A DNA stretch of 64,000 bases, taken from NCBI GenBank assembly GCA_944389215.1, contig CALXLN010000006.1, forward strand, positions 1 through 64,000, read 5' to 3'. Both the position numbers and the translations under genes were made by a program. This document shows, one piece after another, positions 1 through 64,000 of the stretch; the first letter of the stretch is position 1, and every line of letters starts with the position of its first letter. The notes beneath the pieces are model-generated. The model had not been told where the DNA came from. It saw only the letters and a program-made list of their open reading frames with translations, and ran no database searches. This stretch comes from an uncultured Opitutales bacterium (GTDB taxonomy: Bacteria; Verrucomicrobiota; Verrucomicrobiia; Opitutales; Intestinicryptomonadaceae).

Positions 1-243
1 CCCAGCGACTTGGACAAATGCGCAAAGATCCAAACAAAAATACTCCGCGTCGCCGCCGAACATCTAAAACCCGGCGGAAGGCTGGTGTATTCCACTTGCT
101 CCATAGAGCCGTGCGAAAATATTGAAATAGTGGAAAAATTTCTAAATACCCATTCCAGTTTCCGGCTTGTCGGATGCAAAAAAATATTTCCGTCCGAACA
201 GTCGGACGGCGCATCCGCGTTTCTTTTGAAAAAAAACGCTTAA
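1..243 (+). CDS. rsmB: 16S rRNA (cytosine-C5)-methyltransferase, RsmB/NOL1-NOP2-Sun type, C-terminal fragment
   Basis: The frame is open from the first base, so the gene starts left of the window; only about 80 C-terminal residues are present. They carry the family signature around residues 30-38 of the fragment, GGRLVYSTCS, whose cysteine is one of the two cysteines used by m5C RNA methyltransferases, followed by the usual 'EPCENIEIVEKFL' helix and a closing strand. In the family this enzyme methylates C967 of 16S rRNA using S-adenosylmethionine. A strong hairpin terminator follows 55 bases after the stop. Assignment to RsmB rather than another Nol1/Nop2/Sun paralogue (for example RsmF) is likely but not certain, because the N-terminal half is missing. 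Confidence 0.7.
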   Translation, partial: PSDLDKCAKIQTKILRVAAEHLKPGGRLVYSTCSIEPCENIEIVEKFLNTHSSFRLVGCKKIFPSEQSDGASAFLLKKNA

Positions 244-295
244 CAAATTGCGCGCAAAACCGATAGAAAAAATATTCTGCAACGATTATACCAAA

Positions 296-330
296 AGCGC
301 GCCGACCCGCAAAGGTTGGCGCGCTTTTTT
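296..330. terminator. Strong hairpin terminator, probably bidirectional
   Basis: An 11-bp stem (GCGCGCCGACC pairing with GGTTGGCGCGC, one G-T pair) has a six-base loop. It is preceded by AAAA and followed by TTTTTT. It sits between the converging ends of the rRNA methyltransferase gene (plus) and the Bax-inhibitor-like gene (minus), so it can stop transcription from both. Confidence 0.85.
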
Positions 331-383
331 CAAATATTCTCCGTTAGAAAAAACCTCCGCCGGAAAATTATTTGCAAGGCAAA

Positions 384-1088
384 TTACCTTCTGTTTGCTA
401 AAAGTATTTGCAATATGTACCAGAACATTAGCGCAATCGCCGAAAACAGACCGAGAGCAGCCGCCACATACTGGGAATTGCCGTATTGGTGTATTACGGC
501 GCTTGTTTGATATAAAACGGCAAAGCCGGCAAACACAAGCATAGCCACGGAGAACCAAAATCCCAGCTGAAAACCGAATAAAATCGCACACACGATAACC
601 CCAAGGGCAAGGAATCCAGCCATCGTCAGAAAAGCGCCCATATACGAGAAATTTTTTCCCGACCAAAATGCGTAGGCGGTAATTCCGCCGGCTAGCGCGG
701 CCGTCATAATGCCTGCCTGCGGAATCGCATCCGGAGCGTAAGCGTCGGCAAGCAGCAAGAGCGGAAGAAATATTACGGCTTCAGCGAATACATATAGATA
801 CAGCCCGGCGTACTGTTTTGCCCGAGTTGCCCCGTTCACCGACCATGCGCTCGCAAGCCAAGACACTCCCATAAACGCAATCAGCACAATCAGCCAGTTG
901 CCTCCGCTCACCATGCTTGCGGCAAGTTTCACCGCGGGCTGCCACGACATTAAAGCGGCTTCAAGGCAGATAAAAACGCCGAAAGCCACAGCAAGGTTTA
1001 AATAAGTCTTTTTGATAAACTCTCCGCGTTCCGACGCCGCAATTCTGGAATCGGAAACAACATCCCCATACCGGTTTTGATAATCCAT
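384..1088 (-). CDS. Bax inhibitor-1/YccA family membrane protein
   Basis: A protein of about 234 residues with seven hydrophobic segments, beginning with the family-typical cytoplasmic lead 'YGDVVSDSRIAASERGEFIKKTYLNLAVAF'. The length is normal for the BI-1/YccA (UPF0005) family, inner-membrane proteins implicated in ion/pH homeostasis and, in E. coli YccA, in restraining FtsH. I prefer the ATG at 1088 over the upstream one at 1118: it is preceded by a purine-rich AAGAGAA stretch and gives the usual short N-terminus, whereas the other adds ten lysine-rich residues with no ribosome-binding site. It is divergent from the RNase PH gene with a shared upstream region. Specific function is unknown. 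Confidence 0.85.
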   Translation of the reverse strand: MDYQNRYGDVVSDSRIAASERGEFIKKTYLNLAVAFGVFICLEAALMSWQPAVKLAASMVSGGNWLIVLIAFMGVSWLASAWSVNGATRAKQYAGLYLYVFAEAVIFLPLLLLADAYAPDAIPQAGIMTAALAGGITAYAFWSGKNFSYMGAFLTMAGFLALGVIVCAILFGFQLGFWFSVAMLVFAGFAVLYQTSAVIHQYGNSQYVAAALGLFSAIALMFWYILQILLANRR

Positions 1089-1219
1089 AAGTTTCTCTTT
1101 CTTAATTTTAATAGACATTAAAAAGTCTGGAATGTTCTATGGCAATAACATTGTATCGTCAAATTTTCTTGAGTCAAAAATTTCACGGACTAATGTCAAT
1201 CATAATGGAAAATCTGGAA

Positions 1220-1975
1220 ATGGAAAATCAAAAACGTTTCGACGGCAGGGCTTTCGACGAGCTTCGCCCGATAAAATTTGAACCCGGAATCGCCCCCAAC
1301 GCCACGGGCTCGGTCTTGGTAAGCTTCGGCAACACAAAAGTGATATGCGCTTGCACTGCCGAAAAAAAAGTCCCGTCCTGGATGGCGTCGCAAGCGCCGG
1401 GCAAGGGATGGATTAGCGCCGAATACGCAATGCTGCCCTATTCCACGCTTACTCGCAAACAGCGCGCAAGCAGCGCAAACAAAGTAGACGGGCGTTCAGT
1501 GGAAATCCAGCGGCTAATAGGGCGTTCGCTTCGGGCCGTCGCAAGCTTGGAAAAAATCGACGGAATTACGCTTTGGATAGATTGCGACGTTCTGCAGGCA
1601 GACGGAGGAACGCGGACGGCGTCGATAAGCGGCGCGTACGTTGCGGCAAAAATTGCAATCGGGAAGTTGATGGCCTCCGGCGACATAACCGAAGACCCGT
1701 TCAACGACTCTGTCGCTGCGATAAGCGTCGGAATGTTAGACGGCAACTGCATACTCGATTTGCCGTACGCCGAGGATAAAGACGCCGAAGTCGACGCAAA
1801 CATCGTAATGACAGGCGGCGGCAAGTTTGTTGAAATCCAATCCACAGGAGAAGAAGCCACGTTTGACGACGCCAACTTGGCGCGCCTGTTGGAGCTCGCA
1901 AAAAAGGGAATTTCACAAATATCCGAGCTTCAGAAACTCGCAATAGAGTCTGCAAGCGTGAAACAAACCGTTTAA
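1220..1975 (+). CDS. rph: Ribonuclease PH
   Basis: A phosphate-dependent 3'-5' exoribonuclease that trims tRNA 3' ends. The protein shows the complete family pattern: 'RFDGRAFDELRPI' at the start, 'GSVLVSFGNTKVICACT', 'GWISAEYAMLPYSTLTR', 'EIQRLIGRSLRAV', 'WIDCDVLQADGGTRTASISGAYVA' (substrate/phosphate site) and 'FVEIQSTGEEATF'. Upstream in-frame ATGs at 1139, 1196 and 1205 are possible. The one at 1220 leaves only five residues before the conserved RFDGR motif, as in most homologues, so it is chosen, but no clear Shine-Dalgarno decides this. Length from 1220 is 251 residues, close to the usual 240-255. The next gene follows after 23 bases and is probably co-transcribed. Confidence 0.93.
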   Translation: MENQKRFDGRAFDELRPIKFEPGIAPNATGSVLVSFGNTKVICACTAEKKVPSWMASQAPGKGWISAEYAMLPYSTLTRKQRASSANKVDGRSVEIQRLIGRSLRAVASLEKIDGITLWIDCDVLQADGGTRTASISGAYVAAKIAIGKLMASGDITEDPFNDSVAAISVGMLDGNCILDLPYAEDKDAEVDANIVMTGGGKFVEIQSTGEEATFDDANLARLLELAKKGISQISELQKLAIESASVKQTV

Positions 1976-1998
1976 AAACGCGTTAACTGCAAGTAAAT

Positions 1999-2322
1999 AT
2001 GGACGAAATTCAAAAAGCCACATCCGCATTCCGCAAGCCCTATTCCTGCGCACAAACAATCTACGCAGCTTTCAGCGGTTCAGACGACTCAAAACTTGCC
2101 TACTATAAGGAAAATAGCGGCGGAAGAGCTCCGGAAAACATGTGCGGAGCCTTGTTTGCGGCAATGGAACTTGCGCCGGAATCGGCGCGGGCAGAAATTG
2201 CAGCTGCCTTTGCAGAACGGGCGGGCTCCACAAAATGCAGGGAAATTAAGGCAATCCACAAAACGCCCTGCGAAGAATGCGTCCTTGCCGCCGCTGAAAT
2301 CCTCAAGTCCAAGAGGGCTTAG
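1999..2322 (+). CDS. C_GCAxxG_C_C family protein (putative redox protein)
   Basis: A 107-residue cysteine-rich protein with the spacing of the C_GCAxxG_C_C family (PF09719): 'YSCAQTIYAAF' near residue 17, 'ENMCGALFAAMEL' near residue 49, then 'TKCREIK' and 'TPCEECV'. The conserved cysteines suggest metal or Fe-S binding, and members occur mainly in anaerobes, sometimes near redox enzymes. No signal peptide is visible, so it should be cytoplasmic. It starts 23 bases after rph. The biochemical role of the family is not settled. Confidence 0.8.
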   Translation: MDEIQKATSAFRKPYSCAQTIYAAFSGSDDSKLAYYKENSGGRAPENMCGALFAAMELAPESARAEIAAAFAERAGSTKCREIKAIHKTPCEECVLAAAEILKSKRA

Positions 2323-2403
2323 AATTCGGCGGGCGGTTCGCTTGTTTTGCATTTGCATCGCCTTTGCCTACAAACTTCCACAAACAGAAATCTGACAGAA
2401 ATT

Positions 2404-3621
2404 ATGAAGAAACCAATAATGAGCATTATAATGGCGGCAATATTTTCGACTGCAAATATTTTCGCAGCCGAATCGAACGCCAAAAAACTCTCCAATGATA
2501 CTTCTTTGCAATTCGGTTTCTGCCGGCCAAACTTAATGTGGGTGGGCGACCAAAACAAAGCCTTGAAACTTCTGGACGGAATAAAGGCCTCGGGAGCAAA
2601 ATGCGTGCAGCTTACCATGCGCGAAAACGCGGAACCCACATTCCGCCATATTGAATATGCAAATTCAATCGGGCTGCCCGTAAATATGCTAATTATGCCG
2701 ATGGAAGATTTTATGCGCAATGGCTCAAAACCCCGCCCCAAGACAAAACATTTCTGGAGCGTTTACGGGTTGTCGCAATTAGACGCGAAAAAGTTTGAGA
2801 AGAAGCTGGATAAGTTGCTGGATACAATTGCCAAACGCCGGCTGAACATACTTTCGATAGAGCTTTTCAACGAAATTAACTGGGTAGATTTCAACGGCGA
2901 CCTCCAACCGGTGGAAGGCGGCGCAATTATAGACGAAAGCAACTACAAAAACTTTCCGTTTATGAAGAATTACATTGCCGGAATGGAAAAATACACGCAG
3001 TTGGTTTCCATCCTGCGCAAAAAGATAGACGACAAATACTCAAACGGCAAAACCGGCCTGCCCAAACCCCTGATTGTATGCGGATCTCCTGTTCTTGGCG
3101 GAGACTCAAACTGGCTGAACAAGGTTGGAGGCTCTGTCATAGACCTAAATTTCCACTATAAAATTCTCGCAGGCAAGTTTGAGGGCGCGACAAAAGCCGA
3201 AAACGTATTCGACAAAGTCGATGCCGTCGCCGCGCATATTTATCCAGGCGCGGAAAATATAGACAACAATCCGGAGACTTGCGCAGCCACAGCCGAAAAG
3301 ACCGTTCGCGCGTACATAGACCCCGTTTTCGAATTTGCTCCGCGCGACATATTGGTCTTTATCACAGAGTTCTCATTTTCTAGCTGGCTGTTCCGCAATG
3401 AACCAGATCCCCAAGCCGCTCGCGCCTTGACAACAAAAAATTTCCTGATGCAGTTTTCAAAAACAACGCTCAAAGACGTAAACTGGGGCTGCATATTCCA
3501 CTATTGCTACGACGACGACGACAATTGGGGAGCAATATCAAAAGACGGGAAAATCCGCCAGCCGATGCTAGACATCTTCAAGGAATCGTATCCTAAAAAT
3601 TTTGCAAAACAGCCCCAATAA
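2404..3621 (+). CDS. Secreted TIM-barrel glycosidase, clan GH-A type
   Basis: A 405-residue protein (from the ATG at 2404) with a signal peptide, 'MKKPIMSIIMAAIFSTANIFA', cleaved near residue 21. The clan GH-A catalytic pair is recognisable: 'IELFNEINW', with N156-E157 as candidate acid/base, and 'ILVFITEFSFSS', with E322 as candidate nucleophile. 'AHIYPG' also resembles a barrel-strand end. The upstream in-frame start at 2347 would put 19 residues before the signal peptide and is rejected. I cannot name the GH family with confidence (GH5/GH39-like folds are possible). It probably acts on plant or microbial glycans outside the cytoplasm. It follows rph and the C_GCAxxG protein on the same strand after 81 bases. 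Confidence 0.7.
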   Translation: MKKPIMSIIMAAIFSTANIFAAESNAKKLSNDTSLQFGFCRPNLMWVGDQNKALKLLDGIKASGAKCVQLTMRENAEPTFRHIEYANSIGLPVNMLIMPMEDFMRNGSKPRPKTKHFWSVYGLSQLDAKKFEKKLDKLLDTIAKRRLNILSIELFNEINWVDFNGDLQPVEGGAIIDESNYKNFPFMKNYIAGMEKYTQLVSILRKKIDDKYSNGKTGLPKPLIVCGSPVLGGDSNWLNKVGGSVIDLNFHYKILAGKFEGATKAENVFDKVDAVAAHIYPGAENIDNNPETCAATAEKTVRAYIDPVFEFAPRDILVFITEFSFSSWLFRNEPDPQAARALTTKNFLMQFSKTTLKDVNWGCIFHYCYDDDDNWGAISKDGKIRQPMLDIFKESYPKNFAKQPQ

Positions 3622-4091
3622 CCCAAAGCCACACAAATCCACGCCATTTAACAGCCGGACTCACGCCGTTTACATAAACTCCGTTTGTCTGCTAAGGGAA
3701 AAATTCGGGCACACTTACGCCGTTTACATAAAGACCCTATTTGCCTGCGCAGAAAGAAATTTATTTACACAGAACTTCTCGCCCTTGGATATCTTACGAT
3801 TGCGCAGGCGCTGCCGGCAGAATTTTTTTTTAATCCGCAATAATGAAAAAAAACGTCCAAGCAAAAATAGGCGGCATAAACTTTGCGATTTACAGTCCGC
3901 AAGAATAACAAAGCTAGCCAAGCAAAAAATCCCTTCCCCCCACGCTTCAGTTTAAACAAGAAATTTTACCGCCGCAAAATCTTGCGTTTTTTAAGTTTTC
4001 CCAAAATCAATAAAAGATTCCCACTCTGATTTGCAAGGCTAGGCAAGATGCCGACTTATCTGGTTTTTCCTGCCGCGCAAATTCATAGCAT
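3622..4091. other. Gene-free stretch with an imperfect direct repeat
   Basis: No convincing gene. Open frames here have no family signature and no ribosome-binding site. A 16-base unit, ACGCCGTTTACATAAA, occurs identically at 3663-3678 and 3717-3732 (54-base period), followed in each copy by a degenerate continuation (ctccgtttgtctgc and gaccctatttgcctgc). The rest is a mixture of A/T runs and GC-rich patches. Confidence 0.6.
3663..3732 (+). repeat. Two copies of a 16-bp direct repeat, 54-bp period
   Basis: Copies of ACGCCGTTTACATAAA at 3663-3678 and 3717-3732 are identical, with a weakly conserved downstream extension of about 15 bases. Their origin is unknown; they could be a remnant of a small repeat family or binding sites. 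Confidence 0.75.
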
Positions 4092-4124
4092 AAAAAAAAG
4101 GAGGGCGTTGAAACCCTCCTTTTT
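4092..4124 (-). terminator. Intrinsic terminator of the sugar isomerase gene
   Basis: On the minus strand a 6-bp GC stem (GGAGGG / CCCTCC) with an eight-base loop is flanked by A- and T-runs and ends in seven or more T. It lies 16 bases after the stop of the minus-strand gene at 4141. The flanking runs make it potentially active on the plus strand also. Confidence 0.85.
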
Positions 4125-4140
4125 AATACAAATCCGCAAA

Positions 4141-5031
4141 TTACTTATTGTAGGACTCTTTCACAAAAGGAGCTTTTTGCAGGTAATCCAAGCTCTTTTT
4201 TACGCTCACTTCCGGCGGGAAGTCGTAGCGTTCAACCTCAACGACCAAGTGTTTCGCGCCGGAGGGAGCTATATTTTTAAATATCGCGTCAAAACCTACC
4301 ATTCCGCTTTCGCCGAGTTCCTTGTGGTCTTTGATATGAAGCATTTGGAAACGGTTCGGGTATTTTTTGAAGTATTCGACAGGGCTGTTTTGACCTCTCA
4401 CGACCCAATATACGTCCATTTCAAAGAATACCAAATCAGGATCGGTATTTTTTATGAGATAGTCGTACATCATCTCTTTGCCTTCGATTTTCTGGAATTC
4501 AAAAGCGTGGTTGTGGTAGCCGAATTTCAGACCTGCATCCTTGCATTTTTTTCCGACAGCATTGTAATATTTGCAATAGGTGTCCAAATCCTCAACGGTC
4601 TTGGGCGTGGGCATCCATGGCATTACTATATACTCCATACCTGCCGCCTTGTGGGCTGCGATAGTTTCATCCCACCATTTGAGCGATTCGGAGAAGTCTT
4701 TTGTTTTCAATTCCTTGTCTGAAAGCGCCTTTGACGTGTGCGAAGACAAAACTTTCATTCCGTATTTTTCCACATCGGCTTTAAATTTTTCGGGAGTCTG
4801 CCCGTAAAATTTTCCATCGGAATATCCGGCGGCTTCAACAGCCGTATAGCCCATTTCGCCCACGACCTTCATGGCGGCTTCATAATCTTTTTTAAACATA
4901 TCGCGCAGCGAATAGAGCTGCAAAGCGATATCTTTTTTCACGCCTTCCGCCTGGCTCTGGGCAAACATGGGGTTTGCGATAAATGCGGCCAACGAAACCG
5001 CCGCCGCCACGAACATTGTCTTTAATTTCAT
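4141..5031 (-). CDS. Secreted sugar phosphate isomerase/epimerase-family TIM barrel (xylose isomerase-like)
   Basis: A 296-residue AP-endonuclease-2/xylose-isomerase-like barrel (PF01261) with an N-terminal signal peptide (residues 1-24, ending 'NPMFAQ'). Metal and substrate positions of the family are visible: 'QLYSLRD' (38-44), 'VEAAGY', 'GYHNHAFEF' (171-179), 'FFEMDVYWV' (203-211), 'MLHIKDH' and 'VVEVERYD' with E265. Family members isomerise, epimerise or dehydrate sugars. Exported versions are frequent in PVC bacteria and Bacteroidetes and include enzymes acting on 3-keto-sugars, but the substrate cannot be read from sequence. It is a single-gene unit with its own terminator; a TTGACT box on the minus strand near 5173-5178 may be part of its promoter. 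Confidence 0.85.
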   Translation of the reverse strand: MKLKTMFVAAAVSLAAFIANPMFAQSQAEGVKKDIALQLYSLRDMFKKDYEAAMKVVGEMGYTAVEAAGYSDGKFYGQTPEKFKADVEKYGMKVLSSHTSKALSDKELKTKDFSESLKWWDETIAAHKAAGMEYIVMPWMPTPKTVEDLDTYCKYYNAVGKKCKDAGLKFGYHNHAFEFQKIEGKEMMYDYLIKNTDPDLVFFEMDVYWVVRGQNSPVEYFKKYPNRFQMLHIKDHKELGESGMVGFDAIFKNIAPSGAKHLVVEVERYDFPPEVSVKKSLDYLQKAPFVKESYNK

Positions 5032-5338
5032 AGTTTTTACTGATAGAGTTTAGAGTTAAAAAAAGCGCGCGCCCTCCCGTAGCGCGGCATCTTTAGAGAA
5101 GCCGCGGCAATGGGGAAATCCGCCGCATAAATCGGTTTTGCCTTTTATTTAGGACACACTTTGGAAATTTTTAGTCAACCAAAAAATCCCCAAACACAAT
5201 ACAGTAAATTACCCCAGAAAAAGAGCCTTCCAATGCGGCATAATACGCTCATTTAAGTAGAAATTCGCTATTTACGCTGCTGTCCGCTTTTGCGGCTAAT
5301 TCCTACGGCGCAATCCGCATCCGCGCGCCCATACCCCG
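5032..5338. other. Intergenic region, probable promoter of the sugar isomerase
   Basis: No gene seen. The half nearest 5031 is the upstream region of the minus-strand sugar isomerase. The minus strand reads TTGACT around 5178-5173 with an AT-rich segment downstream, compatible with a sigma-70-type promoter but not convincing. The half nearest 5338 is the 3' region of the epimerase gene, without a clear terminator. Confidence 0.4.
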
Positions 5339-6244
5339 TCAAAGAGATTTTGCAATTTGCGCAAAAGCTTTTTCAAGCAACGGATACTCGAACGAAAAAG
5401 ACATTTCGCCAAGCCGGACAGGAACGGCTCTTGAGCTATCCAGCATTATATCCGCGCGTTCGCCGAAAACCGCGCGCAAAAGCCACTCCGGTATTCTGAA
5501 TCTGCATTTTCGCCCAAGCGCGCCTGCAAACAAATCGTAAAATACATCCGCTTTCACAGGCTCAGGGGAACACATATTGAAGGCTCCGTTTGCCGAGGAA
5601 TTATCCAACAGAAATAGAATTGCCCTTGCCATATCGTCTATATGAATCCAAGAGACATACTGTCCGCCGCCGCCAAGTTTCGCGCCTAATCCCGTTTTAA
5701 AAATAGGCGCGATTTTTGCCAACATCCCGCCGCTTCCGGCAAGGACTATTCCCGTGCGCAACACGCAAACGCGCGTATGCTCCGATTCCGCAGAGCGCGC
5801 AAGGTTTTCCCACTTGGCGCAAACGCCTTGAAGAAAACCGCCTTCTTGGGGAGCGGAACTTTCCGAAAGAATTTTATTTTTTTGCGGGCCGTACCATCCG
5901 ACTGCAGACCCTGAAATCAAAACTTTTGGAGGATTCGCCCCGCGGCGGATGAGTTCGGCGATTTTCTCCGTGGGATGCCATCGGCTATTCTCTATCAAAC
6001 TTTTTTGCAGCGGAGTCCAACGCTTGTCGCCGATATTTTCGCCGCAAAGATTTATCACGGCGTCGAATGCGTCAAGATTTTCCATATCGCCAAGACTAGA
6101 CACGCACTTGACAGCGTCGCCAAGCTTGTTTTTTGCGCGCGCCGCGTCCCGGGTAAGTACCGTTACGCTATCGCCGCGCTCGATTATGCGGCGCGACAGC
6201 TGCGAACCTATAAGGCCGGTGGCTCCGGTTATAAACACTTTCAT
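5339..6244 (-). CDS. TIGR01777-family NAD(P)-binding epimerase (YfcH/SDR39U1-like)
   Basis: An atypical short-chain dehydrogenase/epimerase of about 301 residues. It opens with the Rossmann motif 'MKVFITGATGLIGSQLSRRI' (GxxGxxG), then 'VINLCGENI' and 'RWTPLQKSLIENSR', the family hallmark, 'SGSAVGWYG' with the catalytic tyrosine, and 'GAFNMCSPEPV'. The C-terminal DUF1731-like part ends 'GEMSFSFEYPLLEKAFAQI'. The reaction of this family is unknown. An upstream in-frame ATG at 6271 exists, but the protein should begin just before the nucleotide-binding strand, hence 6244. It is divergent from tspO. Confidence 0.88.
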   Translation of the reverse strand: MKVFITGATGLIGSQLSRRIIERGDSVTVLTRDAARAKNKLGDAVKCVSSLGDMENLDAFDAVINLCGENIGDKRWTPLQKSLIENSRWHPTEKIAELIRRGANPPKVLISGSAVGWYGPQKNKILSESSAPQEGGFLQGVCAKWENLARSAESEHTRVCVLRTGIVLAGSGGMLAKIAPIFKTGLGAKLGGGGQYVSWIHIDDMARAILFLLDNSSANGAFNMCSPEPVKADVFYDLFAGALGRKCRFRIPEWLLRAVFGERADIMLDSSRAVPVRLGEMSFSFEYPLLEKAFAQIAKSL

Positions 6245-6397
6245 TTTTTTCAGGATTTTTACAGGCAACATTTGCCATCTGCCGCGCGCAAAAACGCATT
6301 GATTCTCAGCTCAACCTATTTGCGCGTCTGCGGCAAAAACTTTTGCCGTGCTGGCGGAACTATTTATTTTTCGGAAAATTCCTCCGAATCATAAAAT

Positions 6398-6865
6398 ATG
6401 AAAATATCAGCCTATGCGATATTATTTTCCGCAATCGGACTTGTAGTAGGATATTTTTCGTCATTGCTGCAAACCGAAGCCCTCGCGCAATGGTATCCGC
6501 TGCTTAACAAGCCCTCGGCAACGCCAGACGGCTGGGTTTTCGGAGTGGCATGGACTGCAATATACATACTTTCGGGAATCTCGATTGCCATCGTAGCGGC
6601 TTCCGACAGCCCGCGCAAAGGATTTTTCATACGCCTTTTTACAATAATTCTGGCAATGAATTTTCTGTGGAGCGCCTTATTTTTTCAAATGCGCAACCCA
6701 ACCGCCGCGCTGGTTGAAGTTGCAATGCTGGATGCCGCGCTTGTATTTTACACGGTTCACATATGGAAGACTGGCTTCAAAACAAGCGCAATTTTGTTTC
6801 TGCCGTATCCTATATGGTGCGCCTTTGCGACATATCTAAACGCATATATCGCAATCGCAAACTAG
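6398..6865 (+). CDS. tspO: TspO/MBR family tryptophan-rich sensory membrane protein
   Basis: A 155-residue protein with five transmembrane helices and the TspO/peripheral benzodiazepine receptor signatures 'WYPLLNKPSATPDGWVFGVAWTAIYILSGIS', 'NFLWSALFF' and the C-terminal 'PYPIWCAFATYLNAYI'. Homologues bind porphyrins and influence stress and tetrapyrrole handling; in bacteria they lie in the outer or cytoplasmic membrane. It is probably monocistronic, since a perfect 17-bp hairpin terminator follows. Confidence 0.92.
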   Translation: MKISAYAILFSAIGLVVGYFSSLLQTEALAQWYPLLNKPSATPDGWVFGVAWTAIYILSGISIAIVAASDSPRKGFFIRLFTIILAMNFLWSALFFQMRNPTAALVEVAMLDAALVFYTVHIWKTGFKTSAILFLPYPIWCAFATYLNAYIAIAN

Positions 6866-6882
6866 CGCTGCATTTAGGCAGC

Positions 6883-6920
6883 AAAACAAAGCGGCGGGCA
6901 AAAGCCCGCCGCTTTGTTTT
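6883..6920. terminator. Perfect 17-bp hairpin, bidirectional terminator
   Basis: The arms 6883-6899 and 6904-6920 are exact reverse complements with a four-base AAAA loop, starting AAAACAAAGC and ending GCTTTGTTTT. It sits between the converging tspO and FAD-GH16 genes, 3 bases after the latter's stop. Confidence 0.92.
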
Positions 6921-6923
6921 ATC

Positions 6924-9341
6924 TTATTGATAGAAACGAATGTAATCTATCTCATATTTCATTGGAAAAGCGTTTTTATCCAACTTGTCCGCGCCTTCGG
7001 GCCTAAGCGCCAGATTCAGCAAAAAATAATGCGGCCGCTGAAACGGATTTATTTTGCCGCCTTTCTCGCCGTTAATGGTTTTCGACAAATCGACTTCGTT
7101 TAGCAGGCGGTCGTCTAGATAAATGCGGATGAATTTTTCGTCCCAGTCCATACGCCAGACATGAAAGTTTGAGGCCCAATCAGGATCTCTCTTTAGAAAT
7201 TCATCTAAGGGAATTTTTGCGTTGTCCCAAACCGATTTTACGTTTTCGCCCGCGGAGCCCCATGCAGCGTTTGCAAGAATTGTCGGAACTCCGTCTATGC
7301 GGTAAAATTCCATAACATCCACCTCGCCGCAAGACGGCCAAGGATAAACATTTTCCCCGCTCTGGCTGCCTAGCGTCCAAATCGCCGGCCAAGAGGCCTT
7401 TCCAACGGGAATGCGCGCGCGGACTTCCAGCCTGCCGTACTTGTATTCTTTTTTATTTTTTGTTGTTATTGAAGCAGAAGTGAATTCTATGAATTCGCGC
7501 TCTTTTGTCCAATTCTTAGACCCTTTTTCGTAATTGGGATTGGGCTTTTTCTCAATGCGTGCCTCCAGAATTAAAAGTCCATCCTTGCAGTATGCGTTTT
7601 CAGTCTGGTACCACTGGCGCTCGCGATTGCGCACAAAACCCTGTTCGTAATTCCAAAAATCGGGATTGGGCTTGCCGTCAACGTTGAATTCGTCAGCCCA
7701 AACAAGTTTCATCTTGCGGGGAGGCTCGAGAATTTGCCCGTCTTGAAGCAGTTTTTCGCGCAATTTCGGATAATTCACGTCTTGAACGGCAATATTGGCG
7801 TCTATCGCCATAGAAGCGGCGGTAGCGGCGCTCTGGCCCAAAATCATAAACACCGGCTCCATTCTAATCGAGCCGAACGCCACGTGAGACGATGACAGCG
7901 CAACTGGAACAAAGAGGTTTGAACATTCGCTCTTTTTTGGAACTATGCTTTTGTAGCTAACCGGATAAGAGGATTTTATCCCCTTTTCAAAACCGCCTTC
8001 GTTGGCTATTTGTCCGTTGTGTATTACGCGCTCGACATGGTGGGAATCCATAGTATAGCTGCCAAGCCCGACGGAATCTTCGGCGACGGCTTTTCCGGTG
8101 CAATTTGCCTGCGTCATAACGTAGTCCGAAAGCAGCCTGCGGGCTTCGCGCACATAGAGCTCGTGCGGCCAATTGTCGGTTTCCGGAAATTCGTAGGCGT
8201 CGAGGCCGTATTCGCTTACGCGCTTGCGCAAAGATTCTGGAATAGACGGATCGTTGGCAAGAAAATACATAAAGCCCTTCTGGTAGTTTACGTGGTCCTG
8301 AAAAATCTTTTCGCGCTCGGCATAAGAGCCTTCCGCCCAGCCGAAATTTCCGCCGACATAGTCTATCGAAACGGGGCCTGCGTTGTTGCAATCGCCCTCA
8401 TTGAGCTTTACAGGGCCGTGTTTGTACCGCAAATCCCAAAAATCGGGCGACGGAGCGGCGTTGACATAGCGCTTCAGAAGTTCGTACCGCTCCACGCGGT
8501 ATTCGTCGGGCTTAGGCCAGGGAACATGCTTGCCGTCCTTCATGGCCCACGTGCGGAAACAATACGACTGAAGCTTTTTGTCGCCGACGCCCAATTTATC
8601 CACCTTTGTATCGGTAATTCCCTCGAGAAGTCCGCTGGACGGGTCTCCGGGCTTTACGTACGGGTCGAACTGGTGGCGGTACACGTGGCTCGTCTTTGAA
8701 AAGTACGTGCCGTTGTAGTCTTCGCCAAAACGCGAATTGTCTTCGCGGCCTACCATGTAGGAGATTCCCGCCCGTGCGAACAAATCGCCCTCGTAAGTGG
8801 CGTCGACAAACATTTTGCCCTTTGCGGAATTGCCGTTCTCAAAAATAATTTTCGTTATTTTAAGGCCGTCTTTCTCAACTTTGTGCAAACGGTGCTCAAA
8901 GAATACCGGCACGCCAGCCTCCGCAAGCATAGTCAAAAATGTTTTTTCAGCTTCGCTTGGGCGAAAGTGCCTCCACTTTCCCACTTTTTCAAAAAATTCT
9001 ACGGCCATGCCGCCTATGGCGTCTTTTTTGCCCAAATCGGTTTCCGTAAGTCCGGCCGAAGTAAGCCCCCCAACATGCCTTCTAAAGACATACAAAGCTG
9101 CGGTTTTCCCCATGCGCTTGGCTTGAATCGCCGCCGCGACTCCGCCGGGTGTTCCCCCGTAAACTACGACATCGTAATCCCCCTCCACTGGATTGCTTGC
9201 CTTAGGAACCGGATAATAATATTTCAATCCGGGATTCGGCGTTGAAGGCTTGGCAAGCTCCAACGCGTTCGCTTCGGCTCCGACAAACGCCAAAAATGCA
9301 AATGAGAAAGCCGCAAGTGTTGTAATTGTATGTTTATTCAT
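6924..9341 (-). CDS. Secreted fusion: FAD-dependent oxidoreductase (FAD_oxidored) plus glycoside hydrolase family 16
   Basis: A single uninterrupted 805-residue protein. Residues 1-26 form a signal peptide ('MNKHTITTLAAFSFAFLAFVGAEANA'-like, ending AEANA). Residues about 55-540 form an FAD oxidoreductase of the PF12831 type: dinucleotide motif 'VVYGGTPGGVAAA' (G62-G67), 'RRHVGGLTSAGL', 'FVDATYEGDLFARAG' and the C-terminal 'FGSIRMEPVFMILGQSAATAA'. Residues about 544-805 form a GH16 jelly roll: 'KLVWADEFN' at its start, 'YGRLEVRARIP', 'WPAIWTLG', the catalytic beta-bulge 'GEVDVMEF' with E673 as nucleophile, D675 and E678 as acid/base, and a final 'YEIDYIRFYQ'. GH16 enzymes cleave beta-1,3/1,4-glucans or galactans; the FAD part may oxidise the released or terminal sugar (inference). 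The ATG at 9377 is possible but adds 12 residues before the signal peptide. There is no frameshift or stop between the domains. Confidence 0.9.
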   Translation of the reverse strand: MNKHTITTLAAFSFAFLAFVGAEANALELAKPSTPNPGLKYYYPVPKASNPVEGDYDVVVYGGTPGGVAAAIQAKRMGKTAALYVFRRHVGGLTSAGLTETDLGKKDAIGGMAVEFFEKVGKWRHFRPSEAEKTFLTMLAEAGVPVFFEHRLHKVEKDGLKITKIIFENGNSAKGKMFVDATYEGDLFARAGISYMVGREDNSRFGEDYNGTYFSKTSHVYRHQFDPYVKPGDPSSGLLEGITDTKVDKLGVGDKKLQSYCFRTWAMKDGKHVPWPKPDEYRVERYELLKRYVNAAPSPDFWDLRYKHGPVKLNEGDCNNAGPVSIDYVGGNFGWAEGSYAEREKIFQDHVNYQKGFMYFLANDPSIPESLRKRVSEYGLDAYEFPETDNWPHELYVREARRLLSDYVMTQANCTGKAVAEDSVGLGSYTMDSHHVERVIHNGQIANEGGFEKGIKSSYPVSYKSIVPKKSECSNLFVPVALSSSHVAFGSIRMEPVFMILGQSAATAASMAIDANIAVQDVNYPKLREKLLQDGQILEPPRKMKLVWADEFNVDGKPNPDFWNYEQGFVRNRERQWYQTENAYCKDGLLILEARIEKKPNPNYEKGSKNWTKEREFIEFTSASITTKNKKEYKYGRLEVRARIPVGKASWPAIWTLGSQSGENVYPWPSCGEVDVMEFYRIDGVPTILANAAWGSAGENVKSVWDNAKIPLDEFLKRDPDWASNFHVWRMDWDEKFIRIYLDDRLLNEVDLSKTINGEKGGKINPFQRPHYFLLNLALRPEGADKLDKNAFPMKYEIDYIRFYQ

Positions 9342-9702
9342 AAGTCGGAAAAATTTTTTACCGAAAAGAGACTGCAAATCAACAATAAACTAAAAAAATT
9401 CCATAGCTTAAACCATAGCGCAAAACAATATTAAGAAACGTTATTGCTGCAAATCCACGATTGTTTTTTAGGCTAATTTGCGCGCGCATAAAAGAAAACA
9501 CCTGCCGCCCGCAGTATGAAACAGCCGCCCGAAATGCATTGTAAATTGTTTAAAAATTCTGCCGCAATTCTAATATTATTTTCAAATCCGCATTGCGCCT
9601 TCGCCATTTTATCTTCCGGCTTCCGGAAAAAAATCTTTTAAGCCATATCTTGCATGCAAGATAAAATAAATTCCCGGCTGCCGGTTTATTTTTTGCACCA
9701 AT
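9342..9702. other. Intergenic region upstream of the FAD-GH16 gene
   Basis: No gene seen. It contains a perfect 18-base palindrome at 9646-9663 and the AT-rich upstream region of the FAD-GH16 gene. No convincing -35/-10 pair was recognised. Confidence 0.5.
9646..9663. promoter_or_regulatory. Perfect 18-bp palindrome TATCTTGCATGCAAGATA, possible operator
   Basis: The 18 bases are their own reverse complement. They lie about 300 bases upstream of the FAD-GH16 start and about 110 bases past the phosphorylase stop. This is the size and symmetry of a dimeric repressor site, but nothing here shows which protein would bind. Confidence 0.35.
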
Positions 9703-9753
9703 AAAAAAACTTCATTCGAAAATCCCTCGCAAAGGAAAGCCGAATGAAGTTTT
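9703..9753 (-). terminator. Hairpin terminator of the nucleoside phosphorylase gene
   Basis: The arms AACTTCATTCG (9708-9718) and CGAATGAAGTT (9741-9751) are complementary. On the minus strand the hairpin is followed by seven T. It begins 22 bases after the stop of the phosphorylase gene. The loop of 22 bases is longer than usual. Confidence 0.75.
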
Positions 9754-9774
9754 GGAAATAATGCAAAACGAATT

Positions 9775-11109
9775 CTACGCAACGCGCTCGACAACAATCG
9801 ACGGCGGATTCGGGCGGCGCGGAGCAAGCCTGTATGCGTTGCGCAAATAGTCGATGCCGGAGTCGAGATTTGTTTCGTCGTTGTAATGGATCATAAGAAG
9901 CGGTTCGCCCTGTTTTACTTGGGTTCCGACTTTCTTAATTTCGGTAACGCCGACATACGGGTCTATTTTTCCGGATTTTGTAGTGGAAAGAATCTGGACG
10001 CCTCTTGCAATCATACCTGCGTTGATATTGTGCACATAGCCGCGTTTCGGCGCGGGAAGCTTGCGCGAATGTTTGGGCATCGGATATTTTGAGGGATCTT
10101 CCAGCCACGGAGCGGCTCCGCCTTGCATCTTTATCATTTCAAGCAATTTCTTGTATGCGGAGCCGTCTTCTATGACGCGTTCCACGGACTGTTTGGCAGA
10201 CAGCGTAGACCCCGCAACTCCCGCCAGCCTTAGAATTTCCATTCCGAGCTTAAGAACAAGCTCCTTCATATCTTCCGTGCCGTTGCCGCGCAGGAAATCT
10301 AGAGCTTCCATTACTTCAAGGCCCATTCCCACGGAATTTCCGAGAGGCTGGTTCATATCGGTAACCAACGCCACACAGCGGTGCTTCATAACCCTTGCAA
10401 CGCGCGTTATAGTGCGGGCAAGCTGCTTTGCCTGTTCCAAATCGCGCAAGAACGATCCGTTGCCCCATTTTACGTCGACAACCAACCCGTCTGCACCGAC
10501 GGCAAACTTCTTGCTCAAGACGCTTGCGGTTATTAGCGGAAGACTGGGAATGGTTGCAGTCATCTGGCGCATCTTATAAATTTTTGCGTCGACAGGCGAT
10601 ATTTTATTGTCGTGCTCGCAGACGGCGCATCCTATCTTCGACAACTGCTTAAAGAACTCGTCCAAAGACAAAGCCGTTTTGAAACCAGGTATTGAAGAAA
10701 GCTTATTGTGGACCGTAATTACAAAATCTTCATCGTTGCTTGACATCCCCGGCACCACAACTCCGCAAGCTGCGCCTATTGCCGAAAGAATCATAGTAGT
10801 TTTATCGCCGACACCGCCGGTAGAATACTTGGCAACCTTTGGGCGGGTTATGCTGGAAAGCTCTAAAGTTTCGCCCGTCAAAATCATTTCATCGGCGAAA
10901 ACTGCAGTTTCCTGCGCAGCCATATCCTTGAAAAATATAGCCATAATAAGCGCCGCCATCTGATAATCGGGCATATCGTCGTCCAAAATGGAATCTACAA
11001 TATTTCTTACTTCGTCTTCCGTAAATTCATGACCCTCGCGTTTCTTTTCTATGAGATACGCATACGAAGGCTTTGATGGTACTTTGCCTGTCAGTTTTCT
11101 AATTGCCAT
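9775..11109 (-). CDS. Thymidine/pyrimidine-nucleoside phosphorylase family protein with an altered active-site loop
   Basis: A 444-residue protein with the whole architecture of the family. The alpha domain with 'HEFTEDEVRNIVDSILDDDMPDYQMAALIMAIF' is followed by the phosphate loop 'AKYSTGGVGDKTTM' (93-106), 'YKMRQMTATIPSLPLITASVLSKKFA' (R181, S196 and K200 or K201 fit the pyrimidine-binding residues), 'VTDMNQPLG' and the C-terminal alpha/beta domain. It should cleave a pyrimidine nucleoside with phosphate. Two departures are visible: the usual KHSTGG is KYSTGG, and the usual [20 protein letters not shown] is 'SSNDEDFVITVHNKLSSIPG' (122-141). Substrate or activity may differ. A good Shine-Dalgarno, TAGGAG, precedes the ATG. 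It is a single gene. Confidence 0.85.
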   Translation of the reverse strand: MAIRKLTGKVPSKPSYAYLIEKKREGHEFTEDEVRNIVDSILDDDMPDYQMAALIMAIFFKDMAAQETAVFADEMILTGETLELSSITRPKVAKYSTGGVGDKTTMILSAIGAACGVVVPGMSSNDEDFVITVHNKLSSIPGFKTALSLDEFFKQLSKIGCAVCEHDNKISPVDAKIYKMRQMTATIPSLPLITASVLSKKFAVGADGLVVDVKWGNGSFLRDLEQAKQLARTITRVARVMKHRCVALVTDMNQPLGNSVGMGLEVMEALDFLRGNGTEDMKELVLKLGMEILRLAGVAGSTLSAKQSVERVIEDGSAYKKLLEMIKMQGGAAPWLEDPSKYPMPKHSRKLPAPKRGYVHNINAGMIARGVQILSTTKSGKIDPYVGVTEIKKVGTQVKQGEPLLMIHYNDETNLDSGIDYLRNAYRLAPRRPNPPSIVVERVA

Positions 11110-11160
11110 AATTTTTCTCCTACAATATACCCCCTTTTACGGGTATTATATACTCCGTAT
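11110..11160 (-). promoter_or_regulatory. 5' region of the phosphorylase gene: TAGGAG site, small hairpin and TATAAT-like box
   Basis: Read on the minus strand: a TATAAT-like box (11150-11145), then the inverted repeat ATACCC/GGGTAT (arms 11141-11146 and 11127-11132), then TAGGAG a few bases before the ATG at 11109. The hairpin lies between box and ribosome-binding site and could be an operator. A matching -35 element is not evident. Confidence 0.4.
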
Positions 11161-11324
11161 GATATTAAGGTTGCATATTATAGCGCAAATGTCAAGTTTT
11201 TCTTATACAACGCATACGATATATATGCGCCCATTTGTTTTCTCTTATTATCGGAGAAAATCATACTCCATAAAATAAATTACGCCGTATTCCTTGAATA
11301 TATTGCTGCGGCGCATTTTGCCCG

Positions 11325-12170
11325 TCAGCGGGCTTTTCCCAGAAAAAATCTCGTACGGCGCGACGAATCAGGCAAAATTTCAATTTGCGCGAAAACTTCT
11401 TTGAATTCCTCCGCGAGTTTCCGGGGCTGCTCCAAACCGCACTCGCAAATTATGCACCCGCCGGAAGTTAAGTAGTCCGGCGCCCTAGATAGGATTATCC
11501 TAAGATCGGCGATTCCGCCGTCCGCGGACACAAGAGCAGACTTTGGGTCGTAGTTTCTAACCTCCGGCTCTGCTGAAGCGACATCCGCCTCTGAAAGATA
11601 TGGCGGATTTGCTGCAATCAAATCGAACCGTCCATCAACCCCGTCAAACCAGTCCGAAAGCATAAATGAAATATTTTTAAGGCTGTTTAATTCGGCGTTT
11701 TCGCGCGCCAGAGAGAGCGCGTCCGGACTCTTGTCCACCGCAACTATATCAGCGTTTTTATAAACCGACGCAAAAGCGCATGCTATTGCGCCGCTTCCAG
11801 TTCCCAAGTCTAATATCCTGATATTGGCTGAACGATCGGGAAAAAGCGTCTCCACAGAGATTTCGCAAAGTTCCTCCGTTTCAAATCTGGGAATGAGCGC
11901 CCTGCGGTCGGAACGCAACTTTAAGCCGAAAAATTCAACCTCGCCCAAAATATGCTGAAGCGGTTCGCGCTTTGCGCGGCGTTTCGCAAGTTCACGGAAA
12001 TCAGAAAGTTGAGATGCAGACAGTGGCTGGTCGAAGCGCAAAAACAGCTCCAGCCTTTTGCATCCCAAGACGCTTGCCAAAAGCATCTGCGCATCAATCT
12101 TTGCATTTGGGACGCCTTTGCCCGAAAAATAATCCGAGCATTTATCCAAAATTTCGAGAACCGTCTGCAC
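11325..12170 (-). CDS. prmC: Peptide chain release factor N5-glutamine methyltransferase
   Basis: A 281-residue protein with the PrmC layout. The N-terminal helical domain contains 'DAQMLLASVLGCKRLELFLRFDQPLS' and 'REPLQHILGEVEFFGLKLRSDRRALIPRFETEEL'. The SAM-binding 'ILDLGTGSGAIACAFA' and the catalytic 'AANPPYLSE' (NPPY, which holds the glutamine) follow. It methylates the glutamine of the GGQ motif of release factors. It lies four bases downstream of prfA, its substrate gene, in the order seen in many bacteria. Confidence 0.95.
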   Translation of the reverse strand: MQTVLEILDKCSDYFSGKGVPNAKIDAQMLLASVLGCKRLELFLRFDQPLSASQLSDFRELAKRRAKREPLQHILGEVEFFGLKLRSDRRALIPRFETEELCEISVETLFPDRSANIRILDLGTGSGAIACAFASVYKNADIVAVDKSPDALSLARENAELNSLKNISFMLSDWFDGVDGRFDLIAANPPYLSEADVASAEPEVRNYDPKSALVSADGGIADLRIILSRAPDYLTSGGCIICECGLEQPRKLAEEFKEVFAQIEILPDSSRRTRFFLGKAR

Positions 12171-12174
12171 TTTG

Positions 12175-13251
12175 CTACCCTATGAGCGCCTTTATGCGCT
12201 GCTGGTAATCGGCCTCTTCAAGAGCCTTTACCATATCTCCGATTTCACCGTCCATAAACTGCGGAAGAGAATGTATCGTCATTCCTATGCGGTGGTCTGT
12301 AATGCGGCTTTGGGGGAAATTGTATGTGCGTATGCGTTCCGAACGGTCTCCGGAACCTATTTGCTCGCGGCGGTTTGCGGCGTATTTGTCGTGCTCCTCC
12401 TGCTGTTTAAGTTCGAGAAGCCTTGAACGCAAAACTTTTAGAGCCTTGGTCTTGTTCTTTAATTGAGAGCGCTCGTCGGCGCACTTGACTATCATGCCTG
12501 TAGGCTTGTGGAGGATTTGCACAGCACTGTCGGTTGTGTTGACGCCCTGCCCCCCGGGGCCGCTGGCGCGGGCTATGGAAATTTCGATTTCCGACGGATC
12601 TATGTGAATGTCAACTTCCTCCGCCTCGGGAAGCACTGCGACGGTTGCCGCTGAGGTATGGATTCTGCCTTGCGCCTCGGTAACGGGAACGCGCTGAACC
12701 CTGTGGGTGCCTGATTCGTATTTCATCGAACGATATACATCCTCGCCCGAAAGCAGAAAACATATTTCCTTAAATCCGCCCGCGGGAGATTCGCTGGAAC
12801 TCAAATTTTCCACCTTCCATCCGCGCGAATCGGCGTAGCGGCAGTACATTCTGTAAAGATCCGCGGCAAAGAGCGAAGCCTCGTCCCCGCCGGTTCCTGC
12901 GCGAATTTCCACAACCGTATTGCGCGAGTCCGTAGGATCGGGCGGAAGCATCATCTTTAGAATTTCGTTTTTTAGCGGCTCCACTTGCGACTCGAGATTT
13001 GCGACATCCTCGCGCGCCATTTCCACAAATTCAGGGTCTGCGTTTTCCTCTATTATTGCCTTATTCTCGGATATTTGCTCTATAATTTTGGAAAGCTGCG
13101 CATAATCGTCGCGAAGCTTTGAAAGCTGCTGGTGCTCGCGCGAAATCGCGCTTGCGGTGCGCTGGTCCGAATAAAAATCGGGCTCTGACATCTTTGCGTC
13201 GAGATCCTTTAGGCGGGTTAAAAAAGGTTCAATGGGTGGTATGCCTTCCAT
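12175..13251 (-). CDS. prfA: Peptide chain release factor 1
   Basis: A 358-residue class I release factor. It has the catalytic GGQ motif in 'ARASGPGGQGVNTTDSAVQILH' and the RF1 stop-codon recognition tripeptide in 'HRVQRVPVTEAQGRIHTSA' (PxT type, here PVT), so it should read UAA and UAG. The length matches E. coli RF1 (360). It is first gene of a two-gene unit with prmC. The start ATG at 13251 gives 'MEGIPPIEPFLTRLKDLDAKMSEPDFY', a normal N-terminus. Confidence 0.96.
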   Translation of the reverse strand: MEGIPPIEPFLTRLKDLDAKMSEPDFYSDQRTASAISREHQQLSKLRDDYAQLSKIIEQISENKAIIEENADPEFVEMAREDVANLESQVEPLKNEILKMMLPPDPTDSRNTVVEIRAGTGGDEASLFAADLYRMYCRYADSRGWKVENLSSSESPAGGFKEICFLLSGEDVYRSMKYESGTHRVQRVPVTEAQGRIHTSAATVAVLPEAEEVDIHIDPSEIEISIARASGPGGQGVNTTDSAVQILHKPTGMIVKCADERSQLKNKTKALKVLRSRLLELKQQEEHDKYAANRREQIGSGDRSERIRTYNFPQSRITDHRIGMTIHSLPQFMDGEIGDMVKALEEADYQQRIKALIG

Positions 13252-13464
13252 CGTTTTAAAATCTCATAAAATAGACGCCGTATGCAATCTTTTTTTATGG
13301 AAGCCCGACGGAATGCCGTGCGAGAATCCCAAGAATGTTTCGCGAGCAAGCAATCCAACGGCTTTGAATCCTGCCCCAGCAACCGCGCGCATGCCGAACC
13401 AATAGAAGGGATTGAAATTTTGTTTGCCAGAAAATTGCAATGAGTTAATATACTAAAATAAACT

Positions 13465-14343
13465 ATGAAAATTTTATTTTATGCAATTTCTTTTGTTGCC
13501 GCCTTGGCAGTATCGCAAGCCGCACAGCTAAAAGTGGCCTCTTACAATATATGGATGTCTCCCGACGGCGAAATAAATGCATGGAAGGACCGCAAGGAAT
13601 CGGTGGCAAAGCTCGTGCGATACCACGATTTTGACATATTTGGCACCCAAGAAGGTTTCTTCCACCAGCTCGACGATATCAAGCAAAACGACGGCGTATA
13701 CGAATATGTCGCGCGCGGGAGGGAAAACGGAGAGCGCGAGGGCGAAACGTCGGCAATATTTTATAAGAAAGACAAATTGGAACTTTTAGACAGCGGCCAC
13801 TTTTGGTTTTCGGAAACGCCGGAAAAGTCTTCTTTGGGCTGGGACGCGATGTGCAAGCGAATTTGCTCTTGGGGGAAGTTTAAAGTCAAATCTGACGGGA
13901 AAATATTTTACTTTTTCTGCTGCCATTTCGACCATAAAGGCGATATAGCGCGCAGCAAATCCGCAACTCTTTATGTGGATATGGTGAAAAAAATTACTGG
14001 CGGAGCGCCATTCGTAGGAGTTGGAGACTTCAACCTCCCCCCTGACAAAGAGCCGATAAAGCTGATTTTAAAAGACGGGACGATTGTCGACGCCCGCAAG
14101 ATTTCCGAAACCAGCCCTTACGGCCCGCGCCTGACTTGGCATGGGAACGCCTTGCGCCCCAAGATGTCCGAACGCATCGATTATATATTTGTGTCGCCCA
14201 ACATAAAAGTATCTAGCTTCGGAGTTTTAACGGATCTTTTATCCACGGCTCCGGAGGATTTTGCCAAATCCACTCCTCCCAAAAATCCGGACATTCGCCA
14301 TCCATCCGACCATTTCCCGGTGGAGGCAAAAATACGTTTTTAA
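13465..14343 (+). CDS. Secreted endonuclease/exonuclease/phosphatase family protein
   Basis: A 292-residue protein with a signal peptide ('MKILFYAISFVAALAVSQAA') followed by an EEP-fold domain. 'LKVASYNIWM' is the first strand with the catalytic-site asparagine, 'DIFGTQEGF' carries the metal-binding glutamate, 'PFVGVGDFNLPPD' is the D-x-N motif, and 'RIDYIFVS...SDHFPVEAKIRF' carries the terminal catalytic histidine with SDH. Family members are DNases, phosphodiesterases or sphingomyelinase-like enzymes. Exported versions next to glycosidases in this group are usually uncharacterised. Probably monocistronic. Confidence 0.85.
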   Translation: MKILFYAISFVAALAVSQAAQLKVASYNIWMSPDGEINAWKDRKESVAKLVRYHDFDIFGTQEGFFHQLDDIKQNDGVYEYVARGRENGEREGETSAIFYKKDKLELLDSGHFWFSETPEKSSLGWDAMCKRICSWGKFKVKSDGKIFYFFCCHFDHKGDIARSKSATLYVDMVKKITGGAPFVGVGDFNLPPDKEPIKLILKDGTIVDARKISETSPYGPRLTWHGNALRPKMSERIDYIFVSPNIKVSSFGVLTDLLSTAPEDFAKSTPPKNPDIRHPSDHFPVEAKIRF

Positions 14344-14456
14344 CGCTTGCATAATGGGCAAAAGACAACTTGCGCAGCGCCACGCCTGCGCACAAAAAGG
14401 TTGACAAGCATTCTCTCAATCCAATTTAATCGAAAAAACACGTAACAAATTGCGCA

Positions 14457-15395
14457 ATGAAATTTTTAAGAACTATCGTCTTTATTTTCCTGGCCTCGCT
14501 TGCCGCAACGGCATTTTCGATGAACCATTTCGCGGGGAAAGTCAACCCCAAGAAGGAAGATAAAACAATGAAATGGTCCACGACAAAGTGGTACGACAAC
14601 GGAGATTTCGAGACTAAACCGCTTCCAACAAAGCCGGGGTCAAACGACAATACAACTCTGCGCTGGGGCAGTTATACCTTAACAGTGGACTGCGACGTAA
14701 ACGTGGCGTCTTTCAGCATAGGCGACGACTCCAAGCTTCTGTGCCAGAAACACAATTTTAAAACAAAGCGCAATTTCAACCTTGCCATATCTCCATACGG
14801 GGAATCCTTTGCAGAGTTTACAAGCAGCAACGTTGATATCGGAGGCAGCTTGTCGTATAGTTTCTATGAAAAGCACACAAAGGCCTCCTATGCAAATTTC
14901 AAGGCTGTGGATTCCAAAGTGAACATAAAGAACGATCTCGTCGTAATAATTCCCTACAACGGCAGGTTTAAAAATCCCGCCAAGCGCGGCGGCAAGATAG
15001 AGCTTGTGGGCAAAACTACAATGGCGTTCGGCAACGGGACGGTAATAGACTCAATCATAAAGGATATGCCGAAGGAATGGATGTTTAGATTCATATTCAG
15101 AGAAAAGGACGGAAATCTTCCGACGCTCTCCTTTGAAAAAGATGCAAACCTCGACGGCTGCGAATTTGAATTTGATATAAAAAACGCCAAACCCGGCACA
15201 TATACTTTGATCCGCATGGACAATAAAAAAAGCTCCATAGGCAAACCCAACAAGATTGTCTTGAACGGCAAAGACTACGCGTTTGGCGATGAATTTAAGG
15301 TAGGCGGAAAATCAGCAAAAATAACAATAGCGCCCTCTCCTAACTCCAAGGATATTAAAACTAAGAACGACCTAATTTTACAGATTTCAAAATAA
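14457..15395 (+). CDS. Secreted protein of unknown function, beta-rich
   Basis: A 312-residue protein with a signal peptide ('MKFLRTIVFIFLASLAATAFS'). I do not recognise the family. The mature part alternates short polar and hydrophobic stretches ('TLTVDCDVNVASFSIGDDS', 'KIELVGKTTMAFGNGTVIDSI') with a pattern expected of a beta-helix or beta-sandwich, and recalls passenger regions of PEP-CTERM or autotransporter-type proteins, but no sorting tail or barrel is present. Lysine and asparagine are abundant. A smaller secreted protein gene follows 101 bases later. Confidence 0.6.
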   Translation: MKFLRTIVFIFLASLAATAFSMNHFAGKVNPKKEDKTMKWSTTKWYDNGDFETKPLPTKPGSNDNTTLRWGSYTLTVDCDVNVASFSIGDDSKLLCQKHNFKTKRNFNLAISPYGESFAEFTSSNVDIGGSLSYSFYEKHTKASYANFKAVDSKVNIKNDLVVIIPYNGRFKNPAKRGGKIELVGKTTMAFGNGTVIDSIIKDMPKEWMFRFIFREKDGNLPTLSFEKDANLDGCEFEFDIKNAKPGTYTLIRMDNKKSSIGKPNKIVLNGKDYAFGDEFKVGGKSAKITIAPSPNSKDIKTKNDLILQISK

Positions 15396-15496
15396 AATTT
15401 CGCAAGAAATTTAAATGCCGCGCGCGGAGAGTTTTTATATTGTGCGCGTTTTTACCCCTCAAAAATAACAAATAACGACCCCATCTGATAATTACT

Positions 15497-15784
15497 ATGA
15501 AACGATCTATTCTGCTTGCCATAGCGGTCTTCTCTCTTTGCGTGCCACAAATGTACGCGGAAAAAGACCTTTCCGAAAAGAACTATGACGCAAAACACGC
15601 AATGTCGACCTACGTAAAGACATTCCAAGCCGGAACCTTAAATGATCTTGAAGGAATGATAAACGCCTACGCGCACAAATTGGGCAAGAAAATACTTTCC
15701 GCTTCAATAACATCCAACAAGGATTCGTCCTTGGGCGGAGAATACCAATATACTGCAATTGTTACTTTGGCCTCGCCAAATTAA
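15497..15784 (+). CDS. Small secreted protein of unknown function
   Basis: A 95-residue protein with a clear signal peptide ('MKRSILLAIAVFSLCVPQMYA'), leaving a mature chain of about 74 residues: helix-prone 'MSTYVKTFQAGTLNDLEGMINAYAHKLGKKILSASI', then a beta strand 'YQYTAIVTLAS' at the end. No family recognised, and no cysteines in the mature part. It follows the beta-rich secreted protein on the same strand and may share a transcript. Confidence 0.6.
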   Translation: MKRSILLAIAVFSLCVPQMYAEKDLSEKNYDAKHAMSTYVKTFQAGTLNDLEGMINAYAHKLGKKILSASITSNKDSSLGGEYQYTAIVTLASPN

Positions 15785-16160
15785 ATTTTCAGGCGATACC
15801 GCGGCAAAATGCAATTTGCAAATTGCGGCGGGCTAAAAGTTGATAATAGAATAACCCGCTAAACGCGAACGCTTGCCGGCGCGCGATAATTGTATCCGCT
15901 CAAAATTTTCCGGACGCGCTGTTTTGCCGCAGCAAGCTCTACAATCCGCGCTAACCGGCGAAGGAAACCACGAAGCGCTATAAGCGCGCGCGTCTATGGG
16001 AGGAAAATTCCTATATCAAATTTTATAAAATTTCCGCGCGCAAGTGTAATTGATAATGTAAAAATAAACTTTTTTAACGCGCGGCAACGCGCCTGAAAAA
16101 ATTTCGGGCTCTTTTTCGCGCTAGCGCGGGCAATGGCGACCAAAACCCTATATCCGCCCG
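15785..16160. other. Gene-free region, GC-rich patches
   Basis: Nothing convincing found. Several GCGCGC-rich patches alternate with A/T runs. It separates the plus-strand secreted-protein genes from the minus-strand cytochrome/oxidoreductase genes, so it should hold two transcription ends, but no clean terminator hairpin is visible. Confidence 0.5.
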
Positions 16161-17309
16161 CTACATATCTTCGCGCGGTTTTTCCGCCAGGCGTTTTGCC
16201 CCTTTCTTTATTATATCAAGAGCCTCTAAATAAGCATCGCTTCCCCTGCTTACATTTAATAAAATCTCCGAAGACTCAGGTCTGTCGAAAGAAATTATTT
16301 CAATCGGATAACCTCGCGCGGACAATCCGTTTTCGCCTTCGGATTCGGGACGGCGCACTTTGCAAATTTCAAAAAGCTTTTTTATTTCCGCGGAAGTCAG
16401 CGGGCTCCTTCCCCCCGGATTTTTTCCGTACGCGGAAAGAGGCGTATCGTAATACGGCGCGTTTAAGTCTATCCAAAGTCTCAACGCGAAAAACTCTCCG
16501 TCTGAAAGTTCGCACCCGCCGTGGCCGTTGCGCAAAATCCAGACAATTCTACTTTGTTTCGCGCCCCAAAAGTTTGCCGGATGGATTTTTTTCATGCCGT
16601 CCACATTGGCCGCAACGCCTTCTTTCCATATAATTTCCGTATACGATTTTGAAAACGCCAAACCTCTATCGGGCGACAGAATCATTTTTGCCGCTCCACC
16701 GCACTCGAAATCGTGGCAATCTACGCAATGGTTGTCCAATATCGGGCGTATGGTTTTTTGAAACGAAACGGGCTTTCCGAAAATGCCGTCAGGATATTTT
16801 TCGATTTCAGGCGCAACGGTCTCAGCTTTTGCGCTTATGCGGACCGGTTCCGCGGACAAGTCTGCAAATTCCATAAAACCGCCTTGCTTGGGCGTGTCAA
16901 AAGCCCGCGACGTAAAAACCATATCTCCGTTGGCGTCCAACGCCTGAAAAAAAAGTTTTTTACCCGCGGGCGCGCAAAATCTTGCCGAACCATCCCTGCC
17001 AACATTTGCCGTCCCAAGCGGCGCAAGCAAAATACCGTCGTAATACCCGACGCCCGGAGACTGTTTGCGCGCGCCTTCCCAAAATCCGCGCGAATTTCCG
17101 GACGCCTCCAAGTTTTCAACAACGCGCAACTTTTTTATTTCTCCGCGCTTAACAGACTTCATCAGCTCTCCGCCGTAAATATCGCAAACGCAAATATCCA
17201 CATTTGCGCAAGATTCTCCAGCACGAACGGCAATAGCCGCCAATCCCAATATGGACACAAATAAAACTTTTGGGAAAAGTTCCGCCGCGAATTTATTTTT
17301 TTTCGACAT
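16161..17309 (-). CDS. Truncated hydrazine-synthase-alpha-like monohaem protein
   Basis: A 382-residue exported protein (hydrophobic signal segment residues 12-30) that matches only the C-terminal half of the 812-residue neighbour at 20605. Shared blocks are 'LFFQALDANGDM', 'KTIRPILDNHCVDCHD', 'ILSPDRGLAFSKSY', 'FWGAKQSRIVWILRNGHGG', 'LWIDLNAPYYDTPL', 'GRSPLTSAEIKKLFEICK' and 'FDRPESSEILL'. One c-type haem site is present, CVDCH (C195, C198, H199). The beta-propeller and the first CxxCH of the longer paralogue are missing. It lies 41 bases after the Tat-signal FAD oxidoreductase and is probably co-transcribed, which suggests it could accept that enzyme's electrons (inference). The start at 17309 is chosen over 17345 because the signal peptide begins with MSKKNK. 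Confidence 0.8.
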   Translation of the reverse strand: MSKKNKFAAELFPKVLFVSILGLAAIAVRAGESCANVDICVCDIYGGELMKSVKRGEIKKLRVVENLEASGNSRGFWEGARKQSPGVGYYDGILLAPLGTANVGRDGSARFCAPAGKKLFFQALDANGDMVFTSRAFDTPKQGGFMEFADLSAEPVRISAKAETVAPEIEKYPDGIFGKPVSFQKTIRPILDNHCVDCHDFECGGAAKMILSPDRGLAFSKSYTEIIWKEGVAANVDGMKKIHPANFWGAKQSRIVWILRNGHGGCELSDGEFFALRLWIDLNAPYYDTPLSAYGKNPGGRSPLTSAEIKKLFEICKVRRPESEGENGLSARGYPIEIISFDRPESSEILLNVSRGSDAYLEALDIIKKGAKRLAEKPREDM

Positions 17310-17350
17310 AAAATAATTTCCGGCCGAATCCCGCCCAATGCACATTTGAA

Positions 17351-18712
17351 TTAAACGTTCGGAACAATGGCATTATGCTTTTTCAAGACTTTTCTAATTT
17401 CGCCTATATCCAAATCCGCCGGAGACTTTCCTTCAGTTGCCGCCAAAGCCGCAGCCACCGCCGCTGCCTGCCCCATAGCCATGCACGACGCCTGCACGCG
17501 CAAAGCAGAATTGGCAAGCCTGTCGCTGGAAACACACCTTCCCGCCGCGAGAATATCGCGCGAACCTTTCGGAACCATAGCCGAAAGACAAACGCATGGA
17601 ACTTTCCCGCTCTCCAGCATTTTAGGTTTTACAGTATTGTGAACGTGCAAATCTATCGGATAAAAGGAGTAGCATACGGAATCGGGATAGGCGCGCGCGG
17701 AGGCGTAATCCTCCGCCGTTATGACGGTTTCGCCCTCGATGCGGTATGTTTCCCTCACGCCGGCCTCGGTTTTTACATAGTCTATTTTAATGTTCTCCAA
17801 ACCTTTTTGCCGCTTTAAAAACCTATATATTCTCAGGAAGGATTTTCGCGCGGAGATATTTGTCCTAGTCTGAAGTTCCGACGTCGCCGAATTTGCATTC
17901 AATGTATGCTGGCTGTTGAACCCGCCTTCTTTAAGCACTCCGATTATGCCTACCCAAAGGTCGGACGACTCCAACTCTCCGCTTTTTATCGCCGCTGCAT
18001 AAGCTTTTTTAAGTGCCGCCTTATCGACGGCTTCAAGGCTGTAGTTGGAAATTCCAAATATGAGAGTTCCCGGTTGGATTTCGTCTTCCCTTATCCGCTT
18101 GAATCCCGCCAAATGCACGGCGGAGGCGTTGCCGGTACAATCTATAATCTGCTTTGCGCGCACGCCGAAAACTTCGTCGCGCGCGGCGACGCTAATCATC
18201 CAGTTTGCTCCGCCGGCGGATTCCCGCGATATTTCCATCGGGAAACAATAATAGCAAAGATTCACTCCCGCCTCGAGCGCAGCCTCTTCGGCAAGGCACG
18301 CGTACAAATATTCGTTTAATTTTACCTGGTACTTCCAATGCGGCAAATTTTTTGCGGTAAAATCCGGAAATGAATCTCCGTGGGTTTCCACCGTTTTGCA
18401 AACAAGCTCCCACCCGATTCCGGAGATTATCTGTTTTCCCCACGCATAAAAAAGGCCCGGAAAATTTACGCCGCCCGTAGTCATGGTTCCACCCAGCTGA
18501 GAACCGCTTTCTATAACAAGCGTCCTGGCTCCGAGTCTGGCGGCCTGAATTGCGGCGGCCGTGCCGGCCGTTCCTCCTCCTATAACGGCCACGTCATAGA
18601 CATTCTCGCCCATCTTGCCGCCTGCTAACGGAGCGCATCGCGCTGAAACGGGAAACGAACCCAAACCTACTGCGCCTATTGCCGCATTGCGAAAAAATTC
18701 CCTGCGTTGCAT
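17351..18712 (-). CDS. Tat-exported FAD-dependent oxidoreductase (FAD_oxidored family)
   Basis: A 453-residue protein with a twin-arginine signal ('MQRREFFRNAAIGAVGLGSFPVSA') and the PF12831-type flavoprotein pattern. It shows 'VYDVAVIGGGTAGTAAAIQAARLGARTLVIESGSQLGGTMTTGG' (GxGxxG with the FAD ribose acidic residue), 'QIIDCTGNASAVHLAG', and the C-terminal 'AGRCVSSDRLANSALRVQASCMAMGQAAAVAAALA'. Tat export implies folding with FAD in the cytoplasm. It is first gene of a pair with the monohaem protein at 16161. Substrate unknown; sugars or their derivatives are plausible given the neighbours. Confidence 0.88.
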   Translation of the reverse strand: MQRREFFRNAAIGAVGLGSFPVSARCAPLAGGKMGENVYDVAVIGGGTAGTAAAIQAARLGARTLVIESGSQLGGTMTTGGVNFPGLFYAWGKQIISGIGWELVCKTVETHGDSFPDFTAKNLPHWKYQVKLNEYLYACLAEEAALEAGVNLCYYCFPMEISRESAGGANWMISVAARDEVFGVRAKQIIDCTGNASAVHLAGFKRIREDEIQPGTLIFGISNYSLEAVDKAALKKAYAAAIKSGELESSDLWVGIIGVLKEGGFNSQHTLNANSATSELQTRTNISARKSFLRIYRFLKRQKGLENIKIDYVKTEAGVRETYRIEGETVITAEDYASARAYPDSVCYSFYPIDLHVHNTVKPKMLESGKVPCVCLSAMVPKGSRDILAAGRCVSSDRLANSALRVQASCMAMGQAAAVAAALAATEGKSPADLDIGEIRKVLKKHNAIVPNV

Positions 18713-19230
18713 AACGAAAAACTTTTAAATTTTGCTTATGAATTTGTAATTTAAATCAAATAGAAAAAAGTGCCACAAAAAAACAAAAGCACTAACAAAG
18801 TTTTTTTGTCAAACTTTTCCGCAACCAAAAATAAGTTTCCGCAAAAAAATCCTCTCAAAGGCGCTGCGGCATAAGTTGCCGGCAAAACACCAAGCCCGCA
18901 TATTCAAAATTTGCCGGCCGCCCGCCTGGATATAATCCTGATTTACGGTAAAGGCGCCGGCCCTCTAACCGGGCGCGCGCCGCATATTTTAGCGGACGGT
19001 TTCAATTCTGAAAATTATCCTCGCATGTTTCCGCGCAAACGCAAATCGACGCATTTTCAAACTTGCATCCAGCTGTAAAAACTATTTACGCCTGCGCGCA
19101 CAAATTCCGGCGCTATTCCATATGCGCGCCCATATGACACAGGCCCTAAGCAGCAGCAAGCAATAATTCCCCAAGCCAGCCTTGCCTATCCGCGACGACA
19201 CATTAAACCCGCCGTTTGAAAACGCCGCCG
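18713..19230. other. Intergenic region between the FAD oxidoreductase and the IclR regulator
   Basis: No gene seen. The 100 bases next to 18712 are AT-rich and are the likely promoter side of the FAD oxidoreductase. The remainder is GC-rich with scattered short inverted repeats but nothing I can name. No clear terminator after the IclR gene. Confidence 0.5.
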
Positions 19231-20019
19231 TTATTTCTCGTAACCTAATTTTCCTGAAATTTCCGCGGCCTTTTTAACAAGCATCCGCCCTATTTTATCG
19301 AATTTCCCCGGCGTAACCCTCTCGGCCGGCCCCGTTATCCAAACGGAAGCGACCGGATATTTTTGGTAATCGAATATTGGAACTCCTACGCAATTCGCCC
19401 CTGTCAAATACTCCCCGCAATCCGTAGCGTATCCTTTTTTTCTGACTGCCGCCAATTCCTCTGCGAGTTTCTTTTTATTTGTTATGGTTTCGGGAGTAAA
19501 CTTTTCAAATTTTATTTTGTCAACAATCGCCTGCATTTCCCCGGCCGGAAGAAAAGCCAATATGGCCTTGGCAGGCGCCGAGCTGTGAAGGGGGCACCTC
19601 ATTCCGATTTTTCCCGTGAAACCGAACGGGTTTTTACCCGGAGACTGGTCTATCATAATTACCGCTTCGTCGGAAAGCACTCCCAGCATTACAGGCTCCA
19701 AAAGTCTATCTCGAATTTCGTTCATAGATTCGCGCGCGGCGAGAACGAGATTTTCCCCGGAAATTGCGTCGTAGGCCATTGACACGAATTTTTTTGAAAT
19801 CGAATAGGTTTTATCGGGATTTTTTAAAACCATCCCATAATCGGACATCGTATAGAGGATTCTAAAAATTATGGAGTCGCTAAATCCAGTGCAGTCGGTT
19901 ATCTGCGCGCGCGTCATTCCCGACGGGCTCTTAGACAAAGCGCGGATTACGGTTATTGCCTTGGCAACATTCGGAATATGATACCTTGCATATTTGAATT
20001 TCTCTCCTGTATTTTTCAT
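19231..20019 (-). CDS. IclR-family transcriptional regulator
   Basis: A 262-residue regulator. The N-terminal winged helix-turn-helix spans residues about 14-70 ('IPNVAKAITVIRALSKSPSGMTRAQITDCTGFSDSIIFRILYTMSDYGMV'). The effector domain shows IclR motifs 'IMIDQSPG', 'GMRCPLHSSAPAKAILAFLP' and 'RKKGYATDCGEYLTGANCVGVPIFD'. IclR proteins usually control catabolic operons in response to a small-molecule ligand. It sits between the two FAD/cytochrome gene groups and overlaps inverted-repeat sites at its own start, so self-regulation and control of those groups are reasonable inferences. Confidence 0.93.
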   Translation of the reverse strand: MKNTGEKFKYARYHIPNVAKAITVIRALSKSPSGMTRAQITDCTGFSDSIIFRILYTMSDYGMVLKNPDKTYSISKKFVSMAYDAISGENLVLAARESMNEIRDRLLEPVMLGVLSDEAVIMIDQSPGKNPFGFTGKIGMRCPLHSSAPAKAILAFLPAGEMQAIVDKIKFEKFTPETITNKKKLAEELAAVRKKGYATDCGEYLTGANCVGVPIFDYQKYPVASVWITGPAERVTPGKFDKIGRMLVKKAAEISGKLGYEK

Positions 20020-20052
20020 ATATGAAAATATATTTTTTCATATAAAAAATAT
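20013..20052. promoter_or_regulatory. Tandem palindromes at the iclR-type gene start, probable autoregulatory operators
   Basis: A perfect 16-base palindrome TTTTCATATATGAAAA (20013-20028) covers the start codon of the regulator. Immediately beyond it is a second, similar inverted repeat with arms ATATTTTTT and AAAAAATAT around CATAT (20030-20052). The shared half-site is TTTTCATAT. Position and symmetry fit binding by the regulator itself. Confidence 0.6.
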
Positions 20053-20604
20053 GTCAACTAAAAAAGCATCTCAATCCAGTCCGAAAAACCGAAGAACGCA
20101 GCTTACGGAAATAAAAGATTCTGGCGCAACGCAAACGCCGGCAATCCGGCAAAATAGAGGGAGCACCGCCCAAACGCCCCGATACGCACGATATGCGCCA
20201 CTGGCGCGGACAATTTATCCTTACCGCGCCGCAACGCGTTTTTAGCCTCCGCCCGATATGCGCGGAAAGCTGTTTCCGAATTTTCCGCCGCGCAACCTGC
20301 AACGCACAAAAACAATCGCACACTTTGGAGCCTTGCGCAAAAAAATCAAAAAATATCATTTCACAAAGAGCTTAAAAAATTGCCCCCCAATAACCCTGCC
20401 TTAAATTTCCATATTGGCGTTCTCCGAGCGCTACTTCCAATTTTGACAGAGCATTCCGCAAAAGCAGAAAAAATCCTTTTGCATTCCGAATTTTACCGAC
20501 CCGCGCAAATACCGGAGGTTTCTCCGCCCCTCGGGGTTTGCAGGAGGCAGTTGCGCCAAACATGTTTTAAGCAGACGGAAATCCGCCATTCCGGAGATGC
20601 AGCG
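20053..20604. other. Long gene-free region upstream of the regulator
   Basis: About 550 bases with no convincing gene. Frames are short and carry no family motif. It contains poly-A/poly-C patches and small inverted repeats such as GCCGGCAATCCGGC. It should hold the regulator's promoter and the end of the minus-strand cytochrome gene, but no terminator hairpin with a T-run is evident. Confidence 0.5.
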
Positions 20605-23043
20605 TCAACGCCCAAGGTTTTCGCCCGTTTGAACGGGAATATTTTTTATAGTTTCAGGGTCTTTTATTTTCTCTCCGCCGGAACGCGCGCGCCTTGATGC
20701 GTCTTCCAATGCGACAAATTTCTTAAACCTTTCCCGGCGCAATTTTGAAATGGAACTCTCCTCAAAGCCTGCCATATCCGCGCGGGGTTTTTCATTCAAG
20801 CGGGCGGCGCCCATTTTTATGATTTCCAATGCCTCCCCATATTTGGAACTTTTGGGATCGAGACCTTTTAGCACAGAAGACATCTCTGGACGGTCGAACG
20901 AAACCTCCTCGAATTTATAATCGGACGCTTTTATGCGTTTTTCCAGCCATTTGGGCTCTTTTTTTACCGGGGAAACTTTCCCGCACAATTCAAAAAGCTT
21001 TGCGATTTCATCAGCCGAAAGCGGGCAGCGCCCAGTGGGGTTTTCCGGATATGCACAGTCTTCGGTGGAATAATACGGAGCGTTCAAATCTATCCATAAA
21101 CGCAGGGCGGCAAACTCGGCTTCGGACAGCTTCCCGCCGTGCCCGGATCTGATTCTTGCGACAATAGGGCTGTGCTTCGCGCCCCAAGTGTTTGCCTCTT
21201 GAACTTTGTCGGGTCCCGCCCCTATGGCTTTGACATATTTTTTACTGTGGAGCTCCAAATAAGAGCGGTTAAAAACCAGCCCCCTGTCGCCCGCTAAGAC
21301 TAGCTTTCCCGCCCCTTTACCGCCGACATCGTGGCAGCCCAAACAATGCTTGTCAAAAATCGGTTGGACGGTTTTCATATAAGAAAAACACTCTCCCGCA
21401 GCCGGAAGCCCTGATGAGTCTATTTTGTCGGGTTTGCCGTTTTTGAACGCGTGCCCAGATATGGGCGGCGGCGAAAAACGCGATTCATGGCATCCGGCGC
21501 ATGAAACAATTTCGCCCGGAAGCGCGGAAAATCCGCTGCGCATAGTCTGCAGCATGTCCCCGTTGGCATCCAAAGCCTGCAAATATACGAATTTATCCGC
21601 AGGCACTTCAAAAAATGCCGAACCGTCTTCGCGAACGGGAACAATTCCGAGCGGCTGCTTGCGGTCGTAGTCGTCAAAATTCATCGCAGGCGCTTGCGAG
21701 CCTTCATTTTCCCACCATCCGGGGCTGTACGTCAGCTTGAAATGGTCTTGCACTACGCGCAGCCATTTTATGTCGCCGCGCTTTATGCCTTTCATATGCG
21801 TACCCTCGTAAACGTCTCCGACGTACACCAGACTTTTGGCATCGCTTTCCCACGAACGCCTATCAACAGAAGCTTGCGGCAGCGGGCGGACGGCAACGAT
21901 TTTCGGGTCGAAAATACCCAAGTCGCCCTCCCCCTCGACAACTAGCCTCTCATCTCCGGTTTCCACATTTACAAGATACAACCCCATCTTGCGGGAATTT
22001 TCAGAAATAGTCCTCGAAACCAAAATAAGTTTTTCAGACAATGGTTCAGGATCTTCATATTTGAGTTTGAGGGCATTCATTGAATCGGCAAAAACGTCTC
22101 CCGGTTTGTCGATGAGCTTGCGTGCCTCGGCGGGAAATATTTTTACTACGCTTTTTTCGCCTTCCACGTCTATTTTTCTGTCTATTATCGCCAGCGCGCC
22201 CCAGGCAATATTGTGGCATGAACCCAGTATTGCCGCCACTGTTGTAGAATCCGGCATTTGCACGGCGTTGAGGCACGGCTGTTTAGTCTCCTGGCCCCAA
22301 TAGAGAGTGTGCGCAGTTCCGTCCGGATTGCATGTCCAAAGCCCTTGGGCGCCGGAAAAGTTTCTGTCGACATATTCCCAGCGCGTATATAGTATTCTGC
22401 CGTCGCGCAGCACATGCGGCATGTGTTCAAATTCTATGGAATTTCCTATTTGGACAATGTTGGACCCGTCGGAATCCATCTTGTAAAGATTGCACATTAT
22501 ATGTCTATTGCATCCGCAATATTTAGCCGCGCGGGTTGACGCAAATACGATTGACCCGTCGCCAAGATACGCGGGGTCTATGTCGCAAGCCTCAGCAACG
22601 CGCGTCAGCCGAACGGCCTTTCCGGAATTAAGGTCTGTTTCGTATATGCTGTAAGAATCTTTCCGGTTGCCGCGCATAGAAAACACAATTTTTTTAGCGT
22701 CGTAAGAAACTTCCGGATCGCGCACAATTCCGTCTTTGGAATGAGCCAGAACCTTGGGAGCTGCCGGATTGCCTTCCCCGTCAAAATCGACAATATACAT
22801 AGTCGAATTTCCCGCGCATGCATTCCATGCGCCCTCGTTGATTTCTCCGAACTGAAATATGTTCGCGGTATTGTGGTGGTCCTGCGGAAACTGTTTCCGT
22901 TCCACAAAGACCAGAGATTTCCCAGCCAGTTCCGGAACTCTCTCAATCTTAGGGGCGGAAAAAGCAGCTGGTGCGCAAAGCCACAACAATGCGGCGTCCG
23001 CCGCCAAAAAAGCCGATAAAAATTTTTTCAGTTTCGCGTCCAT
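20605..23043 (-). CDS. Hydrazine-synthase-alpha-like secreted dihaem protein with beta-propeller
   Basis: An 812-residue protein with a signal peptide (residues 1-29, ending 'AAFSA'). Residues about 75-410 contain TolB/WD40-like propeller blades ('DPEVSYDAKKIVFSMRG', 'DIDPAYLGDGSIVFASTR', 'FEHMPHVLRDGRILYTRWEYVDR'). The C-terminal part carries two c-type haem sites, CAGCH (515-519) and CLGCH (567-571). This order and length match the alpha subunit of anammox hydrazine synthase and its many homologues in PVC bacteria (HZS_alpha). No hydrazine synthase beta/gamma genes are present, so anammox activity is not implied. It lies downstream of the lipoprotein glycosidase and a Tat FAD oxidoreductase on the same strand. 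A role as extracytoplasmic redox partner or sugar-linked enzyme is inference. Confidence 0.8.
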   Translation of the reverse strand: MDAKLKKFLSAFLAADAALLWLCAPAAFSAPKIERVPELAGKSLVFVERKQFPQDHHNTANIFQFGEINEGAWNACAGNSTMYIVDFDGEGNPAAPKVLAHSKDGIVRDPEVSYDAKKIVFSMRGNRKDSYSIYETDLNSGKAVRLTRVAEACDIDPAYLGDGSIVFASTRAAKYCGCNRHIMCNLYKMDSDGSNIVQIGNSIEFEHMPHVLRDGRILYTRWEYVDRNFSGAQGLWTCNPDGTAHTLYWGQETKQPCLNAVQMPDSTTVAAILGSCHNIAWGALAIIDRKIDVEGEKSVVKIFPAEARKLIDKPGDVFADSMNALKLKYEDPEPLSEKLILVSRTISENSRKMGLYLVNVETGDERLVVEGEGDLGIFDPKIVAVRPLPQASVDRRSWESDAKSLVYVGDVYEGTHMKGIKRGDIKWLRVVQDHFKLTYSPGWWENEGSQAPAMNFDDYDRKQPLGIVPVREDGSAFFEVPADKFVYLQALDANGDMLQTMRSGFSALPGEIVSCAGCHESRFSPPPISGHAFKNGKPDKIDSSGLPAAGECFSYMKTVQPIFDKHCLGCHDVGGKGAGKLVLAGDRGLVFNRSYLELHSKKYVKAIGAGPDKVQEANTWGAKHSPIVARIRSGHGGKLSEAEFAALRLWIDLNAPYYSTEDCAYPENPTGRCPLSADEIAKLFELCGKVSPVKKEPKWLEKRIKASDYKFEEVSFDRPEMSSVLKGLDPKSSKYGEALEIIKMGAARLNEKPRADMAGFEESSISKLRRERFKKFVALEDASRRARSGGEKIKDPETIKNIPVQTGENLGR

Positions 23044-23460
23044 AAGTTGTAATCTCCATTTTTATTTTACCGCTAAAACGGCACTCCCCCTGAAATAATC
23101 TTTCTGGGAGTATCATCCGCCCGCATATTTTCCGCGCGTCAAATCCGAAGTTACATCGTTATAATATGCAAAGTTTTATTTATATGTCAAAATTTTTTTG
23201 TTATAAAAAAAACAGCAAATTCTATTTTCCCCGCTGCAACAAGAGGCAACTCCCGCAATCACCCTTCCCTCTGCGCAAAAAAACCGCGCGGTGTGTTTTG
23301 GCAAACTTTGCTATAAGGCGTTGCGCGACGCTCCGCCCTCGTTTCCACGGGGAAAAATATACCGCTGAGTCCATTGCCGTATTCTGAAAAGCACGATATG
23401 CCGCCCACCCGCGCGCCGACATCCGGTGGAGCGCGACAATGCCTCTGGCCCCCTCCGCGC
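23044..23460. other. Intergenic region between the glycosidase and the dihaem protein
   Basis: No gene seen. The AT-rich half beside 23044 is a possible promoter of the dihaem protein gene; the other half is GC-rich. No terminator or known element recognised. Confidence 0.45.
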
Positions 23461-25404
23461 CTATATTTCGCCTTCCATAGCGTAGCTCCAAGGGGCGATT
23501 ATTTTGCCGTTTACCGCGCGGTATTCGGCGTCCGAAAAATTTGCAATAACCGAAATCCCGTTTGAGAATGTCGTGCGCTGCACTTTTTTGTCGTCGGTCA
23601 AATATTCAAAATCCGTCATCCGCTCAAAAGCCACTTTGCGTGCGACTGCGGAAGCGCGCTTGTAGGAGGCTGCAATTTCATTTTTAAGGGAGTTCCAGTG
23701 GGTAACATCAAGACTGTAAATGGGCGGATAACCATATAGGGCGTTAAAGTTGTCGAACTTATACATAAGTTCAGGACAGCAGCAGTTGCTGTCGCCCCAA
23801 TACCAATAGTTCACAGCGCAGTCGTGGTAGACAAGCTCCCAAAGCGGAACGCGGAACTGCGGATTTAACATAAATTTTTCAGTTTGAGCAGGCATATCGG
23901 AACGCAAATGGACGTGGGTCATTTTTCTGCCGGAATCGGGAACCCTAAATTTTGCCGGGCTTAGCAGACCTTCCGCATAATGGTAGTGCGCAACGTAAAT
24001 TTCGTGCCCGCATTCGACGCCGTTTATCAGCCCAAGCGAAGTGAGATAATCTTGCTGTTTGCGTATGTATTCGGCGCCTACGCGCCTGGTTGCCGGATGC
24101 TTCGGGCTGTAGCATTCCCTTACCTGGGTCGCAGCCTGAACGTCTATGAAACGCGAATTGTAGGGAATATTTTTCAACTCTGCGGGAACATTTATTTTTG
24201 TGAGCTCGTAGGCGGCAATTTCGCAAACGGAATTCTGCCAGTACATCTTTCCGTCCGTTCCGTGGACTTTCCAAGCCTTTCTGCGCTCGCCGTTTTCGTC
24301 AATGTTTACGATATCGGGCCAATATTTGGTGTTTACGCTTCGCTCTACGCGGCACTTTATTATTTTGTGGGCAATATCTGCAGGAAGGACATCGCGGTAA
24401 ATATCGTATTTGCCGACGATAAACCCCAAACTTTTCAAATAGCGGCAGTCTTCGGGAGTTTCCGGCTCTATATAATTCCAGAGTACCCTGTCTATTCCGA
24501 GTTTTTGCATTTCATCCGCTATGGCGCGAACATTGCGCGCGGGCCTATTCGGAATTTCCGGGCGCCCGTACAAGCGGTTTGTCATGTTGTCTTCCCAAAT
24601 CCAAAAATCAGCCGCACCTTTCATCTGCTCCAAATGAGGCAGTTCGCGCGCCTTTTCGGAGAGCGTTTTTACGTATCCCATAGATTTTCTATATTCGCGG
24701 TACGCTCCCATAATTTCCGCAAGAGTCTTGCCGGCGATAAATCTCATTTTTCTAGGATAGCCGAACTTCCCCTTTTCAGAAATCCAATTCACCGCAGTGT
24801 GCGCAAGACCGGCGTTTTTAAAATTCAAAATTTCCGCGTCCACACCCTGCTCAACCGCCGAAAGCAGATAGAAATTTCCGCGCTTGAAGGCGAACATACC
24901 CATAGACCACCCAACGCCCCCGACACAACTTTGCTTTTTCGGCAGAGGGATGTCCTGCATATCCACCGGGAAAGCATATCCCGTGCCTATCGGATAAAAT
25001 CCTATATCGCCTTTTTGCATTTTCCACGCGGAAGGATAAGCCACCGGGGCAGGCATATCGCCGTCGCCCGAAAGCGCGAGTTCAAACTCAGAATCTCCCG
25101 CAAATTTCAAATTCGCGCGCATTGAGGCGCCGCGCGAACAAATTTCGTAAAAAATTTCCCCGCCTGAAACCGAAACATTTTTTATGTCAAACTGCGCCGG
25201 CAACTGGCAATACTTGCTGCCGTCGGAACGGTCTATGAGCACTATACCCTTCGAGGACGAAAGCGCCAAAATAAAATTTTCGTTTTGGATCCGCGCCAAT
25301 TCGTCCTCCACCCCAAAGTTTCCGCCGCCGCTTAAATGCGAACAAGCCGCCGATATTAACGACGCAAGCGGCAGAAATAACGCTATTATCTTTCCTGCTT
25401 TCAT
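23461..25404 (-). CDS. Lipoprotein glycosidase-like protein (beta-sandwich plus TIM barrel), family uncertain
   Basis: A 647-residue protein with a probable lipoprotein signal ('LPLASLISAAC', cysteine about residue 20). The first 200 residues look like a galactose-mutarotase-type beta-sandwich. From about residue 265 a barrel is suggested by 'FWIWEDNMTNRLYG', 'KLGIDRVLWNYIEPETPEDCRYLKSLGFIVGKYDIYRD', 'YNSRFIDVQAATQVRECYSPKHP' (candidate acidic D) and 'LGLINGVECGHEIYVAHYHYAEG' (candidate acidic E). The layout resembles DUF5696/GH101-like proteins common in gut and soil Verrucomicrobiota and Bacteroidetes, but I cannot fix the family. It follows the FAD oxidoreductase at 25461 after 56 bases, probably in one transcript. 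Confidence 0.65.
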   Translation of the reverse strand: MKAGKIIALFLPLASLISAACSHLSGGGNFGVEDELARIQNENFILALSSSKGIVLIDRSDGSKYCQLPAQFDIKNVSVSGGEIFYEICSRGASMRANLKFAGDSEFELALSGDGDMPAPVAYPSAWKMQKGDIGFYPIGTGYAFPVDMQDIPLPKKQSCVGGVGWSMGMFAFKRGNFYLLSAVEQGVDAEILNFKNAGLAHTAVNWISEKGKFGYPRKMRFIAGKTLAEIMGAYREYRKSMGYVKTLSEKARELPHLEQMKGAADFWIWEDNMTNRLYGRPEIPNRPARNVRAIADEMQKLGIDRVLWNYIEPETPEDCRYLKSLGFIVGKYDIYRDVLPADIAHKIIKCRVERSVNTKYWPDIVNIDENGERRKAWKVHGTDGKMYWQNSVCEIAAYELTKINVPAELKNIPYNSRFIDVQAATQVRECYSPKHPATRRVGAEYIRKQQDYLTSLGLINGVECGHEIYVAHYHYAEGLLSPAKFRVPDSGRKMTHVHLRSDMPAQTEKFMLNPQFRVPLWELVYHDCAVNYWYWGDSNCCCPELMYKFDNFNALYGYPPIYSLDVTHWNSLKNEIAASYKRASAVARKVAFERMTDFEYLTDDKKVQRTTFSNGISVIANFSDAEYRAVNGKIIAPWSYAMEGEI

Positions 25405-25460
25405 AAAGTTTCGTTAAGATATTTTTCGCGCCGGTTTTGGCGCGCTTAAACCTGCGGTTC

Positions 25461-26819
25461 CTAGGATTTCAAAGAGTGCGGCGTCTTTGATTCAGAAACG
25501 AACTTTGCAGCCGCGCGCCCCGCGGAATAGCCCATATCAACAGCGTTTCCCGTTACGCGGTAGCTTCCGTGCGCAATTCTATCGCCGCTTATGCACCTGC
25601 CTGCCATCATCAGGCAGTCTACATCGCGGCATATTAGAGCGCGCAATGGAATATCGTATGGCTTGAACCCCTCCAAATGGGTTATTGTTTCGCTTCTGTT
25701 GATTTCCTCAGTATGGGCATGCAAATCAACGCCAAAAGTAGCGCGGGTTACGGCGTCCGGATGTCGGGCGCCGGAAAGCAAATCTGAAGTCGATACTTCA
25801 TAAAGGCCTTTAACCCTGCGGCCTTCGCGGATGCCAATATGCTCGCTCGTTGCCACAACGCGGACATTGCGCCAAGGGGAATTTGTCTTTGCAAGTGCGT
25901 CCGCCATTTTAAAAACCTCGCGGCGGGCGCGGATTGTCGCGCGCGTGATTTCTTCGGCGTTGTCGCAATGCACGCCGTACTCGTGGTTAAACATCATAAG
26001 CAGAATGTTGCCGCCCAGATGAAATAGCGTGGGCATGTTGTACGACGGCTCTATGCCCGCCGCGCGCAGGTCCTGCAAATTCAACTTTGTCGACTCTACA
26101 TGTCCGGCGAGGGAATCTTTTTTATAAGCCGTAATTCTGCCGCCTAATTTTTCGACATCCTCAACTGCCACAATCGCGTTAAAAGAGCACGGCTGGACGA
26201 TTCTGTCCGAATTGTGCCCAATTTCGAACTCCGCTCCGGCGCGCGCGCACACGTCGCCGTCGCCCGTACAGTCTATAAAAATTTTCGCTCCCCATGCATG
26301 GCGGCCAGATTTTGACTCAGTTACGAGAGTCTTCATTTTTTCACCTTTTTTATAGGCCGCACAGCATGTCGTGAAATAACGCACATCAACGCCCGCTTCT
26401 GAAATCAAATCCTCCAAAATAATTTTCATAGCTTCGGGCTCGTATACAAAATCTTTGTCGTTTCCGCCGTGGCGGGCGTTGCGGGCGTCGAGGCGGGATA
26501 TAATCTCTGGGCATATGCCCGTTTTTTTGAAGTCGAATATCCAAGAAAGCTGCCCGCGTGTCCAAGTTCCGCCAAGACATCCTCCTGCTTCCAAAATAAG
26601 CGTTTTCATTCCGGCCCGAGCTGCGCCTAAAGCTGCCCCAATACCGGCGGGTCCGCCGCCGCAAACTACAATATCGTATTTATCGTTAAAATCTATCGGA
26701 CGAGCCGGCTCCAAGAAGTTTCCGCCGCTTTGCGATATATCCTCCGCAACGGATTTTCCATAAAATCCAGCCAGTCCCGCGGAAAGCGCCCCGGCTTTTA
26801 AGAAACTTCGTCTGTCCAT
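25461..26819 (-). CDS. Tat-exported FAD-dependent oxidoreductase (FAD_oxidored family), second copy
   Basis: A 452-residue protein with a twin-arginine signal ('MDRRSFLKAGALSAGLAGFYGKSVA') and flavoprotein motifs 'YDIVVCGGGPAGIGAALGAARAGMKTLILEAGGCLGGTWTRG', 'IFIDCTGDGDVCARAGAEFEIG', 'IREGRRVKGLYEVS' and 'MMAGRCISGDRIAHGSYRVTGNAVDMGYSAGRAA'. It is a paralogue of the protein at 17351, about equally long, and of the N-terminal domain of the GH16 fusion. The lipoprotein glycosidase gene follows closely. Substrate not readable from the sequence. Confidence 0.88.
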   Translation of the reverse strand: MDRRSFLKAGALSAGLAGFYGKSVAEDISQSGGNFLEPARPIDFNDKYDIVVCGGGPAGIGAALGAARAGMKTLILEAGGCLGGTWTRGQLSWIFDFKKTGICPEIISRLDARNARHGGNDKDFVYEPEAMKIILEDLISEAGVDVRYFTTCCAAYKKGEKMKTLVTESKSGRHAWGAKIFIDCTGDGDVCARAGAEFEIGHNSDRIVQPCSFNAIVAVEDVEKLGGRITAYKKDSLAGHVESTKLNLQDLRAAGIEPSYNMPTLFHLGGNILLMMFNHEYGVHCDNAEEITRATIRARREVFKMADALAKTNSPWRNVRVVATSEHIGIREGRRVKGLYEVSTSDLLSGARHPDAVTRATFGVDLHAHTEEINRSETITHLEGFKPYDIPLRALICRDVDCLMMAGRCISGDRIAHGSYRVTGNAVDMGYSAGRAAAKFVSESKTPHSLKS

Positions 26820-26936
26820 AAATTTTTATCCTAGATACTGCCGGAAAAGAACCTCCGGAGCATTCCGAAAACTCCCTTCCGCGCGAACTTTCCCAAGCAC
26901 CGCCTAAAAGCTGCGCCGCAAACGCCCGCAAAATAA

Positions 26937-29900
26937 TTACGCCGTTCCGTCCGCCCGCTTTTTTGATGTCAGGCGGCGAATGATGTAATAGAATACGGGC
27001 GTAAATATGCACCCTGCAATTGTAACGCCTATCATTCCAAAGAATACCGACGTTCCTAAGCTCTGGCGAAGCTCAAATCCGGAACCGATTCCGAATGCAA
27101 GAGGAACAACCCCAAAAATGAACGCAAGCGAGGTCATGGCAATCGGGCGCAGACGGTTGCGCGACGCGTGGGAAACCGCACTGACAAGCTCCTCGCCCCG
27201 ATCCTCGCGCTGTTTTGCGAACTCGACAATTAGAATGGCGTTCTTACACGCAAGCCCAATGAGCACAATAAACCCAATCTGGGTCATTATGTTGTTGTCC
27301 ATTCCGCGCATGTGGACTCCGCTGATTGCAAAGAGCAAGACCAGAGGCACAATTAGGATGACCGCCAGAGGGCTAGTCCAACTTTCGTAGAGCCCCGCGA
27401 GAACCAGGAATACGAACACCACGCAAACAAAGAACACCACAATCGACGAGTTCCCCGCCTTCTTTTGCTGGTAAACGATGTCCGTCCATTCTATGCCCAT
27501 TCCCTGCGGAAGAATTTTTCGGGCGAGCTCGTCGATTGCCGCAACAGCCTCTCCCGTACTGTATCCTGGAGCAAGGTTTCCCTGTACCTCCGCGCTCTGA
27601 TACATATTGTAGCGCACGGTACGGTCTGGGCCGACAATGCGTTTTGCGGAAATGAGGGAGCCCAATGGAACTTGCTCGCCATTTTCGTTGGGAACTTTTA
27701 AATTGTAGATGTCGCGCAGGCGGCTTCTGCTGAAACTTTCCGCTTGCACAACGACGCGGTATACGCGGCCTAGAATATTAAAGTCGTTAACGTAAATAGA
27801 GCCTAAATTATACTGCAAGGTTGTAAACAGGGAGTCGAGAGACACGTTGAGCTTTTGCGCGCGCTCGCGGTCTATGTCTATATAAAGCTGAGGATCGGAA
27901 ATTCTGAAAGCCGAAAACGCCTGCGACACGCTGTCGAGCTTATTTACCTCGTCAACGAAAATCTGAAGCTGTTTTTGCAGTTCTTCGATACCGTAACCGG
28001 CCCTGTCCTGAAGTTGCATTTTAAAGTCGCTGCCGCTGCCGATACCGCGAACGGGAGCTGGAGTAAGCATGTATATTGCACCCTCCGGGCATTCGCGTTC
28101 CATAAGCTCGCGCGCCTCCTCCAATATAATATTTGCGCTTCTTCCCTTTTTGTCGCGCTCGGCGCGGTCGTCAAAGACTATCGACATATTTCCGGAGTTC
28201 GATGCGGACATCCCGGATATTCCGTTTCTGCCGGCGACCGCATTTGTATAACGCACGCCGTCTATACCCATAACAAGCTCTCCAGCGCGCTTTACAACTT
28301 CCTCTGTGCGCTCGAAAGACGCTCCGTCGGGAAGTATTATAGTGGAGTTTATGTAGCCTTGGTCCTGTTTGGGAATAAATCCTTGCGGGGTAACCTGGAA
28401 AAGTTCCTTCGTAGCCCAAAGCAACCCGAAATACAAAAGCATAATGAGAACCGCCACGCGGGTAAGCTTGGCTACCAGCCAACCGTATCGGTCGGAAAGC
28501 GCGTCAAATCCACGATTAAACATTTTGAATAGCCGCCCGATGGAATAGTCCCATATTTTGGAGAAAAATCCGTTGCCGCGGTCTTTATGGTCTTTTAGCA
28601 GCAATGCGCAAAGAGCGGGAGTGAGCGTAAGCGACACAAGCGCGGACAAAATTGTGGAAGCTGCAATCGTAAGCGCGAACTGCTTATAAAACTCTCCTGT
28701 TATTCCGCCAACAAACGCTGTCGGGAAAAACACGCAGCTCAACACAAGCGCAATTGCTATGACCGCCCCCTGAACCTGCGTCATTGCCTTTTCAGTGGCT
28801 TCCTTTACGGGCAGCCCTTCGCCCATATTTCGCTCGACATTTTCGACGACGACAATCGCGTCGTCGACAACAATTCCAATCGCAAGCACAAGCCCGAACA
28901 GCGACAGATTGTTTATGGAAAATCCAAACAGATACATCACTGCGAACGTTCCAACCAGCGAAACCGGAATTGCGAACAGCGGAATTACAGCCGCGCGCCA
29001 ATTTTGCAGGAAGAGGAGTATAACGAAAACAACCAGTATAATTGCGTCAAAAATCGTGCGGTATACAGCGTTGATGGATTCGGATATGTATTCGGTGGCG
29101 TCCATGCCAATGACGTAGTCGACGTCATTGGGAAAGTTTTTCTTCATCTCCGCAAGCTCGGCCCGGATGTTTTTTGCAAGCTCAATCGCGTTTGTGCCCG
29201 GCAACTGGTATCCGCCCATTGAGACCGCGCTCTTATTGTTTATGTACGATTCATTTCCGTAAACGTTTGCTCCAAGCTCCACGCGGGCAACATCGCACAC
29301 GCGGATAATTCGGCCGTCGGGCATATTTTTTACAATTATATCCCCGAACTCCTTTTCAGTGGTCAATCTGCCCTGTGTATTTATTATAAGCTCGAAAGAC
29401 GAATCGGACTCCAGAGGCGGCGCGTTTAATTTTCCCGCGGCAATCTGTTTGTTCTGCTCCTGCAAAGCGTTGACGACTTGCGCGGGAGTTATGTCTAGAG
29501 CCGAAAGCCTATCCGGATCGAGCCAAACGCGCATACTGTACTCTTTAGCCCCCCAAACGTTGAATTCGCTTATGCCCGGTACGCGGGAAAGCCTGTCCTG
29601 CATCTGCGTGAGGGCGTAGTTTGTAAGATACAGCTTGTCGCGCGTTCCATTCGGGGAAAAAAGATTGATCGTAATGAGCAAATCCGGAGAACGCTTGCGC
29701 ACGGTAACGCCTGAGTCGCGAACCTCTTTCGGCAGGCGATTCAATGTTTCGGACACGCGGTTTTGCACGCGCACTTGCGCCATATCGATGTCTGTACCCG
29801 TCTCGAAAGTTACCACAACCTGCGCCGAGCCGTCGGAACCCGCTTGGCTTTGCATGTAAATCATGCCTTCTACGCCGTTGACAGACTGTTCTATCGGCGC

Positions 29901-30092
29901 GATTACGGAGTTCATCACGACCTCAGGAGACGCTCCCATATATTTAGTGGAAACGTAAATCATCGGGGGGGCGATATTCGGATACTGCGCAATGGGCAAT
30001 CCTATATACGCGCCCACGCCCATGAGAAATATCACTATCGATATTACCCCCGCCAATATCGGACGATCTATGAAAAAGTGAGAGAATTTCAT
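26937..30092 (-). CDS. RND multidrug efflux permease, HAE1/AcrB type
   Basis: A 1051-residue inner-membrane proton antiporter of the AcrB/MexB type, with twelve transmembrane segments in the usual 1+5+1+5 arrangement and two large periplasmic loops. Family motifs are 'FIDRPILAGVISIVIFLMG', 'PIAQYPNIAPPMIYVSTKYMGASPEVV', 'LFGLVLAIGIVVDDAIVVVENVERNM' (proton-relay aspartates in TM4, conserved DD) and 'LIGLACKNAILIVEFAKQ' (TM10 lysine context). Length is normal. Its ATG overlaps the TGA of the adaptor gene (ATGA), so the two are translationally coupled. It needs an outer-membrane channel, which is not in this operon; the TolC-type protein at 40936 is a candidate. Confidence 0.95.
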   Translation of the reverse strand: MKFSHFFIDRPILAGVISIVIFLMGVGAYIGLPIAQYPNIAPPMIYVSTKYMGASPEVVMNSVIAPIEQSVNGVEGMIYMQSQAGSDGSAQVVVTFETGTDIDMAQVRVQNRVSETLNRLPKEVRDSGVTVRKRSPDLLITINLFSPNGTRDKLYLTNYALTQMQDRLSRVPGISEFNVWGAKEYSMRVWLDPDRLSALDITPAQVVNALQEQNKQIAAGKLNAPPLESDSSFELIINTQGRLTTEKEFGDIIVKNMPDGRIIRVCDVARVELGANVYGNESYINNKSAVSMGGYQLPGTNAIELAKNIRAELAEMKKNFPNDVDYVIGMDATEYISESINAVYRTIFDAIILVVFVILLFLQNWRAAVIPLFAIPVSLVGTFAVMYLFGFSINNLSLFGLVLAIGIVVDDAIVVVENVERNMGEGLPVKEATEKAMTQVQGAVIAIALVLSCVFFPTAFVGGITGEFYKQFALTIAASTILSALVSLTLTPALCALLLKDHKDRGNGFFSKIWDYSIGRLFKMFNRGFDALSDRYGWLVAKLTRVAVLIMLLYFGLLWATKELFQVTPQGFIPKQDQGYINSTIILPDGASFERTEEVVKRAGELVMGIDGVRYTNAVAGRNGISGMSASNSGNMSIVFDDRAERDKKGRSANIILEEARELMERECPEGAIYMLTPAPVRGIGSGSDFKMQLQDRAGYGIEELQKQLQIFVDEVNKLDSVSQAFSAFRISDPQLYIDIDRERAQKLNVSLDSLFTTLQYNLGSIYVNDFNILGRVYRVVVQAESFSRSRLRDIYNLKVPNENGEQVPLGSLISAKRIVGPDRTVRYNMYQSAEVQGNLAPGYSTGEAVAAIDELARKILPQGMGIEWTDIVYQQKKAGNSSIVVFFVCVVFVFLVLAGLYESWTSPLAVILIVPLVLLFAISGVHMRGMDNNIMTQIGFIVLIGLACKNAILIVEFAKQREDRGEELVSAVSHASRNRLRPIAMTSLAFIFGVVPLAFGIGSGFELRQSLGTSVFFGMIGVTIAGCIFTPVFYYIIRRLTSKKRADGTA

Positions 30093-31219
30093 TTTTTATC
30101 CGCTGTTTCGAGAATCGGATTTACTTTCATGTCGGGACGGGCTCTTTGAATTCCCTTGCAAATTACGCGCTCTGAGCCGTCAAGGCCCTCCTCGATAATC
30201 TGCATTTTGCCCAATTTCTCGCCGATTTTAACCGCGCGGTACTCCACGACGTCGTCCTTGTTAACAACCAATACATATCTGCCGATAAGGTCGGTTCCGA
30301 CGGCAAGTTCCGGAACGAGGAATTTTTCAACCGGGTCTCCGGCTCTTAGGCTGAGTTTCGCAAACATGCCCGGGAACAGGCTTCCGTTGCTATTGTCTAT
30401 ATCCGCGCGCAATTCTATGCTCGCGGCGTTGAGTTTGTTGTCGACATACGTCAGCACGCCGGAGTGCGAAAAGCTGGTTTCGTCCATAAGCTTCAGCCTT
30501 ACAGGCGGGCCCTTGCGGTTTGCAGTGTCGATTGATTTAAAAAGTTTTGTCTTGTCATAGCGAATGACGTCGCGCTCGCTGATTTGAAAATACGCGTAAA
30601 TTATGTCGCGCGATACCAGCGTCGACATAAGTGTATCCGCATTTGTAACAAGGTTTCCGACGTCGACATGACGCTTGCCGATATATCCGGATATCGGCGC
30701 GCGGATTTTTGTGAACTTTAAATTAAGCACAGCCTCTTTTAGTTTTGCATCGGCGCTCATCTTGACAGCTTTCGCCGACAACAATTCGCTTCGGCGGGTT
30801 TCCAAAACTTCCTTTGATATGGCGTTGCCTTCGTAAAGCTGCTGCGCGCGTTCAAGATTGCTATTGGCAAGTTCTATTTTCGCGGAAATTTCAGCCACAT
30901 CCGCGCGGCAGGCATCCACTACGGCCTCAAATGGCGCCGGATCTATTTCAAATAGAACATCGCCCTCGTTCACGTAGTCGCCGTCTTTAAAAAGTATTTT
31001 TTCCAGATATCCGCTGACGCGCGCTCGGATTTCAACTGACTTTTCACCTTCGAGGCGCGCAGTGTAGTCGTCCCATATTTCCACCGACTGTTTTGTCGGA
31101 AGAACGACGTAAACGTCGTTGTTGACTTTTTTTCTGCCCTGCCCGTCAGCCTTGTCAGAACACGCCGAAAGCGCTATCGACAACAACAGCGCAAGCGCGC
31201 CCATGATAGATTTGCCCAT
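30089..31219 (-). CDS. RND efflux periplasmic adaptor, AcrA/MexA type
   Basis: A 376-residue membrane-fusion protein with a lipoprotein-type start ('ALALLLSIALSACSDKADG', lipobox LSAC). It has the lipoyl halves 'VEIRARVSGYLEKILFKDGDYVNEGDVLFEIDPAPFEA' and 'LNLKFTKIRAPISGYIGKRHVDVGNLV' flanking an alpha-hairpin, then the beta-barrel and membrane-proximal domains. It bridges the RND pump and an outer-membrane channel. It is first gene of the two-gene operon. No TetR-type repressor is adjacent. Confidence 0.93.
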   Translation of the reverse strand: MGKSIMGALALLLSIALSACSDKADGQGRKKVNNDVYVVLPTKQSVEIWDDYTARLEGEKSVEIRARVSGYLEKILFKDGDYVNEGDVLFEIDPAPFEAVVDACRADVAEISAKIELANSNLERAQQLYEGNAISKEVLETRRSELLSAKAVKMSADAKLKEAVLNLKFTKIRAPISGYIGKRHVDVGNLVTNADTLMSTLVSRDIIYAYFQISERDVIRYDKTKLFKSIDTANRKGPPVRLKLMDETSFSHSGVLTYVDNKLNAASIELRADIDNSNGSLFPGMFAKLSLRAGDPVEKFLVPELAVGTDLIGRYVLVVNKDDVVEYRAVKIGEKLGKMQIIEEGLDGSERVICKGIQRARPDMKVNPILETADKK

Positions 31220-31876
31220 AAAGGTTCCCCCTAAAAATCGAATATAATCTTTTGCCTAAAGGTTTTTTTCAATATTTCTGCAAGTCTTTCAAGAAAAATT
31301 TTATTCGGTTTAAAAAGGTTTTTAACAAAGGCAAGAAAGACTCTTTTGATTTTGCTGCGGACGCGCAGCAGAAAACAGCTACAAACAACCGGACTGAAAA
31401 CAAATTATATGCTCTACAAACCGCCCCCCCCAAAAAAGGCAGCAGAAGAAAAGGCGCCTGCCAGTAAAAGCCGCAAAATACGCAAAATCTGCAGCAAAAA
31501 AGTCGGGCCGGCCTCAAAGCGCGCAAAAAAAAGCCCGACCCGCCGCGCGCATGAAAAAATTTTAACGCATAAAGCAATTTGGCTAAAACCCTAGAGACAA
31601 AAGTCCGCTAAACGGCCCAATGCGCACAGCCCGACCCAAAACACCGCGAAATTTTCCGCCTTGCATAGTTTGAGGAAGAAGAAACAGCCATTATTATGCA
31701 TGTTGCAGAAACATAAGCAAGGCATGCAAAAACCGGCGCGCGAAACCGTTTGAGGAATTTTCGCAAAATTTCGTCGCCCTATGGGGCGCAAACAACTCTT
31801 TCCCGATACAATAAAATAAGCCCGCCGCATTTTTGAGTTGAGACACCGAGACAAATCCTTAATGCTTTGCAAAAAA
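31220..31876. other. Region without a firm gene; lysine-rich broken frame and C8A6 tract
   Basis: This separates the divergent RND operon and glcD. Two overlapping plus-strand frames (31252-31467 from a TTG, and 31346-31594) each encode lysine-rich peptides and would join into one about 114-residue basic protein by a one-base slip at the C8-A6 tract (31424-31437). There is no recognised family and no ribosome-binding site. A hairpin (arms 31502-31508 and 31533-31539) with a minus-strand T-run follows. It is treated as possible remnant coding sequence only. Confidence 0.35.
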
Positions 31877-33268
31877 ATGGCATCTAAAAATCTGTCGAAA
31901 GAATTTGAGAAGATAGTCGGCAAAAGCAATGTCCTTGCAAATGAAGCCGATAGATTCGCGTACTCATACGATTCCGCGGTTCTCGCGCCGACCGTCCCTA
32001 AAATGGCAATCCGCCCGACTTCGGAGGAAGAACTCGGGAAGGTCGTCGCTTTTTGCGCCGAAAACTCGATACCTATGACCGTCCGCGGCGCGGGGACAAA
32101 CCTCAGCGGAGGGACGGTTCCCGACAGCGAGGACAGCGTCGTAATTCTCACCCAGGCACTCAACCGGATATTGGAAATAAACAGAGAAGACCTCTATGCT
32201 GTTGTCCAGCCCGGAGTGGTAACTGCAAGGTTTGCCGAGGCTGTGGCGGCAGAAAATTTATTTTACCCGCCAGACCCCGGTTCGCAGGCAGTTTCTACGC
32301 TTGGCGGAAACATTGCCGAAAACGCCGGAGGGCTTCGCGGATTAAAGTACGGCGTTACCAAGGACTATCTTATGGGCGTGGAATTCTTTGATGCCGGCGG
32401 CGAACTCATAAAGAGCGGTTCCCGCACAGTCAAATGCGTTACGGGCTACAACTTATGCGGACTAATGGCGGCTTCGGAAGGCACGCTCGGAATAATATCA
32501 AAAGCTATTTTAAAGCTCGTTCCGCCGCCGCGCGCATCGCGCGCTATGATGGCAGTTTTTGACGATATGCGCGCGGCGGCAAACGCAGTAGCTGGAATAA
32601 TCGCCGCCCACATACTCCCATGCACCCTTGAGATAATGGACAACGTAACGATAAATCTCGTGGAAGACAACGAACGCATAGGACTCCCCAGAAACGCGGC
32701 TGCAATACTTTTAATAGAAGTCGACGGACATCCCGCGCAAGTCGCCGACGATGCGGAAACAGTAGAAAAAGTCTTGAAATCAAACGGCTCGGTTCAAACT
32801 GTAACCGCGCGCGACGCCGCCGAGAAATCAAAGCTTTGGGAGGCTAGGCGCAAGGCGCTCCCAGCACTTGCGCGACGCAGGCCGACAATCGTGCTTGAGG
32901 ACGCTACCGTGCCGCGCTCAAAAATACCGCAGATGATTGACGCGATTGGCGCCATAGCAAAAAAATACGATTTGCTCATAGGGACGTTCGGACACGCCGG
33001 CGACGGCAACCTCCATCCGTCCATACTCTGCGACAAGCGCGACGCAAACGAATTTTCCCGCGTAGAACAAGCCATAGACGAACTTTTCGCCCGCGCAATA
33101 GAAATGGGAGGAACGCTTTCCGGCGAGCACGGAATAGGGACAGCCAAGGCAAAATGGCTCGAGCGCGAAACAAACAAGGCAACCATTTTATTTTCGCAAA
33201 AAATGCGGCGCGCGCTCGACGCGAAAGCCCTTTTAAATCCGTCAAAAATGACAGCCATATCGAGATGA
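31877..33268 (+). CDS. glcD: Glycolate/D-lactate oxidase FAD subunit (GlcD-type)
   Basis: A protein of about 463 residues of the FAD-binding PCMH (VAO) family. It shows 'PTSEEELGKVVAFCAENSIPMTVRGAGTNLSGGTVP', 'VQPGVVTARF', 'YPPDPGSQAVSTLGGNIAENAGGLRGLKYGVTKDYLMG' (FAD pyrophosphate loop) and the C-terminal 'GTFGHAGDGNLHPSIL' and 'GGTLSGEHGIGTAKAKWL' (catalytic histidines). It oxidises a 2-hydroxy acid such as glycolate or D-lactate. The ATG at 31877 is preferred to 31838 because family members start a few residues before the first helix. Its stop overlaps the glcF start (ATGA). Confidence 0.9.
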   Translation: MASKNLSKEFEKIVGKSNVLANEADRFAYSYDSAVLAPTVPKMAIRPTSEEELGKVVAFCAENSIPMTVRGAGTNLSGGTVPDSEDSVVILTQALNRILEINREDLYAVVQPGVVTARFAEAVAAENLFYPPDPGSQAVSTLGGNIAENAGGLRGLKYGVTKDYLMGVEFFDAGGELIKSGSRTVKCVTGYNLCGLMAASEGTLGIISKAILKLVPPPRASRAMMAVFDDMRAAANAVAGIIAAHILPCTLEIMDNVTINLVEDNERIGLPRNAAAILLIEVDGHPAQVADDAETVEKVLKSNGSVQTVTARDAAEKSKLWEARRKALPALARRRPTIVLEDATVPRSKIPQMIDAIGAIAKKYDLLIGTFGHAGDGNLHPSILCDKRDANEFSRVEQAIDELFARAIEMGGTLSGEHGIGTAKAKWLERETNKATILFSQKMRRALDAKALLNPSKMTAISR

Positions 33269-34581
33269 AAGAACTAAAAAAACTGGCGGACTCCCTAAAG
33301 TCGCTAGACGACAAGATAGTCGGCTGCATGCGCTGCGGAACGTGCCAATCGGTATGCCCCGTGTTCGCGGAAACTCTGTCGGAAGCCGACGTCGCGCGCG
33401 GAAAGCTCGCCCTGATTTCCAACCTCGCCGCGGAAATTCTGACAGACGCCGAGGGAGTGCGCGAAAGATTGGACCGCTGCCTTCTATGCGGCTCGTGCCA
33501 GGCAGCGTGCCCGTCGGGCGTAAAGCTTGCCGAAATATTTTTGCAAGCGCGCGCGCTAAATGCTAAATACCTTGGATTAAACCCCTTAAAAAAGCTGATA
33601 TTCAGGTGCTTTCTTGCTCGCCCAAAATTTTTCGACGCGGCAGCTAAGATATCGCTGCCCTTTGGAAGGTTCTTTTTGCGCCCCGACGGCAACGCAGCCG
33701 GAACAGTTTGCTCTGCTCTGTTAAAAATATCAGGCGGCGACAGGCACATTCCACGTCTTCCCGCAAAAACGTTTTCGCAGAAGTTTGGCGAAGTCGATAC
33801 GCCCGCAGGAGAATCGGGAATCCGCGTGCTGTTTTTCCCCGGATGCATGGGCGACAAACTCTACGCATCCACAACCGAAGCGTGCCTTAAGATTTTTGCG
33901 CACCACGGAGTCGGAGTGCGCATTCCAACAGGGCTTGCGTGCTGCGGAATTCCTGCGCTCGCCTCGGGGGATACGGAAGGCTTCGGCGCTATGGAGGCGC
34001 ATAATTTGGACAAGCTTGGCGCGGAAAATTTTGACTATCTCGTAACCGCCTGCGCCTCTTGCACTGAAACCATAAGGGATTTTTGGAAATTGCACGCCCA
34101 AACCCCATCACATAAGAAGCTGGCGGATGAAATTTCATCAAAGACTCTAGACATTTCCCAATTTCTAATAGACGTTCTCAAAGTAGACTCGCGCACGCCT
34201 CCGCATTCCAACTGCGAAAAGAAAGAGCGGATAACCTACCACGATTCATGCCACTTGAAAAAGTTCCTCGGAATATCCGAGCAACCGCGAAAACTCATAA
34301 AGTTAAACCCGCGCGCCGAGCTTGTCGAAATGGCTGAGTCCGACAGATGCTGCGGTTGCGGAGGAAGCTTTACGCTGACCCATTACAGCCTTTCGCGCAA
34401 AATAGGCCAGCGCAAGCGCGATAACATAGCCGCCGCAAAAGTTTCCGCAGCCGCCGCAGGCTGCCCGGCTTGCATGATGCAAATTTCAAATATGCTGGCA
34501 TTAAACGGAGACGAGATAAAAGTAAGACACGTCGCGGAAATTTACGCGGATTCCCTGCCCGCCAACCAGCCGCATCCTTAG
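33265..34581 (+). CDS. glcF: Glycolate/lactate oxidase iron-sulfur subunit (GlcF-type)
   Basis: A 438-residue protein with two [4Fe-4S] motifs near the N-terminus, CMRCGTCQSVCP (about residue 20) and CLLCGSCQAACP (about residue 74), and two CCG domains, 'CMGDKLYASTTEACLKIFAHHGVG...CCG' and 'CHLKKF...RCCGCGGSF'. It passes electrons from the GlcD flavin to a membrane acceptor. The ATG at 33265 overlaps the glcD stop, which fixes the start; upstream in-frame ATGs lie inside glcD. A 66-base piece of its 3' end (34424-34489) is repeated downstream in the intergenic region. Confidence 0.92.
   Translation: MKELKKLADSLKSLDDKIVGCMRCGTCQSVCPVFAETLSEADVARGKLALISNLAAEILTDAEGVRERLDRCLLCGSCQAACPSGVKLAEIFLQARALNAKYLGLNPLKKLIFRCFLARPKFFDAAAKISLPFGRFFLRPDGNAAGTVCSALLKISGGDRHIPRLPAKTFSQKFGEVDTPAGESGIRVLFFPGCMGDKLYASTTEACLKIFAHHGVGVRIPTGLACCGIPALASGDTEGFGAMEAHNLDKLGAENFDYLVTACASCTETIRDFWKLHAQTPSHKKLADEISSKTLDISQFLIDVLKVDSRTPPHSNCEKKERITYHDSCHLKKFLGISEQPRKLIKLNPRAELVEMAESDRCCGCGGSFTLTHYSLSRKIGQRKRDNIAAAKVSAAAAGCPACMMQISNMLALNGDEIKVRHVAEIYADSLPANQPHP
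34424..34489 (+). repeat. Source copy of a 66-bp duplicated segment inside glcF
   Basis: This segment encodes the end of the second CCG domain (around NIAAAKVSAAAAGCPAC). It is repeated at 34682-34747 with 62 of 66 bases identical, including a 50-base block identical between 34426-34475 and 34684-34733. Confidence 0.9.
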
Positions 34582-34681
34582 CCATTCGAGAATTGCGCAG
34601 CCATTATAAAGCGCCAAAGTTGACTTTTGCGGCAAATACCGCTTCGGGGAAAGCGCGCGGGAGAGGGACGGGCGCAAAACA

Positions 34682-34747
34682 ATATAGCCGCCGCAAAAGT
34701 TTCCGCAGCCGCCGCAGGCTGCCCGGCTTGCATAACGCAAAATTCAA
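34682..34747 (+). repeat. Intergenic direct copy of the 66-bp glcF segment
   Basis: The copy lies 101 bases after the glcF stop, 258 bases from the original, in the same orientation. It is not part of a full gene: the frame upstream in the copy carries no glcF sequence. The four differences are c/t, g/a, t/c and t/a. The surrounding 34582-34848 has no other recognisable content apart from the AT-rich promoter side of the next gene. Confidence 0.88.
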
Positions 34748-34848
34748 TTGACACAGAAAATGCAAAAAATACTTCTCGCTTTTAAGAAGGCGCATGTTTT
34801 GCTATCGCCCGCTGCGCCGGAAATAAAATACTGCTTCTTTTTTTATAT

Positions 34849-36114
34849 ATGAAATCTTTAAATCTGCCGCTTATAATTTTTTGTTTTTTTATTTGCTCCG
34901 CAGGATACGCCGGAATCTCGGAAGCGATTGAAGCGGCTGAAAAAAAAATATGGGAAGATTTTGTGAGCGAATACGGGTTCGTCCTAGATTATAAAGGCGA
35001 CTTCCCTACGCCGCAAGACTGCGCCGAAGGCCGCCCAAACTACCTTAATTGGTGGGGCCCGACTGAAAATGCCGCAAAGTTTACAGGACTTTACCTGGCC
35101 GCTGTCTGCCAGAGACACACCCTGAATCCGACGCCATCCGACGCCGAAAAGGCGCGCGAACTGGCAAAAGGGCTGATGCTGTGCGCGTCTGTTTCCGACG
35201 TTAAGGGATTTATCTCGAGGGGAGTGTCGTCCGACGGAAGGACGCACTACCCTCTCGGCTCCGAAGACCAAACTGTCCCGTGGATTTACGGAATGTACCT
35301 ATACCTAAAAAGCGGCATTCCCGCCCCGGAAGAAAAAAACGCGGTAAAATCGAAAATAATAGAAGTCTGTTCCGCGCTGGACGCGAACGGCTGGAAGTGC
35401 CCGTGCGATGGGAAGTTCAAGGGGCAAAACCGGGGCGAACTTTCCAACTTTAGATTTTTTTACGCGCCGTGCATGCTTTTCGGACTGCGTGTGATGTGGG
35501 ATTTAACCCAATCGGAACAATGGCGCGAAAAGTATTATTACGCCATGCGCGAATCATATTCCGAAGGCACAATGACTAGGCTGGAAATATGCGCAAAAGG
35601 CTACAGGCTTGACGACAACTGGCTCAACAACATAGACAAGAATTTCCTATGGATATACGTAAAGTGCCAGGCAGTCCTGCGCGTGCTCTACGATATGGAA
35701 ACTGTAGCCGAAGTCAAAGCGGCGTATTTTTCCGGGCTGCGCGCAAACGCGGAAAACGCATCGAAAGTTGTCGGAGAATATAAGCTGTACGACAACTCCG
35801 CGGACTATCAGTCCACTAATTTCGATTGGCGCAAGAATTACAAATGGCGCCCCCAGGAATCGCAAAAAGACGCCGAAAAATTGGCAATGCAGCAGCTGAA
35901 ATCATATCCGCACTCTGCCGCGAGAAAAGCTGAGAGAGACTATATGACAAATCCGATGTCCGCCGCCGCAATGCTGGCTTACAGCGGCGACGCAAAATAC
36001 CGGCAGACAATCGAAAGCGCAATTTCGCACTACGACTATTCCAAATTCCACATCGGAGAAATCATATACGCAAGCGTGGCGCATTCGGCGCTAAAAACCT
36101 ACATCGGCAAATAG
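34849..36114 (+). CDS. Secreted alpha/alpha-barrel-like glycosidase or lyase, family unknown
   Basis: A 421-residue protein with a signal peptide ('MKSLNLPLIIFCFFICSAGYAG'). The mature part is rich in amphipathic helices with aromatic-acidic segments ('PNYLNWWGPTENAAKFTGLYLAAVCQRH', 'DGRTHYPLGSEDQTVPWIYGMYLYLKSG', 'YRLDDNWLNNIDKNFLWIYVKCQAVLRVLYDME'), the look of (alpha/alpha)6 toroid enzymes such as GH88/GH105-like hydrolases or polysaccharide lyases. I cannot identify a family or catalytic residues. It converges with the sialidase-like gene, 73 bases away. Confidence 0.65.
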   Translation: MKSLNLPLIIFCFFICSAGYAGISEAIEAAEKKIWEDFVSEYGFVLDYKGDFPTPQDCAEGRPNYLNWWGPTENAAKFTGLYLAAVCQRHTLNPTPSDAEKARELAKGLMLCASVSDVKGFISRGVSSDGRTHYPLGSEDQTVPWIYGMYLYLKSGIPAPEEKNAVKSKIIEVCSALDANGWKCPCDGKFKGQNRGELSNFRFFYAPCMLFGLRVMWDLTQSEQWREKYYYAMRESYSEGTMTRLEICAKGYRLDDNWLNNIDKNFLWIYVKCQAVLRVLYDMETVAEVKAAYFSGLRANAENASKVVGEYKLYDNSADYQSTNFDWRKNYKWRPQESQKDAEKLAMQQLKSYPHSAARKAERDYMTNPMSAAAMLAYSGDAKYRQTIESAISHYDYSKFHIGEIIYASVAHSALKTYIGK

Positions 36115-36187
36115 GCTCATTGCGCATAAATTTCCGCCTCCGGCTATATGCTCCGGGCGCGTGCGGATATATTCCGCATCTCAGAGG

Positions 36188-37396
36188 CTAATTGCGAAGG
36201 CGGCGTTCGCGCGCATTTTTAAGTCCCCGTTTTTTTGCCTTGAGCGCCTTTGCGGCGGCGTCCTCGCGCGCGGCCCTTTCGGACTGCGATTCAAATGTTT
36301 TTGCGGGAACATCCCATTGCGCAAACATTTCCGCCGTAGACGGCGACAGCTTTGCCGGATCCACAACAACATGGGTGATAGTTTTGCGGCGGTTCGTATA
36401 GGTTATGTCTACGAGCCCGTCCTTGCGCTGGACGACCGCCGGATAGGAAAATTCCCCGGTGGCGTCCTCCAAAACAAGCGCGGGCTGCCAGCGCATTCCG
36501 TCGGAGGAAATTGCAACGTTAAGCGGGCTGCGGATTTTCCAATTTTGGGTATGGTTGTAAACTAGCAAGTGGCGCCCGTCCTGCAATGTTACAGCATCGG
36601 TGCCGGAGTTCGGATTGGGCAGGCCGGTAGACGCGAGTTTGCTCCAAGTTTTGCCGCCGTCGCGCGACCAAGTTTGGTACACGAAACCTATGTCGCGGGG
36701 AGTTCTGCCAATAGCCTGCAAATCACCGTTCTTATGAATTAGTATAGAAGGCTGGATTCCGCCGATTTCGTCTTTTTGATTTACGTAAGGAGTGCGCGTC
36801 CAAGTTTTTCCGTCGTCGTCGGACAGCCAGAAATAAACGCGCCAATCGTCGGCGGAAAATTCGTCGCTGGCGGGGAGAATTATGCGCTTGCCGACTCTTG
36901 CGGGCTTATTTTTTATAGGGCCGAAATTGCCTTTTGGCGCGAGCGGTTCGGGAGTCGACCACGTTTGGCCTTCGTCTTTTGAAATGGTCTGCATTCCGCG
37001 CCAGTTGTGCCAATTGCCGCTTTGTTTGAAGAACAGCGTGATGGAATTGTCCGAATTGCGGAACAAGACGGGATTCCAGCACGGTGCCGGCTTTTCTTGC
37101 GTCATTGTTGCGGAAGCCGCTATGCGCGGATTTGACCATTTGCCGTCTTTAAATTTTGAAATCCAAATGCAAACGTCGTCCGCGCCCTCGCGCGTGCCTG
37201 CGAAATACGCCACAAGCAAACCGCCGTCCAGTGTTTCCAATACGGTGGACGCGTGGCAGGACTCGAAAAATTCCCCGGGTTGAAAAATATCTTGGCGCGA
37301 CACTATGCCGCTTTGTTTGTCTAAAACTTCGCGCGGAGTTTCAGCAGCGCAAATTTGCGCGGCAAGAACCAACAATATAGACGTGAAAAATTTCAT
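36188..37396 (-). CDS. Secreted sialidase-superfamily (BNR/Asp-box) exo-glycosidase
   Basis: A 402-residue protein from the ATG at 37396, with a signal peptide ('MKFFTSILLVLAAQICAAE'). It forms a six-bladed propeller with Asp boxes SxDxGxTW at 'SKDEGQTWS', 'SDDDGKTWT', 'SRDGGKTWS' and a degenerate 'SSDGMRW', plus the BNR_2 entry motif 'CHASTVLETLDGGLLVAYFAGTREGADDVCIW'. True GH33 sialidases need an arginine triad, which I could not verify here; this subtype is widespread in PVC bacteria and may cleave another sugar. The tail is a lysine/arginine/alanine-rich helix ('AAREDAAAKALKAKKRG'), which is unusual. The upstream ATG at 37432 would precede the signal peptide by 12 residues and is rejected. 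Confidence 0.82.
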   Translation of the reverse strand: MKFFTSILLVLAAQICAAETPREVLDKQSGIVSRQDIFQPGEFFESCHASTVLETLDGGLLVAYFAGTREGADDVCIWISKFKDGKWSNPRIAASATMTQEKPAPCWNPVLFRNSDNSITLFFKQSGNWHNWRGMQTISKDEGQTWSTPEPLAPKGNFGPIKNKPARVGKRIILPASDEFSADDWRVYFWLSDDDGKTWTRTPYVNQKDEIGGIQPSILIHKNGDLQAIGRTPRDIGFVYQTWSRDGGKTWSKLASTGLPNPNSGTDAVTLQDGRHLLVYNHTQNWKIRSPLNVAISSDGMRWQPALVLEDATGEFSYPAVVQRKDGLVDITYTNRRKTITHVVVDPAKLSPSTAEMFAQWDVPAKTFESQSERAAREDAAAKALKAKKRGLKNARERRLRN

Positions 37397-37587
37397 GCGG
37401 TATTTGATAACATTAAACACACCATATATCAAGACGCAAAAAATTCCGTAAAATTTTCAATGGAGCTTTACTTTAAGTACAAAAAATTTATTTGATAAAA
37501 CTAAAGCAATTGGTCAATATTACTGAAACTTTTGTAGCGGTATATCGTTGAAAATATATTTAAGAGGGGAAGAATTATAATTTTACC

Positions 37588-38886
37588 ATGAGCAGACTAA
37601 TTAAACGAATAATCGTTTTTATAGTTGTTGCGGCCTGCGCAGGCGCCGTCGCATACTACGGGTTCATAAAGAAAAGCGAACAGCAGTTCACATTCAAAAC
37701 GGCAAAGATTGAAAAAAAGGACATAATACAGTCAATCGACGCCACGGGCACAGTGGAACCGGAAGAACTGGTTGACGTTGGCGCGCGCGTATCGGGAGAA
37801 ATAGTAGCATTTGGCAAAGACAAAGAAGGCAAGGAGGTCGACTACGGTTCCGAAATTACGGAAGGCTCGCTGATAGCGCTCATAGACGACGAAATACCTC
37901 GCTCGGACATTTTGCAGGCAAAAGCCAGGCTGGAACAGGCAAAGGCGTCGCTAGCGCAGGCAAAGGCAACGCTCCTGCAAAACGAGGCAAATTTGCGCAA
38001 AGCCGAACGCGACTGGTCGCGCGCGCAGAGGCTCGGAGTTTCCGAAGCCCTTTCGCAGGCAAGCTACGACGCATATTTGGCTGACTGGGAAACGGCAACC
38101 GCCCAAATAGAGGTTTCTAAAGCGCAAATCCTGCAGGCAAGCGCGGAAGTCGCTCAGGCGGAAGCCGCTCTGAAAGTAGAAGAGCGCAATTTGGAATACT
38201 GCACAATTAAAGCCCCCGTCGACGGAATAGTCATAGACCGCAAAGTTAACGTCGGGCAGACGGTCGTTTCCAACATGAGCGCCAGCAGCCTCTTTTTGAT
38301 AGCCAAAGACCTAAAGAAAATGGAAGTCTGGGCGTCGGTAAACGAAGCCGACATCGGCAACATAAAGAAAGGGCAGCGCGTGGTATTCACCGTAGACGCG
38401 TATCCCAACGAAAAGTTTATAGGCGAAGTTGGAAAAATAAGGCTCAACGCCACTATGTCGCAGAACGTCGTAACATACGTCGTCGAAGTTCTCACGGACA
38501 ACTCGAGCGGAAAACTCCTGCCCTATCTTTCTGCAAATTTGAATTTTGAAGTAAAGCGCAAAGACGGCGCGCTTTCGGTTCCAAATTCCGCGCTGAGATT
38601 CTCGCCTTCGGACGACATGATAGCCGAAGACGTCGACATGGCGGAATTCGACGGCAAGCGCAAGATTTGGATTGCCGACGGCGACAAAGTCCGCCCAATC
38701 GCAGTTGAACGCTCCATAAACGACGGAGCCTACAGCGCTATAGAATCTCCCGACATACGCGAGGGAATGGAGGTTGTCGTGGGAACTGAAACTATTTCCG
38801 GATCCTCCTCAAGCTCGTCGAATCCGTTTATGCCCAAGATGCCGCAGCGCAAAAGAGGCAACAACACAACAACAAAGAAGAAATAA
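37588..38886 (+). CDS. macA: MacA-type periplasmic adaptor of an ABC efflux system
   Basis: A 432-residue HlyD/MacA membrane-fusion protein. It has one N-terminal membrane anchor ('IIVFIVVAACAGAVAYYGFI'), 'IIQSIDATGTVEPEELVDVGARVSGEIVAF' (lipoyl half), a long alanine/glutamine-rich coiled-coil hairpin (about 105-205, 'QAKARLEQAKASLAQAKATL'), 'CTIKAPVDGIVIDRKVNVGQTV' (second half) and a C-terminal barrel. The end is a serine- and lysine-rich tail. It is first gene of a four-gene operon with the ATPase, permease and outer-membrane channel. A purine-rich AGAGGGGAAG stretch precedes the start. Confidence 0.92.
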   Translation: MSRLIKRIIVFIVVAACAGAVAYYGFIKKSEQQFTFKTAKIEKKDIIQSIDATGTVEPEELVDVGARVSGEIVAFGKDKEGKEVDYGSEITEGSLIALIDDEIPRSDILQAKARLEQAKASLAQAKATLLQNEANLRKAERDWSRAQRLGVSEALSQASYDAYLADWETATAQIEVSKAQILQASAEVAQAEAALKVEERNLEYCTIKAPVDGIVIDRKVNVGQTVVSNMSASSLFLIAKDLKKMEVWASVNEADIGNIKKGQRVVFTVDAYPNEKFIGEVGKIRLNATMSQNVVTYVVEVLTDNSSGKLLPYLSANLNFEVKRKDGALSVPNSALRFSPSDDMIAEDVDMAEFDGKRKIWIADGDKVRPIAVERSINDGAYSAIESPDIREGMEVVVGTETISGSSSSSSNPFMPKMPQRKRGNNTTTKKK

Positions 38887-38901
38887 ACGGCGCAAAAAAA
38901 G

Positions 38902-39597
38902 ATGTCTCTTATAACGCTTAAAGACATACGCAAGACCTATATAATGGGAGACATTAAGCTGCCCGTCTTAAAAGGAATTTCGCTTAATGTCGAAAAGGGG
39001 GAAATGCTGGCGCTCACGGGAGTGTCGGGTTCCGGCAAAAGCACGCTGATGAATATTCTAGGATGCCTCGACCGCCCGACGTCTGGAGAATACTGGCTCG
39101 ACGGCAAGGAGATTTCAAACCTGGACAACGACGGCAGAGCCGACGTGCGAAACAAAAAAATAGGATTCGTCTTTCAAAATTTCAACCTGCTCGCCCGCAC
39201 GAGCGCTCTTGAGAACGTAATAATGCCCCTAGGCTACACCGCCGCGCACATGACCGAAAGGCAAATGATAGAGGCCGGCAAGACAATGCTCGAGCGCGTC
39301 GGACTTGCAGACAGAATGGACCACGAACCATCGCGGCTGTCCGGCGGACAGCAACAGCGCGTCGCCATCGCCCGCGCGCTGGTAAACAAGCCGCAGATTC
39401 TGTTCGCCGACGAGCCCACGGGAAATCTTGACACCCACATGAGCGATGAAATCCTGAAGATTTTCCGGGAGATTAATGAGCGCGACGGCGTAACAATAGT
39501 TCTTGTTACCCACGAAATGGATGTAGCCCACAGCGCCAAGAGAATAATCAAACTAAAAGACGGCGAAATATCCGACGACACCGTATTGGAAAAATAA
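38902..39597 (+). CDS. MacB/LolD-type ABC transporter ATP-binding protein
   Basis: A 231-residue ATPase with Walker A 'GVSGSGKST', Q-loop 'FVFQNFNLLARTSALENVIMPL', signature 'LSGGQQQRVAIARAL', Walker B 'QILFADEPTGNLD' and H-loop 'VLVTHEMDVA'. It follows macA by 15 bases, and its TAA overlaps the next gene's ATG (TAATG). MacB is usually one chain; here ATPase and permease are separate, as in many bacteria. Confidence 0.95.
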   Translation: MSLITLKDIRKTYIMGDIKLPVLKGISLNVEKGEMLALTGVSGSGKSTLMNILGCLDRPTSGEYWLDGKEISNLDNDGRADVRNKKIGFVFQNFNLLARTSALENVIMPLGYTAAHMTERQMIEAGKTMLERVGLADRMDHEPSRLSGGQQQRVAIARALVNKPQILFADEPTGNLDTHMSDEILKIFREINERDGVTIVLVTHEMDVAHSAKRIIKLKDGEISDDTVLEK

Positions 39598-40943
39598 TGA
39601 AAAAGCTTCGCGTAATAAAATCGGCTCTGACGGCAATCTGCCGCAATCCAACGCGCACGTTCCTGACGACGCTTGGGATTGTGATAGGAATCGCCGCCGT
39701 TATCGCGCTGATGGAAATCGGAAACGGCGCGCAGGAAACCCTTCAAAAGAACATAGCCGCGATGGGGGTAAACACCATGCGCATATTTCCAGGAACCGTA
39801 ACCCGAAGCGGCGTAAACACGGGAACCGGCGCGCGCGCAAACCTCACAATGAAGGATGCCGAGGCCATTCTGAAAAACTGCGACCACGTCGAGGCGGTAT
39901 CGCCGGTGCTATGGGTGCGCGGACAGCTGATTTACGGAGGCAAGAATTGGAATCCGTACAGCATAAACGGCGGGAACGAAGATTTTCTGGAGATATCCGG
40001 ATGGCAAATAGAAGAGGGGGAACCTATCTCCAGCATGCATGTGCGCAGAGGCTCGAAAGTCTGTTTGGTTGGTTCCACTATCGTGCGCGAACTCTTTGAC
40101 GGAGAAAATCCCATTGGCAAAGACTTGCGCATACAAAACGTAATGTTCCGCGTCATAGGGGTATTAAAGACAAAGGGGGCGAATATGATGGGCATGGACC
40201 AGGACGACTGCGTAATCGCGCCTTGGACAGCCGTAAAAATGCGCCTTCGCGGAGCCGGTTCGTCTTCTATTGTATCGGCGAACACGGTAACGTCCACAAC
40301 AACCCTCAGCGCATCTTCAACATATACAACCGGTGTAACGTTCTATCCGGAGGCAAGCAGCACTCTGCCGCCGGTCAGGTTTTCGAACGTCGACAGTTTG
40401 ATAGTTTCGGTTCCATCTGCGGACATGCTTGGAATCGCAACGGAAGAAATAATCGCCGCGCTGCGCGAAAGCCACAAACTGTTGCCCGAAAACGAGGACG
40501 ATTTCAGAATCCGCACAATGGCGGAGTTTACCGACTTTTTAACTTCATCCACAAAGACCACAACAAACCTGCTTCTTTGCGTGGCGTTCGTATCGCTGCT
40601 TGTTGGCGGCGTGGGCATTATGAACATTATGCTGGTTTCCGTAACGGAGCGCACGCGCGAAATCGGGCTTAGAATGGCGGTTGGCGCGAAGGCGCGCGAC
40701 ATCCTTAGGCAGTTTTTAATAGAATCTATCGTGATTTGCATTTTGGGGGGAATAATAGGAATTTTCGTCGGGCACGGAATGTCAGTAGCCTTGGCAAAGC
40801 TGATGGGCTGGCCGACGTCCATATCCTATGCGGCGATTATTTTGTCGGTGGGAGTCTCCGCTCTTGTCGGCGTTATATTCGGCTACTATCCCGCCTGGAA
40901 AGCTGCGCGTTTGGATCCGATTGAGGCATTGAGATATGAATAA
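39597..40943 (+). CDS. macB: MacB-type ABC transporter permease (FtsX/MacB_PCD)
   Basis: A 448-residue permease: one N-terminal transmembrane helix ('TFLTTLGIVIGIAAVIALMEIGNG'), a periplasmic MacB_PCD domain (about 50-310), then three C-terminal helices in the FtsX domain ('VAFVSLLVGGVGIMNIMLVSVTERTREIGLRMAVGA', 'ILGGIIGIFVGHG', 'IILSVGVSALVGVIFGYYPAWKAARLDPIEALRYE'). Residues about 224-262 form a serine/threonine-rich insertion ('STTTLSASSTYTTG') in the periplasmic domain. With MacA and the channel it should extrude macrolide-like or peptide substrates across the envelope. Confidence 0.94.
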   Translation: MKKLRVIKSALTAICRNPTRTFLTTLGIVIGIAAVIALMEIGNGAQETLQKNIAAMGVNTMRIFPGTVTRSGVNTGTGARANLTMKDAEAILKNCDHVEAVSPVLWVRGQLIYGGKNWNPYSINGGNEDFLEISGWQIEEGEPISSMHVRRGSKVCLVGSTIVRELFDGENPIGKDLRIQNVMFRVIGVLKTKGANMMGMDQDDCVIAPWTAVKMRLRGAGSSSIVSANTVTSTTTLSASSTYTTGVTFYPEASSTLPPVRFSNVDSLIVSVPSADMLGIATEEIIAALRESHKLLPENEDDFRIRTMAEFTDFLTSSTKTTTNLLLCVAFVSLLVGGVGIMNIMLVSVTERTREIGLRMAVGAKARDILRQFLIESIVICILGGIIGIFVGHGMSVALAKLMGWPTSISYAAIILSVGVSALVGVIFGYYPAWKAARLDPIEALRYE

Positions 40944-42465
40944 AAACTTCTTTGGAAATCTACTTATTGCGGGCTCTGCGCTTGCGCTTTGCGGGTGCAT
41001 GGTCGGCCCCGACTTTGAAAAGCCGGAACCTAAGCTCGGGGAAAAATGGAACCAGGAAATAAGCGGCAAGCTTTTGACGGACGGAGAGGAAAGCAAAAAA
41101 GTATCTCCCGAAGAAATAGCGCACTGGTGGAAAATTTTCGGAGACGAACAGCTGACATCTCTCATAGAGCGGGCTTTTGAGAACAATTTGGACTTGGCAG
41201 CCGCAACTGCAACTATCACGCAGGCGCGCGCTAATTTGGGAATAGTCCAAAGCGGATTCTTTCCCACTCTCGACACTTCCGCCGGAGTAACGGAAAAAGG
41301 CCGCACCATGCACGACACTGCGACAAGCTACGGCATGGGAGCTACTGCTGGATGGGAAATAGACCTGTTCGGCGGAACCCGCCGCAGCATAGAATCGGCG
41401 GTCGCCAGCTACAGAGCGACACTTGCGGACAAATGCGCGACTCGCATTCTCGTCGCGGCGGAAGTTGCAAACAATTATTTTTCGTACCGCGCGCTTCAAC
41501 AGGAATTGATTATCACAAAGAGCAATCTTGAGACCCAAAAAAAGACCTACCGCATAACGCTGGAACGCAAGGCAAAGGGGTTTGTATCGCAGTTGGACGT
41601 GGTGAGAGCGGCTGCCGAAGTTGACAGCACGTCGTCGCAAATTCCTACGCTGCAAAAAGACCTAGTGCAAACGCGGCACGCACTGGAATTGCTGCTTGGG
41701 CTTCAATCAGGCGCGCTTGAAAAAGAGCTTGAGGAGCCGAAAGACCTTCCTGAGTTGGAAAGATTCATCCCCGTGGGAGTTCCCGCAAACCTGCTTGAGC
41801 GGCGCCCCGATATAATTTCTGCGGAATACAACTTGCACAAGGCGGTCGCAGCAGTGGGCAATGCGGAAGCAGATTTTTATCCAAAATTTTTCATAAACGG
41901 GAGCATATCCTACGAAGCCCCAAAAATCGGCAATATAGTAAAGAGCCAATACGGGACATGGTCGGTGGGTCCAAGCGCAACATGGAATATATTCCAAGCG
42001 GGCAAGACAGTATTTAACGTGGAAATGCAGAAAGGCGTCGTGGCGCAAATGGGCGCAAATTGGAAATCCGCGGTCTTGACGGCGATAAAGGAAGTCGAGG
42101 ACGCCCTTGTTGCCTCCGCAAAAGAGCGCGAACGCATAGGCTACATAAACAGGCTTGTTGAAAACAACAGAAAAGCCTTCGACCTTTCATCAACTTTATA
42201 TTCCGAGGGTGAAATAGAATTTCTAGACTTGCTTGTTTCGCAGCGCTCAATGCTGCAATCAGAACAAAATCAAATATCCAGCCGCCAGCTTTTTATATCG
42301 CATATAATATCTCTCTACAAATCGCTCGGCGGCGGATGGACGATGGAGGACTTGAAAGACGATCCCCAAAAAACAGAATGGCTTTTCTTTAAGGACTCAT
42401 TCGGAATGGGAGAGCCTGAATCTGAAAACTTGAAAGTAGTGGAAGCTTCGGAAGCCGATAAATAA
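40936..42465 (+). CDS. TolC-like outer-membrane efflux lipoprotein, NodT/OprM family
   Basis: A 509-residue outer-membrane factor with a lipoprotein signal ('LLIAGSALALCGCMVGPDF', lipobox LCGC) and the typical 'GPDFEKPEPKLGEKW' opening. Two OEP repeats each hold a long helical pair ('LIERAFENNLDLAAATATITQARANLGIVQSGFFPTL' and 'GVPANLLERRPDIISAEYNLHKAVAAVGNAEADFYPKFFINGSISYEAP'). It overlaps the permease gene by eight bases. It can serve MacAB and perhaps the AcrAB-type pump that lacks a channel. A 64-base piece of this gene (41860-41923) is present in inverted orientation in the downstream intergenic region. Confidence 0.94.
   Translation: MNKNFFGNLLIAGSALALCGCMVGPDFEKPEPKLGEKWNQEISGKLLTDGEESKKVSPEEIAHWWKIFGDEQLTSLIERAFENNLDLAAATATITQARANLGIVQSGFFPTLDTSAGVTEKGRTMHDTATSYGMGATAGWEIDLFGGTRRSIESAVASYRATLADKCATRILVAAEVANNYFSYRALQQELIITKSNLETQKKTYRITLERKAKGFVSQLDVVRAAAEVDSTSSQIPTLQKDLVQTRHALELLLGLQSGALEKELEEPKDLPELERFIPVGVPANLLERRPDIISAEYNLHKAVAAVGNAEADFYPKFFINGSISYEAPKIGNIVKSQYGTWSVGPSATWNIFQAGKTVFNVEMQKGVVAQMGANWKSAVLTAIKEVEDALVASAKERERIGYINRLVENNRKAFDLSSTLYSEGEIEFLDLLVSQRSMLQSEQNQISSRQLFISHIISLYKSLGGGWTMEDLKDDPQKTEWLFFKDSFGMGEPESENLKVVEASEADK
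41860..41923 (+). repeat. Source copy of a 64-bp segment duplicated in inverted orientation
   Basis: Its reverse complement is found at 43159-43222 with 61 of 64 bases identical. It encodes the conserved 'NAEADFYPKFFINGSISYEAP' region of the second OEP repeat. Confidence 0.92.
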
Positions 42466-43326
42466 AATCTGCCATTTTCCAGAATTTTGCGCCCCTGCAA
42501 AAGCGGGCGCGCAAAAAAATAATAAAAATTCCCGCAAGAGCGTGCAACAACCGGAGGAAGTATTAAATTTTAGGATGTTCGGCGGTTTCCGCGCACAAAA
42601 GAATTGGGCGCAATAATTTGCGCTTATTAAATAAGCGATGCCTGCGCGCGGGCGTTATTTGCCCCAATAAAAGCTAGAAAACCGCCCCCAATACTGCGCG
42701 CGTCGCCAAGGGAAAGTCGCTATGTTTTCACCAAATGAGGCAGCATCTCCGCGCGCAGCGCTTATTAAAAATGCAGTTGGATTTTGCCGAATTAAAGGAA
42801 TATAGCCGCCCTAAAAAAACATCTTTCCATTTTATTGAAAACAACTCGCTCATCCCGAAAAAAAATGCGCTTAAAAACGATGGTATTGCGCGGAATAAAA
42901 TGAAATCTCGCAGGGGCAATCTTCAAATTCGAATTTTTTACGCCAGAATATCCAAGCTGTTCTTGCTATTTATACAGCCTTCTTATCCTTCTTTTCAGCG
43001 AGAAATCAGCCTTCAGCCGCATTGCGGAAAATCAGCGAGCAAAAACACTCTGCCCGAGCGGAAATATACGAACTTCAATTGAAAAATTTAAGCAATCTGC
43101 GCGCACCAGCGCAAAAATCTGATATGAAAAAATATTTTTCGCAATTATTCTATGTTTATTGGGGCTTCGTAGGATATGCTTCTATTTATGAAAAATTTTG
43201 GATAAAAATCTGCTTCCGCATTCAATATAACCGCCCGCTATACCTCCCTCAAACATACAAAATCTTAGTTTTCCGCCTGCACAAGCTGAAAACTTTTGAC
43301 CTCCAAGCAACCGGTGCGAAAAAGCG
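42466..43326. other. Long intergenic region containing an inverted tolC-like fragment
   Basis: About 860 bases with no convincing gene; frames such as 42735-43082 show no family motif. Contents seen are an imperfect hairpin at 42485-42515 just after the channel gene (no T-run on the plus strand), a 17-base palindrome CGCTTATTAAATAAGCG at 42621-42637 whose arm recurs as GCGCTTATTAAA at 42758-42769, and the inverted 64-base tolC-like copy at 43159-43222. Confidence 0.6.
43159..43222 (-). repeat. Intergenic inverted copy of the tolC-like 64-bp segment
   Basis: On the minus strand this reads as the 41860-41923 segment of the channel gene with three substitutions clustered in a five-base stretch (CGGG to TAGA). 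The flanks do not match the gene. The copy lies about 690 bases past that gene's stop and about 105 bases past the stop of the PII gene. Confidence 0.92.
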
Positions 43327-43683
<357 letters not shown>

Positions 43684-44889
43684 TTAATCGGGTAAGTTGT
43701 AGTTTTTATTAACGTCAAGTTCGACGACTTTCCAAGGCAGCCCAAACTTTGCGACAGCCTCCAGGAATGGATCGGGGTCGAGCTGCTCCATATTGAAGAC
43801 CCCCTTCCCGCCCCATATTTTCGCCGCCACCATGCGCGCGGCGCTTGCTGCCGGAACGCCAGTAGTATAAGATATTGCCTGGCTTTTTACCTCGGCGTAG
43901 CATTCCTCGTGCACGCACACATTGTATATATAATACTTTTTGCGCTCGCCGTTTTTTATTCCGTCGAAGATGCAGCCGATGTTTGTCTTCCCCTTTGTCA
44001 GGGGCCCCAAACTCGCAGGATCGGGCAGAACAGCCTTCAAGAACTCAATCGGAGCGATTTCCGCTCCCTTAATTTTAATCGGCTTTATCGACGTCATTCC
44101 AACGTTTTTCAAGACATTCAAATGGGTCAAATACTTGTCGCCAAACGTCATCCAAAACCTTATGCGCTTTAAGCCCTTCAAATTCTGGCAAAGGGATTCC
44201 AGCTCCTCGTGGTAAAGCAGGTAGGATGGTTTCACTCCAACTTCGGGATAGTCGAAATCGCAGCGCACGCTCAAAGGATCAGTTTCAATCCATTGACCTT
44301 CCTGCCAATATCTGCCTCGGGCGGTAATTTCGCGAATATTTATTTCGGGATTGAAGTTTGTGGCAAACGGCAATCCGTGGTCTCCGGCGTTGCAATCGAG
44401 AATGTCGACGTAGTTTATTTCGTCAAAGAGATGTTTTTGCGCGTACGCGCAGTACATGTTTGTAACCCCGGGATCAAAACCCGCGCCAAGCACGGCAATC
44501 AAGCCGGCCTTTTCAAATTTTTCGCGGTACGCCCACTGCCATTTATATTCAAATTTCGGAACGTCCGGTGGCTCGTAGTTGGCTGTGTCGATATACGGAA
44601 TTCCCGCCATAAGACACGCGTCCATAAGAGTCAAGTCCTGATATGGCAGCGCTACGTTTACCAGCAAATCCGCGCCTATTTTTTTTATGAGAGCTGCAAC
44701 CTCCGAAGGGTTGTCGGCGTCAACCTGGGCAGTGTGGACAGGCGAAGCGATTTCGGAAGCAATGGCGTCGCACTTAGACTTTGTGCGCGATGCCAGCCAA
44801 ACTTCGTCAAACACGTCGCGCATCTGCGCGCACTTGTGCGTTACAACCCTTCCGACGCCGCCTGCGCCGATAATTAGAACTTTTGCCAT
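43684..44889 (-). CDS. Carboxynorspermidine synthase (saccharopine dehydrogenase family)
   Basis: A protein of about 401 residues with the Rossmann start 'MAKVLIIGAGGVGRVVTHKCAQ', then 'NVALPYQDLTLMDACLMAGIPYIDTANYEPPDVPKFEYKWQWAYREKFEKAGL' and 'AGFDPGVTNMYCAYA', typical of carboxy(nor)spermidine dehydrogenases rather than lysine-pathway saccharopine reductase. It condenses aspartate semialdehyde with a diamine using NADPH in the alternative spermidine/norspermidine pathway. The decarboxylase of the same pathway is 0.7 kb away on the other strand, supporting the call. The ATG at 44889 is chosen over the 44-residue extension from 45021, which lacks any family similarity. Confidence 0.88.
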   Translation of the reverse strand: MAKVLIIGAGGVGRVVTHKCAQMRDVFDEVWLASRTKSKCDAIASEIASPVHTAQVDADNPSEVAALIKKIGADLLVNVALPYQDLTLMDACLMAGIPYIDTANYEPPDVPKFEYKWQWAYREKFEKAGLIAVLGAGFDPGVTNMYCAYAQKHLFDEINYVDILDCNAGDHGLPFATNFNPEINIREITARGRYWQEGQWIETDPLSVRCDFDYPEVGVKPSYLLYHEELESLCQNLKGLKRIRFWMTFGDKYLTHLNVLKNVGMTSIKPIKIKGAEIAPIEFLKAVLPDPASLGPLTKGKTNIGCIFDGIKNGERKKYYIYNVCVHEECYAEVKSQAISYTTGVPAASAARMVAAKIWGGKGVFNMEQLDPDPFLEAVAKFGLPWKVVELDVNKNYNLPD

Positions 44890-45042
44890 ATAGATTTGTA
44901 TTGTTGAGGTTATTGCGGCAGAATGCGCCGCGCGTACGCCGAAAGCCAAAGCAAAAGTTTCAGCTTTTCGCGCGTTATTTAATTTCGTTGAAATTTTGGA
45001 GACTTCAAGCAAGATTTTCAACCATCAAAAAATTTTTTTACA

Positions 45043-45576
45043 ATGGATATTGAAGAAAGACTGCAAAAATACCTCGGACAAGAGCCGCAAATAGACCCGA
45101 CTGCGTTTGTCAGCAAAAACGCCGTGCTGATGGGAGCAGTAAAAATAGGCGCCAACGCGAGCGTCTGGCCCGGTTGCGTCCTGCGCGCGGATATTAATAC
45201 TATCGAGCTCGGAGAAGGCTCAAATATCCAAGACGGCACAATGGTGCATCTTGCGGACGACGCTGGTGTTAAAATAGGCAAAAACGTAACCATAGGCCAC
45301 GGCGCAATCATACACGCATGCGAGATTCAGGACGAATGTCTCATAGGAATGGGAGCCATAATTTTGGACAAAGCCGTAATCGGGAAAAATTCCATAGTAG
45401 GCGCCGGCGCGCTAGTTACAAAAAACACGGTAATCCCCGAAGGCTCGCTTGTTTTGGGCTCGCCTGCAAAAGTTGTAAAACAGCTTGATGAAAACGCTCG
45501 CGCGGGCATCGCATACTGGGCGAAAAAATACGTCAAAGTCGCGCAGGCGACAAAAGCGCTCGAGGCAAAAGCGTAA
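45043..45576 (+). CDS. Gamma-carbonic-anhydrase-like hexapeptide protein (YrdA/PaaY type)
   Basis: A 177-residue left-handed beta-helix protein with hexapeptide repeats: 'NAVLMGAVKIGANASVWPGCVLRADINTIELGEGSNIQDGTMVHL', metal histidines in 'GHGAIIHACEI', and 'VGAGALVTKNTVIPEGSLVLGSPAKVVKQL'. Family members bind zinc or iron, and some hydrate CO2 or hydrolyse thioesters. Its TAA overlaps the ATG of the carboxynorspermidine decarboxylase gene (TAATG), so translational coupling is likely. What this has to do with polyamines is unclear. Confidence 0.9.
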   Translation: MDIEERLQKYLGQEPQIDPTAFVSKNAVLMGAVKIGANASVWPGCVLRADINTIELGEGSNIQDGTMVHLADDAGVKIGKNVTIGHGAIIHACEIQDECLIGMGAIILDKAVIGKNSIVGAGALVTKNTVIPEGSLVLGSPAKVVKQLDENARAGIAYWAKKYVKVAQATKALEAKA

Positions 45577-46745
45577 TGCGCGGATTCGAAAAGCTCGACT
45601 TTGAAAACCTCGCGACGCCGTCGTACGTCGTGAGCGCGGATTTGCTGGAGGAAAACCTAAAAAAACTCGCGGATGTCGAAAGGCGCTCCGGCGCGGAAAT
45701 TCTGCTCGCGCTCAAAGGATTTTCCGCATATTCGACATTTCCGCTCGTGCGCAAATATCTCCGCGGCACAACATCGAGCGGAATAAACGAAGCTCTCCTT
45801 GCGCGCGAATATTTCGGAGGGGAAATCCACGTTTACAATCCCGCTTTCACAGAGGGCGAAGTTTCCCGGCTTGCGGAATTCGCCCACACGATAGTTTTCA
45901 ACTCGCAAGCCCAGCTGGACAAATTTGCGGATTTCGCGCGCGGACGCGCAAAAGCTTCCGGCAACGCCGGGCTTGAAATAGGGCTGCGGGTCAACCCTCA
46001 GTACGCGGAAGTCGAGACGCAAATTTACAATCCATGCGCGGGAGGTTCGCGGCTTGGCGCGCGGCGCGACACTCTGCGCGCGGACGCGGCAAAAAAAATA
46101 GACATGCTGCACTTTCACGCCATGTGCGAGCAAAACAGCGACGTTTTGGAGCGGGTGCTCTCGCATTTTGAGGACAAGTTCGCCGACATGATACCGCAAG
46201 TAAAAACTGCAAATTTCGGCGGCGGGCACCATATCACACGCGCAGACTACGATGTGGAAAGACTCGTAAAAATTGTGCGAGGATTTTACGCCCGCCATCC
46301 CAACATTGAAAAAATCTACCTTGAACCCGGAGAGGCCATAGCCCTAAACGCCGGAATATTTGCAACGCGCGTATTGGAGATCGTCCAAAACGACGCTCAA
46401 ATCGCAATACTCGACTGTTCTGCGACCTGCCACATGCCCGACGTATTGGAGATGCCGTACCGCCCGCAGATAGTGGGAGCCGGCAATCCCGGACAGAAGG
46501 CGCATACATATTCGTTGGCGGGAAGGTCGTGCCTAGCCGGGGACAGAATCGGCGATTATTCTTTTGACGCGCCCTTAAAGGAGGGCGACATTCTTATATT
46601 TACCGATATGGCGCACTATACAATGGTAAAGACGACAACATTCAACGGGGTAAATTTGCCGGATATAGCATATTGGAACGACGCGCTCGGGAAGATGGAA
46701 TTCATAAAAAAATTTGGATACGAAGATTTTAAAAGCAGACTTTAA
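45576..46745 (+). CDS. nspC: Carboxynorspermidine decarboxylase
   Basis: A 389-residue PLP-dependent decarboxylase of the alanine-racemase fold. It opens with 'LATPSYVVSADLLEENLKKLADVERRSGAEILLALKGFSAYS' (PLP-lysine in LALKGF), then 'GTTSSGINEALLAREYFGGEIHVYNPAF', 'LRVNPQYAEVE' and 'GGGHHITRADYDVERL', and 'YLEPGEAIALNAG', 'LDCSATCHMPDVLEMPYRP' and 'GRSCLAGD' supply the partner-subunit residues. It decarboxylates carboxynorspermidine or carboxyspermidine. Coupled to the gamma-CA-like gene in front and followed by trmB after 8 bases. Confidence 0.93.
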   Translation: MRGFEKLDFENLATPSYVVSADLLEENLKKLADVERRSGAEILLALKGFSAYSTFPLVRKYLRGTTSSGINEALLAREYFGGEIHVYNPAFTEGEVSRLAEFAHTIVFNSQAQLDKFADFARGRAKASGNAGLEIGLRVNPQYAEVETQIYNPCAGGSRLGARRDTLRADAAKKIDMLHFHAMCEQNSDVLERVLSHFEDKFADMIPQVKTANFGGGHHITRADYDVERLVKIVRGFYARHPNIEKIYLEPGEAIALNAGIFATRVLEIVQNDAQIAILDCSATCHMPDVLEMPYRPQIVGAGNPGQKAHTYSLAGRSCLAGDRIGDYSFDAPLKEGDILIFTDMAHYTMVKTTTFNGVNLPDIAYWNDALGKMEFIKKFGYEDFKSRL

Positions 46746-46753
46746 TTGCACAT

Positions 46754-47338
46754 ATGAGCCTGGAAGACGCCATAAGAAGACGCAGCGAGCGCATAACTGC
46801 CCTTAGGGATTCATGCGCTGAAATTTTTGCGCGCTCCAAAAATATAACCCTGGAAATAGGATGCGGCAAGGGGCATTATTTAAGCGAATACGCCGCCACT
46901 TTTAAGGACGAAATATGCGTAGGAATCGACCTGATATCCGAACGCATATCCGACAGCCGCCGCCGCGCAAAAAACAAAAACGCCGACAACGCATATTTCG
47001 TAAAGGCCGAAGCGGAAGAATTTTTGGAGGCAATGCCGCAAGACGCGCGCCTGAACAAAATAATGATATTTTTTCCCGACCCATGGCCCAAGGCAAAGCA
47101 CCACAAGCGCAGGCTAATCAAGAAAGAGTTTTTAGATTATTTGCGCCAATTTGCGCAATCCGGGACAAAGCTGTACTTTAGAACCGACTACGCGGAATAT
47201 TTTGAATGGACGACAGACGCAATCAACGCCAACGAGAACTGGGAGATAACCGGAGAGACAACCCTTCCGATAGAAGTTGTGTCGCAGTTCCAGCGGATAC
47301 TTCCCGAATTTTCGACGCTTGTAGCGCGCGCGATATAG
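46754..47338 (+). CDS. trmB: tRNA (guanine-N7)-methyltransferase
   Basis: A 194-residue SAM-dependent enzyme that forms m7G46 in tRNA. Motifs are 'TLEIGCGKGHYLSEYA' (SAM site), 'VGIDLISERISDSRRRAKNKNADNAYFVKAEAEEFL', 'KIMIFFPDPWPKAKHHKRRLI' (family hallmark) and 'LYFRTDYAEYFEWT'. It is slightly shorter than E. coli TrmB (239). It is last of a three-gene plus-strand unit. Confidence 0.94.
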   Translation: MSLEDAIRRRSERITALRDSCAEIFARSKNITLEIGCGKGHYLSEYAATFKDEICVGIDLISERISDSRRRAKNKNADNAYFVKAEAEEFLEAMPQDARLNKIMIFFPDPWPKAKHHKRRLIKKEFLDYLRQFAQSGTKLYFRTDYAEYFEWTTDAINANENWEITGETTLPIEVVSQFQRILPEFSTLVARAI

Positions 47339-47404
47339 ACCTTGCGGAAAAAAATTTCGGCAATAAATTCCGCCGATATTCTCGCGCAGAAATATCGGCA
47401 CATA

Positions 47405-48121
47405 TTATAGCATTAATTCTTTTAACTGATCAGGAGTTCCAAGACATTTCCATTTGCCTGGGGCCATTTGAAAATATCCAACGCGCCCACCCATATCTAT
47501 CAATGTGTTATAAGCGCACGACATATAATATTCCTTTTCTTTTGGAGGATATATAATTGTATTTACTGCGCTTCTTTCAAACAAACTGCCGCTCGAAAAC
47601 ATGTATGCCCCAACTATTGCCATATTTGAAACAACCTTTTTTTCGGCTATTTCTGAAACAAATCTATTATCCGGACCAAGTTTAATATAGGAAAAATTTT
47701 CGTTGTTGCCAATAGAAGTTAATACACAAGCATCGCAATCTGATTGAATTGCAAAATCTAGAAATTTATTAAACTCTGCGCTATCAAACAAATTGTCGGA
47801 ATCGACGAAAATGACCGGTTCAAACGGCGTTATTTTATCGTATACGGACAACGCAGTGGACAAAGCTCCCGTTGTTGTTGCTTTCACAGGGCAAAAGCAT
47901 GCATTGTATTTATTTTTTATATGTTTTAATTCCTCCGAATAATCTTTAAAAAACGACTCACGCACGACTAATATATATTTCGCATCTTTTATTATAATCC
48001 CGTCAAGAACATGTTCTATCATCATTCTCCCGGATATCTCTATAAAAGGCTTTATACGCTCATATCCGGCATCTTTAAACCGCCTTCCTTCGCCGGCCAT
48101 TAAAACTACGACGTTTATCAT
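47405..48121 (-). CDS. Sugar-phosphate or capsule NTP-transferase
   Basis: A 238-residue nucleotidyltransferase: 'VVLMAGEGRRFKDAGYERIKPFIEISGRMMIEHVL' (GxGxR-x-KP signature), 'FEPVIFVDSDNLFDS' (metal aspartates) and 'PGKWKCLGTPDQLKEL' at the end. It should activate a sugar phosphate or phosphorylated small molecule with an NTP for surface-polysaccharide synthesis. It is last gene of the AT-rich cluster; its ATG overlaps the stop of the HAD gene (ATGA). The exact substrate is unknown. Confidence 0.85.
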   Translation of the reverse strand: MINVVVLMAGEGRRFKDAGYERIKPFIEISGRMMIEHVLDGIIIKDAKYILVVRESFFKDYSEELKHIKNKYNACFCPVKATTTGALSTALSVYDKITPFEPVIFVDSDNLFDSAEFNKFLDFAIQSDCDACVLTSIGNNENFSYIKLGPDNRFVSEIAEKKVVSNMAIVGAYMFSSGSLFERSAVNTIIYPPKEKEYYMSCAYNTLIDMGGRVGYFQMAPGKWKCLGTPDQLKELML

Positions 48122-48480
48122 TTTTCTTTGGCCTTTCCCATAAGATCGCCTTCGTTTATTTTATCCCATCCTTCAAAGCGGATACATCTATCGTCAATCG
48201 TTATGTCTGCATTGGGCTTTCCAAAAAAGATTTCATCGTATTCAATGCCGTTTTTATCCAACCATTCAAAAGTTGTTTTGCCGACATTTTTTAAGGCTTT
48301 GCCGACATTATGGCCCGTGCTTCCCATATTCCTTGCGGTATTTATTATTATTGTATGCCCCGCTTCCTTCAACGTTTTTATTTTTTCGGCGGCGCCAGGC
48401 TTCACCTTTACGTCGCTGTACGATTCACCTTCCTTGCGAATTTCGCATATTGTTCCGTCTAGATCTATGCATATTCTCAT
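48118..48480 (-). CDS. Small HAD-superfamily phosphatase, capsule-biosynthesis type
   Basis: A 120-residue HAD protein: 'MRICIDLDGTICEIRKEG' (DxDGT nucleophile motif I), 'IIINTARNMGS' (motif II threonine), and 'EIFFGKPNADITIDDRCIRF' (motif III lysine and motif IV acidic pair). No cap domain. Similar small HAD enzymes occur in capsule and LPS loci next to nucleotidyltransferases, where they remove a phosphate from a sugar precursor or edit an intermediate. It is embedded between two nucleotidyltransferase genes with 1-base and overlapping junctions. Confidence 0.85.
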   Translation of the reverse strand: MRICIDLDGTICEIRKEGESYSDVKVKPGAAEKIKTLKEAGHTIIINTARNMGSTGHNVGKALKNVGKTTFEWLDKNGIEYDEIFFGKPNADITIDDRCIRFEGWDKINEGDLMGKAKEK

Positions 48481-48481
48481 A

Positions 48482-50101
48482 TTAGTTTATAACTTCGTTT
48501 AATTTCTTTATTGCTGTCAGGTAAAATGCTTTTTGCCGCGGTAGAGATTCTGAATGCAATGGAATCATTGTGAGAAATAATAGAGCCTCTATCAGTTTTA
48601 TTTCAGAAAGCTTATAAGCGAATTTCTCCACACAGAGATCGAAATACTTTTCAAGGGTTATGGCAGAATTTATAGAATTTATTTTAAAAGAAAAATTATT
48701 GTTTGCCTGCTGCCGAAGGTCGAAAAATCCTGCTACCATAAAATCATACATTCCCACAATGCTATGTCTGAGCTTAGCGATATCGTAGCGTGGATCCCCG
48801 TAAATTCCAATATCCCCAAAACTACCGCGCGGATCTATAAGTTTAAAAATGTAATAATTTGGGTCGAAAAGTATGTTGGAGAAGCATAAATCACCATGGG
48901 TTATGGAAAAATCTTTCGATTCTAACAATTCTTTTTTTATCAAATGAAATAGATTGTTTTTCAACAGCGGAAGATTTCTATAAGCTTTACCGTTTATAAA
49001 AATAACGGGCTCGTCTAATGCGCTCGACAATCCCGTATTTTTTAGCTGCCGCAATCTAGCCTTCGTTTTCTCAAGATAAATTTCCTTTAAGTCGACATTA
49101 ACCCCTTTGGGCATCTTATAAGAGCGCAATTTCTCTTGAATTTTGAAAATACACTCTATAATTCTCGCCCACTCTTCAAATCCCGACGTTCCATAAACCC
49201 AACATTCCGAGAGCGAGTGGTAGCCATACAGTTCCATTGCCAAAGAAGCATATCCATCCTTTTCTTCATATGAAAGAACGCGCGGAGAGATAACTTTCAA
49301 TGCAGGAGGAAGAGACTTATACCAGATATATTCGCCCTTAAGTTTAAGTATATTAGCCGAACATTTTTCTATGACGCCCATTTCTGATTTTAAACTTAAG
49401 GAGTTAAATTCTCTTGTCTGTTTTGATATGAAATTGCGCCTTGCCTCCGCCGAGCCGCGTATGTGCCCAAAATCAAGCCATTTGTCTGTATCGACGGAAT
49501 CCACCTTAAATCTGGCGCAATACTTTTGGAGCACGGGGACGATAGAATTTGTTATTTTTATATTTAAATTACAAAAACACTTTTTTAGCGCCATGCTTGA
49601 AGAAAACTTAAAATATCCTATCAATGCCTTTCTATTTTTTCGGATTTGAATATTTTTTTTATCATAAAATTTCTTAATATACCCAAAGCGGTCGCATTCG
49701 ACAATCGCCCAAGTTTTTGAATCGAAAATATTCGACGAAGTGTAAAATGCGTTTTCTTTGGCAGTTTCGCCGATTTCTGAAACAAAAGTGTCGGAAAATA
49801 TAAGCTCAACGCGGGAATCGTTTTTTATATTATTTAGACATTTGAAAAGAGACTGGCAAATCGTCGATTGTTTGTTCATCTTAACAATTTTTATCGCAGG
49901 GTATAAACAATCCAGATATTTCAAAAGCGAAACATCATTTTCCGATACGGCAATAATCGTTTTGTCAAAGTCTTTTATGGCGGACAATATCCAATGAATG
50001 GCCGGCTTCCCGCATATTGGATTAAAAGAACCATTAAAAGGCAAGAACCGCATCGATTCGCGTACATATCCTGCAGCCAAAATTATATTATATTGTTCCA
50101 T
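48482..50101 (-). CDS. Fusion of a nucleotidyltransferase-like domain and an aminoglycoside/choline-kinase-like domain
   Basis: About 539 residues. The N-terminal 220 residues resemble a sugar nucleotidyltransferase ('YNIILAAGYVRESMRFLPFNGSFNPICGKPAIHWILSAI'), but the usual GxGTR loop is altered to AAGYVRESM, so catalysis is uncertain. The C-terminal half has the protein-kinase-like phosphotransferase motifs 'FSITHGDLCFSNILFD' (HGDxxxxN, residues 402-409) and 'LIDPRGSFGD' (metal aspartate 423). Such two-domain proteins activate a small alcohol or sugar by phosphorylation and nucleotide transfer, as LicA and LicC do for choline separately (analogy, not proof). The ATG at 50101 is chosen over 50131. 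It overlaps the WavE-like gene by 14 bases. Confidence 0.8.
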   Translation of the reverse strand: MEQYNIILAAGYVRESMRFLPFNGSFNPICGKPAIHWILSAIKDFDKTIIAVSENDVSLLKYLDCLYPAIKIVKMNKQSTICQSLFKCLNNIKNDSRVELIFSDTFVSEIGETAKENAFYTSSNIFDSKTWAIVECDRFGYIKKFYDKKNIQIRKNRKALIGYFKFSSSMALKKCFCNLNIKITNSIVPVLQKYCARFKVDSVDTDKWLDFGHIRGSAEARRNFISKQTREFNSLSLKSEMGVIEKCSANILKLKGEYIWYKSLPPALKVISPRVLSYEEKDGYASLAMELYGYHSLSECWVYGTSGFEEWARIIECIFKIQEKLRSYKMPKGVNVDLKEIYLEKTKARLRQLKNTGLSSALDEPVIFINGKAYRNLPLLKNNLFHLIKKELLESKDFSITHGDLCFSNILFDPNYYIFKLIDPRGSFGDIGIYGDPRYDIAKLRHSIVGMYDFMVAGFFDLRQQANNNFSFKINSINSAITLEKYFDLCVEKFAYKLSEIKLIEALLFLTMIPLHSESLPRQKAFYLTAIKKLNEVIN

Positions 50102-51089
50102 AAAAAATATAAATGGCCGATTTGTCCACAAGGAATCTTATTTTTCGGCGATACTTTTTTACCGGCATAAAAATAGCAAGAAAACGCCCGAGCGTGGATA
50201 CAATTTTTACCGTTATGAATTTAGGTTTTGATGGGAACGGAGGAACATATATAGGTATATAACCTTTATCTATATACTTTCTGTATAGAAAGACCCAATC
50301 TGAAAATTTATAGCACCGTTTTTGGATTGGGAAATTATAGCGCAATAGATTCCGCTTTCTCGTGGAAATGGAAAATTCGTAAAAAGACGAAAACACCAAA
50401 TTATTTATAAAGCTCTTTTCGGTTAGAACTTTCATTTCCTCATTATAGTCCGTATAATCTCTAAGCGAGGCGTCCACCCCGGATTTCCTCAAGAAATTAA
50501 TCCATATATGTTGTTCCGGATGAAACCTATTTGGATTTTCACTTAATAGATGAGCATTTGACGGGGTATTATTTTTTAGGTAGAAAAATTCCCCGTCTGT
50601 TGACAACGGAATTTCAAAAAGGGAAGTAATATCTTCAGTTAGCCCAAAAAAGAAAAAATCACCTACTTGCAGCAAACGACCCGGCTGTGGTTTCCATGCA
50701 AAACAAACGACCCTCTCTATAAAAAGCTTCATTTCATTGCCAACCGCGGGGCTATTGCAAAATAATTTTATAAAATTGCAGCCCGTGATTTCAAAATCCG
50801 TCCGCATCTTTAACGTATATTTGCGTTTTACCGCCCGGACGCCGGCAAGCGACGAAACTAGCATTCTATTTAGATTTGTGGGATATTGCTTTTGCGAATC
50901 TAAGTAGGGATCGCAACTTAATATAAGTTTGTCGTAATCCAATCCATTTACTGCAGAACCTTTCCATGTAGAAAGAATTATTTCCGCGCCGGGGAGAAAT
51001 CTTCGCACAGATTTTAACGCGCCGGGTGTCAGATTATTTACAGGGCCTTGTAAAACAACCGATATGTCGCTAGGCTTAATATCCTTCAT
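50088..51089 (-). CDS. WavE-family lipopolysaccharide/capsule glycosyltransferase
   Basis: About 334 residues starting 'MKDIKPSDISVVLQGPVNNLTPGALKSVRRFLPGAEIILSTWKG', the entry motif of the WavE family (PF07507) of LPS synthesis proteins. It continues with 'YKRTLKMRTDFEI'-like acidic D-x-D context ('KMRTDFEITG') and 'FHPEQHIWINFLRKSG'. Probably a cytoplasmic glycosyltransferase for a surface glycan. The longer frame to 51179 has no match before residue 31. It is first gene of the minus-strand cluster, preceded by the PEP-CTERM gene 31 bases upstream. Confidence 0.82.
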   Translation of the reverse strand: MKDIKPSDISVVLQGPVNNLTPGALKSVRRFLPGAEIILSTWKGSAVNGLDYDKLILSCDPYLDSQKQYPTNLNRMLVSSLAGVRAVKRKYTLKMRTDFEITGCNFIKLFCNSPAVGNEMKLFIERVVCFAWKPQPGRLLQVGDFFFFGLTEDITSLFEIPLSTDGEFFYLKNNTPSNAHLLSENPNRFHPEQHIWINFLRKSGVDASLRDYTDYNEEMKVLTEKSFINNLVFSSFYEFSISTRKRNLLRYNFPIQKRCYKFSDWVFLYRKYIDKGYIPIYVPPFPSKPKFITVKIVSTLGRFLAIFMPVKKYRRKIRFLVDKSAIYIFYGTI

Positions 51090-51120
51090 AAGAATACTCA
51101 ATATTGTGTGAAATCGTTGC

Positions 51121-51498
51121 CTATTTGCGCCTGCGATACATTGCAGCCCCCACAGCAAACAATCCCCCGAATAGCGCAATGCAGGAAGGTTCAGGAATTG
51201 CCGCCATATTTATTATCAACCGGTTGTTTTGTATGAGATAATTCCAATCGCCCTGAAATTTTTCGCCATTTACATAAGAATCAAAAAGAGTTTTTATATA
51301 ATTCTCTACCGCCATCCCTAAGGCTCCCTTGCCTATAAATAAATTTCGCGGCTTCTTAGAAAAATAGTGCGGATAAAATCCATCAGAAACAAAAAGCACT
51401 TGTTCATCATCAAGCAAGAAAGCTTTCCATCCCTCCACAAGAGATTGTATTTGCTTTAACTTAATTCCTTCTGATTCTGGATAATCAAATCTGATCAT
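51121..51498 (-). CDS. PEP-CTERM-tailed protein without a signal peptide, possibly truncated
   Basis: 125 residues. The last 25 are a textbook PEP-CTERM sorting signal: 'PEPS' at 102-105, hydrophobic helix 'CIALFGGLFAVGAAM', then 'YRRRK'. Exosortase systems of Verrucomicrobiota cleave such tails. The protein starts 'MIRFDYPESEGIKLKQIQ' with no signal peptide, so export as it stands is unlikely. Either the true start is missing, the gene is a 5'-truncated remnant, or it gained the tail by recombination. It lies at the boundary with the prophage. No exosortase gene is visible in the window. Confidence 0.65.
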   Translation of the reverse strand: MIRFDYPESEGIKLKQIQSLVEGWKAFLLDDEQVLFVSDGFYPHYFSKKPRNLFIGKGALGMAVENYIKTLFDSYVNGEKFQGDWNYLIQNNRLIINMAAIPEPSCIALFGGLFAVGAAMYRRRK

Positions 51499-51801
51499 GG
51501 TTTTAAATACTAATGGTATTTAGAATACCCATGTCAACTTTAAAAATCCAAAATACTTTGGAAATCTTTGAATAAAAATGAACTAAAAGTCTATATCTTA
51601 AGAATTCAAGTAGTATCATTCCTAAAAGTTTAGACTGTTTTTCAATCAGATTTATTTGATAATAAGCATATTAAGAAACAAAAAAACAAATAGTATTCTA
51701 AAATCATGGTCAACATACTAACAATAATAGAGTTATATGTAAAATACCTCATTTAATCTCATTTAAATTTTTAGCTTAGATTTTCCTTCTATATATTAGA
51801 T
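51499..51801. other. AT-rich boundary region with repeated GTTGAC...TTCTAAATAC-like motifs
   Basis: No gene seen. On the minus strand two similar stretches begin GTTGACATGGGTATTCTAAA (around 51539) and GTTGACCATGATTTTAGAAT (around 51711). Inverted words GTATTCTAAA (51692-51701) and TTTAGAATAC (51519-51528) occur, and AAATAC/GTATTT form a small hairpin at 51505-51521. TTGACA with an AT-rich element before the 51498 start suggests a promoter. No tRNA gene or obvious attachment core was seen. Confidence 0.45.
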
Positions 51802-52101
51802 TTAAAAAAACTTTCCAATGCTCACGCCTGCTACATTTGCTATTACAGCTAATATTCCTGATATTTTCCAAATTGCCGATTTATTTTTCAATATGTCGGA
51901 CTTCGCTATTTTCAACTCTCCTTCAAGTTCAATCGTCTTGTGTTCCAACTCGCGTATCCTACCGCGTAGGCTTTCGGCATCTACTGCCATTTTACCGATT
52001 TGAGTAATTACTTCAGCAATGCCGACTTTTATTTCTTCGGTAGTCTTTTTCACATGCTCCATATCGCTTGTGAGTTTTGCAAGTTCTCGCTCCATGCTCA
52101 T
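51802..52101 (-). CDS. XhlA-like small membrane protein, phage lysis module
   Basis: About 99 residues. A long heptad-type coiled coil ('ELAKLTSDMEHVKKTTEEIKVGIAEVITQIGKMAVDAESLRGRIRELEHKTIELEGELKIAKSD') is followed by one C-terminal transmembrane segment ('ISGILAVIANVAGVSIG'), as in hemolysin XhlA/holin-accessory proteins. The ATG at 52101 overlaps the TGA of a 35-residue lipoprotein gene (ATGA), which decides the start over 52128. It is the last gene of the phage late operon. Confidence 0.75.
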   Translation of the reverse strand: MSMERELAKLTSDMEHVKKTTEEIKVGIAEVITQIGKMAVDAESLRGRIRELEHKTIELEGELKIAKSDILKNKSAIWKISGILAVIANVAGVSIGKFF

Positions 52102-52205
52102 CTCTCCAAATAAACAGGTTCTTCCCATTCAGGTGCGGTTACGTCGGTATATATACATCCGCTTAAAAATAATGCCGTTACCAATATTATAATAAAACGA
52201 ACCAT
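52098..52205 (-). CDS. 35-residue lipoprotein, candidate Rz1-like spanin
   Basis: A complete short reading frame: 'MVRFIIILVTALFLSGC' with a perfect lipobox (FLSGC, cysteine 17), then an 18-residue proline/glutamate-containing tail 'IYTDVTAPEWEEPVYLER'. Its stop overlaps the start of the XhlA-like gene and its start lies within the end of the peptidase-like gene, so it is embedded in the coupled operon. Phage outer-membrane spanin lipoproteins (Rz1) look like this: tiny, lipidated and in the lysis cassette. No inner-membrane partner (Rz) is obvious unless the neighbouring coiled-coil protein plays that part. Confidence 0.65.
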   Translation of the reverse strand: MVRFIIILVTALFLSGCIYTDVTAPEWEEPVYLER

Positions 52206-52603
52206 ACAGACTCTCTTTCCTTCTTGCTTAATTCAAAAAATTCTTCTCGTTGAGGTTCAAATGCTTGCCATCCACACTCTGTCCGCACAAGATTTACGGC
52301 ATGTCCTCCTCCAGAAACATCTCTTATGTACCAAATTATTCCGCAGGCAACTCCTTCTGATTTTCCCGCAATAGATTTTGCATGCCTTAATGATACAAAC
52401 ATTTTCCATATCATCGCAAAATCATCGCAGTCAAATTTCTCACGCCATCCAAATATTCCGAATATCTTTAATATCCATTTTACATAAGATGATGTTTTTA
52501 AAAAGGACTTCGCAGTCATTATTGAATAAGTGGTATCTGCAAAGTTAATTCTTGCCGAGGGGAATAAGTCTTTTAATTCGTTGTATATATCTATCTTATC
52601 CAT
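52187..52603 (-). CDS. Transglutaminase/papain-like cysteine peptidase-type phage protein, candidate lysin
   Basis: About 138 residues. 'EKFDCDDFAMIWKMFVSL' supplies a candidate nucleophilic cysteine in a CDDFA context and 'DVSGGGHAVNLVRTECGWQAFEPQ' a candidate histidine followed by an acidic/polar third residue. This is the order of transglutaminase-like (BTLCP-type) cysteine peptidases, which some phages carry in the lysis region. A Shine-Dalgarno-like GTGGAG lies 7 bases before the ATG at 52603, favouring it over the GTG at 52615. No muramidase or amidase gene is present elsewhere in the visible phage half. Confidence 0.6.
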   Translation of the reverse strand: MDKIDIYNELKDLFPSARINFADTTYSIMTAKSFLKTSSYVKWILKIFGIFGWREKFDCDDFAMIWKMFVSLRHAKSIAGKSEGVACGIIWYIRDVSGGGHAVNLVRTECGWQAFEPQREEFFELSKKERESVWFVLL

Positions 52604-52684
52604 TAAAATCTCCACTTAAATATAATTCCTACAAGTCCTCTTGCACCCTTAATTATTCCAACTCCACATCTTGATAATATGCTT

Positions 52685-52873
52685 CTAAACCCCGAAGATA
52701 GATGTCCACACTGCTTGAATGAAGGACGAAATTGTCCCGTCTCCTGCGAGATAGGCAACGATTGCGGAAAAGACTCCGATGATTTTGCCCTTGTTCGCTT
52801 TGACAAATCCCCGAAACTTCTCCCACGCACTAGTTTGCGTGGAAGTCCCCTCTTCTTTTATTTCTTCGCTCAT
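52685..52873 (-). CDS. 62-residue holin-like membrane protein
   Basis: A short protein, 'MSEEIKEEGTSTQTSAWEKF...', with a charged N-terminus, a basic stretch ('GFVKANKGK') and a hydrophobic C-terminal half ('IIGVFSAIVAYLAGDGTISSFIQAVWTSIFGV') that can form one or two membrane passes. The ATG at 52873 is preceded by a strong GGAGGG site and lies one base past the preceding gene's stop, so it is preferred to the in-frame start at 52930. Size and position in the lysis module suggest a holin; sequence alone does not prove it. Confidence 0.65.
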   Translation of the reverse strand: MSEEIKEEGTSTQTSAWEKFRGFVKANKGKIIGVFSAIVAYLAGDGTISSFIQAVWTSIFGV

Positions 52874-52874
52874 T

Positions 52875-53303
52875 TTATTTTCCCTCCGTTTCGTTCGTCG
52901 TTGCATTCGTTGAGCTTGTGTTGGTTTCATTGCTTTCGGCTTTAGCTGTAATTCCTTCAGAGTTTGCAGTCACGTCCAGAGAAACTTTTGATGCGTTTAT
53001 CATGCTGGCGTAGCTTGCCGCGTTGACGGCGCCGTTTGTACCGTTAATAGAGGCCGCAAGCACGTCAAATGCGCCAATTCCGTATATGCCTGCACTCGGT
53101 TGCACGCCCACGGCCCAGCCACTTGCATGTAGCATATTGTCTTTGGTTGTGATGCTTTGCGCGGCGATTGCCATTGCGCTCTCGTCGCTCTCAGTCACCT
53201 TGACGACGTTGCCGGTGGAGTCATATTCTGTAACGGTTGTAGATGCACACGCCGACATAAATAACACACAGACCATTAATAACATTACTTTTGTATTTTT
53301 CAT
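52875..53303 (-). CDS. Phage-encoded lipoprotein of unknown function
   Basis: 142 residues with a lipoprotein signal ('VMLLMVCVLFMSACAS', lipobox MSAC, cysteine 19). The mature part is rich in alanine, serine, threonine and asparagine and ends in a threonine/asparagine/glutamate-rich low-complexity tail ('ESNETNTSSTNATTNETEGK'). Lipoproteins in prophage lysis or late regions can be spanins, superinfection-exclusion factors or lysogenic-conversion products; which applies here is unknown. AGGGA precedes the start. Confidence 0.65.
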   Translation of the reverse strand: MKNTKVMLLMVCVLFMSACASTTVTEYDSTGNVVKVTESDESAMAIAAQSITTKDNMLHASGWAVGVQPSAGIYGIGAFDVLAASINGTNGAVNAASYASMINASKVSLDVTANSEGITAKAESNETNTSSTNATTNETEGK

Positions 53304-53323
53304 CTATACTATTTCCCTTATGT

Positions 53324-53689
53324 TTAAGTTTTCCGTATGTGCTCGTTTAGTAATTTTTGGACAGCAAAGAGACGATATTTTGAACAATTCTCAAAAATTT
53401 GTCGCATTCCATCTAAAAAACTATTGTTGTCAAAATTTGAATCCTTTAGCAAAAATTCTATGATTGAAGTCTTGTGAATTCTGATATAGGTTTTTTTTTC
53501 TTCGCCTGGTTTTGCGATTCCATTAGTGTTGATACCCTGAAACTTCCCAGAAAAAAAAGCGTTTCTTACAAATTGATCGGAATAGCCTAATATACTACCA
53601 ACCTCTTTGGGAGTGAACCAAACCTTATGTCGGTCATAACCTGCAAATAGATTGATAAATAAGTCATTACTATTATTATTCATTATCAT
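53324..53689 (-). CDS. Small helix-turn-helix-like phage protein
   Basis: About 121 residues starting 'MIMNNNSNDLFINLFAGYDRHKVWFTPKEVGSILGYSDQFVRNAFFSGKF'. The segment 'FTPKEVGSILGYSDQFVRNAFFSGKFQG' has the spacing of an excisionase/MerR-like helix-turn-helix, followed by 'RIHKTSIIEFLLKDS', typical of the wing end of helix_turn_helix_17-type domains. Its ATG overlaps the TAA of the large baseplate-like gene (TAATG), which decides the start. A DNA-binding-like gene inside the tail-lysis junction is unusual; it could regulate late genes or excision. Confidence 0.65.
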   Translation of the reverse strand: MIMNNNSNDLFINLFAGYDRHKVWFTPKEVGSILGYSDQFVRNAFFSGKFQGINTNGIAKPGEEKKTYIRIHKTSIIEFLLKDSNFDNNSFLDGMRQIFENCSKYRLFAVQKLLNEHIRKT

Positions 53690-55491
53690 TAGTTTTCGTT
53701 TTCTTGCGCTTCCCAATTTAAAATTTTCAAACCTAAGATTCTTCCTGTCGCACCTTGTGGAACACATAATTTTAGCGTAACACTTTCTTCGCCTGTTTTA
53801 ATTATTGCAAACGGTTGACGTATTGATGATTCTGCGTCATCACCCTCATCGTATATTGAGTTGAGTTTTACATCAAAAGATACGCCAATAACTTCTCCCT
53901 CCGTACCACTTTCAGCGGGTGTATCGCGAATAAGCGAAGCATGAGGATTAAAAATTTCTTCATATTCATTAGTTTCTGGATTGTATTTTTCTCCTTTACT
54001 TCTGTAATAGTCGTCGAACCTTACGACTTCAAATGAACCGGTTTCGGCTTTTAATTCAATAGAGAAATCAGATGGCAAATGAAGCACTGGATCGCTACCT
54101 TCTAAAATATCATAGAAATCAGGGAATAATTGTATTCCAGTAGGAGTACATAATCCGTAATCAATTGTTTCTAACTTTTCCATCTCCTCATCCCAATGAT
54201 AACGTGACCAATAAGCTGTCGGATAATACTCGGCAAGTTGTTCATCTGTTAATCCGGATGGAGTAAAGGCAACTTGATATTGTTCCGAAATAAGGCTTCC
54301 ATGTTCGTCAAGTATCAAATCTTCAAAAGATATTTTGTGATCTACATTACTGACGGAAGGAGTCATATACGGATATGCTTCAAACAAGATAAGCGCGTAA
54401 GAGTTTGATGGTATATTAACGCCAAGGCCATATTCTTCTGCCGATTGCAAGTTGTTAAAAGTTCTATTTGTCCATGTAGGTATAAGTTCTGAAATATTCG
54501 TTGGACACGCCGAAAATGAATCTAAACGGCAAGTACTCCAAACGGGATTGCCCTTGTTAGATTCTCCACAAAAAGAATGAAATTTTCTGCATATCGCTGC
54601 ATAAGGCTTGGTTTCGTTGATAACCGAGGAAATTGACGTCCCGTCTGGTAAAAGTCCCAATGGGTTAGGTTTTATATAAACACCTTTTACGGCATTACTT
54701 GTCCGGTGTTTATCCTGCAAAATCCACGCTTCTCGATAAATACTTCCGAAGATATTTCGAAAATAAGGCAAGAAATCGAAATAATTTTTACCGATAATTC
54801 CTGTGGCTGAAAAATAAATCTCCGATGTAAGGTCGATCTTATCTTCGTCAGTATCTGTTAGATTTGTTATGTAAGTTGGAAGCGTAGAGGTTTTATATAA
54901 GAGATTTTTTCCATCACGTACTTCTATAACGGCATCCGAAAATGAATTCATTTCAGAGGGAGACTCTGTTATGATAAAGGCGTAATCCTTTGCTTTGCGT
55001 GCAAATACTGACTCTATGAATTCTTTTGTGTAATACTCATCTTGAAGTTCAATCGTGGGGGCGTTTTCAATAAGGTCATTTCTTACTCGACATGTTGTCT
55101 GAAGAACTGTTCTTATTTTACCATTGGCATTAGAATATTCTATTTCAAGATATGCGTCTATATATTTTTTCTCTCCTACTGCCGTTTCAATATTGGTAGT
55201 GTTAAGAGGAAGCATAATATTTATTCCGCCCGTCTTAATACGCTCTGTAATTGTTTCAGAGAACGTCAGTATAGTTGGTGTACCATCAAAACGTGCAATA
55301 GCAACCTTTATAAAATCGACACCTTCTGAAAAAATCTTGTCATAGTAAATTGCTTTATCATCACCTGATTCTAATAAATGAATCTCTAAGGGTTCATTGT
55401 CGCCTTGCATGAACTCAGGAGTCCCTATGGCTTTATTACTGGTTAGGCTTTGAACAAGTTGCTTTTTTTCTGTATCAACGTATAAAATCAT
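53689..55491 (-). CDS. Large phage baseplate/receptor-binding-type protein
   Basis: 600 residues. The first ~170 residues look like the N-terminal domain of BppU-type baseplate upper proteins ('MILYVDTEKKQLVQSL...LEIHLLESGD...IKVAIARFDGTPTILTFSE...CRVRNDLIENAPTIELQDEYYTKEFIESVF'), in which 'xPTxxLxDxYYTKxF' is a common linker. The remainder is beta-rich with aromatic and acidic residues and probably forms the distal host-binding part. No enzymatic motif seen. It precedes the small HTH gene and follows the tail-associated genes, the usual fibre position. Confidence 0.7.
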   Translation of the reverse strand: MILYVDTEKKQLVQSLTSNKAIGTPEFMQGDNEPLEIHLLESGDDKAIYYDKIFSEGVDFIKVAIARFDGTPTILTFSETITERIKTGGINIMLPLNTTNIETAVGEKKYIDAYLEIEYSNANGKIRTVLQTTCRVRNDLIENAPTIELQDEYYTKEFIESVFARKAKDYAFIITESPSEMNSFSDAVIEVRDGKNLLYKTSTLPTYITNLTDTDEDKIDLTSEIYFSATGIIGKNYFDFLPYFRNIFGSIYREAWILQDKHRTSNAVKGVYIKPNPLGLLPDGTSISSVINETKPYAAICRKFHSFCGESNKGNPVWSTCRLDSFSACPTNISELIPTWTNRTFNNLQSAEEYGLGVNIPSNSYALILFEAYPYMTPSVSNVDHKISFEDLILDEHGSLISEQYQVAFTPSGLTDEQLAEYYPTAYWSRYHWDEEMEKLETIDYGLCTPTGIQLFPDFYDILEGSDPVLHLPSDFSIELKAETGSFEVVRFDDYYRSKGEKYNPETNEYEEIFNPHASLIRDTPAESGTEGEVIGVSFDVKLNSIYDEGDDAESSIRQPFAIIKTGEESVTLKLCVPQGATGRILGLKILNWEAQENEN

Positions 55492-55520
55492 ATTAGATTA
55501 TTCTTTGTCAAAAACACGAC

Positions 55521-55919
55521 TTACAGGTATTTTTTCTTTATATCAGATACGCATTCAGAAAGTCCTCCTTGTAAAGCTGATTTAACAACATTGGAAGGAT
55601 TACATGCTCTTATATTCATAATATCGATCGCTAGCTTTTTTTTCAGCTCAAGAGTTTCGCGAAATAGGTTTACTACACGAGCGTATTCTGGACGACGCTC
55701 TTTAATCTCTGACCCGCCTTCAGAAACAGTCAATATTGCGATATTTGAGATAATTCTAAAGGGTTCTTTTTGAGATTTAATATCGGAAAGTCGTGCACCA
55801 TAAAGCACATGAACGAGGAAATCCGACACACATTCTGGAGAATCCTTTTTGGTGAATGGTGCGGATAAAGGGAGTTCGTTTAGGACTTCGAGTTGTTCTA
55901 AATATGTAAGATCTTTCAT
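55521..55919 (-). CDS. Phage protein of unknown function, helical
   Basis: About 132 residues starting 'MKDLTYLEQLEVLNELPLSAPFTKKDSPECVSDFLVHVLYGARLSDIKSQKEPF'. It is mostly alpha-helical and without recognisable motif. The ATG at 55919 lies 4 bases past the stop of the cysteine-rich gene; the longer frame up to 56129 runs in another frame over that gene and is rejected. Likely structural or assembly-related by position. Confidence 0.6.
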   Translation of the reverse strand: MKDLTYLEQLEVLNELPLSAPFTKKDSPECVSDFLVHVLYGARLSDIKSQKEPFRIISNIAILTVSEGGSEIKERRPEYARVVNLFRETLELKKKLAIDIMNIRACNPSNVVKSALQGGLSECVSDIKKKYL

Positions 55920-55923
55920 TGTA

Positions 55924-56199
55924 TTACCATTTATTTTGAGGACAATGTTCAGATGAGAAAAAACGCTTAAATTTCGTGCAGCCACATTTCTTATGTGTGC
56001 ACTCACCGAGCCATAAATTGCCACTAGGTCTCCATAGAGGACAGTCATCGCAAATTTTCTTTCGGTAAAGTCGTTTTTCTTTTGTCGCGAGTTTACTTCC
56101 GGAGGCAATTTCACGCCTAATTGCCTCATAGAAATTACGCGCTTTATCGAATATATCTGCTCTATTTTGTGTACTAGATATATTTTTTAAGATTCGCAT
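55924..56199 (-). CDS. Small cysteine-rich, probably zinc-binding phage protein
   Basis: 91 residues. The C-terminal half holds CDDCP, 'GECTHKKCGCTKFKRF' and 'SSEHCPQNKW', a C-x2-C...C-x4-C-x-C...C arrangement expected of a zinc ribbon. Similar small proteins occur beside tail genes of many phages, with 'CDxCP' and 'CpxxkW' ends. The N-terminal half is helical and basic. It overlaps the upstream gene by 13 bases. Confidence 0.7.
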   Translation of the reverse strand: MRILKNISSTQNRADIFDKARNFYEAIRREIASGSKLATKEKRLYRKKICDDCPLWRPSGNLWLGECTHKKCGCTKFKRFFSSEHCPQNKW

Positions 56200-56720
56200 A
56201 TTCCAATTATACTTGGCCAGCCTCGGGAAATTTCAAGACTGGTACCATATTTGTTTATAAAATAAGATGGATCAAAATCTCCTTCAACAATTGTTCCATC
56301 GTTGTTCACTTTTATAGAAAACGTGTCTGTTGTATTATCAAATGACATACATACAGTAAAAACTTCTTCAAATGATGTTGTATCAAAACAACACCCATTA
56401 AAAACCCTCTTCGTTACATAATACCTAATTTGAACTATGTAGGAAATGCAAGGGAGTACATTGTGTATGGTAAAACTCTGTTTAGCGGAAAAATTATTCG
56501 ATTTTCTAATAATACATGATATACTTGAACATGAACAAATAGACGCCTCATCGTTTATATATAACGATGAAATATCGAGCATCTCTCCAATATATTCCAT
56601 TTCATAATGAAGCGATGGGTTATATTTAGTTCTACATTGATAAGTACTAATAGTTCCAGTATACGATATTGAGGGATACTCAAAATATGGACAATTGCCT
56701 AAGATAAGCATACAATTCAT
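56187..56720 (-). CDS. Phage protein of unknown function, cysteine-rich
   Basis: 177 residues with 11 or more cysteines, including 'SICSCSSISC' and 'NGCCFD', in an otherwise beta-rich sequence. No signal peptide or known motif. Such a cysteine content is unusual for a tail protein of a cytoplasmically assembled virion. It overlaps the 515-residue protein gene by one base and the following gene by 13 bases, so it is part of the same operon. Confidence 0.6.
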   Translation of the reverse strand: MNCMLILGNCPYFEYPSISYTGTISTYQCRTKYNPSLHYEMEYIGEMLDISSLYINDEASICSCSSISCIIRKSNNFSAKQSFTIHNVLPCISYIVQIRYYVTKRVFNGCCFDTTSFEEVFTVCMSFDNTTDTFSIKVNNDGTIVEGDFDPSYFINKYGTSLEISRGWPSIIGICES

Positions 56721-58267
56721 TAATTGTCATTTGTAGGTTGTGTGGTATCTGCATTCGGAGGTATGGCTGGTGCACCTTCAAATGGAAATCCAATCGGAAG
56801 TCCATCTACAATTTCAACAATATCTTTCGTTACGGAATTTATCCCATCTTCACACATTGTAATAGAAGTAGGTTGAGATGTCTTATTATGACTAATCTCT
56901 GGACTTTGATCAAGCCGTAGCAAAAAAGGATATTGGTAACCTTTCCCATCAGTTCCAATAAATCTAACTGGCCGCCAATCAACGTTAACAACATTAGGAG
57001 AATATTCTTCCCATAGTAATGTTTTTGCCCTGTGTCCAACTCCGTTATCAGAATCAATCCAGGTAATATCTTTAAGTTTTTGTTCGGTATCTCCTTTGTA
57101 TTCCCATATAAGTTTTTTTCCAGAACAAGTCGTACCGTCTTTTTCAATCCAGCTTGTCTCAATCCGTTGGTCTGAACCTGCTGAATCAGATAGGACTCTT
57201 ATTGTATGTGCGATACCGTCGGAAGCGATAACAGAAAGATTGACGGCAGAAGATAATTGATTCTCCAAATTACTAATATCCGAATCATTCAGTCCGATTC
57301 TATCTAAAAGGTCTGCAATATTATTATCAAGCGCGGAAGCAAGTGAGTTTATTGCTGCCCACAAGTCCGAAATCATATTGAGGATTTCTTCTATCGTTGC
57401 CCATAAAAGATCATAGAGTGCAAATATAGCTTGAGCGACTGCGTCCATAATAGATTGCGTCAATCCCTCGAAAGAACTTCCCAATAATGCCGAAACAAAA
57501 TCGACAACCGCTTTTATTACAGTTTTTACAATTTCAGCGATGTCAGGCATTGGAAATGTCGTAAGAGCATAATATTTTGTACCTCCTGTTCCTTCAGTTT
57601 TCCCGACTTCAAATGGAACTCGAAAAATTAAATTAGGCGTTGGATACACTCCGTCCTCGTCTTCGCTTTCTTTAAATATCGTATAACAAATTCCGAACTC
57701 GTCCGTATAAATCATATCACCTGAACGTGGACGTTTTCCTCTCGTGTCAAAATATCTTTCAAGTGCATCTCTTATTGGATCAATTTTATCGAGCATAGTT
57801 TCAACCTTATCGTCAACGGTATCGATAAGAGCATAGACTGGTGCCATAATATTCTCTATAAGTTGTTTTACACCATTTGCACTTCCTGCATTACCCGATG
57901 TAATCGCGCCAATGATATTTGAAAGAAATCCGTAAAAAATAGAGGTAAACTGAGAAGGATTGGAGATTATAGGTAAAACCTCCTCCATTAACATTTGAAT
58001 TACTTTTGTCGCAATTCTTATTGGGTCAAGGTCAACGTCTCCAAGGGAAACTTTCCACAATTTAGGCGAACGAGACATTTCATAGGAATCAATCGCTAGT
58101 GTCGTTCCGTCGTGGGTACGCGTAATTCTATATCCTGCTCCCGGATTGATTCGCGTTGCCTCAATCATCGTAAGAATATCATTGAGACGTTCTGCTGTTA
58201 CTTGGTCGAGTAATGATTCACCAGCTTTGAAGCGTTTGAATTTTTGATGAGAGAGGTCTTTTATCAT
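56720..58267 (-). CDS. Phage tail/baseplate protein with C-terminal short beta repeats
   Basis: 515 residues. It starts with 'KFKRFKAGESLLDQVTAERLNDILTMIEATRINPGAGYRI', typical of minor tail proteins, then a helical part (residues 85-340), then at least five short repeats of the pattern x-D-G-(5-8)-hydrophobic strand between residues 348 and 488 ('ASDGIAHTIRVL', 'EKDGTTCSGKKLIW', 'DSDNGVGHRAKTLLW', 'GTDGKGYQYPFLLRL', 'CEDGINSVTKDIVEI'). The repeats suggest a beta-prism or fibre-like tip. Its ATG overlaps the stop of the gene before it (ATGA). Confidence 0.7.
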   Translation of the reverse strand: MIKDLSHQKFKRFKAGESLLDQVTAERLNDILTMIEATRINPGAGYRITRTHDGTTLAIDSYEMSRSPKLWKVSLGDVDLDPIRIATKVIQMLMEEVLPIISNPSQFTSIFYGFLSNIIGAITSGNAGSANGVKQLIENIMAPVYALIDTVDDKVETMLDKIDPIRDALERYFDTRGKRPRSGDMIYTDEFGICYTIFKESEDEDGVYPTPNLIFRVPFEVGKTEGTGGTKYYALTTFPMPDIAEIVKTVIKAVVDFVSALLGSSFEGLTQSIMDAVAQAIFALYDLLWATIEEILNMISDLWAAINSLASALDNNIADLLDRIGLNDSDISNLENQLSSAVNLSVIASDGIAHTIRVLSDSAGSDQRIETSWIEKDGTTCSGKKLIWEYKGDTEQKLKDITWIDSDNGVGHRAKTLLWEEYSPNVVNVDWRPVRFIGTDGKGYQYPFLLRLDQSPEISHNKTSQPTSITMCEDGINSVTKDIVEIVDGLPIGFPFEGAPAIPPNADTTQPTNDN

Positions 58268-58965
58268 TTCTTGTAAACCTCCTTATTCCAACCATTTTCG
58301 CCACTTGATAGATATGTTTCAGTGACCTTATATGTTCCATCTGCAAGACTTGAGTATGATATGCCTGTTTTCATCCACTCTCTTCCGTTGCCTATACTCG
58401 GAATACCTCCGCCACCTCCTATTGAGCCAATACTTCCAAGGGAGGGGCTACTCTGTGAAATGTATGTAACTGTTGCAGAATACCCAGGCACGTAATAGGA
58501 CTTTATGCCGAGTAATTTTGCTCCTAACGAGTCATCTTTATTCCAAGCTTTAAAATTTCCGTCATCATCAAAAATCGCGGCAGATGAACCGTCTTCTCGC
58601 TTTTTTATCCATTCTTTAAACTTTGAATGGGTTTCAATAGGCTCTTCACGCATGGTGGCGGCAACCTCGATTGTATTTTCTTCAGTATCATTTTCCGAGT
58701 CCCACTGAAATTCCGACCCCTCATAAGTAGCTGTTATAATTGCCCCCGCACCTGCTTTTTTTATGGTATAGGATTTACAATACAATCCGTCCCAAATAGG
58801 ATGCGGAGATTTACCAACTTCGGGCGCAAGAGATTTTGCAGCTGAAAACGGATATACAAACCAAACGGCGGTACTTGTCGAAACAGAGTCTTTTTGAATT
58901 ACTAATTCGCCTCGATTTTGAAGTATCTTTACTGTTCCATCACTATTTAATCTGACCTTAATCAT
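58264..58965 (-). CDS. Phage virion-associated protein, probably distal tail
   Basis: 233 residues. A compact N-terminal beta part ('MIKVRLNSDGTVKILQNRGELVIQKDSVSTSTAVWFVYPF') is followed by central strands and a glycine-rich linker ('SLGSIGSIGGGGGIPSIGNG', residues about 176-195). The C-terminus is 'WMKTGISYSSLADGTYKVTETYLSSGENGWNKEVY', a pattern seen in tail proteins of Akkermansia-like and other Verrucomicrobiota prophages as far as I recall. Position after the tape measure suits a distal-tail role. Function not established. Confidence 0.6.
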   Translation of the reverse strand: MIKVRLNSDGTVKILQNRGELVIQKDSVSTSTAVWFVYPFSAAKSLAPEVGKSPHPIWDGLYCKSYTIKKAGAGAIITATYEGSEFQWDSENDTEENTIEVAATMREEPIETHSKFKEWIKKREDGSSAAIFDDDGNFKAWNKDDSLGAKLLGIKSYYVPGYSATVTYISQSSPSLGSIGSIGGGGGIPSIGNGREWMKTGISYSSLADGTYKVTETYLSSGENGWNKEVYKK

Positions 58966-58999
58966 TATGAGTAAGGTCAGATTGTCAAAAAAACAGATG

Positions 59000-59215
59000 C
59001 TATTCTGGAATATTATCCCACATAATTTTTAGTAGTCTTCCTATACCATAAGTTATAAATAATAAGGCAGGAATCATAAAGAAAGGAATCAAAATATATG
59101 TGTTACCTCCAGATTTTTGAACTTCCATTGAAACTAACGCATACAAAGGGAAAAATCCAATTCCTATGAGAATCGATCTTAAAGCGTTTTTAAATCCTGT
59201 CTTTTTATTACTCAT
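59000..59215 (-). CDS. Small two-helix membrane protein of the phage tail region
   Basis: 71 residues with two hydrophobic segments ('ILIGIGFFPLYALVSMEV' and 'YILIPFFMIPALLFITYGIG') and a basic N-terminus. Its ATG overlaps the tape-measure stop (ATGA). Membrane proteins beside tape-measure genes are uncommon; possible roles are DNA-injection helper or superinfection exclusion, unproven. Confidence 0.6.
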   Translation of the reverse strand: MSNKKTGFKNALRSILIGIGFFPLYALVSMEVQKSGGNTYILIPFFMIPALLFITYGIGRLLKIMWDNIPE

Positions 59216-61161
59216 CGCATTAGAAGTTCGTCGCCTTTAGCTTCTCTTGAAGCGAGTACTTCTGTACTTTCAGCTATCTTCTCAAGATTCTTAGTTTGTT
59301 TTTTCGATTCGTCAAGCTGTTTCTCTGCAACAGAAAAAGACGGAGCGTACACGTTACCACCTCCACCAATAGCAGCAAGACTTGATGCGATAACAGTTTC
59401 GCTTTTTTTATCTTTTGAATTTTCTAATAACGAATCAAGCTGTTTTTGGTTTGCATAAAAGTCAACTTTGGCTTGTAAACCTTCTTCTGTATCATCATTT
59501 GCCTTTGCTTGTAGCTCGACTGCACGCGCCTGTAATACCTTTATTTGTTCCTCTTTACTCATTTTGGAGAACAAATAGTCTTGCTCTGCCTTGTTCGCCT
59601 GTTCACGTTGACGCTCAAGTTTCTTATTCTCGTTGGCAAGCTGTTTTTGGAGTGAAACAACTTTCATAGAATGTTCTATACCTTCTTTTGTTTCTCGATT
59701 TGCCTTTCGCTTTTCTTCCGCAATTTGCGCTTCAAGTGAAATGATTTTATCGAGAGTAGAAAGTTGATCAAACGCCTGTTGACGTTCAGCGTCCGCAAGT
59801 TGTTTTTTACGGTTCTCAATATCGGCAAGTTCTTTCTTTTCTTTTTCCGTGATTTTTTCTTTTTCCTGCGCGATTTGTTTTTCAAGCTCAAGAACTTTTA
59901 ACGAAGCGTTCAATCCTTGTTCGGTTTCCTCGTTAGCGTCTTTTTTAAGTTCAGCAATTTTTCCTTCGAGATTTTTTATTTTACCGAGAGAATCAAGTTG
60001 TTCAAAAGCGTATTTCTCGCGCTCCGCGTCAAGTTTCGCCTGTAATTCTTCAATCTTTGCATAATCAGTATAACCTCGTATTTGAGAGTCTCCTGTTTCT
60101 TTTTCTGGTGAGTCGTCTCCCGTTCCGAATAAATCACCCAATATCTTATCACGAGCTTGGTAATTTTTATCAAAATCATTTGCCATTCTGTTATAGGAAT
60201 TATCTAAAACTCCTTTTACATCAGACGCAACTTCAGTAGTTGCATTTTTCCAGGCTTTTTTAAAGCTATCTGCCGATTGTTGAGCATAATCTTTTGCGGA
60301 GGATAAATTACCACTTAACGCCGCACCTAATGCCATTACAGAATATACGACACCCATTACTGTATTCCAAAGTGATTTGAATATATCAACGATTGGTAAA
60401 ACAACAATCTGAGCGGTGTCCCATATTCCATAAAAGGATAGACGGAATAAATCATAGAATGCCCACAATGTGGTTCCCAAAAAAGAAAATACCCACGCTG
60501 CACCAACTTTGATTTTACTCCAAAGCCATTCCCATTGTTTCGCTCCAGTATCAATAACATTTATCATCAAGTCTGAATAAACTCCAAGAGATTCACCCTC
60601 TTGACGTAATAGATCGCTTCCCAACGCAAGTGCGTTAAACAGTTCCTTTGCACCACCGCGCCCTATGACCATTGTATCGTAGTAAGCCTTTTGAGCATCA
60701 TCTGCAGCTCTTACTCCATCAGCAATAGCATAAAATAATTCATCGTTGCTTTTACTTTTTAGGTCGTCAATAGATATGCCTAAATCACGAAAACTTTTTT
60801 GATATTTTTCATTGCCATTTATCGCTTCTTGACGCGCTTTTGTCATTGAATCAAAGAATGCAATGACGTTCTCATCTCCTCCACCGTTATTACGAACACC
60901 ATTGAGAATAATTTGCCACTCGCGCATAGACACGCTGAATTGTTCAGCCTTATCTTTTATACGTCCCATTTCTTCAGCAAGTTCGCCTAAAAAATCTATG
61001 GCGGCGGCAACGCCAGTCATAAAAAGATTAGCAAGCGAAAAACCCGTAAACTGAGCGATTAAGTCCGACTTAAAATTCATCGCACTTTGCTTAATATGGA
61101 GAAGTCCTGTCTGAAATTCTCCACCATCAATACTTACCTTAACTTCAACCTTACTTGCCAT
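59212..61161 (-). CDS. Tail tape measure protein
   Basis: 649 residues. It has an N-terminal region with 'VEVKVSIDGGEFQTGLLHIKQSA', a central hydrophobic segment (residues about 215-290, several membrane-like stretches) and a C-terminal coiled coil made of three imperfect copies of a 65-75-residue unit (about 373-437, 451-515 and 520-580), each with 'L...I..L...IAE.K..A..ET..G......V..L..Q'. Tape-measure length sets tail length; at the commonly cited 1.5 angstrom per residue this predicts a tail near 100 nm, typical of siphoviruses. It overlaps the chaperone gene by 11 bases. Confidence 0.88.
   Translation of the reverse strand: MASKVEVKVSIDGGEFQTGLLHIKQSAMNFKSDLIAQFTGFSLANLFMTGVAAAIDFLGELAEEMGRIKDKAEQFSVSMREWQIILNGVRNNGGGDENVIAFFDSMTKARQEAINGNEKYQKSFRDLGISIDDLKSKSNDELFYAIADGVRAADDAQKAYYDTMVIGRGGAKELFNALALGSDLLRQEGESLGVYSDLMINVIDTGAKQWEWLWSKIKVGAAWVFSFLGTTLWAFYDLFRLSFYGIWDTAQIVVLPIVDIFKSLWNTVMGVVYSVMALGAALSGNLSSAKDYAQQSADSFKKAWKNATTEVASDVKGVLDNSYNRMANDFDKNYQARDKILGDLFGTGDDSPEKETGDSQIRGYTDYAKIEELQAKLDAEREKYAFEQLDSLGKIKNLEGKIAELKKDANEETEQGLNASLKVLELEKQIAQEKEKITEKEKKELADIENRKKQLADAERQQAFDQLSTLDKIISLEAQIAEEKRKANRETKEGIEHSMKVVSLQKQLANENKKLERQREQANKAEQDYLFSKMSKEEQIKVLQARAVELQAKANDDTEEGLQAKVDFYANQKQLDSLLENSKDKKSETVIASSLAAIGGGGNVYAPSFSVAEKQLDESKKQTKNLEKIAESTEVLASREAKGDELLMR
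59421..60045 (-). repeat. Three imperfect ~75-residue coiled-coil repeats within the tape measure gene
   Basis: At protein level the units align as 'EQLDSLGKIKNLEGKIAELK', 'DQLSTLDKIISLEAQIAEEK' and 'SKMSKEEQIKVLQARAVELQ', each followed by a K-A-N-x-E/D-T-x-E/Q-G core. The period is about 75 residues (225 bases). DNA identity is low, so the repeats are old. Confidence 0.8.
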
Positions 61162-61708
61162 TTTCAGCTTTCCTCAATTCGTCTATGATTTTTTCTTCTT
61201 CGTCACTCATAACTTTTGAGCCACCCATTAACTCACACAGGCTCGCTGTGTACCAAAAGAGTTTTCCAAATGGCATACCCCATATTTGATATTCCGTAAG
61301 GTTTGTTTCTTTCAGAAGAAAAGTCGCTCGTGTAAGGATCCATGGCGAGCCAAGCGACATACCGCTTTCGTTCTCGTCTTCCCACATGATAGGTAAAGTC
61401 ACATAATCCTTTAAATAAGCAAGAAACGCAAGTTGCGCCTTTTGAAAATTGCCAATACGCATTCGCATACGTCGAAAAAACCCGACGTTTACGTCTGCCG
61501 AAAATATTTGTTCAGGTGTACGCGAACATATCCATACTGCAAGTTCTATATCTTTTCGCGACAGCTTTACCTTTTCCCCAAAAATCATTTTTAATACCGG
61601 AGAATCCGTCGCGATAAAATATAATAAATGGGCTAAACAAAAAGGTCTTAGGTTTTGCCCCAAGACCTTATGTTTAGTGTTAAAGAAGGCTTCGAGGAAC
61701 TTATCCAT
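61151..61708 (-). CDS. Putative tail assembly chaperone
   Basis: 185 residues, mostly helical, lying directly in front of the tape measure gene and overlapping it by 11 bases, the classic position of the tail assembly chaperone. It ends with an acidic/basic helix 'SDEEEKIIDELRKAENGK'. The N-terminal part is 'MDKFLEAFFNTKHKVLGQNLRPFCLAHLLYFIATDSPVLKMI'. No slippery heptamer for the usual programmed frameshift was identified, and a single chaperone is possible. The call rests on position. Confidence 0.6.
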   Translation of the reverse strand: MDKFLEAFFNTKHKVLGQNLRPFCLAHLLYFIATDSPVLKMIFGEKVKLSRKDIELAVWICSRTPEQIFSADVNVGFFRRMRMRIGNFQKAQLAFLAYLKDYVTLPIMWEDENESGMSLGSPWILTRATFLLKETNLTEYQIWGMPFGKLFWYTASLCELMGGSKVMSDEEEKIIDELRKAENGK

Positions 61709-62085
61709 TATTCCTCACCAACTTCTGTTGATTCTAAGGGAACGGACTCGTAATATGTGCCGCTTATGTCCCATTTCTCTGCGTCCGACTTAGCGCGGGA
61801 TTTCTTTACCGTCTTGACGATAAAGGAAAAATTGTCCGCTTCTTCGCCAATGGTAAATGTCTCGCCGGGAGACGGAGCTGTTGCGCCTGTAAGCGGAATT
61901 ACACTCGCAGAGCGAGAGTATTTGATTCCATAACCTGAAAAATGACCAACAACGTTCCCTTCTTCGTCGGTAATTTCAAGTTCCGAACCTTCTACGGAAT
62001 CCTCGTGGGAATCTACTATAAACCCCGTTGTTTTGATTGTGCCGAATGCTATCGGTTGTTTAGTACCTCTGAATTTTACTGCCAT
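61708..62085 (-). CDS. Putative tail tube (major tail) protein
   Basis: 125 residues, beta-rich, small: 'GTKQPIAFGTIKTTGFIVDSHEDSVEGSELEITDEEGNVVGHFSGYGIKYSRSASVIPLTG', ending in acidic 'VPLESTEVGEE'. It lies between the tail-completion and chaperone genes, where the tail tube gene is expected, and starts at its own ATG 18 bases after the preceding stop. The next gene's ATG overlaps its TAA. The assignment is by position and fold appearance; it could be another small virion protein. Confidence 0.6.
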   Translation of the reverse strand: MAVKFRGTKQPIAFGTIKTTGFIVDSHEDSVEGSELEITDEEGNVVGHFSGYGIKYSRSASVIPLTGATAPSPGETFTIGEEADNFSFIVKTVKKSRAKSDAEKWDISGTYYESVPLESTEVGEE

Positions 62086-62103
62086 AATACTTTAAGTATC
62101 TTG

Positions 62104-62532
62104 TCAAATTTCATTTGCCGCTAATACCTTTGTCCAGTCGATAATTTGAATGATTGCGCGATATTCAACAATGTTTCCAATATCGTTATTTTCCTTCGCA
62201 TCTCCCTCGCTCTGAAAAAGAAATTCGTTAAAAACAAGGTCGTCTGATGCATATTCAAAATCTTCAAGTTTCTCTATTACAGACATAAGACGAGTGTTTT
62301 GCGCATTTGGGGTAGTGTCCTCAACCGCGTCGGCTGTTGTAATGGTAACTGTAGCCTCGAGTAGTCCGTATTCTGTCGGAATATCCCCAAAAGGTTTTGG
62401 ATCGTGACAATCTACCACGATATAAGGCTTAGGACGCTCTTCGGAGGAATGTCCGCAAATGACCATACTTGCCATTGTAGGCAATTCTTCTTTGAGATAT
62501 TCAGTTAAAATTTTTTCAACTCGTAATTTCAT
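62104..62532 (-). CDS. Putative tail terminator/completion protein
   Basis: 142 residues: 'LRVEKILTEYLKEELPTMASMVICGHSSEERPKPYIVVDCHDPKPFGDIPTEYGLLEATVTITTADAVED' and 'VEYRAIIQIIDWTKV'. An N-terminal helix followed by a four-stranded sheet with 'RPKPYIVV' is typical of tail-completion proteins (gpU/Gp17-like). It overlaps the preceding gene by four bases (ATGA). Confidence 0.65.
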   Translation of the reverse strand: MKLRVEKILTEYLKEELPTMASMVICGHSSEERPKPYIVVDCHDPKPFGDIPTEYGLLEATVTITTADAVEDTTPNAQNTRLMSVIEKLEDFEYASDDLVFNEFLFQSEGDAKENNDIGNIVEYRAIIQIIDWTKVLAANEI

Positions 62533-63275
62533 TTTAGACCTCTCTTTTTTAATTCAATTTCAATATTTTTTTTCAATGCCCATTCTTGTCCCTGAATAGC
62601 CATTCTTACAATATGTTCCGCTTTCATTCCCCGAGGAAATGTTTTGACCGCATTTGTGATAATGAATAACGGACTTACGCCATAACATTTATTGACGATA
62701 GAACCGCGCTTTGCGCCGTGTCTCTTGACGTATTGCGGAGCGTTAACGCCAAGTTCTATTGCAGCGGCAAGCCAACCCGATTTTGCTATACCGACACGCG
62801 TTTGACGCTTGCGGATATATTTCTTTAACGCCCCCTTTTTCCCGACCGCATAACGCGTTACAAAACCTTTGGGAACGCGCCCGCTTCGGTTTATAGCAGC
62901 CCAATGGATATTGGGAATTGGTTGTGCAAATATGCGTTCATAGCGCGATACCGGCAAAGAGTAGTAATCGGGATGGTTTGATAATGACCTCTGTACGCCG
63001 CTATAGTTGCCGGCACGCCACATTCTGCTTAGCGACTTATCTTCCCATTTTGTACCGCCCAAGTCCGCAAAAACCCTTCCAATATCTGAAGCAACATTTT
63101 TTTTACCTTGTCCAAGCCCTTTTGTTGGCGGAGTCAAGTCCATTAGGCGACGCGCTAGAGCCTTTGTTTGTTTCCTTAAAACATCGCGTACGGATTTCCC
63201 TGTGATATTGGCAAGTTGAATCATATCCCTTTGGAAATCGGAATCATCAACTCTTATATTTATTCCCTTAGACAT
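62529..63275 (-). CDS. Phage tail/virion morphogenesis protein (HK97 gp10-like position)
   Basis: 248 residues, strongly basic. The N-terminal 'INIRVDDSDFQRDMIQLANITGKSVRDVLRKQTKALARRLMDLTPPTK' resembles the start of HK97-gp10-type morphogenesis proteins, where a pair of helices after a beta strand ends in 'TPxxTG/K'. The rest is richer in arginine and glycine than usual and longer than gp10 (about 140). It is coupled to both neighbours (TAATG upstream, ATGA downstream). Confidence 0.65.
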   Translation of the reverse strand: MSKGINIRVDDSDFQRDMIQLANITGKSVRDVLRKQTKALARRLMDLTPPTKGLGQGKKNVASDIGRVFADLGGTKWEDKSLSRMWRAGNYSGVQRSLSNHPDYYSLPVSRYERIFAQPIPNIHWAAINRSGRVPKGFVTRYAVGKKGALKKYIRKRQTRVGIAKSGWLAAAIELGVNAPQYVKRHGAKRGSIVNKCYGVSPLFIITNAVKTFPRGMKAEHIVRMAIQGQEWALKKNIEIELKKRGLK

Positions 63276-63601
63276 TACTTGTTCTTTGGTTGAACTTGAA
63301 CTTCAATCTGTCCGCGTCCGCGTTTATTTGAAACCCAAATAACCCGGTATGGGACTCCATTATAGTTCATAACATCTCCAACACTCGGAACAATTTGACC
63401 AAGCTCTGATTCCAAAAATTTAATGTTGAAATTGCCATCAGGAACTAATCCCCCGGATTCGAGTTCAAGCGCATTCTGCCCTTGCGTTACCGTGCAAGTA
63501 TATGTTCTACCTTTGTAAACAACATCTTCACCAATCTCTGAAAAAATTTCGTCAAATGCGGATTTAATCTCATTTTTAAAATTGCTCATAATTATTTCCA
63601 T
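63275..63601 (-). CDS. Putative head-tail joining protein
   Basis: 108 residues: a helical start 'MSNFKNEIKSAFDEIFSEIGEDVVYKGRTYTCTV' and a small beta barrel ending 'MNYNGVPYRVIWVSNKRGRGQIEVQVQPKN'. Similar small proteins with a closing 'Y.V..V..d..G...l.L' form the head-tail connector. The ATG at 63589 is an alternative start. It is first gene after two hairpin terminators and so may begin the tail transcription unit. Confidence 0.62.
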   Translation of the reverse strand: MEIIMSNFKNEIKSAFDEIFSEIGEDVVYKGRTYTCTVTQGQNALELESGGLVPDGNFNIKFLESELGQIVPSVGDVMNYNGVPYRVIWVSNKRGRGQIEVQVQPKNK

Positions 63602-63606
63602 GAAGT

Positions 63607-63647
63607 CAAAAAACGAATAGCCCCCGGAGATTTCTCTCTGAGGGCTA
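63607..63647 (-). terminator. Hairpin with T-run ahead of the head-tail joining gene
   Basis: On the minus strand TAGCCC...GGGCTA closes a hairpin whose inner stem is GAGA/TCTC with a GAAA loop, followed by TTCGTTTTTT. It lies only a few bases upstream of the 63601 start, so it may be a terminator of the upstream head gene or an attenuator for the tail genes. Confidence 0.7.
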
Positions 63648-63689
63648 CCGTTGAACGCAAAAACATGTTTTACATTCTATGTCCGTGTC

Positions 63690-63722
63690 AAAAAAACGGA
63701 CTTTACGTTTCCGAAAAGTCCG
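63690..63722 (-). terminator. Intrinsic terminator after the edge gene
   Basis: On the minus strand CGGACTTT and AAAGTCCG pair over a 10-base loop and are followed by seven T. It is located 30 bases after the stop at 63752. With the next hairpin it forms a tandem pair within about 110 bases. Confidence 0.82.
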
Positions 63723-63751
63723 CCGTATATTATATGGAATGGATATGGAAA

Positions 63752-64000
63752 TTATTTTCTGCCTCTAACTTTTCTGCCTCTAACTTTTCTGCCTTGCTTA
63801 GGATTTTCCTTTTTAGGCGTTTCAACAGTAGATTCAGATTCGCTCGGTGGAATTACATTTTCTTCCGTAGTAGTAATTTCTTCCTTTGGTTTTTCAACAG
63901 GAGTGGAGCTCGCCTTGATTTTGCGAGCGCGGATTTTTCCTTGCGAACGCGACCACATTTCAATTTCAGAATAATTTACGTCGGCAAATTTTTTGAAATT
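63752..64000 (-). CDS. C-terminal part of a phage gene with a repeat-encoded basic tail
   Basis: The frame is open through the right edge ('NFKKFADVNYSEIEMWSRSQGKIRARKIKASS...'), so the gene starts outside the window; an internal ATG at 63958 is a less likely start. The visible 82 residues include a threonine/glutamate/proline-rich acidic stretch ('VEKPKEEITTTEENVIPPSESESTVETPKKEN') and end 'GRKVRGRKVRGRK', encoded by 15-base tandem repeats. Position before the terminators and head-tail gene suggests a head or connector protein. Family not recognised. Confidence 0.6.
   Translation of the reverse strand, partial: NFKKFADVNYSEIEMWSRSQGKIRARKIKASSTPVEKPKEEITTTEENVIPPSESESTVETPKKENPKQGRKVRGRKVRGRK
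63755..63793 (-). repeat. 15-bp tandem repeat, 2.6 copies, at the 3' end of the edge gene
   Basis: On the plus strand the unit is TTTTCTGCCTCTAAC at 63755-63769 and 63770-63784, followed by a partial copy to about 63793. The unit is in frame and encodes five residues (R-G-R-K-V), so copy-number changes lengthen the basic tail without shifting the frame. Confidence 0.85.

Follow-up and report, generated by a model that had tools for sequence, protein, structure and literature searches.

The 64-kb window, meaning the whole stretch of DNA that was analysed, comes from a gut-type Verrucomicrobiota bacterium and contains a minus-strand gene that joins a PF12831-family FAD oxidoreductase to a GH16 glycoside hydrolase in one polypeptide (Table 1). 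An earlier note on this DNA had described one continuous reading frame, giving no strand, and had raised the prospect of a missed stop at 7650-7760. Translation of the ORF on the minus strand bears out the continuous frame: there are 0 internal stops across 805 aa, and the frame is open through the junction of the two domains. The listed ORF also has an alternative start, a TTG at 9377, upstream of the ATG at 9341. Both domains are complete. In Pfam, PF12831 is matched at residues 57-531 with 325.7 bits and an E value of 7.2e-97, covering the whole profile (1-416/416), and PF00722 is matched at residues 620-756 with 37.1 bits. Because these scores exceed the curated cut-offs (a gathering threshold of 27 bits for PF12831 and a cut-off of 22 bits for PF00722), the matches are not due to chance. 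Comparison with solved structures by phmmer widened the GH16 similarity to residues 544-805. The two domains meet without a linker, the reading frame is kept, and both PF12831 and GH16 are whole.

Table 1. Coordinates of the fusion gene, its parts and a neighbouring gene in the window
Feature	Position	Strand	Basis or remark
Fusion gene, 805 aa	6924..9341	minus	ATG at 9341, stop 6926-6924
Predicted Sec-type signal peptide, about residues 1-26	9264..9341	minus	No RR; similar orthologue N-termini
PF12831 FAD oxidoreductase domain, residues 53-538	7728..9185	minus	Pfam and AlphaFold2
Domain junction, residue 543/544 = 7713/7712	7701..7730	minus	Orthologue end-points
GH16 catalytic domain, subfamily-3 type, residues 544-805	6927..7712	minus	Pfam, phmmer, pLDDT, Foldseek
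GH16 catalytic motif EVDVME, residues 673-678	7308..7325	minus	Alignment
PF01261 TIM-barrel neighbour, secreted-looking, outside the fusion	4144..5031	minus	Homologue near unfused flavoprotein in G001

Two AlphaFold2 models were used, each built with the relatives of its own domain aligned. The PF12831 domain, taken from the first, has pLDDT values mostly of 80-98, and the GH16 half, taken from the second, has values mostly of 83-98. The GH16 half of the first model was discarded, its GH16-only rows being misaligned, and the flavin half of the second is poor. Since each model is good in one half only, no domain arrangement is claimed; the real fusion protein presumably folds in both halves.

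The flavin half carries the GGTPGG dinucleotide-binding glycine motif seen earlier, and the motif is kept in orthologues. A fold search with this half returned general FAD-enzyme matches only, at low coverage, among them urocanate reductase, flavocytochrome c3, MnmG and thioredoxin reductase. These matches are generic to FAD enzymes, so they identify no reaction. As for export, there is no RR within the N-terminal 45 residues of the fusion protein, and the signal cleavage site, after ANA, was called by eye; the protein is predicted to leave the cytoplasm by Sec. Two PF12831 paralogues in the window (17354-18712 and 25464-26819) have Tat-type RR motifs. The contrast that the earlier note drew between a plain signal in the fusion and twin-arginine signals in both paralogues therefore holds, but a plain signal does not set the fusion apart. 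The unfused orthologues, and many of the wider PF12831 relatives, likewise begin with Sec-type or lipoprotein-like sequences, and the supply of FAD outside the cytoplasm is thus a question for the whole subfamily. In general, the PF12831 proteins of Verrucomicrobiota and Bacteroidota resemble the fusion in having a full-length domain, and the orthologues from its genus share its type of signal; they differ in that they end at the junction or bear Golvesin_C or GDSL lipase domains rather than GH16.

The GH16 half has the ExDxxE catalytic motif, in the intact EVDVME form that had been reported, and is predicted to be active. It is modelled as a beta-jelly-roll, and the Foldseek matches listed for it are GH16 structures, the best being 6T2N (E 3.4e-25). 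GH16 subfamily 3 has three spaced tryptophans in finger 3 (PMC7419316); by eye, the alignment places these at WPAIW and PWPSCGEVDVME. In a tree of 70 domains, the fusion GH16 falls inside a clade with 100/100 support, its position within the clade being weakly supported. The clade comprises Prevotella and other Bacteroidota, an Akkermansia-type group, and Planctomycetota. The nearest solved structure by both sequence and fold is 6T2N, which comes from a paper on endo-acting mucin O-glycanases; of the four enzymes crystallised there, Amuc_0724 alone is from Akkermansia (PMC7419316). Genome G104 and the genome of the window share a class, and a second GH16 of G104 is nearly identical to 6T2N. 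Taken with the single crystallised Akkermansia enzyme, this near-identity and shared class point to Amuc_0724 as the protein in 6T2N and to Akkermansia as the source of G104; the Akkermansia-type GH16 of G104, which is 55% identical, may then be Amuc_0875.

What might the GH16 half cut? The fusion GH16 shares its catalytic motif with 6T2N, and also an insertion that the aligned laminarinases lack, but 6T2N lies outside the clade of the fusion GH16, with a separation supported at 100/100. The clade also includes Dyadobacter, Siphonobacter and Runella, genera not known for degrading gut mucin, which leaves mucin as no more than a candidate. The candidate substrates are mucin O-glycan, beta-1,3-galactan and beta-glucan. 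The nearest solved relative is a mucin O-glycanase and not an agarase or carrageenase, which changes the priorities for substrate. Within the genus, the closest unfused GH16 has an identity of just 58%.

The earlier note had called for a search of domain architectures and had allowed that the fusion might be a common, already characterised one. In the sampling here it is not common: the loci and genomes sampled yielded no further PF12831+GH16 protein. No second fusion was found in 80 relative-encoding loci, in 88 relatives, in a sample of 388 genomes from the phylum Verrucomicrobiota (whole protein as query) or, among the long-framed matches opened, in a class sample of 384 genomes (GH16 half as query); these samples overlap, the phylum and class sets each sample a larger group, and the weaker matches are covered in part. 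The only other locus among the 80 with both domains is L083, where they are ~4 kb apart. The class sample has many GH16s in frames of ordinary length, and the partners identified in the long-framed GH16s opened are sulfatase, GH43, CBM6 and repeat or binding domains; PF12831 is not one of them. No paper on a fusion of FAD oxidoreductase with GH16 was found in the literature searched. The architecture is rare, a new domain combination built from known parts.

Each part has other partners elsewhere. In the wider family, PF12831 is often joined to Golvesin_C and sometimes to GDSL lipase domains. The GH16 domains of the query clade are single enzymes or are fused to GH95 or GH43. Thus, both PF12831 and this GH16 clade readily gain partners. 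The GH95+GH16 and GH43+GH16 proteins (L087, L094, L095, L145) are similar to the fusion in that a GH16 of the same clade is joined to a carbohydrate enzyme, but their partner is a hydrolase and not a flavoprotein. A sulfatase+GH16 protein (L170) likewise has its GH16 C-terminal to another enzyme, in the same order, but this GH16 is outside the query clade. Single proteins with PF12831, GDSL lipase and Golvesin_C lie at L193 1909-5265 and L078 3941-6955. A Prevotella GH95 with a C-terminal GH16 of the query clade lies at L087 1646-4780, and the sulfatase with C-terminal GH16, at L170 1756-4314, is from a genome of the same order.

Orthologues of the flavin half provide a comparison for the join. 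Seven from the same genus are 69-83% identical to the PF12831 half of the fusion, and their frames stop within about 20 residues of the position homologous to the junction, or before it. The fusion itself is missing from every same-genus genome searched, and it is known from one MAG of 136 contigs, 80.3% complete. It could accordingly be an assembly chimera, in which two genes of one organism, or of two strains, were wrongly joined. We consider this quite improbable. The in-frame, domain-exact join, the host-like codons and the lack of a repeat at the join all argue against misassembly. Specifically, the codon-usage scores of the two halves are 0.089 and 0.070, vs 0.019-0.118 for the 24 window genes used as the reference, each left out in turn. 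The 30-bp junction sequence is single copy in the 64-kb window, and neither the window nor the fetched loci of this genome repeat any junction 16-mer. The junction 30-mer had no match among viral contigs, an uninformative place to look. In addition, the PF01261 gene past the GH16 end has a homologue near the unfused flavoprotein of G001, where gene order is rearranged, and a false join would therefore probably need two breaks. The fusion is probably real.

The neighbourhood of the unfused flavoprotein gene varies. It adjoins a gene for an MGH1-like secreted GH in G004, G005 and G008, for a GH10 secreted protein in G001, and for a CBM-like/HZS_alpha protein in G007; the MGH1-like homologue of G000 sits on a different contig. 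The flavoprotein adjoins a secreted GH in four same-genus loci, so that what recurs there as a pair of neighbouring genes is covalently joined in the fusion. The GH neighbours of the orthologues belong to families other than GH16, however, and a conserved shared substrate is hence not supported. The flanking genes gave no syntenic placement of the fusion locus in relatives: the gene at 9778-11109 is conserved in them, yet away from the flavoprotein gene. Directly downstream of the fusion, on the opposite strand, is a TspO/MBR gene (6398-6862), for which a search of 13 further same-genus genomes gave no match.

Genes for HZS_alpha or cytochrome c-type proteins occur near PF12831 genes both in the window and in G007. 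In the window, a minus-strand cluster (16164-18712 and 20608-26819) encodes two Tat PF12831 proteins, two HZS_alpha proteins and a GH129-like protein. One of the HZS_alpha proteins, at 20608-23043, matches cytochrome c as well; a flavin-cytochrome pairing in the cluster is possible. In G007, the protein beside the unfused flavoprotein (L119 10534-13773) is 1080 aa long, with CBM-like and HZS_alpha parts and a weak cytochrome c7 match.

We put at about 50% the reading that this is a genuine, lineage-restricted gene fusion in which a secreted PF12831 flavoprotein gained a complete C-terminal GH16, with the flavin part working on the glycan that GH16 cuts or on what this cleavage yields. The protein would be exported by Sec, and the GH16 domain would cleave, by a retaining mechanism, a beta-linkage inside a polymer of galactan, O-glycan or beta-glucan type. 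The flavin part could then act on the same glycan or on released oligosaccharides, for example by oxidation of a sugar hydroxyl, and electrons would go to an acceptor in the periplasm, perhaps a c-type cytochrome. FAD loading, the oxidation chemistry, the electron acceptor and the coupling of the domains are speculative. The HZS_alpha cytochrome-like genes near PF12831 genes suggest an acceptor, no more. A 3-keto-glycoside route via the nearby PF01261 protein was also considered. Coupled cleavage and oxidation, suggested in the earlier note, rests on the fusion and on gene neighbourhood. The genomic link to secreted GHs in four same-genus genomes stands in its favour; the full sequence of events, with one secreted polypeptide cutting a glycan, redox-modifying the product and passing electrons to a periplasmic acceptor, is a tentative and rather unlikely proposal.

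Slightly more plausible than that full sequence, though still improbable, is a real fusion whose domains merely travel together, with GH16 a co-exported enzyme or targeting module and no chemical coupling. Indeed, the same GH16 clade is joined to unrelated enzymes, GH95 (L087) and GH43 (L094, L095, L145, L088, L090), and the GHs that neighbour the flavoprotein vary between genomes. Set against this are the repeated occurrence of the flavoprotein beside secreted GHs in several genomes and the missing linker, which keeps the domains close together. It is unlikely, but less so than a chimera, that the PF12831 half lacks redox activity in this protein, either because it binds no FAD or because it has a non-redox role. 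In FAD-binding Rossmann folds, an acidic residue is usual after strand beta-2; in the fusion it is replaced (ALYVF vs LLIEP in many relatives), and the same-genus orthologues share the loss. Moreover, Sec export alone does not deliver FAD. Conversely, orthologues keep the remaining family signatures, and FAD enzymes, urocanate reductase and flavocytochrome c3 among them, match the fold.

Verrucomicrobiota and Bacteroidota encode many PF12831 proteins; in the literature searched, a single paper names the Pfam accession, and no experimental study of their function was found. With a partner enzyme whose substrate class can be tested, the fusion opens a route to what this family does. The GH-gene neighbourhood of the unfused flavoprotein backs that route, even should the fusion occur in a single species only. 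Elsewhere in the window, the region at 56723-61161 has weak matches to phage tail tape-measure families and could belong to a prophage or tail-like element. A BNR_2 (sialidase-like) protein with a signal-like N-terminus is encoded at 36191-37432.
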